Part shown: piece by piece, positions 1-64,000 of the stretch
How the letters are laid out: each line of letters begins with the position of its first letter
Position numbering within the stretch: position 1 is the stretch's first letter
Source of the DNA: Jannaschia pohangensis
GTDB taxonomy: Bacteria > Pseudomonadota > Alphaproteobacteria > Rhodobacterales > Rhodobacteraceae
Direction: 5' to 3'
Assembly (NCBI RefSeq): GCF_900113875.1
Contig: NZ_FORA01000002.1
Coordinates: 620,001 to 684,000, forward strand
Length of the DNA: 64,000 nucleotides
The notes under the pieces: generated by a model
What the model was told of the DNA's origin: nothing
The model's database searches: none
The model's input: only the letters and a program-made list of their open reading frames with translations
Made by a program: the position numbers and the translations under genes

Positions 1-150
1 ACGCTCCTCGGGAGACATCTTGCCAAGCTCGCGCATTTTCAGCGCGATCTCACCCTTCTTGCCGACGGCAGCCAGGCGAACGTCTTCGAGGGCGCTCTCA
101 TCGGCGGCGGCGAGGATCTGACCCAGGTATTTCTCGCGCAGATCGTTCAT
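1..150 (-). CDS. pheS: Phenylalanine--tRNA ligase alpha subunit, N-terminal part (cut by window edge)
   Basis: Only the first 50 codons are in the window. They begin [12 protein letters not shown] and contain [15 protein letters not shown], the N-terminal coiled-coil arm of the PheS alpha chain, which contacts tRNA-Phe. The complete enzyme is an alpha2-beta2 cytoplasmic tetramer that charges tRNA-Phe. The ATG at 148-150 is preceded on the minus strand by GAGGTG, a good ribosome binding site. rplT and rpmI lie upstream on the same strand, as in the common rpmI-rplT-pheS-pheT order. Here three unrelated genes and a terminator intervene, so pheS is probably transcribed from its own promoter. Confidence 0.9.
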
Positions 151-213
151 CGTGCACCTCTTTTCTGCTTGGCGCAGGCCATACGACTTGCGCGCGGCGA
201 AGGGAAGGTGCGG

Positions 214-1371
214 TTACTCGCCCGGGACGTTGCCCGGACCTTTCCGCCAGCGTTTGGCCAGCGGATAGAGGAACTGCCGCCAATAGCCGCGCGGGACGGT
301 ATCGCCGACAACGCCGTAAGCCTCGGGCCAGGCGTCCTTGGGCAGATGGTGCGTGCCGAAAAGCCAGTCATAAATCGGGAAATGCGAGGCATAGTTGATG
401 TCGATCGCATCCCGGTCGCTGCCATGGTGCCAGTGATGAAAGCGCGGCGTCACGAAGAAGCGTTCCAGACCCCGGAAGTTCCAGCCAATATTGGAATGGA
501 TGAAACTGGAGTAGAAATAGACCACCAACAGATAGCCCTGAATCGCTTCGGGCCGGAAGCCAAGCGTCAGCATCGGCAAGGCGCTGAAACTGCGCAGGAT
601 CATGATCTCGGCGAAATGCATCCGCGCCCCGGCAAGCCAATCCATCTTCTTGGTCGAATGGTGGATCGCGTGGAAGTTCCACAGGAACGGGAAGGTATGA
701 AAGGCCCGGTGGACCCAATATTGCACGAAATCCGTCGCCAGCATGATGAAGGCGACCTGAACCCAGAACGGCAGGTCGGTGATATAGCTGCGGATATCGT
801 CCAGGGCGAAGCTGGCGTTCACGTAGTTGGCCGGGGTCAGGGTGACGAAATTGAAGATCTGCACCAGCATCGAGCTGACGAGATAATAGAACATGTCTTC
901 CTGCCATTCGGCGCGCAGGACGGTCTGATCGCCCCGCGCCGGGAACATGCGCTCCAGCGGGATGAAAAGGAAACCGATGACCAGAACGTTCACGATGAAA
1001 TAGTCGAGACCGAAATAGAGGCTGATCGCGGGGCCACCCTGCGGTGTATGCGTCGCCATGAGCGAGGCAAGGACCGAGACCCCGAGGGCGGTCCACCCGA
1101 GCGTCTTCTGGCGACTGAGGATCAGCGACACGAGGGCGAGCGCATAGCCCGCCAAGAGGACACCACGCAGGACCACCAGCGTCAGCCCGCCTTCGTGCAG
1201 CATGGCGAGTTCCGGATAGGACAGGGTTTCGGGATACCAGCGGACAAGCACCAGCAGCAGGCCGGCAAGGGCGGCGACGAGGGCAAGCGATCCGGACAAC
1301 CACCCGCTTCCCAGGGGTCTCTGGTCGCGGGGCATTTCCAGCTGTGCTTTCAGGGCCTTAAGGATCGCCAT
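214..1371 (-). CDS. Sterol desaturase / fatty acid hydroxylase superfamily membrane protein
   Basis: A 385-residue integral membrane protein with several hydrophobic segments in its N-terminal half. The C-terminal half carries the histidine clusters of the fatty acid hydroxylase superfamily: HRAFH (HxxxH), HAIHH (HxxHH) and FHHWHH. These bind a di-iron centre that hydroxylates or desaturates lipids or sterol-like substrates. The actual substrate cannot be read from sequence. The ATG at 1371 has GGAGAC about seven bases upstream and is preferred over a TTG six codons earlier. It lies between pheS and a GDSL lipoprotein gene on the same strand, with no obvious functional link to either. Confidence 0.85.
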   Translation of the reverse strand: MAILKALKAQLEMPRDQRPLGSGWLSGSLALVAALAGLLLVLVRWYPETLSYPELAMLHEGGLTLVVLRGVLLAGYALALVSLILSRQKTLGWTALGVSVLASLMATHTPQGGPAISLYFGLDYFIVNVLVIGFLFIPLERMFPARGDQTVLRAEWQEDMFYYLVSSMLVQIFNFVTLTPANYVNASFALDDIRSYITDLPFWVQVAFIMLATDFVQYWVHRAFHTFPFLWNFHAIHHSTKKMDWLAGARMHFAEIMILRSFSALPMLTLGFRPEAIQGYLLVVYFYSSFIHSNIGWNFRGLERFFVTPRFHHWHHGSDRDAIDINYASHFPIYDWLFGTHHLPKDAWPEAYGVVGDTVPRGYWRQFLYPLAKRWRKGPGNVPGE

Positions 1372-1448
1372 GGCCTGTCTCCGTATCAACGGCGCCAGAC
1401 AGTCACATCCTTACGGCGAAAAGAAGGAAAACAACGAGATGGACGTGC

Positions 1449-2114
1449 TTATTCCGCCGCCTGAATCGCCCGTGCCACGGCGCGGCCGATCAGGGCAGAG
1501 GCGCGCGGGCTCGGGTGGATCAGGTCGCGCGCATAAAGCGAGCGGTCCGAGGCGTCGATCACATCGCCCGCGTCGAGAAAGACAAGCCCCGGATCGCGCG
1601 CCGCCAGCTCTGCGAAGCGTCTGTTCATGATGTCGAACTCGGGTTGGCAGGGCGTGAACCCGGTCGCCGCCGCTTCAGCCCCATCATAGTAGCCGACGAA
1701 AAGCACCTTCGCGCCGCTGGCCCGGATCGTCGCGATCAGGTTCGGGATGTCGCCCGTCAACCGCGGCCCGATCAGGCCATCGCGCGTCGCGGCCGCAGCG
1801 GGTGTGGCGCAGGTCGGGCGGATATCGTTGCCGCCCCCGGTCAGGATGACCCAGTCCCAATCGCCGCCCCGCCACTGTCGGGTGATGTCAAAGCCGAGGG
1901 CCGCCGCCGCCCCGTTCGGGTTCGTCACATGCGCCGCCGATTGCGCGCCATCCACCACGGGGCGGTTCAGCGTCTGGCCGACGACCTCGGGAATGCCCTG
2001 GTTGCCGTTCCAGGCCATGATGCTGTCCCCGATGGCCAGGATGGCGCGGTCCGACGGCGGGGTCGCCGCGACGCAGGCGGTCAGGATCAGGGGCAGAAGG
2101 GTAAGAAGGCGCAT
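1449..2114 (-). CDS. SGNH/GDSL-family hydrolase, putative lipoprotein
   Basis: A 221-residue protein. It starts with a short positively charged and hydrophobic segment ending in LTAC, a lipobox, so it is probably anchored in the outer or inner membrane facing the periplasm. The SGNH blocks are present: IGDSI with the nucleophilic Ser near residue 30, GGGND (block III Gly/Asn region), and DLIHP near the C-terminus supplying the Asp and His of the triad. Family members are esterases, lipases, thioesterases or acetyl-hydrolases; the substrate is unknown. It is 77 bases upstream of the sterol-desaturase-like gene and could share its transcript. Confidence 0.82.
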   Translation of the reverse strand: MRLLTLLPLILTACVAATPPSDRAILAIGDSIMAWNGNQGIPEVVGQTLNRPVVDGAQSAAHVTNPNGAAAALGFDITRQWRGGDWDWVILTGGGNDIRPTCATPAAAATRDGLIGPRLTGDIPNLIATIRASGAKVLFVGYYDGAEAAATGFTPCQPEFDIMNRRFAELAARDPGLVFLDAGDVIDASDRSLYARDLIHPSPRASALIGRAVARAIQAAE

Positions 2115-2234
2115 GGGAACTCCGGTGACGTGGGTCTTCCGGTCAACTTGCGCCGAACCGAATGGGTTTCAACCGGGATGCGGGTCGACGCCGCGTCCCT
2201 TGAGCTTGGCTGCGTTGCCGGTATCCTCTGCGGC

Positions 2235-2846
2235 ATGGCTACTGCCGATCAGCAGATCATAGGGCTCTATCGCCGCCACGCAGAGGCCTGGGCCAGGCGT
2301 CGCACGCGGCTCGGGGCGGAAAAGCTGTGGCTCGACAGGTTTCTGGGACATCTGCCGCAATCGCCCTCGATCCTCGATCTTGGCTGTGGCTCCGGCGATC
2401 CGGTCGCGCGCTATTTTCTGGCCTGTGGCGCAACCGTGACGGGGGTCGATACCTCGCCCGAACTGCTCGCCATCGCGGCACAGACCGTGGCGGACGCGGA
2501 GTGGCACATCGCGGACATGCGCACCCTGGACCTCGGGACGCGATTTGACGGCATTCTGGCGTGGAACAGCTTCTTCCACCTCACCCCCGAGGATCAGCGC
2601 CGGATGTTTCCCATCTTTCGACGACATGCGGCGACCGGCGCGGTCCTGATGTTCACCAGCGGAACGGGTCACGGAGAGGTCATCGGGCAGTTTGAGGGTG
2701 AACCGCTCTATCACGGCAGCCTCGATCCCGCCGAATACCGCGCGTTGCTCGACCGGAACGGGTTCGATGTGATGCGCCATGTCGTCGAAGACCCGGTCTG
2801 CAATCAGCAGACCATCTGGCTTGCCCGCCTGCGAAACGCGGGCTGA
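2235..2846 (+). CDS. Class I SAM-dependent methyltransferase
   Basis: A 203-residue protein beginning MATADQQIIGLYRRH. The SAM-binding motif I ILDLGCGSGDPVARY is at about residues 45-60, followed by the acidic TGVDTSPELL (motif II) and HIADMRTLDL (motif III), a Rossmann methyltransferase layout. The open frame extends far upstream, but only the ATG at 2235 gives the expected N-terminus. Many relatives are annotated only as class I methyltransferases, and the substrate is unknown. It is the only plus-strand gene in this stretch and faces rplT, sharing the terminator between them. Confidence 0.8.
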   Translation: MATADQQIIGLYRRHAEAWARRRTRLGAEKLWLDRFLGHLPQSPSILDLGCGSGDPVARYFLACGATVTGVDTSPELLAIAAQTVADAEWHIADMRTLDLGTRFDGILAWNSFFHLTPEDQRRMFPIFRRHAATGAVLMFTSGTGHGEVIGQFEGEPLYHGSLDPAEYRALLDRNGFDVMRHVVEDPVCNQQTIWLARLRNAG

Positions 2847-2850
2847 AACG

Positions 2851-2880
2851 AAAAAGGGCCGCCCCAGCGGACGGCCCCTT
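2851..2880 (-). terminator. Rho-independent terminator of rpmI-rplT
   Basis: On the minus strand, AAGGGGCCGTCC pairs with GGCGGCCCTT around a short loop and is followed by a run of T. It sits 20 bases after the rplT stop codon. The plus-strand methyltransferase ends at 2846, so the element can also act bidirectionally. It explains why pheS further downstream must have its own promoter. Confidence 0.8.
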
Positions 2881-2900
2881 CGAAAGTCGTGATGCGTCGC

Positions 2901-3260
2901 TTACGCGGCAGCCTTGGCCTGATCCACGATGGCCGCAAAGGCCTCGGGCTCATGCACGGCCAGATCGGCCAGAACCTTGCGGTCGACCTCGATCCCGGCC
3001 TTCGACAGCGCGTTGATGAAACGCGAATAGGTCATGTCGGCATCGTGGGCGCGGACGGCGGCGTTGATCCGCTGGATCCACAGGGCGCGGAAGTTGCGCT
3101 TGCGATTCTTGCGGTCGCGGGTGGCGTATTGGTTCGCCTTGTCGACGGCCTGTGCGGCGACCTTGAAGGTCGTGGAGCGACGGCCATAATAGCCTTTCGC
3201 AGCAGTCAGGACCTTCTTGTGACGGGCGTGGGTGACCTTACCGGAGGTTACGCGGCTCAT
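2901..3260 (-). CDS. rplT: 50S ribosomal protein L20
   Basis: A 119-residue basic protein matching L20 along its full normal length. It includes the N-terminal [18 protein letters not shown] tail and the [11 protein letters not shown] and [13 protein letters not shown] segments that contact 23S rRNA during early large-subunit assembly. It follows rpmI by 12 bases on the same strand. infC, which precedes rpmI in many bacteria, is not adjacent here. Confidence 0.97.
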
Positions 3261-3272
3261 GCTATCTCCTCC

Positions 3273-3473
3273 TTATCGATCGTAGGGCATGAAGCCCTTG
3301 ATGATCTTGGCATCAGGGGCGGACAGGGTCGTGGTGCCACGGGCATCACGGATGAACTTGCGGGTACGTTTGATCATGCCATGGCGCTTGCCGGCCTGAC
3401 CGGCGAGCACTTTGCCCCCGGCCGTGATCTTGAAGCGCTTCTTGGCGCTCGACTTGGTCTTCATCTTGGGCAT
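3273..3473 (-). CDS. rpmI: 50S ribosomal protein L35
   Basis: A 66-residue, strongly basic protein beginning [17 protein letters not shown], characteristic of L35, with the expected length. It is a cytoplasmic structural protein of the large ribosomal subunit. It is the first gene of the rpmI-rplT pair and has GGAGA just upstream of its ATG on the minus strand. Confidence 0.97.
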
Positions 3474-3610
3474 TTCATGTCTCCTTCTTCATCGCACGAC
3501 TCGGCATCCCAATCGCCGGACGTGCGGGTATTCGAGCGCGCCGTGTAGCGGGGATGCGCCGGGCTGGCAAGGGGCGGATCGACGGGGCGGCAACGGCATA
3601 GGCCGCCGCC

Positions 3611-3922
3611 TCAGCGCAGGACCCGCGCGACCATCTCGACGAAGGCTTCGGGCACCGACAGCCAGTCAAAGGCCTCGCGGTTCACTTCCCAGATCCAGAA
3701 GAACAGAACCAATCCCAGGATCAGCGACCCGAGCGAGATGACCGAAAACCGCCGTTCCGCCCATCCCGAGAACAGCCCCGTGACGCCAAGACCGCTCACC
3801 ACGGTGGCCACGACCGTCAGGACGGCTGCGTCGCCCGGATCGGGAAGCCCAAGGTCCGGCACGGGCGGCAGGCCCGCCCACCAGTCCGAGAGGTCAGACA
3901 GGACGGCGGCGAGCCAGTCCAT
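3611..3922 (-). CDS. Small hypothetical membrane protein downstream of pyk
   Basis: A 103-residue protein I do not recognise. It starts MDWLAAVLSDLSDWWAG, then has two hydrophobic stretches (around LTVVATVVSGLGVTGLF and ISLGSLILGLVLFFWIW) consistent with two membrane segments and a short loop carrying RRF. Its ATG lies one base after the pyruvate kinase stop codon, so it is very likely co-transcribed and translationally coupled with pyk. A small membrane gene trailing pyk suggests an accessory role, but no function can be assigned. Confidence 0.72.
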   Translation of the reverse strand: MDWLAAVLSDLSDWWAGLPPVPDLGLPDPGDAAVLTVVATVVSGLGVTGLFSGWAERRFSVISLGSLILGLVLFFWIWEVNREAFDWLSVPEAFVEMVARVLR

Positions 3923-3923
3923 C

Positions 3924-5369
3924 TCAGTCGGCGTCGGCGCCGAAGATCAGCCGCTCGTCACATGGGGCGACGCGCAGGATGTTCGTGGACCCGGGCTGAT
4001 TGAAGGGGATGCCCGCCATGACGACAACCTGATCGTCGGCTTCGGCGAACCCATTCGCCTTGGCCGCCCGAACGGCGGATACAACGGCCAGCTTGAACCG
4101 CTCGACCGGTTGGGTCAGCACGCAATGGCACCCCCAGCTCAGAACCATGCGGCGCGCCGTGACCGTGACGGGGGTCAGGGCGATGATCGGGACGCGCGGG
4201 CGCTCGCGGCTGACCTTGTAGGCCGTGGACCCCGAATGCGAGAACACGCAGATCGCCTTGATGTCCGTCGTCTCGGCGATTTCGCGGGCGGCGGCGACGA
4301 TGCCATCGGCGGTCGACGACCGGTTCGCGGTGCGGCTGGCCTCGATGATGTCGCGGTAGGTGCTGTCGGATTCCACTTCCATGGCGACGTTGTTCATCGT
4401 CTGGACGGCCTGAATCGGATAGCTGCCCGCTGCCGATTCCGCCGACAGCATGATCGCGTCTGTGCCTTCGTAGATGGCGGTCGCCACGTCCGACACCTCG
4501 GCCCGGGTGGGCATCGGGCTGTCAATCATCGACTCGAGCATCTGTGTCGCCACGATCACCGGCTTGGCGGCAGCGCGACACTTGCGCACCAGCCGCTTCT
4601 GGATCGGCGGCACCGCGTGGACCGGGCATTCGACGCCCAGGTCGCCCCGCGCGACCATGATGCCGTCCGACACGGCGAGAATTTCCTCGAAGGCTTCGAC
4701 GGCGGCCGGCTTTTCGATCTTGGAGAGGATGGCGGCACGACCCTTGGCCAGGCCCCGCGCTTCCTCCACGTCGGCGGCGCGCTGCACGAAGGACAGGGCA
4801 AGCCAGTCGACGCCCAGTTCGCAGACGAATTCCAGATCCTTGCGGTCCTTGTCCGACAGGGCCGCCAGCGGCAGCACCACATCGGGGACGTTCACGCCCT
4901 TGCGGTTCGAAATCGTGCCGCCCGTCACCACCGTGCAATTGGCGAAGTCGGGGCCGCAATCCTCGACCTTCAGCCGCAATTTGCCGTCGTTGACCAGCAG
5001 GGTGGAGCCGGGCTTCAGCGCCTCGAAGATCTCGGTGTGGGGCAGTTGCACGCGGGTCGCATCGCCGGGTGTCTCGTCCAGATCGAAGCGGAAGGGCTGC
5101 CCCTCCTCGATCTCGGCGGACTCGCCCGCAAAGACACCGCAGCGCAACTTCGGCCCCTGAAGGTCGGCCAGAATGCAGATTGGGCGACCCGTGTCGCGTT
5201 CGATGTCGCGGATGATGTTGTGGCGGCCACGGATATCTTCATGGTCGCCATGGCTCATGTTGAGGCGGAACACATCGGCCCCCGCCTCGAACAGCGCGCG
5301 GATCGTGTCGTAATCGTTGGACGCGGGTCCGAGGGTTGCGACGATCTTGACGTTGCGATGGCGTCTCAT
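3924..5369 (-). CDS. pyk: Pyruvate kinase
   Basis: A 481-residue enzyme converting phosphoenolpyruvate and ADP to pyruvate and ATP in the cytoplasm. The barrel starts with KIVATLGPASND and continues with FRLNMSHGDHE, LADLQGPKLR (metal and substrate binding), ILSKIEKPAA (catalytic Lys), VARGDLGVE and TQMLESM, all in the family order. The C-terminal allosteric domain is complete. A palindromic site resembling the CceR/LacI operator lies 26 bases upstream of the start codon, fitting carbon-source control. A small membrane protein gene follows immediately. Confidence 0.96.
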   Translation of the reverse strand: MRRHRNVKIVATLGPASNDYDTIRALFEAGADVFRLNMSHGDHEDIRGRHNIIRDIERDTGRPICILADLQGPKLRCGVFAGESAEIEEGQPFRFDLDETPGDATRVQLPHTEIFEALKPGSTLLVNDGKLRLKVEDCGPDFANCTVVTGGTISNRKGVNVPDVVLPLAALSDKDRKDLEFVCELGVDWLALSFVQRAADVEEARGLAKGRAAILSKIEKPAAVEAFEEILAVSDGIMVARGDLGVECPVHAVPPIQKRLVRKCRAAAKPVIVATQMLESMIDSPMPTRAEVSDVATAIYEGTDAIMLSAESAAGSYPIQAVQTMNNVAMEVESDSTYRDIIEASRTANRSSTADGIVAAAREIAETTDIKAICVFSHSGSTAYKVSRERPRVPIIALTPVTVTARRMVLSWGCHCVLTQPVERFKLAVVSAVRAAKANGFAEADDQVVVMAGIPFNQPGSTNILRVAPCDERLIFGADAD

Positions 5370-5394
5370 GCGGGTGCGCTCCTTAGCTCGGATA

Positions 5395-5408
5395 TGTTAG
5401 CGCTCGCA
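5395..5408. promoter_or_regulatory. CceR-like LacI-family operator upstream of pyk
   Basis: The 14-mer TGTTAGCGCTCGCA fits the pattern TGNTANCGNTNNCA that I recall for CceR, the alphaproteobacterial central-carbon LacI-type regulator. It differs from the symmetric TGTTAGCGCTAACA at only two positions. It lies 26 bases before the pyk ATG, where it could overlap the promoter. Assignment to CceR is from memory and is inference. Confidence 0.5.
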
Positions 5409-5624
5409 CACTTGCCCGTTCGGGTCGGGTTCTGCAACAGCGCCGTTGCCTTGCGGGGACGCTAGCCGACGCTTTCGCAGGGGCCAAGAGCGGATCAATT
5501 CGGAATGCCGCATCCGAAGGCCAGACTTATCGCGGTTTGCCTTGATCCCGGGCGGCAGCGGGGCCATCTCGGGTGGTGTCAGGCGCTGCGGCCCATGCGC
5601 ACCCGACCCGAAAGGATGATTCCG

Positions 5625-5942
5625 ATGGATGACGACACCCGCACCAAGATCGAAGCCGCGGCCTTCCGGCGGCTACGCCAGCACCTTCTGGAAGATCGCC
5701 CGGACGCGCAGAACATCGACCTGATGAACCTGGCGGGCTTCTGTCGCAACTGCCTGTCGCGCTGGTACGGCGAGGCGGCGGCAGAGCAGGGCATCGACAT
5801 GACCAAGGACGAGGCCCGGACGGTGTTCTACGGCATGCCCTTCGACGACTGGAAGGCCCAGCACCAAACCGAAGCGACGCCGGACCAGCAGGCGGCCTTC
5901 ACCGAAAGCTTTGCACGGAACGTGGGAAAGGCTGACGGCTGA
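5625..5942 (+). CDS. DUF1244 family protein
   Basis: A 105-residue protein with the diagnostic NLAGFCRNCLSRWY segment of DUF1244, containing the FCRNC cysteine pair. The function of the family is unknown; members are small, soluble and widespread in alphaproteobacteria. AAGGA at 5612-5616 is about eight bases before the ATG at 5625, which makes this start better than the ATG three codons upstream. It stands alone between pyk (divergent) and the small secreted proteins. Confidence 0.85.
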   Translation: MDDDTRTKIEAAAFRRLRQHLLEDRPDAQNIDLMNLAGFCRNCLSRWYGEAAAEQGIDMTKDEARTVFYGMPFDDWKAQHQTEATPDQQAAFTESFARNVGKADG

Positions 5943-6024
5943 CAGCAGTCACGCAGCTGTCACAGGTTATGATTTGGCCCTCTGCGGTCGCCGCATTATC
6001 TATCGGGTAAAGGAGGACCTCGTC

Positions 6025-6357
6025 ATGAATGTCCGAACGATCCAGACCCTGACCGCCGCGGCCCTTGTCGCGCTCGCCATCACCCCGACGACGCTCTCGG
6101 CGCAAGGTGTGTTCATCGACGCCCCGACAAGCGCCACCTCGACCGCCGGCCTGAGCGGCCTGCGACGCGAGATCGCCCGCGAATTGCCGCGCTACGGCTA
6201 TCGAGACGTGGACGTGCGGTCCCTGTCGAGCGGGCAGGTCGCGCATATCTACAACCTGCTTCATGCCGGCCGCTCGGGGAACGATACCCGCAACCTGATC
6301 GGCGGTGTCCTGCGACGCGGCCTTCTGCAACGCGGCATCGACCGCTTCACCCGATGA
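6025..6357 (+). CDS. Small exported protein, first of a tandem paralogous pair
   Basis: A 110-residue protein of unknown function. A signal peptide is evident (MNVRTIQTLTAAALVALAIT, ending near TLSAQG), so the mature protein should be periplasmic. The mature part has an LRREIARELPRYGYRDVDV segment followed by LSSGQVAHIYNLLHAG. The start ATG at 6025 is preceded by AGGAGG with good spacing. The next gene starts within its stop codon (ATGA) and encodes a shorter protein with the same pattern, so the two look like a local duplication. Confidence 0.72.
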   Translation: MNVRTIQTLTAAALVALAITPTTLSAQGVFIDAPTSATSTAGLSGLRREIARELPRYGYRDVDVRSLSSGQVAHIYNLLHAGRSGNDTRNLIGGVLRRGLLQRGIDRFTR

Positions 6358-6614
6358 AAGGGGCGCTGACCGCACTCCTGGTGGCCGTCACGCTCGGTGG
6401 CGCGCCCGCTGCGGCGGCCCCGAATGCGCAACTGGTCGCATCGGTGCAACATCGGCTGAACGTCTTCGGCTTCGACCACGTCGACGCTGCGACCTTGACC
6501 ACCCGTCAGATCGCGGCGCTGCACATGCAACTGCAGGGACGGGCCGGGTCGCTTTACGGCGCGAACTACATCCGCACGCGGCAACGCATTCAGGTGATCC
6601 TGGGTTGGGACTGA
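6354..6614 (+). CDS. Small exported protein, second of a tandem paralogous pair
   Basis: An 86-residue protein with a signal peptide (MKGALTALLVAVTLGGAPAAAAP). The mature part, LVASVQHRLNVFGFDHVD followed by LTTRQIAALHMQLQG, lines up with the preceding gene: a helix, then Y/FG(Y/F)xxVD, then a polar turn ending in Q, then a helix with L and a Gly. It overlaps the upstream gene by four bases (ATGA), so translation is probably coupled. Function unknown. It ends 81 bases before lysC. Confidence 0.7.
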   Translation: MKGALTALLVAVTLGGAPAAAAPNAQLVASVQHRLNVFGFDHVDAATLTTRQIAALHMQLQGRAGSLYGANYIRTRQRIQVILGWD

Positions 6615-6695
6615 CCCCGTCCGACGGGCAGCGGCACCTTGCCCTTGTCCGTCCCCTCCCCTAACAGGCGCGCGACTGACCTCAAGGAGTCGCCC

Positions 6696-7934
6696 ATGTC
6701 GCGTCTCGTCATGAAATTCGGCGGAACCTCCGTCGCCAACCTCGACCGTATCCGCCGCGTCGCCAAACGCGTGGGCGTCGAGGTCGCGCGCGGTCACGAG
6801 GTGATCGTCATCGTCTCGGCCATGTCGGGCAAGACGAACGAGTTGGTCGGTTGGGTGACCGATGCCGCCGGTCCGTTCTATGACGCCCGCGAATACGATG
6901 CCGTCGTCTCCTCGGGCGAGAATGTGACGGCCGGACTTCTTGCGCTCGTGCTTCAGGAAAACGGGATCGACGCGCGCAGCTGGCAGGGCTGGCAGGTGCC
7001 GGTCATGACCACCTCGGCCCATTCGAGCGCCCGGATCGAGGATATCCCGACCGACAATTTCGATGCGCGCTTTGCCGAAGGCATGAAAGTCGCCGTCGTC
7101 GCGGGTTTTCAGGGCATCAGCCCAGAAGGCCGGATCACCACCCTGGGGCGCGGCGGGTCTGACACAACGGCCGTGGCCTTTGCCGCCGCTTTCGGGGCCG
7201 AGCGCTGCGACATCTACACAGACGTCGATGGCGTCTATACGACCGACCCCAGAATCACATCGAAGGCCCGCAAACTGGACCGCATCGCCTTCGAGGAGAT
7301 GCTGGAACTGGCGTCGCTTGGCGCCAAAGTGCTCCAGACGCGGTCGGTCGAACTGGCCATGCGTTACAAGGTGCGCCTGCGGGTGCTGTCGAGCTTTGAG
7401 GAAATGGGCGACAATGCGGGAACGCTCGTCTGCGCCGAGGAGGATATCATGGAATCGAATGTCGTCGCAGGGGTCGCCTTCAGCCGGGACGAAGCCAAGA
7501 TGACGTTGGTGTCGGTCGCCGACCGGCCCGGCGTCAGCGCCGCGATCTTCGGCCCCCTGTCCGAGGCCGCCGTCAACGTTGACATGATCGTCCAGAACAT
7601 CGCCGAGGACGGCCGCACCGACATGACCTTCTCGCTTCCGGTGGATCAGGTGGCCCGCGCCCAGAAAGCCATGGAAGAAGCCAAGGCCGCCGGTGTCATC
7701 AACTTCCACGATCTGATCGCCGATACCGGGGTCTCCAAGGTTTCGGTGGTCGGCATCGGGATGCGGTCGCACACGGGTGTCGCCGCGCGGATGTTCAAGG
7801 CGCTGTCGGATGAGGGCATCAACATCCGCGTCATCACCACCTCCGAGATCAAGATTTCCGTCCTGATCGACCGCAAGTACATGGAACTGGCGGTTCAGGC
7901 GCTGCACGACGCCTTCGGTCTGGAAAGCGCCTGA
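6696..7934 (+). CDS. lysC: Aspartate kinase
   Basis: A 412-residue enzyme that phosphorylates aspartate at the entry to lysine, threonine and methionine synthesis. It begins MSRLVMKFGGTSVANLDR, the kinase motif, and has FQGISPEGRITTLGRGGSDT and DVDGVYTTDPR. Two ACT domains follow at about residues 260-410, the feedback-binding part. The ATG at 6696 follows AAGGAG with normal spacing; an upstream in-frame start would add an unlikely leader. ptsP follows downstream, as in many alphaproteobacteria. Confidence 0.96.
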   Translation: MSRLVMKFGGTSVANLDRIRRVAKRVGVEVARGHEVIVIVSAMSGKTNELVGWVTDAAGPFYDAREYDAVVSSGENVTAGLLALVLQENGIDARSWQGWQVPVMTTSAHSSARIEDIPTDNFDARFAEGMKVAVVAGFQGISPEGRITTLGRGGSDTTAVAFAAAFGAERCDIYTDVDGVYTTDPRITSKARKLDRIAFEEMLELASLGAKVLQTRSVELAMRYKVRLRVLSSFEEMGDNAGTLVCAEEDIMESNVVAGVAFSRDEAKMTLVSVADRPGVSAAIFGPLSEAAVNVDMIVQNIAEDGRTDMTFSLPVDQVARAQKAMEEAKAAGVINFHDLIADTGVSKVSVVGIGMRSHTGVAARMFKALSDEGINIRVITTSEIKISVLIDRKYMELAVQALHDAFGLESA

Positions 7935-8028
7935 CCGGCGAACGTTCCGGCGCATTTTCGGAAAACCGCCATCGGATAACAACCGGCCGTTATGGTGTTG
8001 TTAAGACCTGCGGGGACAGTCTCGGGAC

Positions 8029-8139
8029 ATGCGATATGTTCCTCCTCTCCCCCTGTTCTGGCTGCTTGCCTGCGTCGGCCTCGCCCTCATGATGCCGGCC
8101 CTGATGACAGACCCAACACCGATGGTTGCTGCACACTAG
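8029..8139 (+). CDS. Possible 36-residue membrane microprotein
   Basis: A short open frame, MRYVPPLPLFWLLACVGLAL and onward, that would form one membrane helix followed by a Met/Pro/Thr-rich tail. It lies in the 349-base gap between lysC and ptsP. No strong ribosome binding site is visible, so it may be a chance frame. The rest of this gap shows nothing I recognise. Confidence 0.25.
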   Translation: MRYVPPLPLFWLLACVGLALMMPALMTDPTPMVAAH

Positions 8140-8283
8140 GCGGCCGACCCCGGTATCTGCCCATTCCTTCGGCAGTCGCCTGCCGAGGGACCTGCCCTTG
8201 CGCGATTGACGCCACGGCCTCTCCCCTTCTGCTGATCCCTGCCCTATAGGTGTGCCGAGTGAGGGTAGGGGGCCGAGCGACAG

Positions 8284-10515
8284 ATGGCAGCGCCGAAGGA
8301 CAGTGACAGCCGCAGGCTTTTGCGGCGGCTTCAGGCCGTCATGGCAGAGGCGGCCGAAGGCCAGGAGCGTCTGGACAGGATCGTGAACCTGGTCGCGGAG
8401 TCCATGGCGACCGAGGTCTGCTCGATCTATCTGCACCGCGACGCCGAGACCTTGGAGCTTTGCGCGACCCAAGGCCTCAACCCGGCTTCGGTCCATGTGA
8501 CCCGGCTTCGGGTCGGCGAGGGTCTGGTCGGGCGCGTGGCCCGCAGGGGGGCGCCGCTCAACACCGCCGACGCCCCGTCGACGACCGGGTTCCGCTACAT
8601 GCCCGAGACCGGGGAAGAAGTGTATTCGTCGTTCCTCGGGGTGCCGGTCCAGCGTCTGGGCGAACGCCTTGGCGTTCTGGTGGTCCAGTCCAAGACCGCC
8701 CGCGAATTCTCCGAAGACGAGGTCTATGCCCTCGAAGTCGTCGCCATGGTGCTGGCCGAAATGACCGAGCTTGGTGCCTTCACCGGCGAGGGCGAGGCGC
8801 TCAAGCCGCGCCACAAGCAACAGGTGTTGATGCGCGGCGTGACCGGGCAGGAAGGTGCCGCTGAGGGTCTGGTCCATCTGCACGATCCGCGCGTCGTCAT
8901 CACGAACCCCGTGTCCGACGACCCCGAGGGCGAATTGGTCCGCCTGCGCGAAGCCGTCGATAAGTTGCGCCTTTCGGTGGACCGGATGCTGACTGCCGCC
9001 TCGGGCGACCGCGAACAGACCGAGGTGATCGAAGCCTTCCGCATGTTCGCCTATTCGCGCAGTTGGCTGCGGCGGATGGAAGACGATATCGACGCGGGCC
9101 TGACCGCCGAGGCCGCCGTCGAAAAGGAACAGACCGCCGCCCGCGCCCGGATGAGCAAGGCTGACCCCTATCTGCGCGACCGGCTGGCGGATCTGGATGA
9201 TCTGTCCAACCGCCTGCTCCGGATGCTGACCGGTCAGGGCCGCGACAGCGCGAACATGCCGGACGGGGCCGTCCTTGTGGCGCGCAACATCGGGCCGGGC
9301 GAGTTGCTGGAGTATGGACGCCGTCTCAAGGGCGTGGTCCTCGAAGAGGGGTCGGTCGGCAGTCACGCCGCGATCGTCGCACGTGCCTGGGCGATCCCGT
9401 TGGTCATTCAGGCCCAGGGCATTACGACCGAGGCGCTGTCGGGCGACACGATCCTGGTCGACGGTGATCAGGGCGTCGTCCACCTGCGCCCCGACGAGAT
9501 GGTGCGCAACGCCTTCCGCGAAAAGCTGGCCATGGCGGCCCAGGCGCAGCAACGCTATGCCTCGATCCGCGAGACACCCTGCGTCACCCTGGATGGCACG
9601 CGGGTCGAGCTGATGATGAACGCGGGCCTGATGGCGGATCTGCCGTCGCTGGTTTCCTCCGGGGCCGAGGGCGTCGGCCTGTTCCGCACCGAATTGCAAT
9701 TCCTGACCCGCAACAAGGTGCCGAAGCGCGGCGAATTGGCCAGTCTTTACGCGCGTGTCCTCGACGCGGCGGGTGACAAGCCGGTGGTGTTCCGGACGCT
9801 CGACATCGGGTCCGACAAGGTGCTGCCCTACATGAAAGCCACGGAAGAGCCGAACCCGGCGCTCGGCTGGCGCGCGATCCGCGTCGGCCTGGACAAGACC
9901 GGCGTGATGCGGATGCAGTTGCAGGCCCTGCTGCGCGCGACGAACGGTCGGCCCCTCCACGTCATGTTCCCCTTCATCGCCCAGATGGAGGAATTCCTGG
10001 AGGCCCGCGCACATGTAACAAAGGAGTTGCATCGCGAGCAAAGCCTGGGCCACAGCCTGCCCAGTTCGCTCCGGATCGGCGCCATGCTGGAAACGCCGTC
10101 GATGGCCTTCGCACCCCGGCGGTTCTTCGAAGAGGCGGATTTCATCTCGATCGGGGGTAACGACCTCAAGCAGTTCTTCTTTGCCGCCGACCGCGAGAAC
10201 GAACGTGTGCGCCGCCGCTATGACACGCTGAACGTCAGTTATCTGTCCCTGATCGAGAAGATCGTGGATCGCTGCGCCGAAACCGGGACCCAATTGTCGT
10301 TCTGCGGCGAAGACGCGGGCCGCCCCGTCGAAGCGCTTTGTTTCGCTGCCATGGGGCTGCGGTGCCTGTCCATGCGCCCGGCGTCCATCGGGCCGGTCAA
10401 GCACATCCTGCTGCGCGCCAACCTGCCCGAGGTGCGCGAGGTCATCGCCGTCGCGCGGGAGTCCGGCGAGCAATCGGTCCGCCCTGCCGTGATGGACTAC
10501 CTGCGGTCGCGCTGA
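8284..10515 (+). CDS. ptsP: PtsP, enzyme I of the nitrogen phosphotransferase system (GAF domain)
   Basis: A 743-residue phosphoenolpyruvate-protein phosphotransferase. An N-terminal GAF sensor domain (about residues 20-165; VCSIYLHRDAETLELCATQ, RVGEGLVGRVA) replaces the short N-terminus of sugar-PTS enzyme I. The phosphohistidine domain has GSVGSHAAIVARA with the active His at residue 361. The PEP-binding barrel follows, with GLFRTELQFL, FRTLDIGSDK, IGGNDLKQF and SFCGEDAGRP (catalytic Cys). It passes phosphate to NPr and EIIA-Ntr, linking PEP supply to nitrogen and potassium regulation. The ATG is preceded by GAGCGAC, a weak site. Confidence 0.95.
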   Translation: MAAPKDSDSRRLLRRLQAVMAEAAEGQERLDRIVNLVAESMATEVCSIYLHRDAETLELCATQGLNPASVHVTRLRVGEGLVGRVARRGAPLNTADAPSTTGFRYMPETGEEVYSSFLGVPVQRLGERLGVLVVQSKTAREFSEDEVYALEVVAMVLAEMTELGAFTGEGEALKPRHKQQVLMRGVTGQEGAAEGLVHLHDPRVVITNPVSDDPEGELVRLREAVDKLRLSVDRMLTAASGDREQTEVIEAFRMFAYSRSWLRRMEDDIDAGLTAEAAVEKEQTAARARMSKADPYLRDRLADLDDLSNRLLRMLTGQGRDSANMPDGAVLVARNIGPGELLEYGRRLKGVVLEEGSVGSHAAIVARAWAIPLVIQAQGITTEALSGDTILVDGDQGVVHLRPDEMVRNAFREKLAMAAQAQQRYASIRETPCVTLDGTRVELMMNAGLMADLPSLVSSGAEGVGLFRTELQFLTRNKVPKRGELASLYARVLDAAGDKPVVFRTLDIGSDKVLPYMKATEEPNPALGWRAIRVGLDKTGVMRMQLQALLRATNGRPLHVMFPFIAQMEEFLEARAHVTKELHREQSLGHSLPSSLRIGAMLETPSMAFAPRRFFEEADFISIGGNDLKQFFFAADRENERVRRRYDTLNVSYLSLIEKIVDRCAETGTQLSFCGEDAGRPVEALCFAAMGLRCLSMRPASIGPVKHILLRANLPEVREVIAVARESGEQSVRPAVMDYLRSR

Positions 10516-10516
10516 G

Positions 10517-11587
10517 CTATTTGCGGCTCTTCTTCTGTATGCCCTTGATGGTCTTGCCCAGGGCCTTGTCGCGGCTTTTGCGTTCGGCCAGCGTCGCGGA
10601 ATTGTGGGCATCCTCTGCGACCAGTTTCTGCCAGCGTTCCAGTCGCGCAGGATCAAGGTCGCCCGCTGCAATCCCGGCCTTGAGGGCGCAGCCCGGCTCG
10701 ACCGTATGGCTGCAATCCGAGAACCGGCATCCCCCGGCCAGATCGGCCAGATCCGAAAAGACATCGGCAATGCCGTCTGCGGCATCCGTCATCTGCAGTT
10801 CGCGCATTCCGGGCGTGTCGAGAACGGCAAAGCCGCCCGACACCAGATGCAATTCGCGGCGGGTCGTCGTGTGCCGCCCCTTGTCGTCCCCTGTCCGCAC
10901 GCCCTGAGTCTCGGCGGTCAGGGTGCCGGAGAGCGCGTTGACGAGCGTGGATTTCCCGACGCCGGACGACCCGAGGAAAGCGATCGTCCGCCCCGGCTTG
11001 CACCAGCCTGCCAATTGGGCGGCGACCTCCGCGGATTTTGCGTTGACCGCCAGAACCGGCACCATGTCCGAAATGGCGGCGGCCTCGGCCACGAATGTCG
11101 CCACATCCTCTGACAGGTCCGGCTTGGTCAGAAGAATCACGGGGTCGACCTCCGCTTCGAAGGCAAGGGCCAGATATCGCTCCAACCGCGCGACATTGAA
11201 ATCCTGATTGCAGGAGGTAACGACGAAGGCCGTATCGATGTTTGCCGCGATCAATTGCACCTGCCTGTCGTGGCCGGCGGCACGGCGTTTGATCAGGCTC
11301 TTGCGGTCCAGCACCTCGGCCACGGCGGCCCGGTCCTCCTCCAGCAAGACCCAGTCACCAACCGCCAGATCCGAGACCAGCGGCAGGACCATATCGATCC
11401 CGTCACCCAGAAGATGGACGGTCGTGCGGTTGACCCGCGTCACCCGTGCGGGCGGCGTCCGGGTCAGGGCATCCGCATCGATCTGTTGCGCAAAGAAAGA
11501 CTGCCAGCCCAACCGCGTCAGCATCGGAAGGGCGGGCGCGTCCATCGCAGTAGAAGGCGGAAGGAACGTGGAATAGTCCCGCACCAT
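10517..11587 (-). CDS. rsgA: Ribosome small subunit-dependent GTPase A
   Basis: A 356-residue circularly permuted GTPase that helps mature the 30S subunit. An N-terminal OB-like domain precedes the permuted motifs: LLTKPDL (G4) comes before GSSGVGKSTLVN (G1) and DTPGMREL (G3). The C-terminal zinc knuckle is CRFSDCSHTVEPGC. The start is set at the ATG at 11587 (MVRDYSTF); a longer open frame upstream encodes no family sequence. The gene converges on ptsP, leaving one base between the stops. Confidence 0.93.
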   Translation of the reverse strand: MVRDYSTFLPPSTAMDAPALPMLTRLGWQSFFAQQIDADALTRTPPARVTRVNRTTVHLLGDGIDMVLPLVSDLAVGDWVLLEEDRAAVAEVLDRKSLIKRRAAGHDRQVQLIAANIDTAFVVTSCNQDFNVARLERYLALAFEAEVDPVILLTKPDLSEDVATFVAEAAAISDMVPVLAVNAKSAEVAAQLAGWCKPGRTIAFLGSSGVGKSTLVNALSGTLTAETQGVRTGDDKGRHTTTRRELHLVSGGFAVLDTPGMRELQMTDAADGIADVFSDLADLAGGCRFSDCSHTVEPGCALKAGIAAGDLDPARLERWQKLVAEDAHNSATLAERKSRDKALGKTIKGIQKKSRK

Positions 11588-11689
11588 GGCAAAAGGCCCC
11601 GTATCGCCGCCGGATCGACGGCCCCTATCTGTTCGCAGATCGGCACGCCCATGGGAATGCCCTTTGCGATGGAGCGGCACACCGGCGGG

Positions 11690-12457
11690 TCAGACCTCTC
11701 CGACGCGCTCCAGCCGCAGCCTGGCGACATCTTCGTGGGCATCGGCATCGCGCTGTTCGCGCAGGCAGACCCGGACGAAGGACAGATGCGCCTCGACCGC
11801 TGCCTTGGCCCCGTCGGGATCGCGCGACTGGATGGCGGTATTGATGGCGCGGTGCTGCTCCAGCAGGGTGTCGCGCGTGGTGCGCTGCTTGAACATGATG
11901 GAGCGGTTGTAGAACACGCCCTCGCGCAGCAGGTCCATCATCGACCGCATCATGTGCAGCATGACGACATTGTGCGAGGCTTCGACGATGGCCATGTGGA
12001 ACTCCGCGTCGAAACCGGCCTCTTCGGTGGGGTCGCGCTTGTCATGGGCCGCTTCCATCTTGCGGAAGATGGTGTCGATGATGGCGAGATCCGTGTCGGA
12101 CCCCTTGGTGGCCGCACGCGACGCCGCAATGCTCTCCATGTCCTGGCGAAAGGCGATATAGTCCAGAAGAGCGTCTTCATGGGTGGCGAAGAGGCGGGTC
12201 AAAGCGGGCGAAAAGGCGTTGCCCAGAACATTCGCCACAAAGATGCCCGCACCGGCCCGGGTCGACAGAAGGCCCCTGTCGGTTAGCTCGGCAACCGCTT
12301 CGCGCAACGACGGGCGGGAGACGCCCAGACGTTCGGACAACTCCCGCTCGGCCGGAAGCCGGTCACCGGGGCGCAGCACGCCGCGCAGGATCAGATGCTC
12401 GATCTGACGGATCACCGCTTGGGCAAGCTTTGCGGATTCGACTTTCTGGAATGGCAT
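11690..12457 (-). CDS. FadR-subfamily GntR transcriptional regulator (FCD domain)
   Basis: A 255-residue repressor-type protein. The winged helix at the N-terminus has LRPGDRLPAERELSERLGVS and RPSLREAVAELTDRGLL, classic GntR. A FCD ligand-binding helical domain follows, with the metal/ligand residues in FDAEFHMAIVEASHN, EQHRAI and AVEAHLSFV. Relatives include PdhR, LldR and GlcC; the effector is unknown, though acidic metabolites such as pyruvate, lactate or glycolate are typical. A perfect palindrome 18 bases before the ATG suggests autoregulation. No metabolic target gene is adjacent. Confidence 0.88.
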   Translation of the reverse strand: MPFQKVESAKLAQAVIRQIEHLILRGVLRPGDRLPAERELSERLGVSRPSLREAVAELTDRGLLSTRAGAGIFVANVLGNAFSPALTRLFATHEDALLDYIAFRQDMESIAASRAATKGSDTDLAIIDTIFRKMEAAHDKRDPTEEAGFDAEFHMAIVEASHNVVMLHMMRSMMDLLREGVFYNRSIMFKQRTTRDTLLEQHRAINTAIQSRDPDGAKAAVEAHLSFVRVCLREQRDADAHEDVARLRLERVGEV

Positions 12458-12474
12458 GGGATCCCCGGCGCAAT

Positions 12475-12493
12475 TGGTCAAAACATATGACCA
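12475..12493. promoter_or_regulatory. Palindromic operator for the FadR-type regulator
   Basis: TGGTCA and TGACCA form a perfect 6-base inverted repeat separated by seven bases. TGGT...ACCA half-sites are typical of PdhR/LldR-type FCD regulators. The site begins 18 bases upstream of the regulator's start codon, so it probably overlaps the promoter or 5' leader. Confidence 0.6.
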
Positions 12494-12519
12494 CATCGTC
12501 CGGAAAGGAACCGGAAATC

Positions 12520-12545
12520 GGCCCCCGCCCCGAAAGGCGAGGGCC
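12520..12545 (-). terminator. Probable terminator after the OmpA-like lipoprotein gene
   Basis: On the minus strand GGCCCTCGCC pairs with GGCGGGGGCC (one G-T pair) around a TTTCGG loop. It is nine bases after the stop codon. The following tract (GATTTCC) is only weakly T-rich. Confidence 0.55.
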
Positions 12546-12554
12546 GTGAACCGC

Positions 12555-13205
12555 CTAGCGGTTCGGCGTGATGATGATCTCGACGCGGCGGTTCTGCTGA
12601 CGGCCTTCGGCGGTCTGGTTGGTCGCGATCGGCTGGCTTTCGCCCCGGCCGATGGGAACCACGCGGCTGCCCGAGACACCGGCCTCCAGCAGGACGCCGG
12701 CCACGGCACGGGCGCGCCGCTCGCTCAGATCCTGGTTGTAGGCGGCGGAGCCATCGCTGTCGGTATGGCCAAGCACCTGAACGGTGGTGTTGGGATACTG
12801 TTGCAGGTTCCGCGCCAGCGCCCGAATGTCGCCCTGAAGGTCGGGGCGCAGGTTGGCGCTGTCGGTGGCGAACAGGATGTCCTGGGGCATCGTCACAATG
12901 AGCTGGTCACCGGTATTGCGGATGGTGATCCGGTCATCGCCCAACTCCCGGCGCAGATCCGCAGCCTGACGGTCCAGCGACTGACCGATGCCGGCCCCCA
13001 CCAGTCCACCGACGACGGCGCCCGCCGCGATCTCATCGGCACGGCTTCCGTCACCCAGTATCGCGCCTGCGGCGGCACCTACACCGGCACCGATCAAGGC
13101 GCCGTTGCGCGTGCGGTTCGGCTCACCGGGAGGGGAGGTGACGCAACCCGCAAGAAGAACGGCAGCGCCGAGGCTCAGGATGATGGGTTTGTTGAAAAGG
13201 GTCAT
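12555..13205 (-). CDS. OmpA-family outer-membrane lipoprotein
   Basis: A 216-residue protein. The signal peptide ends in the lipobox LLAGC, so the mature protein starts at a lipidated Cys. A glycine-rich YMGG/Gly-zipper-type membrane segment follows (GALIGAGVGAAAGAILGDG, GAVVGGLVGAGIG). The C-terminal OmpA/MotB peptidoglycan-binding domain is intact (VQVLGHTDSDGSAAYNQDLS, ERRARAV, QQNRRVEI). It tethers the outer membrane to peptidoglycan. The ATG at 13205 has GGAAAG six bases upstream and is preferred over an earlier in-frame start. Confidence 0.9.
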   Translation of the reverse strand: MTLFNKPIILSLGAAVLLAGCVTSPPGEPNRTRNGALIGAGVGAAAGAILGDGSRADEIAAGAVVGGLVGAGIGQSLDRQAADLRRELGDDRITIRNTGDQLIVTMPQDILFATDSANLRPDLQGDIRALARNLQQYPNTTVQVLGHTDSDGSAAYNQDLSERRARAVAGVLLEAGVSGSRVVPIGRGESQPIATNQTAEGRQQNRRVEIIITPNR

Positions 13206-13376
13206 GTCGATCTTTCCGAATTCTGCAGTTGTATATGGGCGACAACGCATGTGCGGCCCGCGCGTTCCACTTCTTGTCGCACCGGGGCGTCCGATGCGCG
13301 AAGCTCCGCTGCAGATGGTGCGAAGGACCGCCGATAGGCAATAACAATTCCGCGTGACGTGCCTGGACGGCGGATT

Positions 13377-14240
13377 TTACGCCTCTGCGCGACTGCTTTC
13401 CCAGGCCAGCATGGCCCGTTTGACCGGCAAACCCCAGTGATATCCCCCGAGACCGCCCGATTTGCGCAGGGCCCGATGGCAGGGGATCAGCCAGCTGACG
13501 GGATTGCGGCCCACGGCGGTGCCGACGGCGCGCACGGCCCTGGGGCTACCGACGGCGCCCGCGATCTGGGAGTAGGTCGTGACATGGCCCGATGGAATCC
13601 GCATCAGCGCCTCCCAGACCTTGATCTGGAAGGGCGCGCCGATCAGGTGCAGACGCGCCTCGCCACGCAGGTTCCCCAGGGCCACGGCATGGTCGGCAAT
13701 CGCCCCGGCATCGGCCACGAAGTTTGCGGCGGGCCACCGGGCCGTCATGTCGGCCAGGGCGGCATCCCGCCCCGTCTCGGCCGCGAAGGCCAGCCCGCAG
13801 ATTCCGCGATCCGTGGTCATCACCAGCATCTCGCCGAAGGGTCCGTCCAGCCAGCCGTGCCGGATGGTCAGCCCCGCCCCGCCCCGGGCATAGTCACCCG
13901 GCGACATCGCCTCCCACCGCAGGAACAGGTCATGCAGACGCCCGGTCCCCGACAGCCCGGTGCTCAGCGCCGTCTCGAGCAGGGTGAAGCGTTCCGACAA
14001 CAGCACCTTGGCATGTCCAAGCGTCAGGTATTGCTGAAACCGCTTGGGGCTGACCCCGGCCCAAGCGCTGAAGACCCGCTGAAAATGGGCGGGCGACAGG
14101 TTCATTTGAGCGGCCAGTTCTTCGAGCGATGGCGGCGCATCGGCCCGCGCATCGATCACGTCGATCGCCCGCCGCATGAGGGCGTAGTGATACGCCTGAT
14201 CGGCGGCATCGGGGGCGGGGCTCAGGTCGGTGGCGGGCAT
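13377..14240 (-). CDS. Ada-like protein: AraC-type DNA-binding domain fused to O6-alkylguanine-DNA alkyltransferase
   Basis: A 287-residue protein. Residues about 20-115 form an AraC-type helix-turn-helix (LEELAAQMNLSPAHFQRVF, SPKRFQQYL). The C-terminal half is a methyltransferase with the active-site PCHR at about residues 253-256 and the helix-turn-helix FQIKVWEALMRIPSG. It removes alkyl groups from O6-alkylguanine by self-methylation. The zinc-binding N-terminal domain of E. coli Ada, which senses phosphotriester damage, is absent, so regulation must differ. Confidence 0.9.
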   Translation of the reverse strand: MPATDLSPAPDAADQAYHYALMRRAIDVIDARADAPPSLEELAAQMNLSPAHFQRVFSAWAGVSPKRFQQYLTLGHAKVLLSERFTLLETALSTGLSGTGRLHDLFLRWEAMSPGDYARGGAGLTIRHGWLDGPFGEMLVMTTDRGICGLAFAAETGRDAALADMTARWPAANFVADAGAIADHAVALGNLRGEARLHLIGAPFQIKVWEALMRIPSGHVTTYSQIAGAVGSPRAVRAVGTAVGRNPVSWLIPCHRALRKSGGLGGYHWGLPVKRAMLAWESSRAEA

Positions 14241-14264
14241 GGGTCTTCCCTCGTCTGGGTGCCC

Positions 14265-15332
14265 CTATCCTATGACCCGACCGATGCCGCGACGACCCGC
14301 TTCTTGCGGGAAAAGCCGATGACCGGTTTCGGAGCGGATCAAGGCCTGTGCCTCTGCGGCGCGCAGACAGCGCCGCGCGGCCCTGCGGTGGCCGGCAGAA
14401 AGGTCGCAGCACAGATCGCCGGGCACCGACAGACCGGCCAGAGCCGCCGAATTGTCCCCCAGGAAAAGGCTTTCGGTCCAGATGCCATTCGCCCGGACCA
14501 CGCAATGCCGATCAAGAAGCAGATGATGGAAACGGCCGGTTCGGGGCAGATGCAGCAACGTGACACCCGGCAAGCCAAGCAGATGACGGGCGGCGGCAAA
14601 GACCTCGGATACGCCGAACATCATTTCGCCCAGACCACTGCGCAGCAGAAGGCGATGATGCGGAGACACGACAAGCGCAGCCCCTTGGGGCTGACCCGGA
14701 AGGGCCCCGGCAGCGATGCGAAATGCAGGGGCGTTTGGCGCCCCCACCCCGCCGACCCACCGAACGGGCAACGGCCCGCCGTCCAGGGTCACCACCTGAT
14801 CCCCGGGGCGTAGCCACTCCACCGGAACTGCGCCCCCCGCCGTCTCGATCCGGGTGCCCGGGGCGAAGCAGGCAACGCTTTGCGCTTCGTATTCGGCATA
14901 GGTCATCCGCGTATCGGCGCCATCCCTGCTCAGCAGGGAATTGTCGATATCGTCGCCGCCGATGAAGGTATAGGTCACCCCCGGCTGGAGCGGTTGCGAC
15001 GGCGAATAGCCGATGTGCTGTCCCCTGATCTCGATTCGGTCGATATAGATGGTCGTCCCGTCCGGGGCGCGCAGGATGGCATATTCCTCGCCATAGATCT
15101 TGCCGGACGCCACGAGCGTGCCATCGGGGCGCGTTGCGGTGCCCGTCTGATTGGCATCCTCCCCCACTTCGTTGTTCTTCTCGTCCCCGTCAAGAAAGGC
15201 GTCGTCGTCGGTGATCTCCAGCAACACCCGGTCGTCGCGGAAATTGTAGTTCGGATCGAAGGTGAATGTTCCGTTCGATGCGTTATACGGCAGGGCCGCC
15301 GCATCATAGATGTAGAACTGGCTGGTCGGCAT
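14265..15332 (-). CDS. Hint (hedgehog/intein-type) domain protein
   Basis: A 355-residue protein. The first 150 residues are acidic, with a DDDAFLDGDEKNN stretch that could bind calcium. A Hint domain starts at Cys155 (CFAPGTRIET, EWLRPGDQVVTLDGG) and includes VSPHHRLLLRSGLGEMMFG and HLPRTGRFHHLLLDRH. This Hint_2 family is common in Rhodobacterales and is thought to cleave or modify secreted proteins autocatalytically; no C-extein follows here, so splicing is unlikely. GAGGGA precedes the ATG at 15332 by eight bases, favouring it over an ATG three codons earlier. There is no signal peptide, so it may be exported by a type I system not seen here. Confidence 0.82.
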   Translation of the reverse strand: MPTSQFYIYDAAALPYNASNGTFTFDPNYNFRDDRVLLEITDDDAFLDGDEKNNEVGEDANQTGTATRPDGTLVASGKIYGEEYAILRAPDGTTIYIDRIEIRGQHIGYSPSQPLQPGVTYTFIGGDDIDNSLLSRDGADTRMTYAEYEAQSVACFAPGTRIETAGGAVPVEWLRPGDQVVTLDGGPLPVRWVGGVGAPNAPAFRIAAGALPGQPQGAALVVSPHHRLLLRSGLGEMMFGVSEVFAAARHLLGLPGVTLLHLPRTGRFHHLLLDRHCVVRANGIWTESLFLGDNSAALAGLSVPGDLCCDLSAGHRRAARRCLRAAEAQALIRSETGHRLFPQEAGRRGIGRVIG

Positions 15333-15431
15333 TGGGCACATCCCTCGGATTCGGACCTGCCTGCCAGAACTTCCTTATGATCGGGTGAACATTGGCTGGA
15401 CGGCGGGGCGCAGCGCGTCCAGAACCCCCCC

Positions 15432-16079
15432 ATGGCCAAACAGCTCCCCTACCCCGTCATGCGCGAGATCTTCGCCCGCTTTCAGGCCGCCGAGGCCGAA
15501 CCCAAGGGCGAGCTGGAGCATGTGAACGCCTTCACGCTGGTCGTAGCCGTCGCGCTGTCGGCGCAGGCGACGGATGCCGGGGTCAACAAGGCGACCCGCG
15601 GCCTGTTCGCGGTGGCGGACACGCCGGAAAAAATGCTGGCCCTCGGGCTTGAGGGTGTGACCGAACACATCAAGACCATCGGGCTGTTCCGACAGAAGGC
15701 CAAGAACGTCATCAAGCTGAGCCAGATGATCGTGGACGACTATGGCGGCGAGGTCCCCTCTTCGCGCGCCGCGCTGCAACGGTTGCCGGGTGTGGGGCGC
15801 AAGACCGCCAATGTGGTGCTCAACATGTGGTTCGGTCATCCGGCGCAGGCGGTGGACACGCATATCTTCCGCATCGGGAACCGCACCGGCATCGCGCCGG
15901 GCAAGGATGTCGACGCCGTTGAGCGGGCCATCGAAGACAATGTCCCCGCCGAATTTCAGCACCACGCTCACCACTGGCTGATCCTGCATGGACGCTATAT
16001 CTGCGTGGCCCGCAAACCCAAATGCGGTGCCTGCCTGATCCGCGACCTCTGTCCCTTCGAGGACAAGACCGTGGCGTGA
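15432..16079 (+). CDS. nth: Endonuclease III
   Basis: A 215-residue base-excision repair DNA glycosylase/AP lyase acting on oxidised pyrimidines. The helix-hairpin-helix LPGVGRKTANVVLN carries the catalytic Lys, and the catalytic Asp is in VDTHIFR. The C-terminal iron-sulfur loop has the exact C-x6-C-x2-C-x5-C spacing (CVARKPKCGACLIRDLC). Length and N-terminus are normal. It precedes the PfkB kinase gene by 85 bases. Confidence 0.96.
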   Translation: MAKQLPYPVMREIFARFQAAEAEPKGELEHVNAFTLVVAVALSAQATDAGVNKATRGLFAVADTPEKMLALGLEGVTEHIKTIGLFRQKAKNVIKLSQMIVDDYGGEVPSSRAALQRLPGVGRKTANVVLNMWFGHPAQAVDTHIFRIGNRTGIAPGKDVDAVERAIEDNVPAEFQHHAHHWLILHGRYICVARKPKCGACLIRDLCPFEDKTVA

Positions 16080-16164
16080 TCACGGCCCCGCATCGCAACG
16101 GCCCCCGTCGCCGGACAAGACCCTGAACCGCCCGACCGGCGACCGAAACACGAAGGACCCTCCC

Positions 16165-17151
16165 ATGACCAAATCCTATGACGTGATCGGCATCGGCAAT
16201 GCCGTTGTGGATGTCATCTCCCATGCGGACGACAGCTTTCTCGACCAGATGGGCATCGAGAAGGGCATCATGCAGTTGATCGAGCGGGAGCGGGGCGAGC
16301 TGCTCTATGCCGCCATGAAGGACCGCGTGCAGGCCCCGGGCGGATCGGTCGCCAATTCGCTGGCGGGGATCGGGGCGCTCGGCCTTTCCACGGCCTTCAT
16401 CGGCAAGGTCAAGAACGATGCCCTGGGCCGGTTCTATGCCGATGCGCTGCGCGATTCGGGGACGGATTTTCCGAACGACCCGATGGCGGTGGAATTGCCG
16501 ACCACGCGTTCGATGATCTTCGTCACCCCCGATGGCGAGCGGTCGATGAACACCTATCTGGGCGCCGGGGCCGATATCTCGTCACGCGATGTGCCCGACA
16601 TCTTCGGCGGCGGGGGGCTGTTGTTCCTCGAAGGGTATCTTTTCGACAAGGATGACGGGAAGACCGCCTTTGTCGAAGCCGCCGCCAAGATGAAAGCGAC
16701 GGGCGGGCGCAGTGCCATCACCATCTCCGACCCGTTCTGCGCCGAACGTCACCGGGCCGATTTCCAGCGCCTCATCGCCAAGGACATGGATATCGCCATC
16801 GGCAATGCCGTGGAATGGATGACCCTCTACGAGACCGACGATCTGGAGGCGGCACTCGACCGTGCGGCGGCGGTTTGCGACGTGGTGGCCTGCACGCGGT
16901 CCGGCCAGGATGTCTGGGTCCGGGCGGGCGGCCGCAAGGTCAGCGCGCCGGTCGTCCCCGCCACCGTCGTCGACGCGACCGGGGCCGGGGACCAGTTCGC
17001 CGCCGGGTTCCTCTATGGGCTCGCCTCGGGGCGCGACCTGGAAGTGGCGGCGCGCATGGGCGTCGCCTGCGCCCGCGAAGTCATCGGCCACATCGGGCCG
17101 CGTCCGCAGATCGACATGGCGGATGTCTTCCTTGCCGAAGGGCTGATCTGA
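16165..17151 (+). CDS. PfkB-family carbohydrate/nucleoside kinase (adenosine kinase-like)
   Basis: A 328-residue ribokinase-fold kinase. It begins YDVIGIGNAVVDV, has the substrate-binding PGGSVANSLAGIGALG (first PfkB signature) and, near the C-terminus, DATGAGDQFAAGFLYG with the catalytic Asp and anion hole. Alphaproteobacterial members of this subgroup are usually annotated as adenosine kinase; sugar substrates remain possible. AAGGACC lies upstream of the ATG. DenD follows in the same direction. Confidence 0.88.
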   Translation: MTKSYDVIGIGNAVVDVISHADDSFLDQMGIEKGIMQLIERERGELLYAAMKDRVQAPGGSVANSLAGIGALGLSTAFIGKVKNDALGRFYADALRDSGTDFPNDPMAVELPTTRSMIFVTPDGERSMNTYLGAGADISSRDVPDIFGGGGLLFLEGYLFDKDDGKTAFVEAAAKMKATGGRSAITISDPFCAERHRADFQRLIAKDMDIAIGNAVEWMTLYETDDLEAALDRAAAVCDVVACTRSGQDVWVRAGGRKVSAPVVPATVVDATGAGDQFAAGFLYGLASGRDLEVAARMGVACAREVIGHIGPRPQIDMADVFLAEGLI

Positions 17152-17234
17152 GCGGGATGATGTCGGGCCTGCGCGAAGGGCTGGCCTGACGGGTGCCCTT
17201 GGCCTAGCCTTGGCCCGGAATCGGGGGGCATCGA

Positions 17235-18218
17235 ATGCATATTCTCATCACGGGCGCGGCCGGCATGATCGGCCGCAAGCTGACGACGGCGCTGGTCCAG
17301 GCCGGGCAGTTGCGGGGCAAGCCCATCGACAACATGACGCTGGTCGATGTCGTCCCGCCGGTGCTGCCCGACGGGATCGCGGGCGCCGCTCTCGCCGCCG
17401 ATCTGTCCGATCCGGCCGCCGCCCCCGCGCTGATCCAGACCCGGCCAGATGTCATCTTTCACCTCGCGGCCATCGTGTCGGGCGAGGCCGAGGCGGATTT
17501 CGCCAAGGGCTATGCCGTGAACCTGTATGGAACGCTTGGGCTTTGCGATGCGATCGCGGCCGAGACGGACTATTGCCCCCGCTTCGTCTTCACCTCGTCC
17601 ATCGCGGTCTTCGGCGCGCCCCTGCCCGATGTCATCCCCGACGATCAGCCGACCCTGCCGCTGACCAGCTATGGCACCCAGAAGGCCATGGGCGAGCTTC
17701 TGGTCAACGACCTGTCGCGGCGCGGGCTTATGGACGGGGTTTCCCTGCGGCTGCCGACGATCTGCGTGCGCCCGGGCAAGCCGAATGCCGCCGCCTCGGG
17801 GTTCTATTCGTCGATCCTGCGCGAACCGCTGGTCGGGCAGGAGGCGGTCCTGCCGGTGCCCGAAACGACGCGCCACTGGTTCGCGAGTCCCCGGGCCGCC
17901 GTCGGGTTCCTGCTCCATGCCGCCGAGATCGACCTGAAACCGCTCGGGCAGAACCGCGCGCTTTCCCTGCCGGGGGTGGATGCGACCGTCGCCGACGAGA
18001 TCGCCGCGCTGGAGGCCATCGCGGGACCCAAGGCCACCGCCCTGATCCGGCGCGCCCCCGATGCCACCATCGCCCGGATCGTCGGCGGCTGGCCCCAGGC
18101 CTTCGACCCGGCCCGCGCCCGCGCCCTGGGGTTCGAAGCGGAACCCGACATGGAAGCGATCCTTCGGGCGCATATCGAGGACGAGCTGGACGGTCGGATC
18201 CCGGTGGCCGAAGACTAG
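17235..18218 (+). CDS. denD: D-erythronate dehydrogenase
   Basis: A 327-residue NAD-dependent extended short-chain dehydrogenase. It has the GAAGMIG dinucleotide loop at residues 7-13, FHLAAIVSGEAE, and a YGTQK catalytic Tyr/Lys pair preceded by FTSSIAVFG. The MHILITGAAGMIGRKL start and the IRRAPDATIARIV region match DenD, which oxidises D-erythronate to 2-oxo-tetronate. The other tetronate genes (otnK, otnC, otnI) are not in this window, so the pathway role is inferred from the protein alone. Confidence 0.85.
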   Translation: MHILITGAAGMIGRKLTTALVQAGQLRGKPIDNMTLVDVVPPVLPDGIAGAALAADLSDPAAAPALIQTRPDVIFHLAAIVSGEAEADFAKGYAVNLYGTLGLCDAIAAETDYCPRFVFTSSIAVFGAPLPDVIPDDQPTLPLTSYGTQKAMGELLVNDLSRRGLMDGVSLRLPTICVRPGKPNAAASGFYSSILREPLVGQEAVLPVPETTRHWFASPRAAVGFLLHAAEIDLKPLGQNRALSLPGVDATVADEIAALEAIAGPKATALIRRAPDATIARIVGGWPQAFDPARARALGFEAEPDMEAILRAHIEDELDGRIPVAED

Positions 18219-18238
18219 CGCGGCCTGCCCCGTCCGGA

Positions 18239-18275
18239 TCGCCTCCGGCGGGAGTATTTGCAAAGCAGAGAAGGG
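18239..18275. repeat. Intergenic repeat element ending GGGAGTATTTGCAAAGCAGAGAA
   Basis: The sequence GCCTCCGGCGGGAGTATTT followed by GCAAAGCAGAGAA lies between the convergent denD and slyX genes. I recall elements of this form downstream of genes in Rhodobacterales. A near-identical core in reverse orientation occurs inside xdhB at about 34723-34744. It may act as a bidirectional 3' element. Confidence 0.6.
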
Positions 18276-18294
18276 GCGCGGATTTTTCGGGGCC

Positions 18295-18489
18295 CTACCA
18301 GTGCGGGGGGCGTTGGTCGGCCAGAGGGACGCTGTTTTCCTGTGCGAGTTCAGCCTCGGCAGAGCGTTCCATCAGCAGGCGCACCCGGCGTTCCAGCGTT
18401 GCGATCTCGCCCGATTGTCTTGCGACGACGTCGGACAGATCCTCGACCGCGCGGGTCAGATGGGCGATGCGTTCTTCGATGTCTTGCAT
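18295..18489 (-). CDS. slyX: SlyX family protein
   Basis: A 64-residue protein starting MQDIEERIAHLTRAVEDLSD, with heptad hydrophobics throughout and the terminal PPHW motif of SlyX. The family forms small coiled coils of unknown function. The start at 18489 gives the normal length. It is divergent from hisS, with an 80-base shared promoter region. Confidence 0.85.
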   Translation of the reverse strand: MQDIEERIAHLTRAVEDLSDVVARQSGEIATLERRVRLLMERSAEAELAQENSVPLADQRPPHW

Positions 18490-18569
18490 GACGGCTCCGC
18501 AGGTTGCGCGCGATTGGCGCGGGACGTATGGACGCTGGCGACAAAACACCGCCACAGACGGGGGCCACC

Positions 18570-20183
18570 ATGGCCAAGAAGGAAAAGATCCGCCGCCCGA
18601 AAGCCGAGGCGCCCAAGGGGTTCCGCGACTATTTCGGCGCTGAGGTGACCGAGCGCAAGGCAATGCTGGATGCGATTGCCAAAGTGTATCACCTTTACGG
18701 GTTCGAGGCGCTGGAATCCTCGGCCGTCGAGACGGTCGAGGCGCTTGGCAAGTTCCTTCCCGATGTGGACCGCCCGAACGAGGGGGTGTTCGCCTGGCAG
18801 GAAGACGAAGACGCCGAATGGATGGCGCTGCGCTACGACCTGACCGCACCGCTCGCCCGCGTCTACGCACAGCACCGCAACGACCTGCCCACGCCCTATC
18901 GCCGCTATGCCATGGGCCCCGTCTGGCGCAACGAGAAGCCGGGGCCGGGGCGGTTCCGGCAGTTCTACCAATGCGACGCGGATACGGTCGGGACGGCATC
19001 GGTGGCGGCGGACGCGGAGATTTGTGCGATGTTGGCCGATACGCTGGAGGCCGTGGGGATCGCGCGCGGGGATTATGTGATCCGGGTGAACAACCGGAAG
19101 GTGCTCAACGGGGTGCTGGAGGTGGCGGGCTTGTCGGGTGACGACAAGGAACGCGAGCGCGGGATCGTGCTGCGGGCGATTGATAAGTTGGATCGGTTGG
19201 GCGTCGAGGGAGTTCGGGCGCTGCTGGGGGCCGGGCGTAAGGATGAGAGTGGGGATTTTGCGGATGGAGCTGGCCTAAAGGACGAGCAAATATCTGTTAT
19301 CATGACGTTCGTCCAAGCAAACGAGACAGCCACGAGAATTCTGGAGAAGGCCGCTACCGACGAGATCAGTTTGGGCTTCGGCGGCAGCAATCAGATCCGA
19401 GCAATGTATGCTGCCGATCCGCAGACCCAGCGACCAGCAGGCGGTGATAGCGTTTCGTCAGGATACAGGTCGACTGTTACTCTAGGCCACCTAGGAGAAA
19501 TCGTCGGAACTTCCATCATCGGCCTCGAAGGCGTTTCCGAACTTAAGCAAATTGCAAATTTGCTCGAAGCCCAAGGCTACGGCCCCGACCGCATCGTCAT
19601 CGACCCTTCGGTCGTGCGCGGTCTCGGCTACTACACCGGCCCGGTCTACGAGGCGGAGCTGACCTTCGACGTCCAGAACGACAAGGGTCAGACCGTTCAG
19701 TTCGGTTCGGTCGCGGGGGGCGGTCGCTATGACGACCTCGTCACCCGCTTCACCGGTCAGGCAGTGCCCGCGACGGGTGTTTCCATCGGGGTCGACCGTC
19801 TTCTGGCCGCGCTGACCGCAAAGGGGCGCATCGACCGCACGCCGCGCGGCCCCGTCATCGTGACCGTCATGGACCGGGACCGGATGGCCGACTACCAGTC
19901 CATCTGTGCCGATCTGCGCAAGGCGGGCATCCGGGCGGAAGTCTACCTGGGCAACCCCAAGAACTTCGGCAACCAGTTGAAATACGCGGACAAGCGCGGC
20001 TCTCCGGCAGCGATCATCCAGGGCACGGATGAGGCGGCCCGCGGCGTCGTACAGGTCAAGGACCTGATCCTGGGAGCCAAACTGGCGCAGGAGGCGAGCC
20101 TCGAAGAGTGGAAGGAAAACCCCTCCCAATCCGAAGTGGCCTTGTCCGACCTCGTGCCGTTCCTCCAGAAGCTGCTGGCATGA
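18570..20183 (+). CDS. hisS: Histidine--tRNA ligase
   Basis: A 537-residue class II synthetase. Motif 2 is in [20 protein letters not shown]; the His-binding loop [17 protein letters not shown] and motif 3 GGGRYDDLV with [10 protein letters not shown] follow, then the anticodon domain. The protein is about 40 residues longer than I expect for this group. The excess sits at about residues 262-307, between a helix ending ATRILEKA and [17 protein letters not shown]. That part of the gene has lower GC than the rest (see the separate entry). All catalytic motifs are intact, so it should be active. The stop overlaps the hisZ start. Confidence 0.95.
19261..19560. other. Low-GC segment inside hisS, probable inserted or recombined block
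   Basis: By hand count these 300 bases hold 159 G+C (53%), against about 65% in the flanking hisS sequence. The codons ATA, CTA, AGA, GGA and TTA are frequent here and rare around it. The reading frame is continuous. The block encodes residues about 231-330, including the extra loop of hisS. Confidence 0.6.
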
Positions 20184-21271
20184 TCACCGCCGAGGACCGC
20201 GCCCGCGCGGCCGACCTTCTGGCGGCCTTCGTCGCGGCGGGGGCCACGCGGGTCGAGACGGAATTGCTGCAACCGGCAGGCACCCTGCTGGACCTCTACG
20301 GCGAGGATATCCGCGCCCGAGCCTTCACCACTCAAGACCCGCTGGCGGGCGAAGCCATGCTGCGGCCCGATTTCACCGTGCCCGTGGTGCAAGCGCATAT
20401 GTCGGGCGGGGCGGACCCGGCGCGCTATTGCTACATGGGCGAGGTGTTCCGCCGACAGGAAATCGACGAAGGTCGGCCCCGCGAATACCTGCAGGTGGGC
20501 TATGAGGTCTTCGACCGCGCCGACCCCGCCGCGACCGATGCGGAGGTTTTCGACCTTTTGCACCGCGCCCTTGCCCCCTGGGACCCGATCCCGGCGCTTG
20601 GCGACCTCGGCCTGCTCATCGCGGCGGTCGACGGGCTGACCACATCCGACAAGCGGCGCGCGGCCCTGCGGCGGCACATCTGGCGGCCTGTCCGGTTTCG
20701 GCGGCTGATGGAGCGCTTTGCCGGACAAACCACGACCCCGGCGAAACGCGCGGCCCTGCTGGCGCGACTGGCGACCGAGGATGCGGCGGCGTTGATCGAC
20801 GCGGCGGGACCGGCCGTGGGCCTGCGCGACGGCGAGGAGATCGCAGCGCGGCTGGCGGCGCTGGCCGAGGACGTGACCACCCCGCCCCTGTCGCGGACCG
20901 AGGCCGAAGTCATCGACGCGTTACTGGGGATGGAGACGCCGCTGTCGCACGCCCTGTCCCCGATCCGCGATCTGGCGGTCGACCTGCCCGGCCTCGACGT
21001 CGCGGCGGACCGCTTGGAGGCGCGGGCCGAAGCGCTGGACCGACGCGGCCATGCGCCCCACACACTGCCATTCGCCCCGGCACGGGGCCGATCGGCGATG
21101 GAATACTACGACGGCTTTACCTTCACCCTGTCGGCCCGGGGTCGCCCCGACCTCCCCGCGCTGGCCACGGGCGGGCGCTATGACGCGCTGACGGCGGTTC
21201 TGGGCCAGGGTCGGTCGATCCCCGCCGTGGGGGGCGTGATCCGCCCCGGCCTTCTGGGAGGGCTGACATGA
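20180..21271 (+). CDS. hisZ: ATP phosphoribosyltransferase regulatory subunit
   Basis: A 363-residue catalytically silent paralogue of HisRS. It keeps the class II fold ([35 protein letters not shown]) but lacks the anticodon domain and synthetase residues. It forms the hetero-octamer with short HisG and confers histidine feedback control. Its ATG overlaps the hisS stop (ATGA) and its end overlaps hisG (ATGA), so hisS-hisZ-hisG is one operon. Confidence 0.93.
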
Positions 21272-21957
21272 TCCGCCTCGGGGTGCCGTCCAAGGGGCGG
21301 CTGATGGAGAAGACCTTCGAATGGTTCGGCAAGCGCGGCGTCACCCTGTCGCGCACCGGGTCAGACAGGGAATATGCGGGCCATGTAGAGGGGGCGGACA
21401 TCGCCCTTGTCCTGCTGTCGGCCGGAGAAATCCCCCGCGAACTGGCCTTGGGGCACATCCATCTGGGCGTCACCGGCAGTGACCTCGTGCGTGAAAAGCT
21501 GACCCGGTGGGCCACGCGGGTCGAGACGGTGACGCAGATGGGGTTCGGGCACGCGGACCTGATCCTGGCGGTGCCGAAGGTCTGGATCGACGTCGATACG
21601 CTGGATGATCTGGACGCGGTCGCGGCGCAGTTTCGGGCCAACCACGGGCACCGCCTGCGGATCGCCACGAAATATCACCGGTTGGTGCGGGAATTCCTGC
21701 GCGAACACGGAGTTGCCGATTACCGCATCGTCGACAGCCAGGGGGCGACCGAAGGCACGGTCCTGAACCACACCGCCGAGATGATCGCCGATATCACGTC
21801 GACGGGGGAAACCCTGCGCGCCAACCATCTGAAGGTGCTGGATGACGGTCTGATCCACGCAAGTCAGGCGACCTTGTTCCGATCCCGCGCGGCCAGCTGG
21901 AGCAAGTCGCAGACCGAAACCTTCGACGCCCTGGCTGACCGGCTGCGTAACGGATGA
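21268..21957 (+). CDS. hisG: ATP phosphoribosyltransferase, short form
   Basis: A 229-residue enzyme for the first step of histidine synthesis, joining PRPP and ATP. It starts [16 protein letters not shown] and has HLGVTGSDLV, RIATKYHRLVREF and the PRPP loop ATEGTVLNHTAEMIADI. It is the short HisG, without the C-terminal regulatory domain, which is why HisZ is encoded directly upstream. Overlap with hisZ is four bases. Confidence 0.96.
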   Translation: MIRLGVPSKGRLMEKTFEWFGKRGVTLSRTGSDREYAGHVEGADIALVLLSAGEIPRELALGHIHLGVTGSDLVREKLTRWATRVETVTQMGFGHADLILAVPKVWIDVDTLDDLDAVAAQFRANHGHRLRIATKYHRLVREFLREHGVADYRIVDSQGATEGTVLNHTAEMIADITSTGETLRANHLKVLDDGLIHASQATLFRSRAASWSKSQTETFDALADRLRNG

Positions 21958-21973
21958 CGTTCCGGATGGACGC

Positions 21974-22570
21974 CTAGAGACCGGCGACCCGGGGGGCGCG
22001 GGCCAGGATCATCAGGTTGTTGGCGGGCATCGCCACCACCTCGACCGTCAGGCCGAGGATGGTGAGGACGGTCGTCACCTGTTCGATGTCCTTGTAGCCG
22101 ATTGCCGGGTCGCGGGCCCGCAGATCGCGGTCGAACTCCTGGTCCCCCGCGCTGGTCGCCTGGCCATCGCGCAAAAATGGACCATAGATCGCCAGCAAGC
22201 CACCGGGTGCGAGCGCCCGCTGCGCCTCGTCCAGCAGCACGGCGAGTTCCGCGTCCGAAATCAGGTGCAGCAGGTTGACCACCAGAACCATGTCCGACGC
22301 GGCCTCGATCGCCCAACCGGGCTGGAGCGCGTCGATGTCGCCCGCGGGCGAAACATTGGGCAGGCCCTTGCAATGCACATCGATCGAGATGCGCCGCACG
22401 GGGTCGGGTTCGGTCGGATGAAACCTCAGGTCGGGCCGATGTGCGGCCAGGGCCGCGATATGCTGGCCCGTGCCCGACGCCAGCTCCAGCACATCGCCGG
22501 CACGCGGCAGGCGTGGCAAAAGTACATCCAGGATCGCCTGCTGATTGCGCAGTGCAGCCGGGGCGTTCAT
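21974..22570 (-). CDS. DUF938 SAM-dependent methyltransferase-like protein
   Basis: A 198-residue protein beginning MNAPAALRNQQAILDVL. The DUF938 features are ELASGTGQHIAALA (SAM motif I), FHPTEPDP and MVLVVNLLHLIS. The family is predicted to be methyltransferase-like, without a known substrate. The ATG at 22570 gives the standard N-terminus. It converges on hisG and sits 53 bases after the FAD oxidoreductase gene on the same strand. Confidence 0.83.
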   Translation of the reverse strand: MNAPAALRNQQAILDVLLPRLPRAGDVLELASGTGQHIAALAAHRPDLRFHPTEPDPVRRISIDVHCKGLPNVSPAGDIDALQPGWAIEAASDMVLVVNLLHLISDAELAVLLDEAQRALAPGGLLAIYGPFLRDGQATSAGDQEFDRDLRARDPAIGYKDIEQVTTVLTILGLTVEVVAMPANNLMILARAPRVAGL

Positions 22571-22623
22571 CGCACCTTCCTCACCCGCGGGAACTGCCGA
22601 CCCCGGGGGGTTCTCCCGCCGCG

Positions 22624-23691
22624 TCACCGGAAGCGTCCCGGATCAAGGGCTGCGACACTGGCCGCATCGATGTCGGGCGTTCGGCCCGCGACACGGTCTG
22701 CCAGCAATTGCGCCGCCGCCGGGGCCGACTGAAAGCCGTAGCCTCCCTGCCCGGCGCACCACCAGAAGCCGTCAGTCTCGGACGGGCCGATGGCCAGGCA
22801 GCGGTCGGGGGCAAAAGTGCGCAGCCCAGCCCAGGTGCTGAGCGGTCGGGTCACCTCGGGGGTGACGGCGGCCTGATAGCGGGCCAGACCCTCGGCCAGA
22901 ACCATATCGTCAGCGAAGGTGTCCATCGGAACTATCGGTACCTCCTCGGCCGGGGATACGATCAGCGCACCGGCATCCGGCTTGGCATACCACGTCTCTC
23001 CCGGTCCCATGAGGACGGGCCAGCCGGACACATCGTGGCCATCCGGGGCCGCAATCCGCGCCATGGACCGGCGCAGCGGGATCAGGCCCAAGGTCTGCAC
23101 ACCGGCCAGCGCGGCGACTTCGTCGGCCCATGGGCCGGCGGCCACGATAACCTGCCTCACGACGACGGCGCGGTCCCCCGCGACGGCGCGCCATCCGCCC
23201 GGCACGCGGTCCAGCCGGTCGAGCCGTCGGTCGGTCTCGGTCTTGCCCCCCGCCGCGCGAATCCGGCGCAGGCCAGCCTGGAGGAGGGCGTCGGTGTCGA
23301 TATCCTGTGCCCCGTCATCATGGGCCGCACGTGTCACGTCGGGCGACAGGATCGGAACGCGGTCGCGCGCCGCTTCCATCGCGATTTCCTGCAAGCCGAA
23401 GGTGGCCAGGTCCGCCTCGAAGGCGTCGGCCTCGGACGCCCCGCCCACCAGCATGAACCCACGGGGCGACAGCCAGCCCCCGGCATCATGGGTGGCGCGG
23501 GACGCCCGGTTCAGGGCGATGACAGGCGCGGGGCCGTAGTTTTCCTCGAACAGGGCCGCGGACCGGCCGGACGCGTGATAGCCAAACGCGCTCTCGGCCT
23601 CCCACAGGAGAACCGAGCCCAGGTCAGACAGAGCAGCACCGGCGGTGATGCCGGCGACACCGCCGCCGATGATGAGAAAATCATGTTCCAC
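22624..23691 (-). CDS. FAD-dependent oxidoreductase, DAO (glycine/D-amino acid oxidase) family
   Basis: A 355-residue flavoprotein. The FAD-binding Rossmann loop is DFLIIGGGVAGITAG at residues 4-18. The substrate and C-terminal FAD contacts are VIVAAGPWADEVAAL and WWCAGQGGYGFQSAPAAAQL. Relatives oxidise amino acids or other amines or act as dehydrogenases; the substrate here is not evident. The order suggests co-transcription with the DUF938 gene downstream. Confidence 0.85.
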   Translation of the reverse strand: MEHDFLIIGGGVAGITAGAALSDLGSVLLWEAESAFGYHASGRSAALFEENYGPAPVIALNRASRATHDAGGWLSPRGFMLVGGASEADAFEADLATFGLQEIAMEAARDRVPILSPDVTRAAHDDGAQDIDTDALLQAGLRRIRAAGGKTETDRRLDRLDRVPGGWRAVAGDRAVVVRQVIVAAGPWADEVAALAGVQTLGLIPLRRSMARIAAPDGHDVSGWPVLMGPGETWYAKPDAGALIVSPAEEVPIVPMDTFADDMVLAEGLARYQAAVTPEVTRPLSTWAGLRTFAPDRCLAIGPSETDGFWWCAGQGGYGFQSAPAAAQLLADRVAGRTPDIDAASVAALDPGRFR

Positions 23692-23779
23692 GAACAGAAC
23701 CTTGTCACAGGCAGGATGGTCCGAACAAGCGACCCCGCGGAAACGAACGGTTTTCGGGACTCTGCGCTGTCGACGGACG

Positions 23780-24712
23780 TCAGACCTCTTCCAGACGGTC
23801 GGTAGCCGGGGCTGGCGTCGGGCTCAAGGCCGTCAGCGCCGCCCTGAGATCCGGCGACAGCGTTAGGGTCGCCGCCGCAAGCGACGGGGCCAGTTGTTCG
23901 GTGTTGCGCGCGCTGATGATGGGGGCGGTGACGGCGGGATTGGACGCAACCCAGGCCACGGCTAGCGTCGCGGGCGGCACGCCTTCGGCATCGGCCAGCG
24001 CGACAAGGCCGCGCGCGGTCTCGTGCATCCAGTCGGGGGCGTAGCGCGCGGCATAGCGCTTGTCGGTGGTCAGACGGCCTTCGTCGCCCCGGGCGTATTT
24101 GCCGGACAGCAGACCGCCGCCCAGAGGGGAATAGGGCGCGACCGCGATACCCTCGCTTGCCGCCATCGGCAGGATCTCGACCTCGGCCTGTCGCTTGACG
24201 AGGTTGTACATCGGCTGGATCATGTCGATCCGGGTGTCGAAACCGGCCGCGACGGCCTGTGCCTTGGTGACCTGCCAAGCGGCGAAATTCGACACGGCGA
24301 CGTGGCGGATAGCCCCGTCGGCCTGAAGCCTGGCCAAGGTCTCGAAGCTTTCCTCCAGCGGTGTCTTGTCGTCCCAACGGTGCAGGTAGAGGATGTCGAT
24401 GACATCCATGCCCAGACGGCGACGGCTATCATCCAGACTTGTCAGGATATTCTGCCGCCCGGCTCCGCCCTGATAGGCGGCCTTGGTGGCGATGATCAGG
24501 TTGTCGCGCTCGGCCCGGGCGAAGCCGCCCAGAAGGGTCTCGGAGGCGCCGTCGGTATAGACATGGGCAGTGTCGAAGAAGGTGACCCCGGCGGCGCGGC
24601 AGGCGTCGTACATGGCCTGACTGGCGGCGGCATCGGCGGTGCCGCCGAACTGCATGCAGCCGAAACAGAGGGCGGAAAGTGGGGTGCCGTCGATGGCTGT
24701 GATTTGGGTCAT
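23780..24712 (-). CDS. Aldo/keto reductase
   Basis: A 310-residue NADPH-dependent reductase of the AKR barrel family. It has GTPLSALCFGCMQFGG, FFDTAHVYTDGASE (catalytic Asp/Tyr), NLIIATKA (Lys) and ILYLHRWDD (His), then VAPYSPLGGGLLSGKY and APIISARNTEQL for the cofactor. The ATG at 24712 gives the normal N-terminus; the longer open frame upstream runs into an 11-bp repeat array. Substrate unknown. Confidence 0.88.
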   Translation of the reverse strand: MTQITAIDGTPLSALCFGCMQFGGTADAAASQAMYDACRAAGVTFFDTAHVYTDGASETLLGGFARAERDNLIIATKAAYQGGAGRQNILTSLDDSRRRLGMDVIDILYLHRWDDKTPLEESFETLARLQADGAIRHVAVSNFAAWQVTKAQAVAAGFDTRIDMIQPMYNLVKRQAEVEILPMAASEGIAVAPYSPLGGGLLSGKYARGDEGRLTTDKRYAARYAPDWMHETARGLVALADAEGVPPATLAVAWVASNPAVTAPIISARNTEQLAPSLAAATLTLSPDLRAALTALSPTPAPATDRLEEV

Positions 24713-24881
24713 GACGCGATCCTGACCGATTTCGGCGGGCTCGGGAAGGGCGGTGGCGGGGCGGGGCGGAGGCCCGGGACGGCCAAAGGTTAACGCGGCG
24801 GGGCATGGGTTCGGGAAATGTAGCGGAATGCGGAACTTACACGATTCGACGCCATACATACGGCCGCCCCGAAAGGGGGCA

Positions 24882-24914
24882 CCCCCCGTACACCCTCTGT
24901 ACACCCCCCGTACA
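24882..24914. repeat. Three tandem 11-bp repeats, CCCCCCGTACA type
   Basis: The units are CCCCCCGTACA (24882-24892), CCCTCTGTACA (24893-24903) and CCCCCCGTACA (24904-24914), followed by GACCGG. The 11-bp period places each GTAC core on nearly the same face of the helix. A second array of the same unit, again followed by GAC, occurs at 51745-51777. Function unknown; iteron-like protein binding or a mobile intergenic repeat are both possible. Confidence 0.8.
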
Positions 24915-24963
24915 GACCGGGCCTTTCGGAGGTCGGTCGTTAAGGTGTGTTTCCATGGCTTAC

Positions 24964-24998
24964 GGGAGGGGGAGCAGGGAGGGTGTCAAGGGGGAGGG
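24964..24998 (+). other. G-rich tract, candidate G-quadruplex
   Basis: Six runs of three or more G (GGG, GGGGG, GGG, GGG, GGGGG, GGG) lie within 35 bases, separated by 1-6 bases. The first four runs meet the usual G-quadruplex pattern. It is 50 bases from the 11-bp repeat array and on the non-coding side of the island. Confidence 0.5.
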
Positions 24999-25188
24999 AC
25001 TTGGTAGTCGGGTTGGTGGCCGGAGTGTCGGATGTTGGGCGGTTCCCGAATGAGTTCTTGGGAAAAGGAATAGCCGTGGTCGGAGCAAGGACGGCCCAAA
25101 GGTGCCGTATCTTTACCATGCCTTCCGCTGCAGCGTCGGTAGCCGATGCTGACATCCGAAGATCGTTCGTTTCACTGCTGCTCAGGCG

Positions 25189-25815
25189 CTAGCTATGCGG
25201 CTTCGTTCCCGGTCTCCGATCAACGTTTTCATGCAAGCGACAGAAGTGAACGGAGAGCTTAAAGGCAAATAGGTAAAATCCTGCCATGCTCAGCGTGAAT
25301 AGTTTGTCCGACTTGGAAAAAGCTGCGATCGGCATGGAATGCAGGTCGTCCAAAAGGGCAACATAGTCAGAGTCGAGTAGGCCATCTGCAGGCAAATAGA
25401 ACATGCTCGTTACAGACTGGCTTTTTATTGCAGACACTCGCGCTTTAACCGATTGTTCTGGAAGGCCCCTCGCAATCATGCGTGCCTGAATGGCAGATAG
25501 TCGAACTATTGGAGCAAAAACTAGCTTCGGCGCTATCGCCCGTTCATTGTCAGCGGAGATGTCGCAGGAGTTTGATAGCACAATACCTCTTACAGACCGC
25601 TTTTCGCCGACATCAAAAGAAAACAGTTGAAAGTCCTGCCAACCATCCCCTTGTAAGACTGAATTTGCATCGGGGTCCCGCGCTGAAGACACATAATATC
25701 CTGTTGTCACACCTCTTGAGAGCGCGTCGAGGTTCTCGACCAGCTCTTTTTGCTCTGGCTCAGAAGTCAGGTAAAATGGTATCTGGTTTTTTAGTTGTTC
25801 AGCGTCGAAAGTCAT
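25189..25815 (-). CDS. Conserved protein of unknown function with SNSCDIS motif (third gene of island)
   Basis: A 208-residue protein, predicted soluble. Recognisable segments are VLQGDGWQDFQLF, RGIVLSNSCDIS (about residues 78-90) and KLFTLSMAGFYLF near the C-terminus, ending in FKLSVHFCRLHENVDR. I have the impression of a widespread uncharacterised family often beside TIGR04255 proteins, but cannot verify this. The ATG at 25815 is used; a TTG at 25827 would overlap the upstream stop codon (TTGA). Base composition is clearly less GC-rich than neighbouring genes, which suggests horizontal transfer. Confidence 0.7.
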   Translation of the reverse strand: MTFDAEQLKNQIPFYLTSEPEQKELVENLDALSRGVTTGYYVSSARDPDANSVLQGDGWQDFQLFSFDVGEKRSVRGIVLSNSCDISADNERAIAPKLVFAPIVRLSAIQARMIARGLPEQSVKARVSAIKSQSVTSMFYLPADGLLDSDYVALLDDLHSMPIAAFSKSDKLFTLSMAGFYLFAFKLSVHFCRLHENVDRRPGTKPHS

Positions 25816-25823
25816 TCGGTCTG

Positions 25824-26138
25824 TCAAGCTTCGTAGAGGCCGTCCAAGTCGTCAAAGATAGCTGCTTCATATTCAGCTCCAAGTCGCTCCTGCCTTTCAC
25901 TGACCGAAGCATAGATAGCCGCAACATCCCTAGCAAAATCGATGTGCGACGGCTGTTTAGACTTAGTCATAACCTGCTCAGAAAATTGGCTATAGCTTGG
26001 TGCAATCTGTACGACTGTGTAGCTGGGAGTTTCGCGTTCCGGCCATGCTGGTTGCCCCGCAGCCATTGCAGCGCCTACCGCGAAAGCTATTGCCCCTGTC
26101 GCTGTCTGAGACGTCTGTTCGTTTGGAATGCTATTCAT
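25824..26138 (-). CDS. Small protein with hydrophobic segment (second gene of island)
   Basis: A 104-residue protein of unknown function. It begins MNSIPNEQTSQTATG and then has an Ala/Gly-rich hydrophobic stretch (AIAFAVGAAMAAGQPAW) that may enter the membrane. The C-terminal half is charged and helical (DFARDVAAIYASVSERQERL) and ends in acidic DDLDGLYEA. Its ATG lies within the end of the TIGR04255 gene (8-base overlap) and its stop overlaps the possible TTG start of the third gene. The tight packing argues for one functional unit. Confidence 0.62.
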   Translation of the reverse strand: MNSIPNEQTSQTATGAIAFAVGAAMAAGQPAWPERETPSYTVVQIAPSYSQFSEQVMTKSKQPSHIDFARDVAAIYASVSERQERLGAEYEAAIFDDLDGLYEA

Positions 26139-26874
26139 ACGTTGGTCCCATCCCAGAAATTGTTTCTTCGGTAAGGCAGGCAAAAAACTTCTCTTTATTT
26201 GCTTGCCGGAGGCTTTCAAGCCCCGGTTCAAGCTCGATAGAAAGTGTCTTTAGATCGGGAAAATTTACATTTCTTATGGAATCAATATCGACCAGCACTC
26301 CGGACACGGACCGTCCGTCTATTTTTCCGTGAGCACCCGTCGAAACAGACAAAATGTGAACAACATCTTCTTCGCGCCGGTGAACTTGGAGGGTGACATG
26401 CTCGCTGCTCACCTCCACATCGCCAAGCTTGATATCCATGGATATTTTTCGGATCTGATCTTGGAATGTTGGAGCTTGTATCAAATTAACATACTTCACT
26501 GAGTAACGCTCTATGGCCCCAATTAAGTCCAACTTCCCAAGGCGCGCAATAGTTTCAAGGATAAACCGTCTGAACCTTGGCCACTTCGGATATGGCAGCT
26601 TACAACTAACAATTACATTTCGGTCACCAATTAGGATAAAGAAATCGTCGACCTCAACGCGTTGTATCGGTGCGAACTGAAGATTGGGATCTTCTTTTCT
26701 CATCGGAAATGGGATTTCCGCCGCCGGAAGTCGGGATACTGTAGTTCCGCCACCAATGTCATGTAGTAGAAAACCGGGAAGAATATCGGCCAGTGGCAGC
26801 GAGCCTGACAGCCGAACTTCGAAAACTGCGTCGACCAAAGGCTCGTGCTCTAGTGTTTTTGGAAGGTTGGCCAT
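26131..26874 (-). CDS. TIGR04255-type protein (first gene of island)
   Basis: A 247-residue protein. The N-terminal EHEPLVDAVFEVRL and the central IERYSVKYVNLIQ fit the sporadically distributed TIGR04255 family. Its function is unknown; patchy distribution is typical of accessory or defence genes. The ATG at 26874 is preceded by AGGGAG five bases upstream, a strong site, so this is the first gene of the unit. No transmembrane segment is seen. Composition is AT-richer than flanking genes. Confidence 0.75.
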   Translation of the reverse strand: MANLPKTLEHEPLVDAVFEVRLSGSLPLADILPGFLLHDIGGGTTVSRLPAAEIPFPMRKEDPNLQFAPIQRVEVDDFFILIGDRNVIVSCKLPYPKWPRFRRFILETIARLGKLDLIGAIERYSVKYVNLIQAPTFQDQIRKISMDIKLGDVEVSSEHVTLQVHRREEDVVHILSVSTGAHGKIDGRSVSGVLVDIDSIRNVNFPDLKTLSIELEPGLESLRQANKEKFFACLTEETISGMGPTYE

Positions 26875-27261
26875 GGTTTCTCCCTGCGACCAAAGGCATA
26901 AACTGCGTTAGATCGCTTAACAAGGCGCTTCTAGCCTCTTACCACTAGTTTTATGCTATCAATCTGAACCAACCACAACCTGTAGCATCTGAGTGTTATG
27001 CTTGCGACGCGCAAATAGACAAGCGTTCGGCAGGCTGCCGGAACTAAGCTTCGGAAAGCCTGGCCATGGTCGCTAGTGTGAGCTCTGAAGACGCACCGAG
27101 CGTTTTGAGGCACGCGCAGCAGAAAGAAGCTTTCTCAAATTGTGCACTGATCATGGGCGAGGAAGAAATCCGGGGTGAGGGTCCGCTTCCGCTGCATGGC
27201 CCAGTTCGCGCTCCAACGCGGCGAATTCACACTTTCCGCCCCTGACCACCCCCGAACACGA
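26875..27261. other. Upstream region of the three-gene island
   Basis: No gene is supported here; a 60-codon minus-strand frame at 26931-27113 has no ribosome binding site or recognisable sequence. For the island (minus strand), TTGTTA at about 26924-26919 and TATGCC 17 bases later could be a weak -35/-10 pair. They overlap an imperfect dyad GTTA-N7-TAAC at 26907-26921 that could be an operator. Both suggestions are tentative. Confidence 0.35.
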
Positions 27262-27292
27262 GAAGGGGCGCGGCCTTCACAGCCGCGCCCCC
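27262..27292 (-). terminator. Terminator of the purine transport/xanthine dehydrogenase operon
   Basis: GGGGCGCGGC (27265-27274) and GCCGCGCCCC (27282-27291) form a perfect 10-bp stem with a 7-base loop. On the minus strand the stem is followed by TTCTCG. It lies about 24 bases after the stop codon of the BMP-family binding protein gene. Confidence 0.75.
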
Positions 27293-27315
27293 GTTTGCTC
27301 TCCATGAAAACCCGA

Positions 27316-28425
27316 TCAGTTCGGGATTTCGCCCGTCAGGCCCTCGACGTAGAAATCCATGCCCAGGAGGGTGCCGTCGTCGGCGACTTCGCCGTCGGCC
27401 AGCCAGGGCGTGCCGTCCTGTTTGTTGATCGGCCCGGTGAAGGGGTGGTAGTCGCCCGCGGTGATCGCGGCGATCATCTCCTCGGCGGCGGCCTTCGCCT
27501 CGGCGGGGACGGCCTCGGTGATCTCGCCGATGACGACCTCACCCTCGGGCATCCCGCCCCAGCTTGCCTGCTGCTCCCACGTGCCGTCCAACACCGCGCC
27601 CACGCGTTCGATGTAGTAGGGCGACCAGTCGTCGATGATCGAGGCGATGCGCGGACCGGGCGTGCCGTCGTCGTTGCGCGCGAACTGGATCATGTCCGAG
27701 GCCTGACCGAAGGTGAACACGCGGCCCCCGTTGGCGTTGGCTTCCTGGGCCGCGGCCTGGGGCGCGGTGGAGTCGGTGTGTTGCAGGATGACGTCGACGC
27801 CCTGGTCGATCATGGCGCGGGCGGCGTCGGCCTCTTTCGCGGGGTCAAACCAGGTGTAGGCCCAGGTCACGACCATCTCCACGTCCGGGTTGACCTTGCG
27901 GGCGTGCAGGAAGGAGGAGTTGATACCCTGGATGACCTCGGGGATCGGGAAGGAGGCGATGTAGCCGATCTTGTTGGTCTCGGTCATGTAGCCGGCCAGC
28001 GTGCCGGTGACGGCGCGGCCCTCGTAGAAGCGGGCGTCATAGGTCGAGACGTTCGGATGCTCGCGCTTGTAGCCGGTGGCATGTTCGAACTTGATGTCCG
28101 GGAACTTGGCGGCGACGGCGTTGGTGGCGTCCATGTAGCCGAAGGACGTGGTGAAGATGATGTCCGCCCCGCCAAGCGCCATCTGGGTGATCGCGCGTTC
28201 GGCGTCGGCGCCTTCGGGGACCAGCTCCTGATAGACGGTCTCGACCCGGTCGCCGAATTCGGCCTCGACCGCGAGGCGGCCCTGGTCGTGCTGATAGGTC
28301 CAGCCGCCGTCGCCGATCGGCCCGACGTAGATGAAGCCGACCTTCACCGGCTCGTGCCCGTCGGCATACGCCGCCGAAGCCAGGCCGAGCGACAGTGCAC
28401 CCGCCATCAGTTGCATGAATTTCAT
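27316..28425 (-). CDS. BMP-family periplasmic substrate-binding protein (nucleoside/purine ABC importer)
   Basis: A 369-residue exported protein with signal peptide MKFMQLMAGALSLGLASAAYA. The mature part is a PnrA/BMP-type binding protein: KVGFIYVGPIGDGGWTYQHDQGR, FTTSFGYMDATNAVAAKFPD, YEGRAVTGTLAGYMT and GVDVILQHTDSTAP. Such proteins bind purine nucleosides or bases. It is the last gene of a minus-strand operon with two permeases, an ATPase and xdhABC, which points to purines (xanthine, hypoxanthine, guanine or their nucleosides) as the ligand. Confidence 0.9.
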   Translation of the reverse strand: MKFMQLMAGALSLGLASAAYADGHEPVKVGFIYVGPIGDGGWTYQHDQGRLAVEAEFGDRVETVYQELVPEGADAERAITQMALGGADIIFTTSFGYMDATNAVAAKFPDIKFEHATGYKREHPNVSTYDARFYEGRAVTGTLAGYMTETNKIGYIASFPIPEVIQGINSSFLHARKVNPDVEMVVTWAYTWFDPAKEADAARAMIDQGVDVILQHTDSTAPQAAAQEANANGGRVFTFGQASDMIQFARNDDGTPGPRIASIIDDWSPYYIERVGAVLDGTWEQQASWGGMPEGEVVIGEITEAVPAEAKAAAEEMIAAITAGDYHPFTGPINKQDGTPWLADGEVADDGTLLGMDFYVEGLTGEIPN

Positions 28426-28456
28426 GGTAGTCTCCCCAGGTTGATACCCGCCCCCG

Positions 28457-29386
28457 TCAAGCAGAAGCGTGGAATGGTTTGCCGAGATCGGCGGGGGCGG
28501 CCCCCGCCCGTCCGGCGCGGCGTGAAATAAGCACGAGGACGAGGATGGTGACAAGGTAGGGCGCGGCACTCAGCAGCTCCACCGGGACCTTTGCACCCGC
28601 TGTCTGAAGGTTCAGCTGCAACACGGTGATACCGCCGAAAAGATAGGCACCGACCAGAACGCGGCCGGCCCGCCAGCTGGCGAAGACGACGATGGCGAGG
28701 GCGATCCACCCCGCCCCGGCCGTCATCCCTTCGGTCCATTGCGGCACGCGCACAAGGGACAGATAGGCCCCACCCAGACCGGCACAGGCCCCGCCGAAGG
28801 CAATGGCCGCCAGCCGCACCCGGCGCACGTGATAGCCGAGGGCATGGGCCGCCTCGTGGCTTTCGCCCACGGCCCGCAGGATCAGGCCTGCCCGGCTGAA
28901 CTTGAGGAAGGCCCAGACGGCGACGACCAGCGCCAGCGACAGGTAGACGATGGGATCATGGCCGAAGACGACGCGCCCCACGAAGGGCAGGTCGCTGAGC
29001 GGCCCGAGGTCGATGCGCCCGAGCGTCTGCGCCTTGACCCCGACATAGCCCTGCCCGAGCAGCGCCGAGAGGCCGAGGCCGAACAACGTCAGCGCCAGCC
29101 CGGTCGCCACCTGATTGGAAAGGAGGACCTGCGTCAGCACCCCGAACAGCAACGCCAGAACCGCACCGCCGAGGGCAGCGGCCAGAAAGCCGAGCCAGGG
29201 GGAGCCGGTCTCGACCCCGATGATGAAGCCGCAGATGGCGCCCATAATCATCATCCCCTCGACTCCGAGGTTCAGGACACCGGCCTTCTCGACCACCATC
29301 TCGCCGATGGCGGCCAGCAGGATGGGCGTCGCCGCGACCATCAGGGACGCGATGAGGAGGGTTGGGGAAATCGCGCTCAGGTCCAT
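28457..29386 (-). CDS. ABC importer permease, BMP-associated (second permease)
   Basis: A 309-residue inner-membrane permease with about eight hydrophobic segments. The MVVEKAGVLNLGVEGMMIMGA motif is the conserved signature of nucleoside/sugar importer permeases, and GESHEAAHALGYHVRRVR is the loop that contacts the ATPase. It pairs with the permease at 30126-31208. The two small membrane-protein genes lie between the permease genes, an unusual arrangement. Confidence 0.9.
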   Translation of the reverse strand: MDLSAISPTLLIASLMVAATPILLAAIGEMVVEKAGVLNLGVEGMMIMGAICGFIIGVETGSPWLGFLAAALGGAVLALLFGVLTQVLLSNQVATGLALTLFGLGLSALLGQGYVGVKAQTLGRIDLGPLSDLPFVGRVVFGHDPIVYLSLALVVAVWAFLKFSRAGLILRAVGESHEAAHALGYHVRRVRLAAIAFGGACAGLGGAYLSLVRVPQWTEGMTAGAGWIALAIVVFASWRAGRVLVGAYLFGGITVLQLNLQTAGAKVPVELLSAAPYLVTILVLVLISRRAGRAGAAPADLGKPFHASA

Positions 29387-29413
29387 GCAGGGCCCCTGTG
29401 GTATCGGCAGACG

Positions 29414-29776
29414 TCAGACAAAGAACCACCCCCAGGTGATGAACGCCGAAGCGAAGGCCCCGAGGGTCAGACCGAATGCCAGCGCCATGACGAAGCGCGG
29501 CACGACCGGGCGACGTCGACCGTGGGCGCGGTTCAGGGTGTAAAGGCCGAGGGCCGTGAGGACGGCAGCGATGGAGGGCATCCAGCCCCACCCCATCAGA
29601 AAGGCGGCAATGGTCACCCCGGTGAACCCGGCCATGCCGCCCATCACCATGCCCGCGCAGGTCAGGATCGCCATGGGGAGCGAGGCCGGTCGCTCCTCGC
29701 TCGTCAGCAAGGCCGAGGGCTCGCGATACCGGGGCTTGAACCCCGGGAAAGACCCGGTGCCCGACCGATTGTTCAT
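29414..29776 (-). CDS. Small membrane protein within the purine importer operon (B)
   Basis: A 120-residue protein I do not recognise. A polar N-terminus of about 35 residues is followed by three hydrophobic stretches (MAILTCAGMVMGGMAGFTGVT, MPSIAAVLTALGLYTL, FVMALAFGLTLGAFASAF). Its ATG at 29776 overlaps the stop of the preceding gene (ATGA). A GTG four codons upstream is less likely. The location between two permease genes suggests an accessory subunit or regulator of the transporter. Confidence 0.72.
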   Translation of the reverse strand: MNNRSGTGSFPGFKPRYREPSALLTSEERPASLPMAILTCAGMVMGGMAGFTGVTIAAFLMGWGWMPSIAAVLTALGLYTLNRAHGRRRPVVPRFVMALAFGLTLGAFASAFITWGWFFV

Positions 29777-30129
29777 GTCATCAGCCACAAGAGCACCCCC
29801 GGGAAGGTCTGGATCAGAACGACGGTCAGGAAGGCACTGACCGCGCCCATCCGGGTCGCCCAGGCGACCACGGGCGCGTCACGGTCGAGGGTCGCCTCGG
29901 GGATCGCGCCATAGGTCAGCCACCGGCGCAGGACGCGGAACCCCCGCGCCACCGCCTGCGACATCGGGTCCGGGAAGAGGCCCAGCCAGACCGCCCAGAG
30001 CCCGCCCAGCCAGAGGTCGAGCGGGGCCACAAGGAAGGCCATGGTCAGATAGCCGATCAGAAAGCCGAGCGTCGCCCAGGCCGTTAGTTCCAGCCGGGGG
30101 AGGTTGATGGGGGGCGACCAATTGCTCAT
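29773..30129 (-). CDS. Small membrane protein within the purine importer operon (A)
   Basis: A 118-residue protein of unknown function. It starts MSNWSPPINLPRLELTAW and has about three hydrophobic segments (TLGFLIGYLTMAFLVAPLDLW, GGLWAVWLGLF, MGAVSAFLTVVLIQTFPGV). It overlaps the upstream permease by four bases and the next small gene by four bases, so all are translated from one message. Together with its neighbour it could be an extra membrane component of the importer. Confidence 0.72.
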   Translation of the reverse strand: MSNWSPPINLPRLELTAWATLGFLIGYLTMAFLVAPLDLWLGGLWAVWLGLFPDPMSQAVARGFRVLRRWLTYGAIPEATLDRDAPVVAWATRMGAVSAFLTVVLIQTFPGVLLWLMT

Positions 30130-31208
30130 GCCGCGACCCCCCGTCCCATCCGCACACGGAAGTTGGTCAGGACGTCGATGGCCAACAGGAAGAACAGCAG
30201 CATCCCCTGAAACGCGCTGATCGCGGCGGCAGGCAGGCCGAGGTTTCCCGCCGCGTTGTCCCCGCCCACGTAGGTGAGCGCCATGAGAAGGCCCGCCGCC
30301 ACGATGCCCAGGGGGTTCAGGCGGCCCAGAAAGGCGACGATGATCGCGGTGAAACCATAGCCCGAGGCGAAGTCGATGCTGATCTGGCCCGCCGGGCCAG
30401 TGACCTCGAAAAGCCCCGCCATGCCGGCCAGAACCCCGGCGAGGCCCAGACAGACCACCACCAGACGCCCGGGCACGACACCGGCAAAGCGGGCGGCACG
30501 CGGGGCCGACCCGGCCAGACGGATCTGGAAGCCCATCAGGTGCCGGGTCAGCATGACCTGCGCGAAGATGACCGCGACGACCGCGGCCACAACACCCCAA
30601 TGGATGCCCGTATCGGCCCAGATTTCGAGGTTGGCGGAGGCCTCCCACCGGCTCAGGTTGCGCGAGCCGGGAAAGCCCGAGCTTTCGGGATTTCGCAGCC
30701 AGCCGACGGCGGCAGAGGCCAGAAGGTTCTCGGCCACATAGACCAGCATCAGCGAGACGAGGATTTCATTGGTCCCGAACCGCACCTTCAGAAGGGCCGG
30801 GATCATCGCCCAGAGGAACCCGCCAAGCGCGCCCGCGACGATCATCAGCGGAAAGATCAGCCGGGTCTCGGCGGGATAGAAGGCCAGACCCGCCGCCGCA
30901 CCGCAAAGCGCGCCGACGATATACTGGCCCTCGGCCCCGATGTTCCAAATGCCCGCCCGGAACCCCATGGCCAGACCCACGGCAATCAGGATGAGCGGCC
31001 CCGCCTTGATCAGCAGCTGGCCCCGGAAATACCACGCAAACTCGCCAAAGATCGGGTCCCAGAAGATTGTGCGCAGCGCCTCGAACGGGTCCTTGCCCAG
31101 GGCCGCGAACATCAGCCCGCCCGCCACCATGGTCAGCACGACCGCCACCAGCGGCGAAATCCCCGACCAGAGGCGCGACGGTGTGGGGCGACGCTCCAAC
31201 CGGATCAC
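30126..31208 (-). CDS. ABC importer permease, BMP-associated (first permease)
   Basis: A 360-residue inner-membrane permease with roughly eight to ten membrane segments. IWNIGAEGQYIVGALCGA and FGTNEILVSLMLVYVAENLL are conserved signatures of nucleoside importer permeases, and [14 protein letters not shown] is the ATPase-coupling loop. Translation starts at GTG 31208, which overlaps the ATPase stop (GTGA). Its downstream end overlaps a small membrane protein gene (ATGA). Confidence 0.9.
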   Translation of the reverse strand: MIRLERRPTPSRLWSGISPLVAVVLTMVAGGLMFAALGKDPFEALRTIFWDPIFGEFAWYFRGQLLIKAGPLILIAVGLAMGFRAGIWNIGAEGQYIVGALCGAAAGLAFYPAETRLIFPLMIVAGALGGFLWAMIPALLKVRFGTNEILVSLMLVYVAENLLASAAVGWLRNPESSGFPGSRNLSRWEASANLEIWADTGIHWGVVAAVVAVIFAQVMLTRHLMGFQIRLAGSAPRAARFAGVVPGRLVVVCLGLAGVLAGMAGLFEVTGPAGQISIDFASGYGFTAIIVAFLGRLNPLGIVAAGLLMALTYVGGDNAAGNLGLPAAAISAFQGMLLFFLLAIDVLTNFRVRMGRGVAA

Positions 31209-32716
31209 GACGCCGCCTCCAGATCATGCGCTCCGCCCAGCATCAGGCCGATCCGCTCCATCGTGAGGGTCGCCGTGGGCACAGGCTCGCCCAGACGCCC
31301 TTCGTTCAGCGCAGCAAAACGGTCGGAGATTTCCAGCAATTCATCGAGGTCCTGGCTGATGACGATGACACCCGCCCCGCCCGCCGCCAGATCGAGCAGC
31401 GCCTGGCGGATGGCGGCGGCGGCGGCGGCATCGACGCCCCAGGTGGGTTGGTTCACCACCAGAACGCGCGGGTCCTGAAGCACCTCGCGCCCGATGACGA
31501 ATTTCTGCAGGTTGCCACCCGACAGGCTCCGCGCGGCCACGTGGGGGCCGGGGGTGCGCACATCGAAGCGGGCGATGATGTCCTCGGCGAACCCACGCGC
31601 GGCGGACCAGTCGAGGAAACCGGCCCTCAGCATCCCCTTGCGGTCGGCCCCGGTCATGGCGGCGTTTTCCGTTAGGCTCATATCGGGGGCGGCGGAATGG
31701 CCCAGACGTTCCTCGGGCGCGCAGAGCAGACCAGCCCGCCTGCGCTCCGTCGGCCGCAGCCGCGAGACATCCCGCCCCTCCAGCGTGACCGCACCGGGCG
31801 TCGACAGCCGCTCGCCCGACAGGGCCGAGAGCAATTCGTCCTGCCCGTTGCCCGCGACACCGCCGATACCCAGAACCTCCCCCGCCCGAAGGGTCAGCGA
31901 GACCTGGCGGAGCGGCGTACCGAACTGCGACATCGGCGGCAGCGACAGGTCCGCGACCTGAAGAACGGGCGCACCGGGCGCACCGCCCCTGGACGTGGGC
32001 GCCTTGAAGGCCGCGCCGACCATCTGTTCAGCCATATCGGCCGCCGAAGTCGTGCGCGGATCGCAGGCCCCCACCACCTTGCCGCCGCGCAGGATGGTGG
32101 CCGCATCGCACAGCGCGCGGATCTCCTCCAGCTTGTGGGAAATATAGAGGATCGACGTGCCCTCGGACGCCAGCTTGCGCAGCGTCGCAAAAAGGATGGC
32201 GACCTCCTGCGGCGTCAGGACCGACGTGGGTTCGTCCATGATCAGGAGTTTGGGATCCTGCAACAGGCAGCGCACGATCTCGACCCGCTGACGCTCGCCC
32301 GCCGACAGATCGCCCACCAGCCGTTCGGGGTCGAGCGGCAGGCCATAGGCCTGCGACACCTCGCGGATGCGGCGCGACAGATCGCGCTGGCCCGGCGGGT
32401 TTTCCATGCCCAGGCCGACATTCTCGGCCACGCTCAGCGCTTCGAACAGGCTGAAATGCTGGAACACCATGGCGACGCCCGCCGTCCGCGCGGCGCGGGG
32501 GTCCTCTGGGGCAAAGGGCGCACCGCTCAGGCGCATCGTCCCCGCATCGGGTTTGACCAGACCATAGATCGTCTTGACCAGCGTCGACTTGCCGGCGCCG
32601 TTTTCCCCCAACAACGCGTGAATCCCGCCGCGCGCCACCGTGAACGACACATCGTCGTTGGCCACGACGCCGGGATAGGCCTTGGTCAGCCCCGAAAGGT
32701 CCAGCAGGTCGGTCAG
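31205..32716 (-). CDS. ABC importer ATPase with two nucleotide-binding domains (apparent CTG start)
   Basis: A 503-residue ATPase with two domains. The first has Walker A LLGENGAGKST, signature LSAGERQR and Walker B LLIMDEPTS. The second is degenerate (GIGGVAGNGQDELLSAL, LSGGNLQKF, VLVVNQPTWGVD), as usual for sugar/nucleoside importers. The expected N-terminus (TDLLDLSGLTKAYPGVV) is encoded, but no ATG, GTG or TTG precedes it. A CTG at 32716, with AAGGA six bases upstream, overlaps the xdhC stop as CTGA, where neighbouring junctions use ATGA or GTGA. GTG at 32665 would delete the first strand of the fold. Sequencing error is the alternative. Confidence 0.88.
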   Translation of the reverse strand: MTDLLDLSGLTKAYPGVVANDDVSFTVARGGIHALLGENGAGKSTLVKTIYGLVKPDAGTMRLSGAPFAPEDPRAARTAGVAMVFQHFSLFEALSVAENVGLGMENPPGQRDLSRRIREVSQAYGLPLDPERLVGDLSAGERQRVEIVRCLLQDPKLLIMDEPTSVLTPQEVAILFATLRKLASEGTSILYISHKLEEIRALCDAATILRGGKVVGACDPRTTSAADMAEQMVGAAFKAPTSRGGAPGAPVLQVADLSLPPMSQFGTPLRQVSLTLRAGEVLGIGGVAGNGQDELLSALSGERLSTPGAVTLEGRDVSRLRPTERRRAGLLCAPEERLGHSAAPDMSLTENAAMTGADRKGMLRAGFLDWSAARGFAEDIIARFDVRTPGPHVAARSLSGGNLQKFVIGREVLQDPRVLVVNQPTWGVDAAAAAAIRQALLDLAAGGAGVIVISQDLDELLEISDRFAALNEGRLGEPVPTATLTMERIGLMLGGAHDLEAAS

Positions 32717-33597
32717 GTCGTGTCCTTCATCGGCAGATCCCCCGGGGGCGTGCGCGAAAGTAGTCTCGCCGCAACGCCAATCGCAATGGCCTGGGGATGT
32801 TTTCCAAGGGACGGATCGCCGATGGGGCAGGTTATGCGGTCGATTTCAGCATCCGAATGGCCCAATGCGCCAAGGCGGGATCGAAAGCGCGCCCATTTGC
32901 TGGCCGACCCGATCAACCCGCAGAACGTGAAGCCCCGGACAAGCGCCGCGTGGCAAAGCGCCAGGTCGACTTCATGGGAATAGGTCAGGATCAGGTGCTC
33001 TGCGGTGCCGGGCGCATGCGCCATGGCCCGGCCGGGATCGACGGCGACCAGACGCTCTGCGCCCTGCGGGATCGCCGGGAAGCGCGCCGCATCCGTATCG
33101 ACCCAGATGACGTCGAACTGCGGCAGCGGGGCCAATGTGCCGACCAGGGCCGCGCCCACGTGCCCCGCGCCCCAGACCCACACGGGGCGGGCAGGCGACG
33201 TGGCCACCTCCTGCAACCAGCCATCGGCAAAGGCGAACCCCCGCATCTCCGGAGCCCCCGCCTGCCCCTCGACTCGGCGCAGCCACGGCAGAGGGGGGAC
33301 GACCTCCAGCCGCTCGGTCACCAGCGTCACCGACCCGCCGCAGCATTGGCCAAGCGCGGGGCCAAGCGGTATCCGGTCGACCCGCGGGCCGCCTCCGGCC
33401 AGAACCTCCCGCGCCCGCGCCAGCGCCTGCCACTCGAGCGCGCCGCCGCCGATGGTGCCCTGAAATCCATCCGCCCAGACCAGCATCGACGTGCCCGCCC
33501 CGCGCGGCACCGACCCCTTGGCCTGCGCCACCAGAACCCGCGCCACCGGACCATGGACGGCCAGAACCGCACCGATCTCGGCCGGGTTCAGGGTCAT
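32713..33597 (-). CDS. xdhC: Xanthine dehydrogenase accessory protein XdhC
   Basis: A 294-residue cytoplasmic chaperone that inserts the sulfurated molybdenum cofactor into XdhB. It has the XdhC N-terminal region (VLVAQAKGSVPRGAGTSMLV, GTIGGGALEW) with CCGGS, and a C-terminal Rossmann-like domain (VWVWGAGHVGAALV, GLIGSASKWARFRSRL, CPIGDPSLGKHPQAIAIGVAARLL). The ATG at 33597 overlaps the xdhB stop (ATGA). The product is required for an active enzyme and its placement after xdhAB is typical. Confidence 0.93.
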   Translation of the reverse strand: MTLNPAEIGAVLAVHGPVARVLVAQAKGSVPRGAGTSMLVWADGFQGTIGGGALEWQALARAREVLAGGGPRVDRIPLGPALGQCCGGSVTLVTERLEVVPPLPWLRRVEGQAGAPEMRGFAFADGWLQEVATSPARPVWVWGAGHVGAALVGTLAPLPQFDVIWVDTDAARFPAIPQGAERLVAVDPGRAMAHAPGTAEHLILTYSHEVDLALCHAALVRGFTFCGLIGSASKWARFRSRLGALGHSDAEIDRITCPIGDPSLGKHPQAIAIGVAARLLSRTPPGDLPMKDTT

Positions 33598-35924
33598 CGG
33601 ACGGCCTGAACCGCCTGCAGGATACGCTCGGGCGTGGCCGGGGCGTCGAGCGCGGGATAGCCTGCGCCACAGGCGGCAACCGCATGGGACAGGGCCAGAA
33701 AGACGCTGTTGCCATGCATGAACGGCGGCTCTCCCACCGCCTTGGAGCGATAGATCGTCTCCTCCCGGTTGGCACCCTGCCATAGGGCGACATTGAACAC
33801 GGGCGGCACGTCGGATGCGCAGGGGATCTTGTAGGTCGAGGGGGCGTGGGTGCGCAGGCGGCCCTTGCCATCCCAGACCAACTCCTCGGTCGTCAACCAC
33901 CCGGCCCCCTGCACGAAGCCCCCCTCGACCTGCCCGATGTCCAGCGCGGGGTTCAGGGACGCCCCCGCGTCGTGCAGAATGTCGGTCCGCAGGATGCGGT
34001 TCTCGCCGGTCAGTGTGTCGATGACGACCTCCGAACAGGCAACCCCATAGGCGAAATAGTAGAACGGCCGCCCCTGCCCTGCCTCGCGATCCCAGCTGAT
34101 CTCGGGCGTGGCATAGAACCCGGTGGACGACAGGGAAACGCGCGCGGCATAGGCCATGGCCGCCGCCTCGGCAAAGCCGTAGGACGCGCCTCCGACCTTC
34201 ACCCGGTCATCGGCAAAGACCACCGAAGCCGCGTCGGCCTGATGCGTTTCGGCCAGATGGTCGGCGATGCGATCCCGGATCGTGTCGCAGGCCGCCTTGA
34301 CCGCCATCCCGTTGAGATCGGCCCCGGACGAGGCCGCCGTGGCCGAGGTGTTGGGCACCTTGCCGGTGTCCGTCGCCGTCACCTTCACCCGCGCGATATC
34401 GCAGCCGAACCGGTCGGCAGCCACCTGCACCACCTTGGAATGCAGCCCCTGCCCCATCTCGGTGCCGCCGTGGTTCAGATGGATAGACCCGTCCGCATAG
34501 ACATGGACCAGCGCCCCCGCCTGATTGAGGTGGGTCAGCGTGAACGAAATGCCAAACTTGACCGGCGTCACCGCGATCCCGCGTTTGAGGATCGGGTTCG
34601 CGGCATTCCACTCTGCGACCCGCGCCTTGCGCGCCGCATAATCGCAGCTCTCGACCAGGTGCGCGGTCATCGCCTCAAGACAGAAATCCGTGACGGCCTG
34701 GCCATAATGTGTGCGACCATTCTTCTCTGCTTTGGAAATACTCCGGGGGGTCCGGGGGGCTGGCCCCCCGGCCTCTCCACCGGCATCGCCATAGTAATTC
34801 AGCCGCCGCACCTCGAGCGGATCCCGCCCCACCACATGGGCCAGGTGATCCATCACCCGCTCGACGCCCAACAGGCCCTGGGGCCCGCCGAAGCCGCGAA
34901 AGGCCGTCGCCGATTGGGTGTTGGTCCGCAGCCGCCAGGACGTGATCTCCATCGCCGGGATATCATAGGCATTGTCGGCATGGAGCATGGCTCGGTCGGC
35001 CACCGGCAGCGACAGGTCCTGCGCCCAGCCACATCGCGTCCAGTGACGAAACCGGATGCCCAGAACGCGGCCCTCGTCGTCGTGACCGACCTCATAGGCG
35101 ACGCGGAAATCGTGCCGCTTGCCGGTGATCGTGAAATCGTCGTCCCGGTCGTAGCGCATCCGGCAGGGTCGCCCGGTCCGACGCGCCGCCATGGCGCAGG
35201 CGATGGCCAGCGCATTGCCCTGACTCTCCTTGCCACCAAAGCCGCCCCCCATGCGCCGCACCTCGGCGCGCACGGCATGCATGGGCACGCCCAGTGCATC
35301 GGCCACCTTGTGCTGGATCTCGGTCGGATGCTGGGTCGAGGTCAGGACATGCATCTCGCTCCCCTCTCCCGGCAGGGCCAGCGCGGCCTGACCTTCCAGA
35401 TAGAAATGCTCCTGCCCGCCAATCTCGATCTGACCCGTCAGGACATGGGGCGCCTTGGCCAAGGCATCCTCCACATCCCCGTCCGACCAGACGCGCGGCC
35501 CGCCATCGAACCAGCTTTCGGCGGCAAGGGCGTCCTCGATCGACAGGATGGGCGTGTCCTCCGCGATCCCGATCTTGCCGAGAGCAGCGGCGCGGCGCGC
35601 GTTCAGATGTGTGTCGGCGAGGACCAGAAAGACCGGCTGCCCGACATAGTGGATGCGCCCCGTCGCAAGCAACGGCTCATCGTGGTTCGAGGGCGAGCAA
35701 TCGGGCATGCTCTCGAAATCGTCGGCCGTCAGAACGGCCAGGACACCCGGCGCGCCGCGCACGGCGGAAAGATCCAGTCCGGTGATTTCGCCGCTGGCCA
35801 CATCCGACAGTCCGAACGCCAGATGCAGGCAGCCTGCGGGGGCCGGAACGTCGTCGGTATAGCGCGCGGTTCCGGTGACATGCAGGTGGGCGGATTCGTG
35901 CGGCAGGGGTTTGGCCACGCTCAT
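33594..35924 (-). CDS. xdhB: Xanthine dehydrogenase large (molybdopterin) subunit
   Basis: A 776-residue molybdenum enzyme subunit that oxidises hypoxanthine and xanthine to urate. It has the CO-dehydrogenase-like aldehyde oxidase domain at the N-terminus ([10 protein letters not shown]), the [14 protein letters not shown] molybdopterin region, [23 protein letters not shown] and, near the C-terminus, the catalytic Glu in [15 protein letters not shown]. Residues about 381-402 ([12 protein letters not shown] and following) are an extra loop encoded by an inserted intergenic-type repeat, kept in frame. It overlaps xdhA and xdhC by four bases each. Confidence 0.95.
34723..34780. repeat. Intergenic-type repeat inserted in frame within xdhB
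   Basis: The stretch TTCTCTGCTTTGGAAATACTCC is the reverse complement, with one base difference, of the repeat core at about 18250-18275. It is followed by a perfect hairpin, CCGGGGGG and CCCCCCGG (34752-34759 and 34764-34771) around CTGG. The whole lies inside the xdhB frame, where it encodes about 20 Gly/Pro-rich residues between YYGDA and THYGQ, a point where other XdhB proteins are, from memory, continuous. Confidence 0.65.
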
Positions 35925-37282
35925 GGCTGCACCTCCAGGATCGACGGGGTGTCCGAGGCAAGGCGCAGCAGCATCCCCCGGGCTGCGCGCATCCGGTAGT
36001 CGGCCGAGGCCCGCATGTCGCTGAGCGGGGAAAAATCCTTGCTCAAGGATTTTGCCGCCGCCTCCAGCGTCGCATTGTCGAAGGCGCGTCCGGTCAGGGC
36101 GGCCTCGGTCGCACGCGCCCGTTTCGGCGTGCCCGCCATGCCCCCGAAGGCCACGCGGGCCGAGACGACGGTGCCGTCCTCGACGATCACATTGAACGCG
36201 CCACAGACCGCCGAGATATCCTGATCGAACCGTTTGGACAGCTTGTGACACCGCAGTGTGTCGGGCTGGCGCGGGATGCTGATCCGCTCGACGAATTCCC
36301 CGGGCGCACGGTCCTGCTTGCCGTAGTCGAGAAAGAAGTTCTCCAGCGGCATCGACCGCCGCGCGTCGCCCCGGCGCAGATGCAGCGTGGCCCCGAGGGC
36401 AATCAGCGGCGGCGGGCTGTCCCCGATGGGCGAGCCATTTGCGATATTGCCGCCAATGGTCGCGGCGTTGCGGACCTGCACGCTGCCGTAGCGGCGCAGA
36501 AGCTCTGCGAACCCGGCGAAATGGGGCGCGATGGCGTGGCGCAGGGTCTCCATGTCCGTCATCGCGCCGATGTCCAGCGCCGTGTCGGTCACGGTCACCC
36601 CGCGCAGGTCATCGCACCCCACGAGGAAGGCCATGGTGCCAAGCGGTCGGAATTGCTTGGTGACCCAGAGGCCGACATCGGTGGCCCCCGCGACCAGCGT
36701 CGCGTCGGGGTGGTCCAGATACCAATCCGCCAATTCGTCGGCATTGCACGGATGGAACTGTGCGGACTGGCGGACGGACGGGCCCGCGACCGGCGCCTCC
36801 CGCATCAGGTCCGGCACCGGCGCGGCCTCGCAGGCCTTCGCGGCGCGCAGGATGGGGGCATAGCCGGTGCAGCGGCACAGGTTGCCCGCGATCTGGTCGA
36901 GGTGGTCGGTGGCACCGTTCGCATGGGCGGCGGCCATGGTCGTGACGAACCCCGGCGTGCAGAACCCGCATTGCGATCCGTGATGGTCGATCATCGCCGT
37001 CTGGACCGGATGCAGGGTGCCGTCGGCGGCGGTCAGCCCCTCGACCGTGCGCACCGCCCGCCCTGCCAGTTGCGACAGGAACAGGATGCAGGCGTTGAGC
37101 GCGCGGGGCGACCCGTCCGCCCCGGTCACGATGACCGAACAGGCACCACAATCACCTTCGTTGCAGCCCTCCTTGGTTCCGGTCAGGCCCCGATCCTCGC
37201 GCAGCCAGTCAAGCAGGGTTGCGGTCGGATCATCGGTCGTGGCGGTCACGTCTTCGCCATTCAGGCGGAAGGAAATCTCCAT
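35921..37282 (-). CDS. xdhA: Xanthine dehydrogenase small subunit (2Fe-2S and FAD)
   Basis: A 453-residue subunit. The N-terminal ferredoxin domain has [11 protein letters not shown] and the second cluster CGFCTPGF with CRCTGY. The FAD domain has [35 protein letters not shown] and the CO-dehydrogenase-like C-terminal part ([12 protein letters not shown]). It transfers electrons from the XdhB molybdenum site to NAD. ATG at 37282 gives the normal start ([12 protein letters not shown]). It is the first gene of the operon, divergent from the membrane protein gene at 37425. Confidence 0.94.
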
Positions 37283-37356
37283 GTCGTCTTTCGCCGCGAT
37301 ACCAGATGCCGGGACCTGCCCCCTCGATGCGGCGTAGAGGAGACGGCTGAATGAAA

Positions 37357-37386
37357 CCCGGCCACACGCGAATTTGCAAGGCCGGG
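37357..37386. promoter_or_regulatory. Inverted repeat between the divergent xdhA and 37425 genes
   Basis: CCCGGCC (37357-37363) and GGCCGGG (37380-37386) form a 7-bp inverted repeat separated by 16 bases. It lies 75 bases upstream of xdhA and 39 bases upstream of the divergent membrane protein gene. It could be a regulator site or a leader hairpin for either gene; no motif family was recognised. Confidence 0.35.
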
Positions 37387-37424
37387 CGCTTGATCGCGAC
37401 GTGGGGTCGCGCAACAGTCCGCGA

Positions 37425-37838
37425 ATGTCCCTTTCCGATTTCCTTCATGACGTATCCGAACACCTCCGGATCTATCTGCTTGCCGGGACATTGGTGGCCG
37501 TCGGTGTGGACGTGGCGGGGAACGTCTCGGGATCGATGCGCGGCGCGCCCGGGACCGCCATGGCGGACATGGGAATGTCGCTGGCTCCGCAGGACAGCAG
37601 CCTCTCGGTTCTTCTGGCGATACAGGCCATCGGCGCGATGATCGCGCTGGTCGGGGGCGTTCTCTATCTTGCGAACATGTGGTCCGGCTTCCTGGCCCTG
37701 CGCGCGTTCCGGTTTCGCTTCAAGGAGCGTGGACCCCTTCTCAAGGCCTGCGGCTGGAGCGCCGCTTTCGCCTATATCCTGATCTCTGCCGTGATCGGCC
37801 TCGCGGTGAATGCCGTCTATCTTGCCTTGGTGGGCTGA
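37425..37838 (+). CDS. Hypothetical membrane protein upstream of dnaE
   Basis: A 137-residue protein of unknown function. Hydrophobic segments occur near residues 14-30 ([17 protein letters not shown]), 50-75 ([21 protein letters not shown]) and at the C-terminus ([23 protein letters not shown]), suggesting three membrane passes. [11 protein letters not shown] is a basic cytoplasmic loop. It ends 41 bases before dnaE and may share its transcript. The ATG at 37425 is chosen because the longer upstream frame adds only a polar leader. Confidence 0.62.
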
Positions 37839-37879
37839 GAGCCCTTCCGGCGGCGGGCGACGCGGGCTAGAACCGGGTC

Positions 37880-40800
37880 ATGCCTGATCCGAAATTCATC
37901 CACCTGCGTCTTCACACCGAGTATTCGCTGCTGGAAGGCGCGGTGCGCCTGAAGTCGCTGCCCGACCTGGTGGCCCGCGCCGACATGCCCGCCGTGGCCG
38001 TGACCGACACCAACAACATGTTCGCCGCACTCGAGGCGGCCTCCGGTCTGGCGGGGCGCGGCATCCAGCCGATCATGGGCTGTCAGATCGACGTGATGCA
38101 CGACCCGGTGGATGTCGGCGAAAAGCCCCGCAAACCGGCACCCGTCGTCCTGCTGGCGCAGTCCGAGACGGGATACGAGGCGCTGATGCAGCTCAATTCC
38201 TGCCTCTACCTCAAGCGGCCAGACCTTCTGCCGCAGGTGACTTTCGAGGAGTTGGCGGAGCATTCGGAGGGGCTGATCTGTCTGACCGGCGGGCCGGACG
38301 GTGCCATCGGTCGTCTGGTGGCCGACGGTCAGGAGGCCAAGGCCGAGGCCAACCTTGGCCGCCTGCACGGCATTTTCGGCGACCGACTCTATATCGAATT
38401 GCAACGCCACGGCGCGCCCGAACCGACCGAGCGGTTCCACGTCGAACAGGCCTATGCGCGGGGCATTCCACTGGTCGCGACCAACGACGTCTATTTCCCC
38501 GACGCCAAGATGTACGAGGCGCATGACGCCTTTCTGTGCATCGGCGAAGGCGCCTATGTCGACCAGCAGGCCCCGCGTCGCAAGGTCACCCCGCGCCACC
38601 ATTTCGCCAGTCAGGCCGAGATGGCGACGCTCTTCGCGGACCTGCCCGAAGCGTTGGAGAACACGATCGAGATCGCCCGCCGTTGCGCCTTCAAGGCCTA
38701 TGGACGCGACCCGATCCTGCCGAAGTTCGCCGACGACGAGGTGACCGAACTGCGCCGCCAGTCCGAAGCCGGGCTCAAGGCGCGGCTGGCCGTCATTCCG
38801 CATGCGGCCGCGGTCGAGGAGTACGAGAAACGGCTCGACTTCGAATTGGGCGTGATCGAGGGGATGGGCTTTCCGGGCTACTTCCTGATCGTGGCCGACT
38901 TCATCAAATGGGCCAAGGATCAGGGGATTCCCGTGGGCCCGGGCCGGGGGTCGGGCGCGGGATCGCTCGTCGCCTATGCCCTGACGATCACCGACCTCGA
39001 CCCGCTGCGCTATGGCCTGCTGTTCGAGCGGTTCCTGAACCCCGAACGTGTGTCGATGCCGGACTTCGACATCGACTTCTGCATGGATCGCCGGGAAGAG
39101 GTGATCCAATACGTCCAGGAGAAATACGGTCGCGACCGCGTGGGCCAGATCATCACCTTCGGCGCGCTTCTGTCGAAGGCGGCGGTGCGCGACGTGGGCC
39201 GGGTTCTGGGCATGTCGTATTTCCAGTGCGACCAGCTGTCGAAGATGATTCCGGTCGAGGGGGTCAAACCCGTCTCGATCACCAAGGCCCTGGCCGACGA
39301 GCCGCGCCTGCGCGAAGCCGCGCGCGAATCCGAGCAGGACAGGAGGGAGGGGCGCACGAACCCCGTGAAGCGCCTGCTGGACTACGCCGAAAAGCTGGAG
39401 GGGCTCTTGCGCAATGCCTCGACCCACGCGGCAGGTGTCGTGATCGGGGACCGGCCACTGGACCACCTTGTGCCGCTCTACAAGGACCCGCGCTCGGACA
39501 TGCCCGCCACCCAGTTCAACATGAAGTGGGTCGAGAAGGCCGGTCTGGTCAAATTCGACTTCCTGGGCCTCAAGACCCTGACGCAGGTGCAGAACGCGGT
39601 CGAGTTGATCCGGGCACAGGGCAGGGACATCCACGTGGCCGCCGACGGGCGGCAGCTCTATGACCCCGCACCGGGAACCGAGAACGACATCAACGCCATC
39701 CCGCTGGAGGATGAGGCGAGCTATGCCCTCTATTCCGCCGCGCGCACCGTTGCCGTGTTCCAGGTCGAATCCACGGGCATGATGGACGCGCTGCGCCGCA
39801 TGAAACCGACCTGCATCGAGGATATCGTGGCCCTTGTGGCGCTCTATCGGCCCGGCCCGATGGAGAACATCCCGAAGTATTGCGAGGTCAAGAACGGGCT
39901 GAGCACGCGCGACACGCTGCACCCCTCGATCGACCACATCCTGGACGAGACCCAGGGCATCATCGTCTATCAGGAACAGGTGATGCAGATCGCGCAGGAG
40001 ATGGCGGGCTATTCGCTCGGCGGCGCCGATCTTCTGCGCCGCGCCATGGGCAAGAAGATCCAGGCCGAGATGGACGCGCAACGCCCTCTGTTTCTTGACG
40101 GCGCGGCAAAGAACGGCGTCGACAAGACCAAGGCGATGGAGGTCTGGAACCTTCTCGACAAGTTCGCCAACTACGGCTTCAACAAGTCCCACGCCGCCGC
40201 CTATGCCGTCGTCAGCTATCAGACGGCTTGGCTCAAGGCGAACCATCCGGTCGAATTCATGGCCGGGATCATGAATTCCGACATCCACCTGACCGACAAG
40301 CTGGCCGTCTATGCCGAAGAGGTCCGCAAGGCGACCGACCGGGGCGGCCTTGGCCTGACCATCGTGCCGCCTTGCGTGAACCGCTCGGGCGCGCGGTTCA
40401 GCGTGGCCGACGGCAAGCTGGTCTACGGCCTGGGCGCGCTCAAGAACGTGGGCGTGGACGCCATGGGCCTGGTGGTCGAGGGTCGCGGCGACCGGCCCTT
40501 TGCGACGCTCTATGATTTCGCGCGGCGGGTCGACCTGAAACGGGTGGGCAAGCGCCCGCTGGAAATGCTGGCCCGCGCCGGCGCCTTCGACGAGCTGGAC
40601 GGCAACCGCGCCCGTGTGCTCGAGGCGCTGGACGGTCTGGTCGGCTATTCCGCCGCCATTCACGATCAGCGCGCGTCCAATCAGGTGTCGCTGTTCGGCG
40701 AGGCGGGGGACGACCTGCCCGAACCGCGCCTGCCGTTCCGCGATGACTGGCTTCCGGCGGAACGTCTGGGCGAGGAGTTCAAGGCCATCGGGTTCTATCT

Positions 40801-41398
40801 GTCGGGCCACCCGCTCGACGACTACATGATCGCGCTGAAACGGCAGGGGGTGAAGACCCTGGCCGAGGTGCAGGCGATGACGGCCAATGGCCCGATGGTC
40901 GCCAAGCTGGCCGGGATCGTGTCGGCCCGGCAGGAGCGTAAATCGGCGCGCGGCAACCGCTTTGCCTTCGTGCAGGCCAGCGACCCCTCGGGCGCCTATG
41001 AGGCGATGGTCTTTTCGGACACGCTGGATGCCAGTCGGACCCATCTGGAACCCGGCTGCCGCGTCATCCTGCAGATCGAGGCGAGCCAGGAGTCCGATCA
41101 GTTGAAGTTGCTCGCCCGCGCCGTGACGCCCATGGACGATGCCGTCGATGCCGCGCCCCAGGTCGGTTTGCGGATCTTCCTCGACGACGCGGGCGCGGTC
41201 CCGTCGCTGCAAGGATTGCTGGAGCGGCTGTCCGGCGAGTCCGGGGCGCGTGGACGCGGGCCGATCCACCTCTGTCTTCTGGGCGAGGACCTGCCGGGCG
41301 AAGTGGAACTGCGGCTGCCCGATCCCTATCCCGTCAATCCGCAGGTCAAGGGCGCGCTGCGGTCCCTGCCGGGCGTCGCCATGGTCGAGGATGTCTGA
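37880..41398 (+). CDS. dnaE: DNA polymerase III alpha subunit
   Basis: A 1172-residue replicative polymerase, normal length. The PHP domain begins FIHLRLHTEYSLLEGAVRLKSL, and the palm has PGRGSGAGSLVAYAL and PDFDIDFCMDRREEVIQYV with the catalytic aspartates. NKSHAAAYAVVSYQTAW lies in the fingers region and VSLFGEAGDDLP near the beta-clamp binding area. A C-terminal OB-fold follows. It is the main chromosomal polymerase, acting with clamp, clamp loader and epsilon. A very long opposite-strand frame over this gene is a codon-bias shadow. Confidence 0.97.
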   Translation: MPDPKFIHLRLHTEYSLLEGAVRLKSLPDLVARADMPAVAVTDTNNMFAALEAASGLAGRGIQPIMGCQIDVMHDPVDVGEKPRKPAPVVLLAQSETGYEALMQLNSCLYLKRPDLLPQVTFEELAEHSEGLICLTGGPDGAIGRLVADGQEAKAEANLGRLHGIFGDRLYIELQRHGAPEPTERFHVEQAYARGIPLVATNDVYFPDAKMYEAHDAFLCIGEGAYVDQQAPRRKVTPRHHFASQAEMATLFADLPEALENTIEIARRCAFKAYGRDPILPKFADDEVTELRRQSEAGLKARLAVIPHAAAVEEYEKRLDFELGVIEGMGFPGYFLIVADFIKWAKDQGIPVGPGRGSGAGSLVAYALTITDLDPLRYGLLFERFLNPERVSMPDFDIDFCMDRREEVIQYVQEKYGRDRVGQIITFGALLSKAAVRDVGRVLGMSYFQCDQLSKMIPVEGVKPVSITKALADEPRLREAARESEQDRREGRTNPVKRLLDYAEKLEGLLRNASTHAAGVVIGDRPLDHLVPLYKDPRSDMPATQFNMKWVEKAGLVKFDFLGLKTLTQVQNAVELIRAQGRDIHVAADGRQLYDPAPGTENDINAIPLEDEASYALYSAARTVAVFQVESTGMMDALRRMKPTCIEDIVALVALYRPGPMENIPKYCEVKNGLSTRDTLHPSIDHILDETQGIIVYQEQVMQIAQEMAGYSLGGADLLRRAMGKKIQAEMDAQRPLFLDGAAKNGVDKTKAMEVWNLLDKFANYGFNKSHAAAYAVVSYQTAWLKANHPVEFMAGIMNSDIHLTDKLAVYAEEVRKATDRGGLGLTIVPPCVNRSGARFSVADGKLVYGLGALKNVGVDAMGLVVEGRGDRPFATLYDFARRVDLKRVGKRPLEMLARAGAFDELDGNRARVLEALDGLVGYSAAIHDQRASNQVSLFGEAGDDLPEPRLPFRDDWLPAERLGEEFKAIGFYLSGHPLDDYMIALKRQGVKTLAEVQAMTANGPMVAKLAGIVSARQERKSARGNRFAFVQASDPSGAYEAMVFSDTLDASRTHLEPGCRVILQIEASQESDQLKLLARAVTPMDDAVDAAPQVGLRIFLDDAGAVPSLQGLLERLSGESGARGRGPIHLCLLGEDLPGEVELRLPDPYPVNPQVKGALRSLPGVAMVEDV

Positions 41399-41569
41399 CA
41401 GAGGGTCGGACGACCTGCTGGTGGCGGTCGACGGCTCTGCGTCGCCCCGTGCGTCTGGCCGGATCATGCCTTTGCAGGACCCGGACCATTTCCATTGGGC
41501 TGAGGCATTCGCAAGTTGGCAGGACCCGAGGCCGTTCTGGACGGCGTCACTTTCCCCTGGGGTCGGCGA

Positions 41570-42733
41570 ATGATCGACTCGGACCGCTTCCTTGATGACC
41601 TTCGGACCCTGCGCGCCATCGGCGGGCGGGGAACCGGCGTGGTGCGTCGCGCCTTCGATGCGCAGGACGTACGCGCGCGCCACTGGCTGGCCACGCAATT
41701 CGCCGAAGCCGGGCTGGAGGCGCGGATCGATCCGGCGGGGAACGTCTGGGGTCTGCGCGGCCCGCTCCTGATCGGATCGCACACCGACACCCAGCCCGAG
41801 GGCGGGTGGCTCGACGGCGCGCTCGGCGTGATCGCGGGGCTTGCGGTCGCGCGGCACAATCCCGGCGTCTCGGTAGTGAGTTTCCAGGACGAAGAAGGGC
41901 GGTTCGGCGCCACGACAGGATCGGAAATCTGGACGGGGGCGCTGACGCTGGAAGATGCGGACCGGCTTGCCGATCTGGAGGGTGTCACCTTCGGCGCGGC
42001 GCGGCAGGCCCTGCCCGCCACCGGCGATTTCCCCAGACCCGACCGGTTCACCGCCTACCTCGAGCCGCATATCGAACAGGGCCCCGTCCTTGACGCCGAA
42101 GCGCTGGCGGCGGGGGTGGTCACCGCCATCGTCGGCCTGCGCCAGATCACGGTCGAGTTGACGGGCCAGCAGAACCATGCAGGCACTACACCGATGCCCC
42201 TGCGCGTCGATGCGCTGCGCGGCCTGTCGGACGTCGATCATCTGTTGCGCGACCGCCTTCGCAATGTCGTGACGCCCCAATCCGTCTGGACCATCGGCCA
42301 CGTCAGCCTGCACCCCAACGCGCCCTCGGCCATCCCGGGGCGCGTGCGGTTCACGGTGCAATGGCGCGATGCGGAAACGGCGCGGCTGGACCGGATGGAG
42401 GGTGTCATCCGCGATGCCCTGGTCCAGGTGGCGGACGCCAGCGGTCTGGGTCTGGCGGTCAGCGACACCTCTGTGCTGCCCCCGGTCGCGATGGACGAAA
42501 CCCTGCGCGCCGCCTTGCAGGACTCGGCCCGCAAACACGCGCCCGATGCCTGGCGCGACATGCCATCCGGCGCGCTCCACGATGCGACGAACGTCAGCCG
42601 CGTCCTGCCGGTCGCCATGCTCTTTGCGCCGTCCATCGGCGGGATCAGCCACGATTTCGCCGAAGACACCGCCGAGGCGGACCTGGTGACCTGTCTGAAC
42701 ATCCTGGCCGGGGCGGCGGACAGCCTGACCTAG
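41570..42733 (+). CDS. M20-family Zn amidase: N-carbamoyl-amino-acid or allantoate amidohydrolase
   Basis: A 387-residue hydantoinase/carbamoylase-family amidase. Metal ligands appear in [22 protein letters not shown] (His, Asp), [13 protein letters not shown] (Glu) and [13 protein letters not shown] (His). [17 protein letters not shown] forms the dimerisation lid. It cleaves the carbamoyl group of N-carbamoyl amino acids or allantoate. Xanthine dehydrogenase nearby makes an allantoate (purine breakdown) role attractive, but this is inference. The 171-base gap after dnaE shows nothing. Confidence 0.85.
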
Positions 42734-43191
42734 ATCGGCAGAGCGGTGGTGTCCTTGATGTCTTCCATGACGAAACTGGCCGAAATATCGGTCACCTGCA
42801 CCCGCGCGATCAGCGCCTTGTAGAACCGGTCGTAATCGGCCACGTCGCGCACCCGGACGCGCAGCACATAGTCCAGCTCTCCGGTCATGCGGTGCGCGCC
42901 CTGGATTTCCGGCATGGCCACGACGGCGGCCTGAAACCGGTCCAGCCACCCGGTCTCATGGGCGCCCGCATGGATCAGCACCAGAACCGACAACCCGAGG
43001 TTCAGCTTGGCCGCATCCAGATGCGCGACCCGCTCGCGGATGATGCCCGCGTCCTCCATTCGCCGGATCCGCCGCCAGCAGGCATTGCGCGACAGCGAGA
43101 CCCGGTCGGACAGCGCATCCAGGCTCAGACTGCAGTCTTTCTGAAGGACTCGCAGGATACGGAGGTCTGTTTCGTCTGTTTCACTCGTCAT
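42730..43191 (-). CDS. Lrp/AsnC-family transcriptional regulator
   Basis: A 153-residue regulator. An N-terminal helix-turn-helix ([40 protein letters not shown]) is joined to a RAM/AsnC ligand-binding domain ([24 protein letters not shown]). These proteins form octamers and usually sense amino acids. A perfect 17-base palindrome starts two bases upstream of the start codon. Adjacent divergent genes are a DUF6356 membrane protein and a glutamine amidotransferase. The stop overlaps the convergent amidase gene end. Confidence 0.9.
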
Positions 43192-43193
43192 AC

Positions 43194-43210
43194 TTGGGAT
43201 ATTATCCCAA
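43194..43210. promoter_or_regulatory. Perfect palindrome TTGGGATATTATCCCAA, probable Lrp operator
   Basis: TTGGGATA, a central T, and TATCCCAA form a perfect 17-base dyad with an AT-rich centre, as expected for Lrp/AsnC sites. It lies two bases upstream of the regulator's ATG and 85 bases upstream of the divergent DUF6356 gene. Position suggests autorepression and control of the divergent gene. Confidence 0.65.
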
Positions 43211-43295
43211 CCTTGACCCGCAACACAATCGAAATTGAGATGATTGCCCGCGCCGCCAGCACCATGATGACGGACAAGCAGAACCGGAGGTGACC

Positions 43296-43514
43296 ATGAC
43301 CCAGATCGCACAATTCATTCGTGGCTTTCACGATCACCCGGCTTCGGTCGACGAGACCTATTTCGGGCACATGCGCTTTGCCTTCGGGTTCGCAGGCCTT
43401 CTGTTTGCTGCGGGCCTTGCCGCGCTGATCCACGCGCTGATCCCGCCGCTGTTCGAGACGACGGCCAGCCGCCTGATCCGCAAGATGCACGCCCGGATCG
43501 AAGCCCGGCACTGA
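43296..43514 (+). CDS. DUF6356 family small membrane protein
   Basis: A 72-residue protein. The first part (IRGFHDHPASVDETYFGHMRFAF) matches the DUF6356 family pattern I recall from Rhodobacterales. One hydrophobic segment follows (GFAGLLFAAGLAALIHALIPPLF) and a basic tail (RLIRKMHARIEARH). GGAGG precedes the ATG at 43296 by five bases. Function unknown; the divergent Lrp regulator and shared operator suggest coordinated expression. It is four bases from the amidotransferase gene. Confidence 0.72.
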   Translation: MTQIAQFIRGFHDHPASVDETYFGHMRFAFGFAGLLFAAGLAALIHALIPPLFETTASRLIRKMHARIEARH

Positions 43515-43518
43515 CCCC

Positions 43519-44310
43519 ATGTGTCGACTGCTTGGATATGCCGGGCCCGCCATCGCGTTGGAGCGGATCATCACCCGGCCCAGCCATTCCCTTTTGAAGC
43601 AGTCGCAACATGCCCACGAGGCGAAACTGGCCGTCAACGGCGACGGGTTCGGCATGGCCTGGTACACGGGCCAGGACGCTGAGCCGGGCCTTTACCGCGA
43701 TGTCCTCCCCGCGTGGTCCGATGGCAACCTGCCGTCGCTCTGCAGGGTGATCCGCGCGCCGCTGTTTCTGGCGCATGTGCGGGCGGGGACGACGGGCGGA
43801 ACCAGCCGGTCGAACTGCCACCCCTTCGTGTCAGGCCGCTGGAGCTTTGCCCACAATGGCCAGATCGCAGGCTTTTCGGAGCTGCGCCGCGCCCTCGAGG
43901 CCGACCTGCCCGACCATCTCTATGCCCTGCGGCAAGGCACGACGGACAGCGAGATCCTGTTCCTGACGATGCTGGACGAAGGGTTGGACGACGATCCGAT
44001 CGGGGCTGTGGCACGCGCCATCGCCCGGATCGAGCGCATGCAGGGCGGCGGCGCGCCCAACCGGATCACCTGTGTCCTGGCCGATGGCAGCCGGATCATC
44101 GGGGTGCGGCATTCGGGCGACGGCCATGCCCCGACGCTCTATGTCTCCGCCGGGGTTCTGGATCACGGCGGGCGGGCACTCGCGTCGGAGCCACTGGACG
44201 GTTGCGCGGCCAACTGGACGGCCCTTCCCGAAGGCGGTGTCGTGATTCTGTCGGCCGACGCCATGGAAATCTCGTCGCTTCCCGGACTGGCCGACCGGGC
44301 CGCCGCCTGA
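43519..44310 (+). CDS. Class II glutamine amidotransferase (EgtC-like)
   Basis: A 263-residue protein starting MCRLLGY, so Cys2 is the N-terminal nucleophile after Met removal. Glutaminase features are NGDGFGMAWY, AHVRAGTTGGTSRSNCHPF and FAHNGQIAGFSELR, with TTDSEILFL. It is close to YafJ/EgtC-type amidohydrolases, which use glutamine or gamma-glutamyl substrates. No synthase domain is fused to it. It directly follows the DUF6356 gene and could form a two-gene unit. Confidence 0.85.
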   Translation: MCRLLGYAGPAIALERIITRPSHSLLKQSQHAHEAKLAVNGDGFGMAWYTGQDAEPGLYRDVLPAWSDGNLPSLCRVIRAPLFLAHVRAGTTGGTSRSNCHPFVSGRWSFAHNGQIAGFSELRRALEADLPDHLYALRQGTTDSEILFLTMLDEGLDDDPIGAVARAIARIERMQGGGAPNRITCVLADGSRIIGVRHSGDGHAPTLYVSAGVLDHGGRALASEPLDGCAANWTALPEGGVVILSADAMEISSLPGLADRAAA

Positions 44311-44314
44311 GCCG

Positions 44315-45034
44315 TCAAAGCCAGGTCACCTCGCCCAGAAAGATATACCCGGCCCCGTAGATCGTCTTGATGAGGGCGGGGGCCTTGGGATCCTCGCCTA
44401 GTTTCGCCCGCAGGCGCGAGATGCGGACATCCATTGCACGGTCGAAACTGTCCGATGCGCTGCCGCCCAGGGCCTCCTGCATCTCGGCCCGGGTCAGAAG
44501 GCGTCTGGGACGTTCCAGAAACAGCCGCAGGATCTCTGCCTCGGCCTGGCTGAAGGTCGCGTCGCCCCCCGGAACACGGTCAGCGGGACCAGACAACGTG
44601 AAGCGGTCGAAATCGGCGGTATAGGGTCCGAAGGTGGCGACGCGACCCTGTGCGGCGACCGGCGCCTTGCGCAGACGGGCGCGGATGCGGGCGACGATCT
44701 CGGCGGGCTCGAAGGGTTTGACCACGTAATCGTCGGCCCCGAGTTCCAGCCCGGTCACCCGGTCCTGCACCTGACCCCGCCCCGAGATGATGATGATCGC
44801 CGCCCCCCCTTCGAGCGCCAGACGCGAAACGACGGCCAGCCCGTCCCGGTCGGGCAGGCCCAGATCGACAAGGCAGACATCCGGCCCCTGACCGGGTGGG
44901 GCGGCGCGCAACGCCGCCTCGAAGGCATCGGCGCGGGCATAGGTCGCCACGTTCATCCCCGCCGCCGTCAAGGCCTCCGACAGCAGGCTGCGGATCGCCG
45001 GGTCGTCATCCAGAAGGGCGATGCGCGGCGTCAC
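44315..45034 (-). CDS. OmpR-family response regulator
   Basis: A 239-residue regulator. The receiver domain has acidic DDD (about 9-11), phosphoacceptor Asp57 (VDLGLPDRDG), and Lys106 in DYVVKPFEP. A winged-helix DNA-binding domain follows (SQAEAEILRLFLERPRRLLTRAEM, IKTIYGAGYIF). Its start overlaps the stop of the upstream hybrid kinase gene by four bases, so the pair is co-translated. It converges on the amidotransferase gene. Confidence 0.93.
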   Translation of the reverse strand: MTPRIALLDDDPAIRSLLSEALTAAGMNVATYARADAFEAALRAAPPGQGPDVCLVDLGLPDRDGLAVVSRLALEGGAAIIIISGRGQVQDRVTGLELGADDYVVKPFEPAEIVARIRARLRKAPVAAQGRVATFGPYTADFDRFTLSGPADRVPGGDATFSQAEAEILRLFLERPRRLLTRAEMQEALGGSASDSFDRAMDVRISRLRAKLGEDPKAPALIKTIYGAGYIFLGEVTWL

Positions 45035-46935
45035 GACAAAGCCGCCGACAGCTTGCCCACCGAAAACGGCTTGCGCAGGACGGGCCAGCGTCCCGCCGCC
45101 TCGCGGTAGAGAGGCGCATCCCCCGGCAGAGACGTCATCAGCGCCACCGGCAGGCCCCGGGCCTCGGCCAGGGCGGCAAGGTCGAGGCCGGTCTCGCTCG
45201 ACTTCAGCATGATATCCGACAGCAGAAGGCCGATGCCGTCGATGTCCAGAAGGTCGCGCGCCTCGTCGACCGTGGCGGCTTCGAGCACCGAATGACCGGC
45301 GGCAACCAGACGGTCGCGCACGGCTTCGCGGATATGGGCGGCGTCTTCCACCAGCAGGACAAGCGTCGGCGGCAGGCCCGGGGGCGGCTGGCGCAGCGGC
45401 AGACGCAGGGTGACACGCGCCCCGCCCGTGGGCACATTGGACAGCCGGGTCGTACCTCCGCCCAGTTTCACCACATCATAGACCATCGACAGGCCGAGAC
45501 CCGTTCCGTCCTCGCCCTTTTCGGTAAAGAACGGCTCCGCCCCCTTGGTCAGCGCTTCGGCGCTGAAGCCCGGGCCGGTGTCGGTGACCGTCAGTTCCAC
45601 CCAGGTGTCGCGCAGGGCGCGGGCGGCAATGGTAACCGTGCCCGGCCCGGCACCGATGGCGTCACGGGCATTCAACACGAGATTCAGAAGGGCATCGCGC
45701 AGCGCGTCGGGATCGAGCAGGACCGGCTGCTCCAACCCCTCGACGCCCCAGTCCAGCGTCAGATCGGCGGACAGGGATGCGCCAGCCAGCACCGCCACTT
45801 CGGCCAGGAACCTGCGCAGATCAGTTGCCCGGGGGCGCAGGTCGCGCGGCCCCGACAGGCCCGCGATCTGTTCGATCAGGGTGCCGCCCCGTGTGGCCGC
45901 GACGCCGATGGCGGCGATGGCCTCGGCGGCGTCGGGCGGCAGGTCCATACCGGACAGCTTGTCCTTCAGGCCCAGGATCACGGTCAGCAGATTCGCGAAG
46001 TCATGGGCCATGCCCGACGTGAGCTGTGCGGCGACCTGACGCCCGGCGGCCTGCGACAGGGCGGCGCGGGCCTGAGCCTCTTCGGTGATGTCAACGGAGA
46101 GGGCATAGGCCCCGATCACAACACCATCTTCGAGGTCGGGGGTGAAACTGACCCGAATGCGGCGGCTGGAGGCTTCGTGCGAAATCTCGAAGACCGACGC
46201 CTCGCCGTCGAGCGCACGGGTCAGATGCGGCGCGGTCAGGGCATAGGTCTGGGGGCCAAGCGCCTCGGCCATGGTCAGGCCGACGATGTCGGTCGGCGTG
46301 CCCGGCATCACCGCCCCAAGCCGTCGGTTCGAAAAGGTGTAACGCCGGTCGCGGTCCAGCCGTGCGATATGGGCGGGCAGCATCTCTGTGGTCAGCTGGA
46401 TACGCGCCGCCATTTCAGTCGCCTCGCGGCGCGCCTCGGTCAGGGCGGCATTGGCGGCGGCCAGCTGGCGGTTGGCCTGCCCCACTTCCTCGGCCCGGGC
46501 GAGCAATTGATCCGACAGGGTTTCGGACCGGGCCCGCAGCAGCCGTTCCTGCGCCTTGATCGCGGTGATGTCGGTATAGACGGTGACCCAGCCCCCCTGC
46601 GGCAGGGGCGCGCCCTCGACCGAGATGACCTGACCATTGGGGCGTGTGCGTTCCAGGTAGTGCGGCTCGAACGCGCGGGCCTGGGCCAGACGTTCGGCCA
46701 GCATGGCGTCGATATCGTCGACGGGGCCGTATTCGCCGCGTTCCAGAAGGTGTCGGATGGTATCGCCAAAATCGGACCCGGGCTCGGTCAGCGCCTCGGG
46801 CAGGTCGAACATGGTGGCGAACATCCGGTTGCAGACCGCAAGGCGCAAATCGGCGTCATAGATCGACAGACCCTGACCGATCAGGTTCAGGCCGGCCTGA
46901 GTCAGCCGCGTCGTCATTGCCTTGCGATCGCTCAT
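45031..46935 (-). CDS. Hybrid sensor histidine kinase with two PAS domains and a receiver domain
   Basis: A 634-residue cytoplasmic kinase with no clear membrane segment. A PAS_7-type domain (about residues 10-125; GQGLSIYDADLRLAVCN) and a coiled coil are followed by a second PAS domain (about 185-285). The kinase core has LTSGMAHDFANLLTVILG with phospho-His311, the N-box LNLVLNARDA, DTGPGF and GTGLGLSM. A C-terminal receiver domain with LLSDIML follows. It is paired with the OmpR-type regulator downstream (ATGA overlap). The signal is unknown. The ATG at 46935 or 46938 could be the start. Confidence 0.9.
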   Translation of the reverse strand: MSDRKAMTTRLTQAGLNLIGQGLSIYDADLRLAVCNRMFATMFDLPEALTEPGSDFGDTIRHLLERGEYGPVDDIDAMLAERLAQARAFEPHYLERTRPNGQVISVEGAPLPQGGWVTVYTDITAIKAQERLLRARSETLSDQLLARAEEVGQANRQLAAANAALTEARREATEMAARIQLTTEMLPAHIARLDRDRRYTFSNRRLGAVMPGTPTDIVGLTMAEALGPQTYALTAPHLTRALDGEASVFEISHEASSRRIRVSFTPDLEDGVVIGAYALSVDITEEAQARAALSQAAGRQVAAQLTSGMAHDFANLLTVILGLKDKLSGMDLPPDAAEAIAAIGVAATRGGTLIEQIAGLSGPRDLRPRATDLRRFLAEVAVLAGASLSADLTLDWGVEGLEQPVLLDPDALRDALLNLVLNARDAIGAGPGTVTIAARALRDTWVELTVTDTGPGFSAEALTKGAEPFFTEKGEDGTGLGLSMVYDVVKLGGGTTRLSNVPTGGARVTLRLPLRQPPPGLPPTLVLLVEDAAHIREAVRDRLVAAGHSVLEAATVDEARDLLDIDGIGLLLSDIMLKSSETGLDLAALAEARGLPVALMTSLPGDAPLYREAAGRWPVLRKPFSVGKLSAALS

Positions 46936-47081
46936 CATCCCCCCGTGGCGCGAAGGCTATCACGGCGGCGGGTGGCGGCAAGTTGATACAATTCGTTGCA
47001 ATTCAGCAAAACCGGTGAAGGAATCGCGTCCCAAGGTGACGGGGCCGCGTCGGGGAGGATGCGGCACAGGGGGGATCAGAC

Positions 47082-49028
47082 ATGGCCGACCTTCGGACGA
47101 TTCCGGATTTCATGGATCGCAACGCCACCAGCTTTGCGCAGGCCCCTGCCTACCGCGAAAAGGAATTCGGCATCTGGCAGGAGTGGACCTGGGCCGAGGC
47201 CCGGGCCGAGATCGAGGAGATCGCCCGGGGCCTGATCGTGCAGGGCTTGGAGATCGGGGAACATGTGGGCGTCATCGGACGCAACCGCCCGCAACTTTAT
47301 ATGGCCATGGTCGCCGCCCAATGCGCCGGTGGCATTCCCGTCCCGCTCTATCAGGATGCCGTGGGCGAGGAGCTGGCCTATGTCCTGGGCCACTGCGCCG
47401 CCCGCTTCGTCATCGCCGCCGATCAGGAGCAGGTCGACAAGGTGATCGAGGTGAAGGACCGGATCGAGGGTCTGCGCCACATCGTCTATCTGGATGGTCG
47501 GGGCCTGCGGAAATACGACCATTCCGCCATGTCATCGATGGAGGCCTTGCGCGAAAAGGGCCGCGCCGCCGACCGGGCCGAGATGGACCGCCGCCGTGCC
47601 CAGCAGACGGGCGCCACCACTTGCGTCATGCTCTATACCTCCGGCACGACAGGGCGGCCCAAGGGCGTGGTGCTCAGCCATGACAACATCGTGGAGACGT
47701 CGAAGAACTCCAGCGGCTTCGACGGGCTGCGGCAGGGGGACGAGGTTCTGGCCTATCTGCCGATGGCCTGGGTCGGGGATTTCATCTTCTCCATCGGGCA
47801 GGCCATGGTCACCGGCTTCTGTGTGAATTGCCCTGAAAGCGCCGACACCGTCATGCACGACCTGCGCGAGATCGGGCCGACCTATTACTTCGCCCCGCCC
47901 CGCGTATTCGAGACACAGCTGACCAACGTCATGATCCGGATGGAGGACGCGAGCCGCTTCAAGAAGTGGCTTTTTGATCGCGCCATGGCCCACGCCAAGA
48001 CCATCGGGCCGAAACTGCTCGACGGGGAAGAGGTCGGTTTCATGGACCGGCTGAAATACAAACTGGGCGAAATCTTCGTCTTCGGGCCGCTCAAGAACAC
48101 ACTGGGGCTGAGCCGGGTGCGCGTCGGCTATACCGCCGGAGAGGCCATCGGGCCGGAACTTTTCGATTTCTACCGCTCCATCGGCATCAACCTGAAGCAG
48201 CTTTACGGCCAGACCGAAGCCTCGGTCTTCATCACCCAGCAGAAGGACAACGAGGTCCGCTCCGACACCGTGGGCACGCCGACCCCGGGGGTGGAGCTTC
48301 GGATCGCGGAGAACGGCGAGGTGTTCTATCGCTCGCCCGGGACCTTCGTCGAATACTACAACAATCCCGAAAGCACCGCCTCGACCAAGGACCCGGAAGG
48401 CTGGGTCGCCACCGGCGACGCGGGCTTCATCGAGGAAGGCACCGGCCACCTGCGGATCATCGACCGCGCCAAGGATGTGGGCAAGATGGCGTCGGGCGCT
48501 CTGTTCGCGCCCAAGTTCGTGGAGAACAAGCTGAAGTTCTATCCCGACATCTATGAGGCTGTGGTCTTCGGCAATGGGCGCGACCGCTGCGTGGCCTTCG
48601 TCAACATCGACCTGACCGCCGTGGGCAACTGGGCGGAGCGCAACAACATCGCCTATGCCTCCTATCAGGAGCTGGCCCAGCATCCCCGCGTGCTGGAAAC
48701 CATCACCAATCATGTCGAGACGGTCAACAAATCGGTGGCCGAGGACGAAATGCTGTCCGGCTGCCAGATCCACCGCTTCCTTGTCCTGCACAAGCAGCTG
48801 GACGCCGACGACGAGGAAATGACCCGCACCCAAAAGGTCAAGCGCCGCACCATCGAAGAGAAATACGCCGACCTGATCGAGGGCCTCTATAGCGGCGTGG
48901 ACGAGGTCTATACCGAAACCGAAGTCACCTATGAGGACGGCCGCAAGGGCAAGATCAAGGCGACGGTAAAGATGTGCGATGCCAAGGTCGTGCCGGTGAC
49001 GGCCAAGGTGCTGGAGGCGGCGGAGTGA
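47082..49028 (+). CDS. Long-chain/aryl acyl-CoA ligase (AMP-binding)
   Basis: A 648-residue adenylate-forming enzyme. The ATP P-loop is YTSGTTGRPKGVVLSHDN at about residue 186, with YGQTEAS, GWVATGDAGF and the C-terminal catalytic region (TRTQKVKRRTIEEKYADL). It would activate the imported acid as acyl-CoA. It is the first gene of a plus-strand cluster with livG, livH, livM, livK, livF and a PaaK-like ligase, a set associated with import and activation of aromatic or branched acids. The next gene starts at the overlapping GTGA. Confidence 0.9.
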   Translation: MADLRTIPDFMDRNATSFAQAPAYREKEFGIWQEWTWAEARAEIEEIARGLIVQGLEIGEHVGVIGRNRPQLYMAMVAAQCAGGIPVPLYQDAVGEELAYVLGHCAARFVIAADQEQVDKVIEVKDRIEGLRHIVYLDGRGLRKYDHSAMSSMEALREKGRAADRAEMDRRRAQQTGATTCVMLYTSGTTGRPKGVVLSHDNIVETSKNSSGFDGLRQGDEVLAYLPMAWVGDFIFSIGQAMVTGFCVNCPESADTVMHDLREIGPTYYFAPPRVFETQLTNVMIRMEDASRFKKWLFDRAMAHAKTIGPKLLDGEEVGFMDRLKYKLGEIFVFGPLKNTLGLSRVRVGYTAGEAIGPELFDFYRSIGINLKQLYGQTEASVFITQQKDNEVRSDTVGTPTPGVELRIAENGEVFYRSPGTFVEYYNNPESTASTKDPEGWVATGDAGFIEEGTGHLRIIDRAKDVGKMASGALFAPKFVENKLKFYPDIYEAVVFGNGRDRCVAFVNIDLTAVGNWAERNNIAYASYQELAQHPRVLETITNHVETVNKSVAEDEMLSGCQIHRFLVLHKQLDADDEEMTRTQKVKRRTIEEKYADLIEGLYSGVDEVYTETEVTYEDGRKGKIKATVKMCDAKVVPVTAKVLEAAE

Positions 49029-49330
49029 TCACAACAAACCATAAATTTCTGGCAGGCTTTGCTTGTGCGTGCGGCCTCGCTTGCGGCTTGCTTGGCGGCA
49101 ATATCGACGGCGGAACATTGGCCCTATTTGCGATGGTTGCGGCATGGCCTGCCGCAGCCTTTGGATACTACCTAGGAAAATCCCGAGAAATTGAGAACGA
49201 TCACAACCGATATGAAGGAGCGTTTGGAGCGATCGGCGGCGGCTTTGCTTCAACTCTGTTTTCTACTTTTCCGTTCGTTCTCGGTCTCGGTGCCGGATGG
49301 TTTATCGCACCAGTTCTAGGGAGCGCGTAG
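49025..49330 (+). CDS. Small AT-richer membrane protein in the liv cluster
   Basis: A 101-residue protein with GTG start overlapping the ligase stop codon (GTGA). It is strongly hydrophobic, with three likely membrane segments (FLAGFACACGLACGLLGG, LALFAMVAAWPAAAFGYYLG, FPFVLGLGAGWFIAPVLG) and the short charged loop KSREIENDHNRYEG. GC is visibly lower than in the neighbouring genes, hinting at recent acquisition. I do not recognise the family. Confidence 0.62.
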   Translation: MITTNHKFLAGFACACGLACGLLGGNIDGGTLALFAMVAAWPAAAFGYYLGKSREIENDHNRYEGAFGAIGGGFASTLFSTFPFVLGLGAGWFIAPVLGSA

Positions 49331-49331
49331 A

Positions 49332-49430
49332 ATGAACGCCCAACCCGACACCTTCACCACCGCAGACGGGCGGACGATTGGGGGCACCGTCATGGACCTG
49401 CGCAACATTACGCTGCGGTTTGGCGGGGTG
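49332..49430 (+). repeat. Duplicated 5' end of livG (copy 1)
   Basis: These 99 bases correspond to the first 96 bases of livG at 50873-50968, one codon longer. The encoded peptides share 27 of 32 aligned residues by my count, and the match stops abruptly after GGCGGGGTG. An inverted repeat, GGCGGGGT and ACCCCGCC around GA (49422-49439), marks the end of the homology. This is evidence of a local duplication or insertion at the livG start. Confidence 0.85.
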
Positions 49431-49973
49431 AACCCCGCCCTCCGGCGTTTGATCGGCTGCGTTGTCTTCTGCCTGCTTGGCGCCCCGGCTTTGGCCGAGA
49501 CGCTCAGCGACGACATGACCTTTGCGATGAACCATTGTCTGGGGCCGATCGCCTATGGGATCGACGCCGAAACGGACGCGCTGGAGCCGACCACGGCGGA
49601 AGCCCTGGGGCGCACGCCGGAGCCGAGCCCGGCCTTTTCCGACCCCGCGTTTCATCTGGGCCCCGAGGGGCAGGTGCTTGCGCGGATGCAGGCCGGGGAG
49701 CAGCGTTTTTGCCAGGTCTCGTTGACCGAAGGGTCGCTGGACGTGGATCGCGCGATGGTTTTCGTCGCCGCGGACATTCTGAACCTTGCGCTGAGCGGAA
49801 GTTGTGCGCGCCGCGCCGAGACCGAGCCGACCCTGGTCCATCTTGCCAGCTGGGATCGCAATGCGCGCGGCTTTTACACAAGCGTCACCCTGAGCGAGAG
49901 CCGCGAAACGGGGCATCTCAACCTGATCGCGGGGGAATGGCCGACGTCCCGTTTGGACAAGCGGTGCGAATGA
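49332..49973 (+). CDS. Exported two-cysteine protein A, fused to a copy of the livG N-terminus
   Basis: Read from ATG 49332 it is 213 residues. Residues 1-33 (MNAQPDTFTTADGRTIGG and so on to FGGV) copy the LivG N-terminus. A signal peptide follows (LRRLIGCVVFCLLGAPALA), then an exported domain with a first Cys (MNHCLGP), a second in FCQV, and a late beta strand. The GTG at 49428 is an alternative start that removes the LivG part and leaves a normal signal peptide; it sits in an inverted repeat at the junction. Function unknown. It belongs to the array of similar exported proteins in this cluster. Confidence 0.7.
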   Translation: MNAQPDTFTTADGRTIGGTVMDLRNITLRFGGVNPALRRLIGCVVFCLLGAPALAETLSDDMTFAMNHCLGPIAYGIDAETDALEPTTAEALGRTPEPSPAFSDPAFHLGPEGQVLARMQAGEQRFCQVSLTEGSLDVDRAMVFVAADILNLALSGSCARRAETEPTLVHLASWDRNARGFYTSVTLSESRETGHLNLIAGEWPTSRLDKRCE

Positions 49974-50022
49974 TGGTCCGGCTGACCCCGAAACCCCCTG
50001 TGACTTTGCGGAGGAGACCGGC

Positions 50023-50277
50023 ATGAGCGTGCTGACCTTTGCCCTGATCATGACGGCCATCGGGCTGCCACTGGCCTTTGCGGCACGGCGGGTAGCGTCG
50101 GACAAGCTGGCAAATGCGATGATCTATGCCGCCGGGATCGGCATGGGGATGTCTTGGAAGCTGTTGGTCTTCCGCGATGGCGGGATCATCAGAACCTTCG
50201 TTTTCATCCTTGTGGGCATGGGCGTGGCCCTCGTGCTGGGCGGGGGACTCGCACCCATGAAAAGAGGTCGGGAATGA
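50023..50277 (+). CDS. Small membrane protein in the liv cluster
   Basis: An 84-residue protein starting MSVLTFALIMTAIGLPLAFA, with three hydrophobic stretches (residues 1-20, 31-46 around ANAMIYAAGIGMGM, and 57-77 around IRTFVFILVGMGVALVLGGG). GGAGGAGA precedes the ATG. Its stop overlaps the start of the next exported protein gene (ATGA). No family is recognised. Confidence 0.6.
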   Translation: MSVLTFALIMTAIGLPLAFAARRVASDKLANAMIYAAGIGMGMSWKLLVFRDGGIIRTFVFILVGMGVALVLGGGLAPMKRGRE

Positions 50278-50876
50278 CAGGTCTCCAGCACATCATGCGC
50301 CTCCGGGGCCGATGCGTGACGCTCTGCGCGGCGATCGTCCTGGCCGCAGGTACGGCAGAGGCCGAACATGCGGAAACCGTCGCCAAGATCGCGATGGACC
50401 GCTGCATCGCCACAATGAGCGCGGGCTCGCCCCCGGACGTGAGCGGGCTGCGCCCCCTCGACAATGTGGCAGGGTCTGCGTTCAGCGATGCGGCCATGAC
50501 TCCTGATGATGAGATCGCCGTTGACCCGCGGGTGTTGCGGGGCCTGCGCGATTGTCAGGTTGCGTCGGACACACGGCGCGTGAAACTCGGTCCCGACGCC
50601 ATCGCCGCCGCCAAAGCGACCTTTTCCGAGCTGGCCGACAGGCTCGTGGCCGACGGCGGTTTTGTCGAACAATCCATCACGGGACCGACCGAAGGTATGG
50701 TCGGATCGTTCTTCGTCGAAGAGGGTGACTTCGTGCGCCGTCTCGCCTCGACTGCTCCGGTTCGCGAGGGCCTCTACATTGAAGTGAGCCTGATGACCGG
50801 GGCCTATCACGGCGAAGTCGCCATTGTGGTGTCCGAGCATTTCGGCCCCCCGCCCGAGGAGGTATCCCTGCGATGA
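50274..50876 (+). CDS. Exported two-cysteine protein B in the liv cluster
   Basis: A 200-residue protein with a signal peptide ending near GTAEAEHAE. The mature part has a helix with Cys (AKIAMDRCIATM), a variable acidic/proline region, then LRDCQVASD, the same C-x-V context as in protein A (FCQV). A late strand reads YIEVSLMTGAYHGE. ATGA overlaps join it to both the preceding small gene and livG, which begins within its stop codon. Function unknown. Confidence 0.65.
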   Translation: MTGLQHIMRLRGRCVTLCAAIVLAAGTAEAEHAETVAKIAMDRCIATMSAGSPPDVSGLRPLDNVAGSAFSDAAMTPDDEIAVDPRVLRGLRDCQVASDTRRVKLGPDAIAAAKATFSELADRLVADGGFVEQSITGPTEGMVGSFFVEEGDFVRRLASTAPVREGLYIEVSLMTGAYHGEVAIVVSEHFGPPPEEVSLR

Positions 50877-51688
50877 ATGCCCAACCCCAGACAGTGACGG
50901 CGGACGGTCGCACGATTGGCGACGTGGTCATGGATATGCGCAACATCACGCTGCGGTTTGGCGGGGTGGAGGCGATCAAGGATATTTCCTTCGACATCCG
51001 CGAGGGGGAGATCCGGGCGATCATCGGGCCGAACGGGGCGGGCAAGTCGTCGATGCTCAACGTCATCAGCGGCTTCTACGTCCCGCAGGAGGGGGAGGTC
51101 TGGTTTCGCGGCAAACCGCGCCCGCCGATGAAGCCCTACGAGGTCGCCCAGCAGGGGATCGCGCGGACGTTCCAGAACATCGCCCTGTTCGAGGGGATGT
51201 CGGTCCTCGACAACGTGATGTGCGGGCGGCTTGGGCACATGAAGACCAACATGCTGACGCAGGCGCTGTGGTGGGGAAAGGCCGCTCGGGAGGAAGAGGA
51301 GAACCGCGAAGCCGTCGAACGGGTCATCGATTTCCTTGAAATTCAAGCCATTAGAAAGACACCGGTCGGTCGCCTGCCCTACGGCCTCAAGAAGCGGGTG
51401 GAGCTGGCGCGGGCCCTTGCGGCAGAGCCGAAGCTTCTGCTGCTGGACGAGCCGATGGCCGGCATGAACGTCGAGGAAAAGGAGGACATGTCGCGTTTCA
51501 TCCTCGATGTGAACGACGAATTCGGCACGACGATCGCGTTGATCGAACACGACATGGGCGTGGTCATGGACCTGTCGGACCGGGTCGTGGTGATGGATTA
51601 CGGCAAGAAGATCGGGGACGGCACGCCCCATGAGGTGCGCAACAATCAGGCAGTGATCGACGCCTATCTGGGGGTTGCCCATGACTGA
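50873..51688 (+). CDS. livG: Branched-chain amino-acid-type ABC importer ATPase LivG
   Basis: A 271-residue ATPase. It has Walker A IIGPNGAGKSSMLN, signature PYGLKKRVELARAL (of the liv-ligase subgroup), Walker B LLLLDEPMAGMN and the switch His in ALIEHDMGVV. It pairs with LivF to drive the LivHM permeases. ATG overlaps the stop of exported protein B; its stop overlaps exported protein C (ATGACTGA). The N-terminal extension before the core (MNAQPQTVTADGRTIGD) also occurs in front of protein A. Confidence 0.92.
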   Translation: MNAQPQTVTADGRTIGDVVMDMRNITLRFGGVEAIKDISFDIREGEIRAIIGPNGAGKSSMLNVISGFYVPQEGEVWFRGKPRPPMKPYEVAQQGIARTFQNIALFEGMSVLDNVMCGRLGHMKTNMLTQALWWGKAAREEEENREAVERVIDFLEIQAIRKTPVGRLPYGLKKRVELARALAAEPKLLLLDEPMAGMNVEEKEDMSRFILDVNDEFGTTIALIEHDMGVVMDLSDRVVVMDYGKKIGDGTPHEVRNNQAVIDAYLGVAHD

Positions 51689-52280
51689 CGGGCGCTTCGG
51701 GATATGCGGCCCGGAAGCCACAGGCGGGGGGCGCATTTCGTACACCCCCGGTACACCCCCCGTACACCCCCCGTGCAGACGGGTTGACGGGCGGGGGCGC
51801 TCTGGTTTCTGGTGCGCGGTCGCCGCCGGTCTGACCCTTGGCGGCCCGGCGCTGGCTGATCCCGCATGGGACGCTTTCGAGGCGCGGTGCCTGACGCCGA
51901 TGGCGGATTTCGAACTGGCCGCGCCGACGGACCTGCCGCTGCTTCGGTCGCTCAAGAATGACGGGAACGGCTATTCGGTCTTCGACGGGGGCGGGTTCGA
52001 GGTGCGGGTTTCGGACCGGTTGGACGCCGAGGGGCGCGGCCTTTTTGGCGCGGCCATGTGTTCGGTGGTGACCGCAGGCGAGGGCGCCGAGACGGCGAAT
52101 GCCTTCCTCATGTGGTCGTCCCGCCCCGAAGCCTTCGAGATGTGGGAAGAGGTCGCGGGCGACGGCACGGCGCTGGTCCTGCGGTCGACCACATGGCGGG
52201 AGCCGAAGATGGAGGTCTCGCTCACCATGGGACCGGAGTCCGTCCGGCTGAAGGCAGAGGAGACCGACCTTGAGAGTTGA
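51681..52280 (+). CDS. Exported two-cysteine protein C, N-terminus carrying an 11-bp repeat array
   Basis: A 199-residue frame starting at ATG 51681, which overlaps the livG stop. The first 45 residues include TYTPGTPPVHPP-like sequence from the 11-bp repeats; a signal-peptide-like segment follows (GFWCAVAAGLTLGGPALAD). The mature part has a Cys (AFEARCLTPM), a second in AMCSVV, and a strand MEVSLTMGPES. No ATG, GTG or TTG lies in frame between the repeats and the signal peptide. The long leader is unusual; the gene may have been altered by insertion of the repeats. Function unknown. Confidence 0.58.
   Translation: MTDGRFGICGPEATGGGRISYTPGTPPVHPPCRRVDGRGRSGFWCAVAAGLTLGGPALADPAWDAFEARCLTPMADFELAAPTDLPLLRSLKNDGNGYSVFDGGGFEVRVSDRLDAEGRGLFGAAMCSVVTAGEGAETANAFLMWSSRPEAFEMWEEVAGDGTALVLRSTTWREPKMEVSLTMGPESVRLKAEETDLES
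51745..51777. repeat. Second 11-bp repeat array (CCCCCCGTACA type)
   Basis: The units are CCCCCGGTACA (51745-51755), CCCCCCGTACA (51756-51766) and CCCCCCGTGCA (51767-51777), preceded by CGTACA and followed by GACGGG. The unit, the period and the following GAC match the array at 24882-24914, 27 kb away. Here it lies at the livG/protein C junction, inside the open frame of the latter. Confidence 0.8.
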
Positions 52281-53328
52281 GCAGACATTGCGACGCGCAT
52301 CTAGCCGCCGCGCGTTCGGCGGTCTGGTCCTTGGCCTGATGGTCGGCGCCGGGACGATGGCGTCGGCACAGGGTGATCCGCGACAGGGCGTCGTTCAGGC
52401 CGTCCAGGACTGTGCCGCATTCGTGGCGGCGAAATCGACCGAGATCTTCCCCGAGCCCGGGTTCGAGATGGCAGGCGATATCCTGTTCGAGACGACGCAG
52501 GACAGGCCGGCCTCGGGCCTTGCGCTGAAATTCACGCATTTCATTCCGGCCACGCCCGAAGGTTCCGGTTCGGCAGCGCCGCCGCATCTGTGGCAATGCA
52601 ATGTCACCGGCAGCCGCCTTTCCAGACCGATCTGGTTGGCGGCGGATATACGCGGGCTGTTCTCGGACGCGACTGCAATTCTCCCGACGCTGGAGGTCCG
52701 GAAGGCGGAAGACGAAAACTGGCAGTATGAGGATTGCGCCGACCCCGCCGCCCCGGTGGATTACGCGTTCGGGCTGTCCAAGGTGGGCCACCTGTACGTG
52801 CAGGTGACCGCGCCGACGCTTGACGCATTTTCCTGCCGCGACCTGATCGAGGTGGACCGGCTGTTCTATGCCTGTGTCTATGCCTTTGCCAAAGAGCCGT
52901 GGGAGAAGATCCGCGAGGCAAGCGGCGAGGCGTCGGTCCCCGGGCAGTTCACCCTGCATCACGATGAAACGCTTGACGATCTGGTGGGTTTCGCGCCCGG
53001 CACGGACGGTACCCGGCGGGGCACGGTCGAGACGGAAGTCGGCCCCGTGGAGGTCGCGCTGACCGGGGTGGCTCCGACCACCGAATGCCGCGTCGAGGGG
53101 ACGGCCAGCGAGGAGGTGCTGAACGACTGGCTCGTCTCTGCGTCGATCTTCTATGACGGCGGTTTCTTCCGCTTCGATGGCGGCCGGGGGGTCTATACCT
53201 GCGCCCCGAGTTTCCCGAGCGTCGCGATGTTCCTCGAGGAGAGGCCGCTGGACGGCGGGGCCGTGGCCTTCGCGCTGACCATGGACACCGGGGATTATCC
53301 CACGCTGCGCGAGATGTGTGCGGGATGA
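52270..53328 (+). CDS. Exported protein D, two tandem domains, twin-arginine-type signal
   Basis: A 352-residue protein, TTG start overlapping the stop of protein C by 11 bases. The N-terminus has a twin-arginine-like signal (SSRRAFGGLVLGLMVGAG). The first domain has a Cys in VQAVQDCAAF and a WQCNV motif like the other exported proteins. A second half has ECRVEGTAS and YTCAPSF, ending with AFALTMDTGDY. It looks like a fusion or duplication of the basic domain. The stop overlaps protein E (ATGA). Function unknown. Confidence 0.62.
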   Translation: MRVEQTLRRASSRRAFGGLVLGLMVGAGTMASAQGDPRQGVVQAVQDCAAFVAAKSTEIFPEPGFEMAGDILFETTQDRPASGLALKFTHFIPATPEGSGSAAPPHLWQCNVTGSRLSRPIWLAADIRGLFSDATAILPTLEVRKAEDENWQYEDCADPAAPVDYAFGLSKVGHLYVQVTAPTLDAFSCRDLIEVDRLFYACVYAFAKEPWEKIREASGEASVPGQFTLHHDETLDDLVGFAPGTDGTRRGTVETEVGPVEVALTGVAPTTECRVEGTASEEVLNDWLVSASIFYDGGFFRFDGGRGVYTCAPSFPSVAMFLEERPLDGGAVAFALTMDTGDYPTLREMCAG

Positions 53329-53912
53329 GGATTATGTGCCCCACCCTGCCCCTATGGGCCGCTGCGGTTGCTGTCGGCCTTGTGTCGACTGCGTCGATGG
53401 CCACGGGCGAGCCGACGCGAGCGGAGGTGATCGCGGACATGTCCCGTGGCGTGGACATGTGCCTGGACGCCCTGCGGACGGGGGATACGCGGGTGATCGA
53501 GGCACTGCAGACCGTTTATGGCACGTCTGTGGCCGTCGGCACACCCACGAAAGCACTTCCGAAGTGGAGCGCGCGGCTCCGACTGGAAACGCTGGAAGAA
53601 GGCACGCCTGACGTCCGCGGATGCCATGTCGGCACGACGGACGAATGGCAGGAGAGCCTTGTTCGACCGGACATCATGACCTGGGCCGAAAGCAAGATGA
53701 CCGACGTCACGGCGGACACTGCTGTCACGCGTTTTCCCGTTCCCGTCCGACTCGGCGGTCCGGCACGTGTCTGGTGCGAGCAAAGTGTCGGCCTTTTCGC
53801 GAGCATCGGCCACGGACTGACGGGTCAGGGAGTGGACATTGCCATATCAAGGATCGACCCCGAAACGCCCCCTTCGCCGAACACGCCCCCCAACCCCTGC
53901 AACCCGGAGTAG
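53325..53912 (+). CDS. Exported two-cysteine protein E in the liv cluster
   Basis: A 195-residue protein with a signal peptide (MRIMCPTLPLWAAAVAVGLV, ending near MATGEP). The mature part has a helix with Cys (SRGVDMCLDAL), a second Cys in RGCHVGTTD and a third in RVWCEQSV. It ends in a Pro/Asn-rich tail (PPSPNTPPNPCNPE). The ATG overlaps the stop of protein D. livH starts three bases after its stop. Function unknown. Confidence 0.62.
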   Translation: MRIMCPTLPLWAAAVAVGLVSTASMATGEPTRAEVIADMSRGVDMCLDALRTGDTRVIEALQTVYGTSVAVGTPTKALPKWSARLRLETLEEGTPDVRGCHVGTTDEWQESLVRPDIMTWAESKMTDVTADTAVTRFPVPVRLGGPARVWCEQSVGLFASIGHGLTGQGVDIAISRIDPETPPSPNTPPNPCNPE

Positions 53913-53915
53913 ACC

Positions 53916-54905
53916 ATGCCAGATCAAGTGCTGTTCGGATTAGAAGTGGCCCTGAACGGGTTGATGGCGGGAGTGATGTATTCGCTGGTCGCCCTCGGGT
54001 TCGTGCTGATCTTCAAGGCGTCGGGCATCTTCAACTATGCCCAGGGGGTCATGGCGCTCTTCGCGGCGATGACATTGGTGGGGATCCAGAACGGCCAGGT
54101 GCCGTTCAGCCACCTGATCAACGCGACCTTCGGGACCGATATCCATTATTTCGGATGGCAGGCGCCGGCCCTTCTGGCGATCCTGCTGACGGTGGTGGTG
54201 ATGGCGGTGTTCGCCTGGCTGGTGAACCGGCTGGTGTTCCGCCACCTCGTCAATCAGGAGCCGATCATCCTGTTCATGGCGACCATCGGTCTGGCGTATT
54301 TCCTGGAGGGGGTCGCGGACCTGATGTGGGGGTCCGAGATCAAGAAGCTGGACGTCGGCCTGCCGCAAGGCATCAACGAATGGATCGACGGGGCGACGTT
54401 CGAGATCTTCGGCTATGGCTTCTTCATCGACAATCTGGACCTTGTGGCGACGGTGATCGCGGCCCTGCTGGTCGGCGGGCTGGTGGTGTTTTCGCAATAC
54501 ACCAAGCAGGGCCGGGCCTTGCGCGCGGTGGCCGACGACCATCAGGCGGCCTTGTCGGTGGGCATCTCGCTCAACTTCATCTGGGTGCTGGTCTGGTCCA
54601 TCGCGGGGTTCGTCGCCCTGGTCGCGGGGATCATGTGGGGCGCCAAGTCGGGGGTGCAGTTCTCGCTGTCGCTGATCGCGCTGAAGGCCCTGCCGGTGCT
54701 GATGCTGGGCGGGTTCACGTCGATCCCGGGGGCCATTGTCGGCGGGTTGATCATCGGGGTGGGCGAGAAGCTGTTCGAGTTCCTGATCGGCGCGCCCTAC
54801 CTTGGGGGGGCCACCGAGAACTGGTTCGCCTATGTGCTGGCGCTCGCCTTCCTTGTGGTGCGTCCGCAGGGTTTGTTCGGGGAGAAGATCATTGAGCGGG
54901 TTTGA
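53916..54905 (+). CDS. livH: Branched-chain amino-acid-type ABC importer permease LivH
   Basis: A 329-residue inner-membrane permease with about eight segments. The LivH pattern starts GLEVALNGLMAGVMYSLVALGFVLIFKASGIFNYAQG and continues with ADDHQAALSVGISLNFIW and the GGFTSIPGAIVGGLIIGVGE loop. It forms the channel with LivM. The next small gene may begin at the TTG overlapping its stop (TTGA) or at an ATG at 54998. Confidence 0.92.
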   Translation: MPDQVLFGLEVALNGLMAGVMYSLVALGFVLIFKASGIFNYAQGVMALFAAMTLVGIQNGQVPFSHLINATFGTDIHYFGWQAPALLAILLTVVVMAVFAWLVNRLVFRHLVNQEPIILFMATIGLAYFLEGVADLMWGSEIKKLDVGLPQGINEWIDGATFEIFGYGFFIDNLDLVATVIAALLVGGLVVFSQYTKQGRALRAVADDHQAALSVGISLNFIWVLVWSIAGFVALVAGIMWGAKSGVQFSLSLIALKALPVLMLGGFTSIPGAIVGGLIIGVGEKLFEFLIGAPYLGGATENWFAYVLALAFLVVRPQGLFGEKIIERV

Positions 54906-54997
54906 GATGGCGCCCCGGAATTGTCCCCGGTCTGTCCCGCTTTGGGCCGATTGCGCGGACAGTCTTCAGGTTCGAACGGATCTGGAGACGCGTGCGG

Positions 54998-55306
54998 ATG
55001 GGCAAGGTATTTGGATACTTCTTCATGGTGTGCGCCGGGCTATGCCTTCTGGCTCTGGTATCCGATCTGATCTGGATGCGGCGGACTGGCTTCATGTTTG
55101 TTCCATTCGGGCAAGAACTGACCTTGTGGTTCATTGGGGGGTATGTCGGCGCGTTCGTCTCACTGATGTTCAGCGCGTGGATCGCTTTCGTCCTGCAAGA
55201 GATACGCGAGGGTCAGCAGGACATTCTCGACCGGCTGGCGGGACGGGGTACCGGGCCGTTGACGCTCAAATCCGAACCCCGGTTGCAGCGCTCGCGCGCG
55301 GCCTGA
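54998..55306 (+). CDS. Small membrane protein between livH and livM
   Basis: A 102-residue protein. MGKVFGYFFMVCAGLCLLAL begins a first membrane segment; LTLWFIGGYVGAFVSLMFSAWIAFVL gives a second. A charged helix follows (QEIREGQQDILDRLAGR). The ATG at 54998 has GGAG about ten bases upstream. A TTG at 54902 overlapping the livH stop would add a basic leader. The family is not recognised. Confidence 0.58.
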   Translation: MGKVFGYFFMVCAGLCLLALVSDLIWMRRTGFMFVPFGQELTLWFIGGYVGAFVSLMFSAWIAFVLQEIREGQQDILDRLAGRGTGPLTLKSEPRLQRSRAA

Positions 55307-55332
55307 GGCTAGCCCGACCGCCTGCGGCGTGC

Positions 55333-55350
55333 CACGGGAGGAATCCCGTG
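55333..55350. repeat. Perfect hairpin between two small genes of the liv cluster
   Basis: CACGGGA and TCCCGTG pair perfectly around a GGAA tetraloop. No T-run follows. It lies 26 bases after one small membrane-protein gene and 53 bases before the next, so it may stabilise or partly terminate the transcript. Confidence 0.5.
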
Positions 55351-55403
55351 AGCTGCCCGTCAGACCTCTTCGATCAGGGTGCGGGACGCAGGGGGCCGAT
55401 GAC

Positions 55404-55664
55404 ATGACATCCAGATTGCTCCCGATCCTTCGGCCTTTGCCCGCTATTCTCTTTGCCTACGGCATCGTCATGACCTTCATGGGAGTCCTGGAGGCCAAAG
55501 CGGTCGCAACACCGACCAGTGTCTATGGCACATCCCTCAGTGTGGAGCGGGTGTTGTACCTGACGGCGCTTTCGCGGTCCCTGGATCCGATCATGCACGT
55601 CACGGCGTTGGCGGCCATCGTGATGGCGGTCCTGCGATACCTTGATGCCGGGAAGGACGCATGA
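55404..55664 (+). CDS. Small membrane protein upstream of livM
   Basis: An 86-residue protein. MTSRLLPILRPLPAILFAYG begins a first hydrophobic segment, and SLDPIMHVTALAAIVMAVLRYL gives a second near the C-terminus. A short open frame starts within its stop (ATGA), then livM follows. No family is recognised. Confidence 0.55.
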   Translation: MTSRLLPILRPLPAILFAYGIVMTFMGVLEAKAVATPTSVYGTSLSVERVLYLTALSRSLDPIMHVTALAAIVMAVLRYLDAGKDA

Positions 55665-55783
55665 TGGCCTTTTCCGGTTCTGGACAGCTCAGCGAAAAAA
55701 AGCGACTGCAAGATCTGGTGGTGCGGGCATTGCCCTGCCTGCCCGGACGTCGACAGGAGGGATGCGATAATGCTCTATCGTGA
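55661..55783 (+). CDS. Possible 40-residue protein overlapping livM
   Basis: A short frame beginning MMAFSGSGQLSEKKRLQDLV that starts at the ATGA overlapping the previous stop and ends 14 bases inside livM. The AGGAGG at 55756-55761 within it serves livM. It may only couple translation across the gap, or be chance. Confidence 0.25.
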   Translation: MMAFSGSGQLSEKKRLQDLVVRALPCLPGRRQEGCDNALS

Positions 55784-56846
55784 AGCCGGAGACTTCAAGA
55801 CTTCTTATGCCGAGGACAACCAGACCTTTCCGATCAAGTTCGACCGGGTGGGGTATTACGTCGTGCTGGCGGTGGCGGTGCTGGTGGTTCCGTTCTTCAT
55901 CAACGACTACTGGGCCAGCGCCTTCCTGATCCCCTTCCTGATCTATGCCATCGCGGCCATCGGGTTGAACATCCTGACGGGATATTGCGGGCAGGTGAGC
56001 CTGGGGACGGGCGGGTTCATGGCCGTGGGGGCCTATGCCTCCTACAAGCTGATGACGGCGTTTCCCTGGATGGACATGGTGACGGTCACCCTGTTGTCGG
56101 GCCTTGTCACGGCGGCGGTGGGTGTCGTGTTCGGCCTGCCCAGTTTGCGGATCAAGGGGTTCTATCTGGCGGTGGCGACACTGGCGGCGCAGTTCTTCCT
56201 TGTCTGGCTCTTCAACAAGGTGGGGTGGTTCTACAACTACTCGGCCTCGGGGCAGATCAACGCGCCCGAGCGGGAGTTCTTCGGCCTGATCCTGACCGGC
56301 CCGAACGCGGCGGCGGCGACGCAGTACCTGTTCTGCCTGGCCTTCGTACTGGTGCTGGCCTGGGTCGCGCGGAACCTGACCCGGGGCACGGTGGGGCGCA
56401 AGTGGATGGCGATCCGCGACATGGACATCGCCGCCGAGATCATCGGGGTGAATCCCTTGCGCGCGAAGCTGTCGGCCTTTGCGGTGTCGTCGTTCTTCGT
56501 GGGCATATCGGGCGCGCTGTTCTTCACGATCTACCTGGGCGCGGTCGAAGTGGGCGAGGCCTTCGGCATCCAGAAGTCGTTCCTCGTGCTGTTCATGATC
56601 ATCATCGGGGGCCTCGGCTCTATCTTCGGGTCCTTCGCGGGGGCGGCGTTCCTGGTGCTGTTGCCGGTGGTGCTCAAGCTGGTGGGCGTGGATCTGCTGG
56701 GCTGGCCCACGGACATCGTGGCGCATCTTCAACTGGTCATCGTGGGCGGGCTGATCGTGTTCTTCCTGATCGTGGAGCCGCACGGGCTGGCGCAGCTGTG
56801 GCGGGTGACCAAGGAGAAACTGAGATTGTGGCCCTTCCCGCACTGA
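55770..56846 (+). CDS. livM: Branched-chain amino-acid-type ABC importer permease LivM
   Basis: A 358-residue permease with a polar N-terminus (YREAGDFKTSYAEDNQTFP) typical of this subgroup, then about eight to ten membrane segments. Signatures are AAIGLNILTGYCGQVSLGTGGFMAVGAY, DMDIAAEIIGVNPLRAKL and the GGLGSIFGSFAGAAFL loop. AGGAGG is eight bases before the ATG. It partners LivH. livK follows after 74 bases. Confidence 0.92.
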   Translation: MLYREAGDFKTSYAEDNQTFPIKFDRVGYYVVLAVAVLVVPFFINDYWASAFLIPFLIYAIAAIGLNILTGYCGQVSLGTGGFMAVGAYASYKLMTAFPWMDMVTVTLLSGLVTAAVGVVFGLPSLRIKGFYLAVATLAAQFFLVWLFNKVGWFYNYSASGQINAPEREFFGLILTGPNAAAATQYLFCLAFVLVLAWVARNLTRGTVGRKWMAIRDMDIAAEIIGVNPLRAKLSAFAVSSFFVGISGALFFTIYLGAVEVGEAFGIQKSFLVLFMIIIGGLGSIFGSFAGAAFLVLLPVVLKLVGVDLLGWPTDIVAHLQLVIVGGLIVFFLIVEPHGLAQLWRVTKEKLRLWPFPH

Positions 56847-56920
56847 GGCGGGGCGGACCATGGAAGGCGGCGGGGGCCAATCCCGTCACATGTATCGGAC
56901 ACCTTAGGGAGGAAAGACCG

Positions 56921-58198
56921 ATGAAACTTGGAACTTTGACAATCGCGGCGATCATGGCCGCAAGCCCGGTGATGGCGGACCTCGTGTTTCCGTCGCTGAG
57001 CTATCGCACCGGGCCCTATGCCGCGGGCGGCATCCCCTTTGCCGACGGCTATGCCGACTATTTCACCCTGCTCAACCAACGCGACGGCGGCATCGGCGGC
57101 GTCATGACCCGCGTTCTGGAGTGCGAAACCGGCTACAACACCGAAAAGGGTGTGGAATGCTATGAAAGCACCAAGGGCGAAGGTTCGCTGGTCTATCAGC
57201 CGCTGTCGACCGGCATCACCTATCAGCTGATCCCCAAGACCGCAGCCGATGGCATCCCCATGCACACCATGGGCTATGGTCGCACCTCTGCCGCCAATGG
57301 CGCGATCTTCAACAACATCTTCAACTATCCCGCGAACTACTGGGACGGGGCGTCGATCGCCGTGAACTACCTGCTGTCGGAAAATGGCGGCAGCCTCGAA
57401 GGCAAGAAGATCGCGCTGATCTATCACAACTCGGCCTATGGCAAGGAGCCGATCCGCACGCTGGAAGAGCTGTCGGCCATCCACGGGTTCGAGCTGACGC
57501 AGCTGGCCGTGGATCACCCGGGTCAGGAGCAGAAGTCCCAGTGGTTGCAGATCCGGCGCGAGCGTCCCGACTATGTCGTGATGTGGGGCTGGGGCGTGAT
57601 GAACCAGGTCGCCGTTCAGGAAGCCGCCAACATCCGTTTCCCGATGGAGAATTTCATCGGCAACTGGTGGGCCGGGTCCGAGAATGACGTGCTGCCCGTG
57701 GGCGAGGCCGCCAACGGCTACAAGGCGCTGGCCATGCACAACGTGGGCGACGACTTCCCGGTGTTCGCCGACATCCAGACCCATGTGGTCGATGCCGGGA
57801 TGGCTGCGGGCAACGGCGACCAGATCGGCACGGTGCTCTATAACCGTGGCCTCTATGCCGCGATGCTGGCCGCCGAAGCCGCCAAGAAGGCGCAGGAAAT
57901 CCACGGCGTCGCGGATATCACTCCGCAGATGATGCGCGACGGGATGGAAGCGCTGGTCGTGGACGAGGCCCTGATGGAAAGCCTCGGCATGCCCAACTTC
58001 GGCCCCGAGTTCACCGTGTCCTGCGAGAACCACGGCGGGTCGGGCCAGGGCAAGGTGCAGCAGTGGAACGCGTCCACCGGCGAATGGGAGATCCTCACCG
58101 ACTGGATTTCCAGCGACCGCGCGGTCATCGACCCGCTGATCGCGGAGGACTCGGCCGCCTATGCCGCCGAGAACAACGTCGAGCCGTCCTGCGGCTGA
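56921..58198 (+). CDS. livK: Branched-chain amino-acid-type periplasmic binding protein LivK
   Basis: A 425-residue periplasmic protein with signal peptide MKLGTLTIAAIMAASPVMA. It has the type I binding fold: SYRTGPYAAGGIPFADGYADY, KIALIYHNSAYGKEPIRTLEEL, and MENFIGNWWAGSENDVLPVG in the C-terminal lobe. Cys residues at VLECETGY/GVECYES and ENNVEPSCG could pair. It captures the imported acid or amino acid. GGGAGGAAAG precedes the ATG. A strong hairpin follows the gene, as expected for a highly expressed binding protein. Confidence 0.92.
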   Translation: MKLGTLTIAAIMAASPVMADLVFPSLSYRTGPYAAGGIPFADGYADYFTLLNQRDGGIGGVMTRVLECETGYNTEKGVECYESTKGEGSLVYQPLSTGITYQLIPKTAADGIPMHTMGYGRTSAANGAIFNNIFNYPANYWDGASIAVNYLLSENGGSLEGKKIALIYHNSAYGKEPIRTLEELSAIHGFELTQLAVDHPGQEQKSQWLQIRRERPDYVVMWGWGVMNQVAVQEAANIRFPMENFIGNWWAGSENDVLPVGEAANGYKALAMHNVGDDFPVFADIQTHVVDAGMAAGNGDQIGTVLYNRGLYAAMLAAEAAKKAQEIHGVADITPQMMRDGMEALVVDEALMESLGMPNFGPEFTVSCENHGGSGQGKVQQWNASTGEWEILTDWISSDRAVIDPLIAEDSAAYAAENNVEPSCG

Positions 58199-58210
58199 CG
58201 TGCGACAAAA

Positions 58211-58236
58211 GGCGCGCCCCGACCCCGGGGCGCGCC
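58211..58236 (+). terminator. Strong hairpin downstream of livK
   Basis: GGCGCGCCCC (58211-58220) and GGGGCGCGCC (58227-58236) form a perfect 10-bp stem with a GACCCC loop, 12 bases after the livK stop. There is no T-run, so it may act as an mRNA-stabilising or partial terminator element between livK and the downstream genes. Confidence 0.6.
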
Positions 58237-58261
58237 ACCCCGCGCCCCATTCGGAAAGATA

Positions 58262-59521
58262 ATGACGCTCGCATCCCTTCACTCGGCCTTGATGTCGCTG
58301 GTGCTTTGCACCGGGGTGTCGGCCTGTGCGGTGGCGCGACCGCCCGACAATTCCTGCCCCGCCCTGCCCATCGGCGGATTGCAGACCACCGCCGCCACGC
58401 AGTCGGCCCCGCCCGACGCGGTCGAGGCGATGATCGACGCCATCGCGCCCGCAGCGTCACCCCGCGCGCCCGCAGACCTCGAAGCGCAGACGGTGGAGAT
58501 GGCCGAGACGGCGATGATGGCGCAGGCACGCGGCCAGTCGCGGGCCCGGCCCATCACGGTGCGCATCATCACCCTGTCCGCAGGCGGGCAATGGGGCGCA
58601 TTCGGCGCGGGCCTGATGGCGGGCTGGTCGCAGAACCCGGCGACGCCGCGCCCGGTCTTCGATGTGGTCACCGGGGTCAGCGCCGGGGCGATCATCGCCG
58701 TGCCCCTGTTCGCCGGGCCGGAGTTCGACGGCGTCCTGCACTTCTATCGCGGGGTCGATGCCGACAGCGTGTCGACCCGCAGATCGTTGCCAGCCCTGCT
58801 GCGCGCGCCGTCGATCAACGATCCGGCCCCGCTGGAGGCGTTCTTCCGACGGTCGGTCACGCCCGACATGGTCCGCGCGATTGCGCGCCGCCACAGCGAA
58901 GGCGACCAGCTTCTGATTTCGGCCACCAACCTCGACACGACAGCCGGAGAGATTTTCGACCTGGGCGCCGTGGCCGAGATGGCCGATGCCGCGCAGGCCG
59001 CCGATTGCATCGTCGAGGCGATGCTTGCCTCGGCGGCGATCCCGGGCCTGTTGCCGCCGCGCGTCATCAACGGGACGCTCTATGCCGACGGGGGCCTGCG
59101 CGATCAGGTGTTCTTTCGCGCCATCGACACCGCCCGCACCCGGGTCGCGCGCGACCTGGGCCGACCCGTCCGGGTCGAGGCCTATCTGGTGGTCAACGGC
59201 GCGCTGACCCCGCCGACCCGCCCGGTCGAAGACCGTCTGCTGAGCTATTTCGGCCGGTCGGTCGAGGCGCTGGCCGACGAGGTTCAGCGCGACAGCATCA
59301 CCGACGCGGTGAATTTCGCCCAAGGGCGCGAGGGCTGGACAATCCGCGGGATGGTTCCGGTCGTCGACCTGTCGGGCTGCGGGTTCGACGACGCCCCCAC
59401 ATCGACCTTCGATCCCTGCCTGACGCGGACCGTCTTTGACGCCGGCGTCGCAGCGGGACGCGCCACCCCCATCGACTGGATGACGGCCGCCGAATTGCGC
59501 GCCATCGCCGACGAATTGTAA
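58262..59521 (+). CDS. Patatin-like phospholipase, putative lipoprotein
   Basis: A 419-residue protein. Its signal peptide ends in GVSAC, a possible lipobox. The patatin features are the oxyanion loop LSAGGQWGAFGAGL, the nucleophile elbow GVSAG (Ser near residue 141), and the catalytic Asp in YADGGLRDQ. It probably cleaves acyl esters of lipids in the periplasm or outer membrane. It sits between livK and livF, which normally are adjacent in such clusters; no transport link is known. livF starts nine bases after its stop. Confidence 0.85.
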   Translation: MTLASLHSALMSLVLCTGVSACAVARPPDNSCPALPIGGLQTTAATQSAPPDAVEAMIDAIAPAASPRAPADLEAQTVEMAETAMMAQARGQSRARPITVRIITLSAGGQWGAFGAGLMAGWSQNPATPRPVFDVVTGVSAGAIIAVPLFAGPEFDGVLHFYRGVDADSVSTRRSLPALLRAPSINDPAPLEAFFRRSVTPDMVRAIARRHSEGDQLLISATNLDTTAGEIFDLGAVAEMADAAQAADCIVEAMLASAAIPGLLPPRVINGTLYADGGLRDQVFFRAIDTARTRVARDLGRPVRVEAYLVVNGALTPPTRPVEDRLLSYFGRSVEALADEVQRDSITDAVNFAQGREGWTIRGMVPVVDLSGCGFDDAPTSTFDPCLTRTVFDAGVAAGRATPIDWMTAAELRAIADEL

Positions 59522-59530
59522 GGACACCCC

Positions 59531-60370
59531 ATGCTCGACACCCAGAAGACGCCAGAGACCGTCACGCAGGATGCGCTGCTGGAGGTCAACAACATCGAAG
59601 TGATCTACAACCACGTCATCCTGGTCCTGAAGGGTGTCAGCCTGACCGTGCCCAAGGGCGGGATCACCGCCCTTCTGGGTGGTAACGGGGCGGGCAAGAC
59701 GACGACGCTGAAGGCGATTTCCAACCTGCTGAAGTCGGAACGGGGCGACGTCACCAAGGGGTCGATCACCTATCGCGGCGACCGCATTCAGGACCTGTCT
59801 CCCGCAGACCTCGTGTCGCGCGGCGTCATCCAGGTGATGGAGGGGCGCCATTGCTTCGAGCATCTGACCATCGAGGAGAACCTGCTGACCGGGGCCTATA
59901 CCCGCCGCGATGGCAGCAAGGCCACGGCGGACGACCTCGAGATGGTCTACGAGTATTTCCCGCGCCTGCGCGAACGGCGGAAGTCGCAGGCCGGTTATAC
60001 CTCGGGCGGGGAGCAGCAGATGTGCGCCATCGGGCGCGCGATGATGGCGCGGCCCGAGATGATCCTGCTCGATGAGCCGTCGATGGGCCTGGCCCCGCAG
60101 CTGGTCGAGCAGATCTTCGGCATCGTCAAACGCCTGAACGAGGAGCAGGGCGTGACCTTCCTTCTGGCCGAGCAGAACACCAATGTGGCGCTGCGGTTCG
60201 CCCATTACGGCTACATCCTGGAGAGCGGGCGCGTGGTGATGGACGGCCCGGCGGCGGACCTGCGCGAGAACCCGGACGTCAAGGAATTCTACCTCGGCGT
60301 CAGCGACGAGGGCCGCAAATCGTTCCGCGATGTGCGGTCCTATCGGCGGCGCAAGCGGTGGCTGTCGTGA
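59531..60370 (+). CDS. livF: Branched-chain amino-acid-type ABC importer ATPase LivF
   Basis: A 279-residue ATPase. Walker A is LLGGNGAGKTTTLKA, signature TSGGEQQMCAIGRAMM, Walker B MILLDEPSMGLAP, and switch region LLAEQNTNVAL. The N-terminus (LEVNNIEVIYNHVILVLKGVSL) is the standard LivF start. It pairs with LivG. The VOC gene begins within its stop (GTGA). Confidence 0.93.
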   Translation: MLDTQKTPETVTQDALLEVNNIEVIYNHVILVLKGVSLTVPKGGITALLGGNGAGKTTTLKAISNLLKSERGDVTKGSITYRGDRIQDLSPADLVSRGVIQVMEGRHCFEHLTIEENLLTGAYTRRDGSKATADDLEMVYEYFPRLRERRKSQAGYTSGGEQQMCAIGRAMMARPEMILLDEPSMGLAPQLVEQIFGIVKRLNEEQGVTFLLAEQNTNVALRFAHYGYILESGRVVMDGPAADLRENPDVKEFYLGVSDEGRKSFRDVRSYRRRKRWLS

Positions 60371-60828
60371 GCGGCGTCGCCACCTGTCTGTGGTTCGCCG
60401 ACAATAACGGTCACGAGGCGGCGGCCTTCTGGTGCGACCTGCTGCCGGACAGCCGGATCACGATGGTGATGCCGGGCCCCGATAGCGCGCCCATCGCGGT
60501 GGCCTTCGAATTGATGGGCACGCGGTATCAGGCGCTGAACGGGGGGCCCCGCAACCGTCTGGGCGAAGAAACCTCCATCGTTATCGAAACCGACACCCAG
60601 GCCGAGACCGACCGCCTCTGGTCGGCGCTGTCGGAGGGGGGTGAGCCGCTTCAATGCGGATGGCTGCGCGACCGCTTCGGTGTGCATTGGCAGATCGCGC
60701 CGAAAGGTCTGTGGGAGATGAACAGCGATCCCGACAGGGCCGCAGCGAAACGGTCGTTCGACGCGATGCTGACGATGGACAAGATCGACATCGCAGCGAT
60801 CCGTGCCGCCTTCGAGGGGCGGGCATGA
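60367..60828 (+). CDS. VOC/PhnB-like protein (3-demethylubiquinone 3-methyltransferase-type fold)
   Basis: A 153-residue protein. It begins GVATCLWFADNNGHEAAAFW and has FELMGTRYQALNGG, TDTQAETDRLWSALSEGG and RFGVHWQIAP, the glyoxalase-like (VOC/PhnB) repeat pattern. Members bind small molecules or metals; the reaction is unknown. GTG at 60367 overlaps the livF stop (GTGA), and the end overlaps the RNA ligase gene (ATGA). Confidence 0.8.
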   Translation: MSGVATCLWFADNNGHEAAAFWCDLLPDSRITMVMPGPDSAPIAVAFELMGTRYQALNGGPRNRLGEETSIVIETDTQAETDRLWSALSEGGEPLQCGWLRDRFGVHWQIAPKGLWEMNSDPDRAAAKRSFDAMLTMDKIDIAAIRAAFEGRA

Positions 60829-61370
60829 GGGCCTTTCTCGGCCTTGCGGTGCGGCCCGAATGGATCGGGCCGCTGGTGTCCGCCCAGGGTCGTCTGCGCG
60901 GCGGCAACCGGGTCGGGGCCGAAGACCTGCATGTGACGCTGGCGTTTCTGGACGACCAGCCCGAGGCGAAGCTGGAAGCCCTGCACGAGGCTTTGGACAC
61001 GCGGCGGCTTGGGTCGGCAGAGGTGCAGGCGCTGGCCTATGCGGTGCTCGGGTCGAGCCGGGCGCGGGCCGTTGTGCTCGACCTGGTGGCGAATGCCGGG
61101 CTGGCGGCGCTGCGCGACACGGTGCGCACCGCCGCGCGAAGCGCCGGGATCGACTTGCCGCGCGAACGGTTCCGGCCCCATGTCACGCTGGTGCGCTTTG
61201 CCGCCACCGCCCCTGCCGATGCCGACCGCCTGCAAGGGGCGCTGACCCGCTTGGGTGCCCCGGACCTGCCGACGCGGCGGGCGACGGGCCTGACGCTCTG
61301 GTCTTCGGTGCTGACGCCGGACGGACCGATCTATGACACCCTTTCCACCTATCCGCTGCGCGCCGCCTGA
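60825..61370 (+). CDS. thpR: RNA 2',3'-cyclic phosphodiesterase (2'-5' RNA ligase family)
   Basis: A 181-residue two-histidine phosphoesterase. The two HxT motifs are present: HVTLAF at about residue 36 and HVTLVRF at about residue 125. The start MRAFLGLAVRP matches ThpR/LigT. It hydrolyses 2',3'-cyclic phosphates on RNA in vitro; the cellular role is unclear. ATGA overlaps with the VOC gene. It ends 12 bases before the PaaK-like gene. Confidence 0.87.
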   Translation: MRAFLGLAVRPEWIGPLVSAQGRLRGGNRVGAEDLHVTLAFLDDQPEAKLEALHEALDTRRLGSAEVQALAYAVLGSSRARAVVLDLVANAGLAALRDTVRTAARSAGIDLPRERFRPHVTLVRFAATAPADADRLQGALTRLGAPDLPTRRATGLTLWSSVLTPDGPIYDTLSTYPLRAA

Positions 61371-61382
61371 CGAGGATTTGCC

Positions 61383-62570
61383 ATGACCCACTTCGACGAC
61401 CTCGAGACCCGCAGCGCCGATGCCCGCGCCGCCGCCCAGTTGACCGCCCTGCGCGCCCAGCTGGACCGCGTGGCCAAGACGCCCGACAACTGCCTGCCAC
61501 CCGAGGGCATCCGCGACCTGGCGGACCTGGCGCGGCTGCCGGTGCTGCGCAAATCGGAGCTGACGAAATGGCAGGCCGAGACGCCGCCCTTCGGCGGGAT
61601 GCACGTCGGGACCATCACCCATGTGTTCCAGTCGCCCGGACCGATCTATGAGCCCGGCGGGACGAGCCATGATTGGTGGCGGATGGGGCGCTTTGTCCAT
61701 GCCTGCGGGATCGGGCGGAATGACATCGTGCAGAACTGCTTCGGCTATCACCTGACGCCTGCCGGCATGATCTTCGAGAACGGCGCGCGGGCCGTGGGCG
61801 CGCGCATCCTGCCTGCTGGCACCGGGCAGACCGAATTGCAGGTGCGCGCCGCCCGCGACATCGGCACGACCGCCTATGCGGGGACGCCCGACTACCTGAA
61901 GGTCATCCTCGATCAGGCGGATGCCATGGGCGTCGCCCTGAAGATCACCAAGGCGGCCGTCAGCGGCGGCGCGCTCTTCCCCAGTCTGCGGGCGGAATAT
62001 GCGGACCGGGGGATCACCTGCCTGCAGGCCTATGCGACCGCCGATCTGGGCAACGTGGCCTATGAAAGCCCGGCGATGGAGGGGATGATCGTCGACGAGG
62101 GCGTCATCGTCGAGATCGTGCGCCCCGGCACCGGCGACCCGGTGGCAGAGGGCGAGGTCGGTGAAGTCGTGGTGACGACGCTGAACCCCGATTACCCGCT
62201 GATCCGCTTTGCGACCGGCGATCTGTCGGCGGTGATGGCGGGGCAATCCCCCTGCGGGCGGACCAACCTGCGCATCAAGGGCTGGATGGGGCGGGCCGAC
62301 CAGACGGCCAAGATCAAGGGCATGTTCGTGCGCCCCGAACAGGTCGCCGATTTCGTCGCCCGCCACCCCGAAGTGACGGCGGCCCGCGTCATCGTCACCC
62401 GCGACGGCGAGATGGACGCCATGGCCGTTCAGGTGCAGGCCCAAGGCGGCGACGAGGCCGCATGGGCCGCAAGCGTGGCGCAGGTGCTCAAGCTGAGAGG
62501 CGCAGTGGAGCGTGTGGATGCCCTGCCCAACGACGGCAAGGTGATCGATGATCAGCGGGTTTATGAGTGA
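61383..62570 (+). CDS. Phenylacetate-CoA ligase-like adenylate-forming enzyme
   Basis: A 395-residue enzyme, shorter than AMP-binding ligases of the FadD class. PaaK-type features are FQSPGPIYEPGGTSHDWWRMG, the ADLGNVAYES region, RFATGDLSAVM and a C-terminal GMFVRPEQVADFVARHPEVTAARVIV region. It would convert an aryl acid to its CoA thioester. Together with the first ligase and the liv importer it suggests uptake of an aromatic or branched acid and its direct activation. A short frame begins at the overlapping GTGA. Confidence 0.87.
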   Translation: MTHFDDLETRSADARAAAQLTALRAQLDRVAKTPDNCLPPEGIRDLADLARLPVLRKSELTKWQAETPPFGGMHVGTITHVFQSPGPIYEPGGTSHDWWRMGRFVHACGIGRNDIVQNCFGYHLTPAGMIFENGARAVGARILPAGTGQTELQVRAARDIGTTAYAGTPDYLKVILDQADAMGVALKITKAAVSGGALFPSLRAEYADRGITCLQAYATADLGNVAYESPAMEGMIVDEGVIVEIVRPGTGDPVAEGEVGEVVVTTLNPDYPLIRFATGDLSAVMAGQSPCGRTNLRIKGWMGRADQTAKIKGMFVRPEQVADFVARHPEVTAARVIVTRDGEMDAMAVQVQAQGGDEAAWAASVAQVLKLRGAVERVDALPNDGKVIDDQRVYE

Positions 62571-62668
62571 GGGAACGGTCTTGGGGCCAAGGTGAGCGAT
62601 TCTGCGGGCGGGCGCACGGGCCGATCCTGCGGATGGTGATCGAGAGCCTGGCGCGGATGGGGGGCTAA
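62567..62668 (+). CDS. Possible 33-residue protein or gene remnant after the PaaK-like gene
   Basis: A frame of 33 codons (GTG start overlapping the ligase stop) ending in AHGPILRMVIESLARMGG, just before the Imm11-like gene. It could be a leftover 3' end of a larger gene, conceivably a toxin matching the immunity protein, but no domain is recognisable at this length. Confidence 0.25.
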   Translation: MRERSWGQGERFCGRAHGPILRMVIESLARMGG

Positions 62669-62671
62669 CAG

Positions 62672-63295
62672 ATGGCTTGGTTCGTGAGGGGGACGGTGAA
62701 TCCACCGTACTACGTCCATGTGATTGATGACGAAAAAATGTCGCCGACTTTTGATCGTTTGGGTCTGGATGCAGGTCGACCCATCGACCCGGAGAGCGCA
62801 GGTCCCAAAAAGATCAGATTGTGCCGCTCCGGAGCGACTGAAAAGCGACGCAAGCTGATCCCGGCCATCATGGAGCGAGCAAACCTTTTTTACGTCTCCG
62901 AAACGTTCCGGCAGCTTGTCGAGGCGTTCGAGCCGGGGCGGCATCAGTTCTTTTCCTATGCGCTGCGCAACGGGAAAAAGGGTCCACCCGCCGAGGAGCC
63001 CTATTACATCCTCAACATCACCAACCGGGCGAACTCGATGAATCTGAGCGAATGGCAAAAGGAACAGGTCTATCTTCCACCAGCCAAATATTCGCAGGAA
63101 CCACAGATTGTTCCTATCCGGATCCCCTATAATCAGGATGATCACTTCAGTCTCCGCCGTGACGAGGTCGCTGGGTTTCATCTATGGCGGGAAGCAACAA
63201 TTTTTCCGGGTTTCTTCGTCTCGGAAGAATTCCTCGCCCGCTTCGACGCGCTTCGGCTGAAACAACTTGACCGTGTCCACGTTCTCGAGACCTGA
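62672..63295 (+). CDS. Imm11/DUF1629-like immunity protein, no adjacent toxin
   Basis: A 207-residue protein, predicted soluble. The segment LFYVSETFRQLVEAFEPGRHQFFSY and the YYILNITNR that follows match the pattern of Imm11 (DUF1629) immunity proteins; FFVSEEFLARFDALRL is at the C-terminus. Such proteins protect cells against polymorphic toxins. No toxin gene is present in this window beside it. Composition is less GC-rich than its neighbours. The start ATG at 62672 gives MAWFVRGTVN. Confidence 0.62.
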   Translation: MAWFVRGTVNPPYYVHVIDDEKMSPTFDRLGLDAGRPIDPESAGPKKIRLCRSGATEKRRKLIPAIMERANLFYVSETFRQLVEAFEPGRHQFFSYALRNGKKGPPAEEPYYILNITNRANSMNLSEWQKEQVYLPPAKYSQEPQIVPIRIPYNQDDHFSLRRDEVAGFHLWREATIFPGFFVSEEFLARFDALRLKQLDRVHVLET

Positions 63296-63394
63296 GTCCC
63301 TCGGTCCAGGACCGGTGTCGGGGCGGTGCCGCTTTCCTTCCCCGGAGTCCACAGGCTAGATGGCGCGCACCCGTTTCAAACGAAAGCTGCCGAA

Positions 63395-63868
63395 TTGCCC
63401 AAACCCAAGGAATTGATCGTCATCGGCTGGAAGGAGCGGGTGAGCTTGCCCGACATCGGTCTTTCGGACATCATGGCGAAGGTGGATACGGGGGCGCGGA
63501 CCTCGGCGCTGCATGCCGACCGGATCGCGACCTTCGAGCGGGACGGCAAGCTCTGGGTCCGATTTCATGTCCAGCATAGGGGAACGCCCGGCCGCGTCAT
63601 GACGGAATGTCCCGTCCACGAAATCCGGAGCATCAAGAACACCAGCGGTGTTCCCGAGGATCGCATCGTGATCCGCACCGATCTGGTGATCGCGGGGCAC
63701 CGCTGGCGGATCGACGTATCGCTGGCCGACCGCGCGAACATGCGCAATCCGATGATCGTGGGCCGCAACGCCCTGAGTTCACACAACGTCGCGGTTCATA
63801 CCCGGCGCACGAAACTGAAACACGTCACGACGACAGTGCCGCATCGGCGCAGGAAGGACGACCCATGA
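63395..63868 (+). CDS. RimB-like protease-fold protein (ATP-dependent zinc protease family)
   Basis: About 157 residues from TTG 63395 ([21 protein letters not shown]). [16 protein letters not shown] carries the DTGA motif of retropepsin-like RimB proteins, and [16 protein letters not shown] the second conserved block. In other bacteria RimB trims poly-glutamate added to ribosomal protein S6 by RimK. The start is uncertain: a GTG at 63326 would add 23 residues. It overlaps rimK by four bases (ATGA), supporting joint function. Confidence 0.8.
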
Positions 63869-64000
63869 AGATCGCAATGATGGCCCGCAACCCGAGCCTC
63901 TATTCCCACCAGCGCCTGAAGGAGGCCGCCGAGGCGCGCGGACACACGCTCGACATCATCAACACCCTGCGCTGCTACATGAACATCGCGAGCCGTCGGC
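63865..64000 (+). CDS. rimK: RimK-family ATP-grasp ligase, N-terminus (cut by window edge)
   Basis: Forty-five codons, [20 protein letters not shown] to MNIASRR, match the start of RimK, which adds glutamate to the C-terminus of ribosomal protein S6. Only the N-terminal domain is visible; the ATP-grasp core lies outside the window. The ATG overlaps the RimB-like gene stop. Confidence 0.85.

What the first reader, a model, noticed from the sequence alone, without database searches (positions are those of the whole stretch)
49025..55664. An array of exported two-cysteine proteins and small membrane proteins is interleaved with the core genes of a Liv-type importer
Between the ligase and livM I count five exported proteins (49332, 50274, 51681, 52270, 53325) and four small membrane proteins (49025, 50023, 54998, 55404), placed around livG and livH. 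The exported ones share one layout: signal peptide; a helix with Cys (MNHC, MDRC, EARC, VQDC, VDMC); about 50 residues later a C-x-V motif (FCQV, DCQV, MCSV, QCNV, GCHV); and, in four of them, a late strand such as EVSLTMG, EVSLMTG or AFALTMD. Sequence outside these motifs is very divergent, as in a fast-evolving family. The genes overlap each other by 4-11 bases, so they look like functional members of one operon. I know of no described family of this form in liv clusters. They might be accessory binding or chaperone proteins for the importer, or a cargo array that uses the operon for expression.
Basis: partly seen in the sequence, partly recalled or inferred. Interest (0 to 1): 0.8.

Follow-up and report, generated by a model that had tools for sequence, protein, structure and literature searches.

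The report
Fast-evolving exported proteins in importer operon
In the bacterium Jannaschia and some of its relatives, a conserved nutrient-importer operon carries extra genes for small, fast-changing exported proteins with paired cysteines; they look like an undescribed family tied to this importer, whose job is not yet known.

Summary
The array is real. Between ligase and livM the window (genus Jannaschia) carries five exported and four small membrane proteins. Core gene order is the same in 31 genomes compared, while spacers differ between species. The exported proteins beside livG share a cysteine frame and match no Pfam or NCBIfam family: a four-cysteine form (16 of 27 domains, 0 of 23 control families) and a two-cysteine form; 52270 looks like two four-cysteine domains. 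Signal-peptide-free profiles join only 50274 to 51681; the others rest on the cysteine frame. The 51681 type lies between livG and livH in 19 of 19 operons where it was found (9 Jannaschia, 10 others); one distant relative is elsewhere, and most genera lack it. A second copy of the livG 5' end precedes 49332, and another Jannaschia has a livG remnant before an exported gene, so duplication may have fed the array; the source of the copy is ambiguous. Other slots take unrelated cargo, and the nuo operon carries an analogous array (three DUF5333). Best reading: disulfide-bonded periplasmic partners of this importer; function is inferred. Hitchhiking and importer-shielding remain open.

The parts
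47082..49028 (+). AMP-binding acyl-CoA ligase, first gene of the operon
   Evidence: NCBIfam: the 25 best of 101 matches are mostly acyl-CoA ligases, each below its cut-off; median identity 88% in 16 other Jannaschia operons
49025..49330 (+). A: small membrane-like protein (TM segments not computed), atypical codon use, overlaps the ligase stop by 4 bases
   Evidence: no Pfam match
49332..49430 (+). second copy of the livG 5' end (33 codons), in frame with B
   Evidence: 82% aa, 78.8% nt to 50873-50968, flanks not similar
49332..49973 (+). B: exported four-cysteine protein; possible own start GTG 49428
   Evidence: Cys frame; no Pfam or NCBIfam match
50023..50277 (+). C: small two-TM protein
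   Evidence: only sub-threshold Pfam matches
50274..50876 (+). D: exported two-cysteine protein, profile relative of E
   Evidence: second-best hit of the E profile in the whole genome (E 0.005); joins the mature-only profile
50873..51688 (+). livG, ATPase; start overlaps D by 4 bases
51681..52280 (+). E: exported two-cysteine protein, starts inside the end of livG; WREP and ETDLES motifs
   Evidence: AlphaFold2 model pLDDT 87
52270..53328 (+). F: exported protein with eight cysteines that read as two four-cysteine domains
   Evidence: one relative, in G018, 37%, none in the other 197 genera; halves not linked by profile; AlphaFold2 failed, pLDDT 39
53325..53912 (+). G: exported four-cysteine protein
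   Evidence: Cys frame; in 20 Jannaschia genomes the best other hit is E 0.003
53916..54905 (+). livH, permease
54998..55306 (+). H: small two-TM protein of the livH-livM slot
   Evidence: relatives in the same slot in G006 68%, G004 36%, G013 29%
55404..55664 (+). I: small two-TM protein
55770..56846 (+). livM, permease
56921..58198 (+). livK, substrate-binding protein (named by position; no NCBIfam match)
   Evidence: median 78% identity in 16 other Jannaschia, against 87-92% for the other core genes
58262..59521 (+). patatin-like phospholipase with lipoprotein-like start, livK-livF slot
   Evidence: PF01734, 3.7e-21; same slot in G008, G012, G013, G018
59531..60370 (+). livF, ATPase

Best explanation
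The exported proteins around livG are periplasmic, disulfide-bonded accessory proteins of this particular Liv-type importer. Shown: an undescribed set (E and D related by sequence; B, F and G by cysteine frame) sits beside livG, overlaps it in the window, is very divergent and is present in a minority of genera. Inferred: the proteins are secreted, form disulfides (C1-C2 and, where present, C3-C4), and bind the outer face of LivH/LivM or the LivK protein, tuning assembly, substrate delivery or exposure of the importer. The array may have grown partly by duplication of a [livG + exported gene] unit with loss of the extra livG, in an operon whose spacers accept new genes. The small two-TM proteins between livH and livM are a separate, slot-specific set.
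For: E type lies between livG and livH in each of the 8 family genomes that have it, of 198 searched, in 9 of 9 Jannaschia operons with it and in 9 of 9 named loci; without repeats these are 19 genomes. It is the first gene after livG in 16 of the 19; another gene stands between in G010, G015 and G018. In 20 Jannaschia genomes its profile has no second strong copy; the one other hit below 0.001, in G005 (1e-4), lies outside liv over the start of a longer ORF. Cysteine number is even in 26 of 27 liv-slot domains against 12 of 20 cysteine-containing control families. Four-Cys frame 16 of 27 against 0 of 23, and 12 of 21 without the window proteins. Of 27 long livG-livH gaps in other genera, 7 hold E type and 13 others hold a protein of which 12 meet the layout or the frame and 12 have a predicted signal peptide. 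Exported ORFs: 14 of 39 in the two slots beside livG, 0 of 23 between livH and livM, where 16 of 23 are small TM. Five other Liv/Urt-type operons of the same genome show no small exported or small TM ORF between core genes. livG 5' remnants precede an exported gene in two Jannaschia species.
Against: Most genera with the operon lack the proteins (median livG-livH gap 70 bases); 6 of 17 Jannaschia operons have no recognised member; two relatives lie outside the operon (W type in G204, E-like in G182). Five divergent exported proteins in one operon is unusual for a dedicated accessory. The nuo operon of the same genome carries an analogous array, so interleaving is not special to this importer. 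B, F and G are not joined by sequence. No livG 3' remnant was found, and the livG leader of B is closer to the livG of other species than to the window's own. No fold match points to a function.
Confidence: 0.5

Rival explanations
1. Hitchhiking cargo: the operon is a steadily expressed site whose spacers collect lineage-specific genes of unrelated function, and the exported proteins have nothing to do with import.
For: The same slots hold ParE-like (G015) and ParD-like (G013) proteins, a PD-(D/E)XK protein (G007), GFA-like and glyoxalase-like proteins and a patatin lipoprotein; spacer lengths differ from species to species; the nuo operon shows the same habit.
Against: E type is nearly confined to this operon and one slot, and slots are typed; random cargo would be expected in other operons too.
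Confidence: 0.3
2. Shield or immunity array: the exported proteins cover the importer's periplasmic face, or neutralise toxins that use it as an entry route, and diversify in an arms race.
For: Divergence, gain and loss, local multiplication and a disulfide-type cysteine frame fit; some contact-dependent toxins need specific inner-membrane ABC transporters to enter (PMC7858069, passages seen).
Against: No toxin or phage link was found: no PADLOC match better than E 0.088 for the five, no relative of E in viral contigs. No direct evidence.
Confidence: 0.13
3. Nearly neutral by-products of a duplication-prone operon: secreted ORFs that drift with little function.
For: Divergence and frequent absence; livG remnants.
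Against: A regular cysteine frame and even cysteine number are kept across sequences without detectable similarity; the WREP and ETDLES motifs of E are conserved across genera.
Confidence: 0.07

Closest known systems
DUF5333 (PF17267) and DUF5337 (PF17272) genes interleaved in the nuo operon (three DUF5333 and one DUF5337 among ten nuo spacer proteins tested)
   Same: small exported and small membrane proteins packed between genes of a conserved membrane complex; paralogues of one exported family in one operon
   Different: different families: none of the five window proteins matches DUF5333, and no profile linked the two sets
Unidentified reading frames of the Paracoccus/Rhodobacter nuo clusters (recalled; not found in the papers searched)
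   Same: interleaved small ORFs in an operon for a membrane complex in related bacteria
   Different: other operon, other proteins
Periplasmic substrate-binding proteins of Liv-type importers
   Same: periplasmic, same operon
   Different: the array domains are small (about 140-200 residues) and match no such family
PsbP/CyanoP and Flpp3 structures
   Same: among the best, non-significant Foldseek matches of the E model (E 0.02-0.16; TM by query length 0.28-0.35 for these entries)
   Different: no PDB match at E 0.001 or better; membership not shown

Membership tests
livG-linked cysteine-frame set (defined here) | Cys near the start of the mature protein and C-x-[VILA] 35-85 residues later | tested here: met
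   B, D, E, F, G all meet it; the rule was suggested by these five
livG-linked cysteine-frame set (defined here) | significant profile match without signal peptide | tested here: inconclusive
   met by D (and G144, G237) with E; not met by B, F, G or W
livG-linked cysteine-frame set (defined here) | same fold | tested here: inconclusive
DUF5333 (PF17267) | Pfam match at or above the gathering score | tested here: not met
   no match listed up to E 10, whereas three nuo proteins match
Known anti-phage defence proteins (PADLOC) | profile match | tested here: not met
   no match up to E 0.1 for B, E, F, G; D only at 0.088
Periplasmic immunity proteins | neutralise a cognate toxin | not testable with these tools
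   needs experiments
Branched-chain amino acid importer LivG/LivH (NCBIfam equivalogs) | score above the curated cut-off | tested here: not met
   best models are LivG (246.2 of 362 bits) and LivH (100.6 of 379 bits), below cut-off: Liv-type, substrate unknown

The most novel reading that the evidence does not exclude
A family of hyperdiverse, disulfide-bonded periplasmic proteins is dedicated to one ABC importer, is multiplied by repeated duplication of a livG-plus-exported-gene unit, and protects or re-tunes the importer in an arms race with phages, toxins or competitors.
Probability: 0.12. Interest if true: 0.85.

Novelty: new variant of a known kind. Interest (0 to 1): 0.55.

Why it matters
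ABC importers are taken to be complete with ATPases, permeases and a binding protein. A fast-evolving exported family that stays with one importer while the core hardly changes would mean an unknown layer of control or protection at its periplasmic face. It also makes a testable case of how conserved operons gain genes: the livG remnants may mark duplication or recombination events, and the liv and nuo operons of the same genome can be compared.

Tried and rejected
Rejected: that all five are one family by plain sequence. Iteration from E with signal peptides included converged on 28 members with none of 4990 reversed decoys, B and W among them, but with signal peptides removed only 18 remained (E type, D, G144, G237), so B and W by that route rest partly on signal-peptide similarity. 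F and G never joined. Of six control seeds run the same way, two gathered reversed decoys. A profile from X and G063 reached only three members. Halves of F were not linked by profile comparison (12.8% over 9 columns). Not found: relatives of D and F on plasmids or of E in viral contigs; B and G were not searched there. Rejected: strict exclusivity to liv (G204, G182). The G005 hit (1e-4) lies over the start of a longer non-liv ORF and was not counted. Weak A5 hits in G149, G183 and G097 and A6 hits above E 0.005 were not followed, except that one of them (0.0455) is the G204 place.

Own errors and limits: livK was read one base out of frame; one search corrects it, and the livK figures and livK gaps should be ignored. 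The ORF list, also used, comes from that version, so its livK-livF slot is unreliable; its codon filter also dropped ORFs (for example the W and E genes of G003 and E of G010, found), and the signal-peptide rule missed several exported proteins (B and E of the window among them). The 26 proteins were picked by me: one per type or genus, further E- and W-type proteins left out, G237 kept without a predicted signal peptide, G020b kept although it fails, G018c and F cut short there and completed. Signal peptides were judged by a crude rule. The 23 control families came from 77 predicted exported proteins in the window, the liv loci flanks, the nuo loci and five other loci. The four-Cys ranges were set after seeing the data. 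One search used some shadow ORFs as nuo core genes and is not relied on. One search was an empty script.
Full report
Setting. The window lies at G000:C15:620001-684000. Five named Jannaschia contigs have the same lengths as contigs of genomes called 'same genus' (J. aquimarina, J. faecimaris, J. pagri, J. marina, an uncultured Jannaschia), so the genus is Jannaschia. The operon reads ligase, A, B, C, D, livG, E, F, G, livH, H, I, livM, livK, patatin lipoprotein, livF. In 46900-60600 no sigma-70-like promoter was found and terminator-like sites were near the chance number, 12 against 8.5; no Rfam match.

Are the genes real? Codon statistics give the annotated frame the best score for all nine ORFs, but A is below zero in every frame and G only just above zero. 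None of B, D, E, F, G matches NCBIfam; in Pfam only G has hits, all sub-threshold.

A conserved core with changing spacers. The ligase gene was found at E 1e-100 or better in 17 of 20 Jannaschia genomes and in 36 of 60 genomes in all. I fetched 31 of those 36 (17 Jannaschia, 14 other genera; G023, G027, G036, G042 and G050 not fetched). All six core genes were found in the same order in the 31. Median spacers, Jannaschia against others: ligase-livG 577 against 55; livG-livH 677 against 75.5; livH-livM 477 against 207.5; livM-livK 82 against 86; livK-livF 114 against 75. At 300 bases or more: 12, 15, 11, 1 and 7 of 17 against 1, 1, 6, 0 and 0 of 14. In a family sample of one genome per genus, 133 other genera had livG and livH on one contig: median gap 70, and 27 of 133 at 300 or more. 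So the habit is strongest in Jannaschia but not confined to it.

What fills the spacers. The E type (motifs WREP and ETDLES) is in 10 of 31 loci, 9 of them Jannaschia, always between livG and livH. In G010, G015 and G018 another gene stands between livG and E; in the others E is next to livG. An exported type W is in 5 Jannaschia ligase-livG spacers, with a partial match in the livG-livH spacer of G018. In 198 genera the E profile hit 8 at E 0.001 or better, each next to livG on the livH side (for G115 the place of livH is). The nine named loci all have E between livG and livH. The 20 long livG-livH gaps without E were fetched. Thirteen hold a protein in which 12 meet the layout or the four-Cys frame (G149 meets neither) and 12 have a predicted signal peptide (G237 has none); of the other seven, three hold other recognisable ORFs and four nothing clear. 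Unrelated cargo in Jannaschia includes ParE-like and ParD-like proteins, a PD-(D/E)XK protein, GFA-like and glyoxalase-like proteins, and a cytosolic family without Pfam match.

One family? Profile iteration from E with signal peptides removed converged on 18 members with no reversed decoys and no nuo ORFs: E type, D, G144 and G237. In the whole window genome the second hit of the E profile is D, at E 0.005; the 1e-18 is circular, as D is in that profile. B and W join only with signal peptides included; F and G never join. In pairwise profile comparison several liv-liv pairs rank above liv-nuo pairs, but the best has a probability of 21%. The stronger common feature is the cysteine frame: 26 of 27 domains have an even number (12 of 20 cysteine-containing control families), and 16 of 27 fit a four-Cys frame with the last Cys near the C-terminus (0 of 23 controls; 12 of 21 without the window proteins). 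The window's B, G and both halves of F fit it. The ranges were set after seeing the data.

Fold. E was modelled from ten sequences at pLDDT 87, pTM 0.83: helix, four strands, two helices, four strands; the invariant C9 lies in the first helix and the nearly invariant C66 in the fourth strand. No PDB or viral match reached E 0.001. F failed (pLDDT 39).

Origin. B starts with 33 codons of livG, 78.8% identical to the window's livG 5' end, with dissimilar flanks. Its source is ambiguous. The copy is closer to livG of other species (88% to G016 over 86 bases; up to 87.3% against 84.1% to the window's own over 63 bases), and the window's own 5' end is the most divergent of the 16 compared (mean 78.3%). 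On the other hand the two copies share one base not seen in the 15 others. In G006 a separate livG 5' remnant ends in a stop that overlaps the GTG start of the exported W gene. Duplication of a livG-plus-exported-gene unit with loss of the extra livG would explain both; recombination with incoming DNA would too. No convincing livG 3' remnant was found.

Controls. Five other Liv/Urt-type operons of the same genome show no small exported or small TM ORF between core genes; one has a LysE-like gene and one has larger genes inside (labels are mine, unsearched). The nuo operon does have such an array: among ten spacer proteins tested, three DUF5333, one DUF5337 and a MAPEG protein. In the window, what looks like a BMP-type importer at 27316-32665 has two small TM proteins between its permease genes. 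Exported ORFs are 14 of 39 in the two slots beside livG and 0 of 23 between livH and livM (p 0.001).

Exceptions. A W-type protein stands alone outside the operon in G204, and an E-like one in G182 lies at a contig end away from livG. Three Jannaschia genomes (G005, G011, G017) gave no ligase match at 1e-100; 6 of 17 Jannaschia operons have no recognised exported member.

Literature. Ten searches listed no paper on this array, on DUF5333 or on DUF5337; most subscription papers are not in that library. I saw listings, and passages only of PMC9696053 (not relevant) and PMC7858069.

Verdict. A real, undescribed, very divergent exported set tied to livG of one importer, within an insertion-prone operon; the accessory role is my best inference at 0.5.

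Noticed in passing
window 29414-30129: Two small two-TM proteins lie between the permease genes of what looks like a BMP-type ABC importer (27316-32665), the same interleaving habit in a second importer.
   Followed up: no
L127 (flipped 4864-17930): The nuo operon carries three DUF5333 paralogues, a DUF5337, a MAPEG protein and other exported proteins between nuo genes.
   Followed up: partly
window 58262-59521: Patatin-like lipoprotein in the livK-livF slot, also in G008, G012, G013 and G018; it could release fatty acids for the importer and ligase (inference).
   Followed up: partly
L040, L046, L049, L051, L052, L054, livG-livH slot: A cytosolic family of about 150 aa recurs in this slot in six Jannaschia; the G013 member has no Pfam match; by eye G090 has a relative in the same slot.
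   Followed up: no
window 58211-58236: Inverted repeat of 11 G-C pairs between livK and the patatin gene.
   Followed up: no
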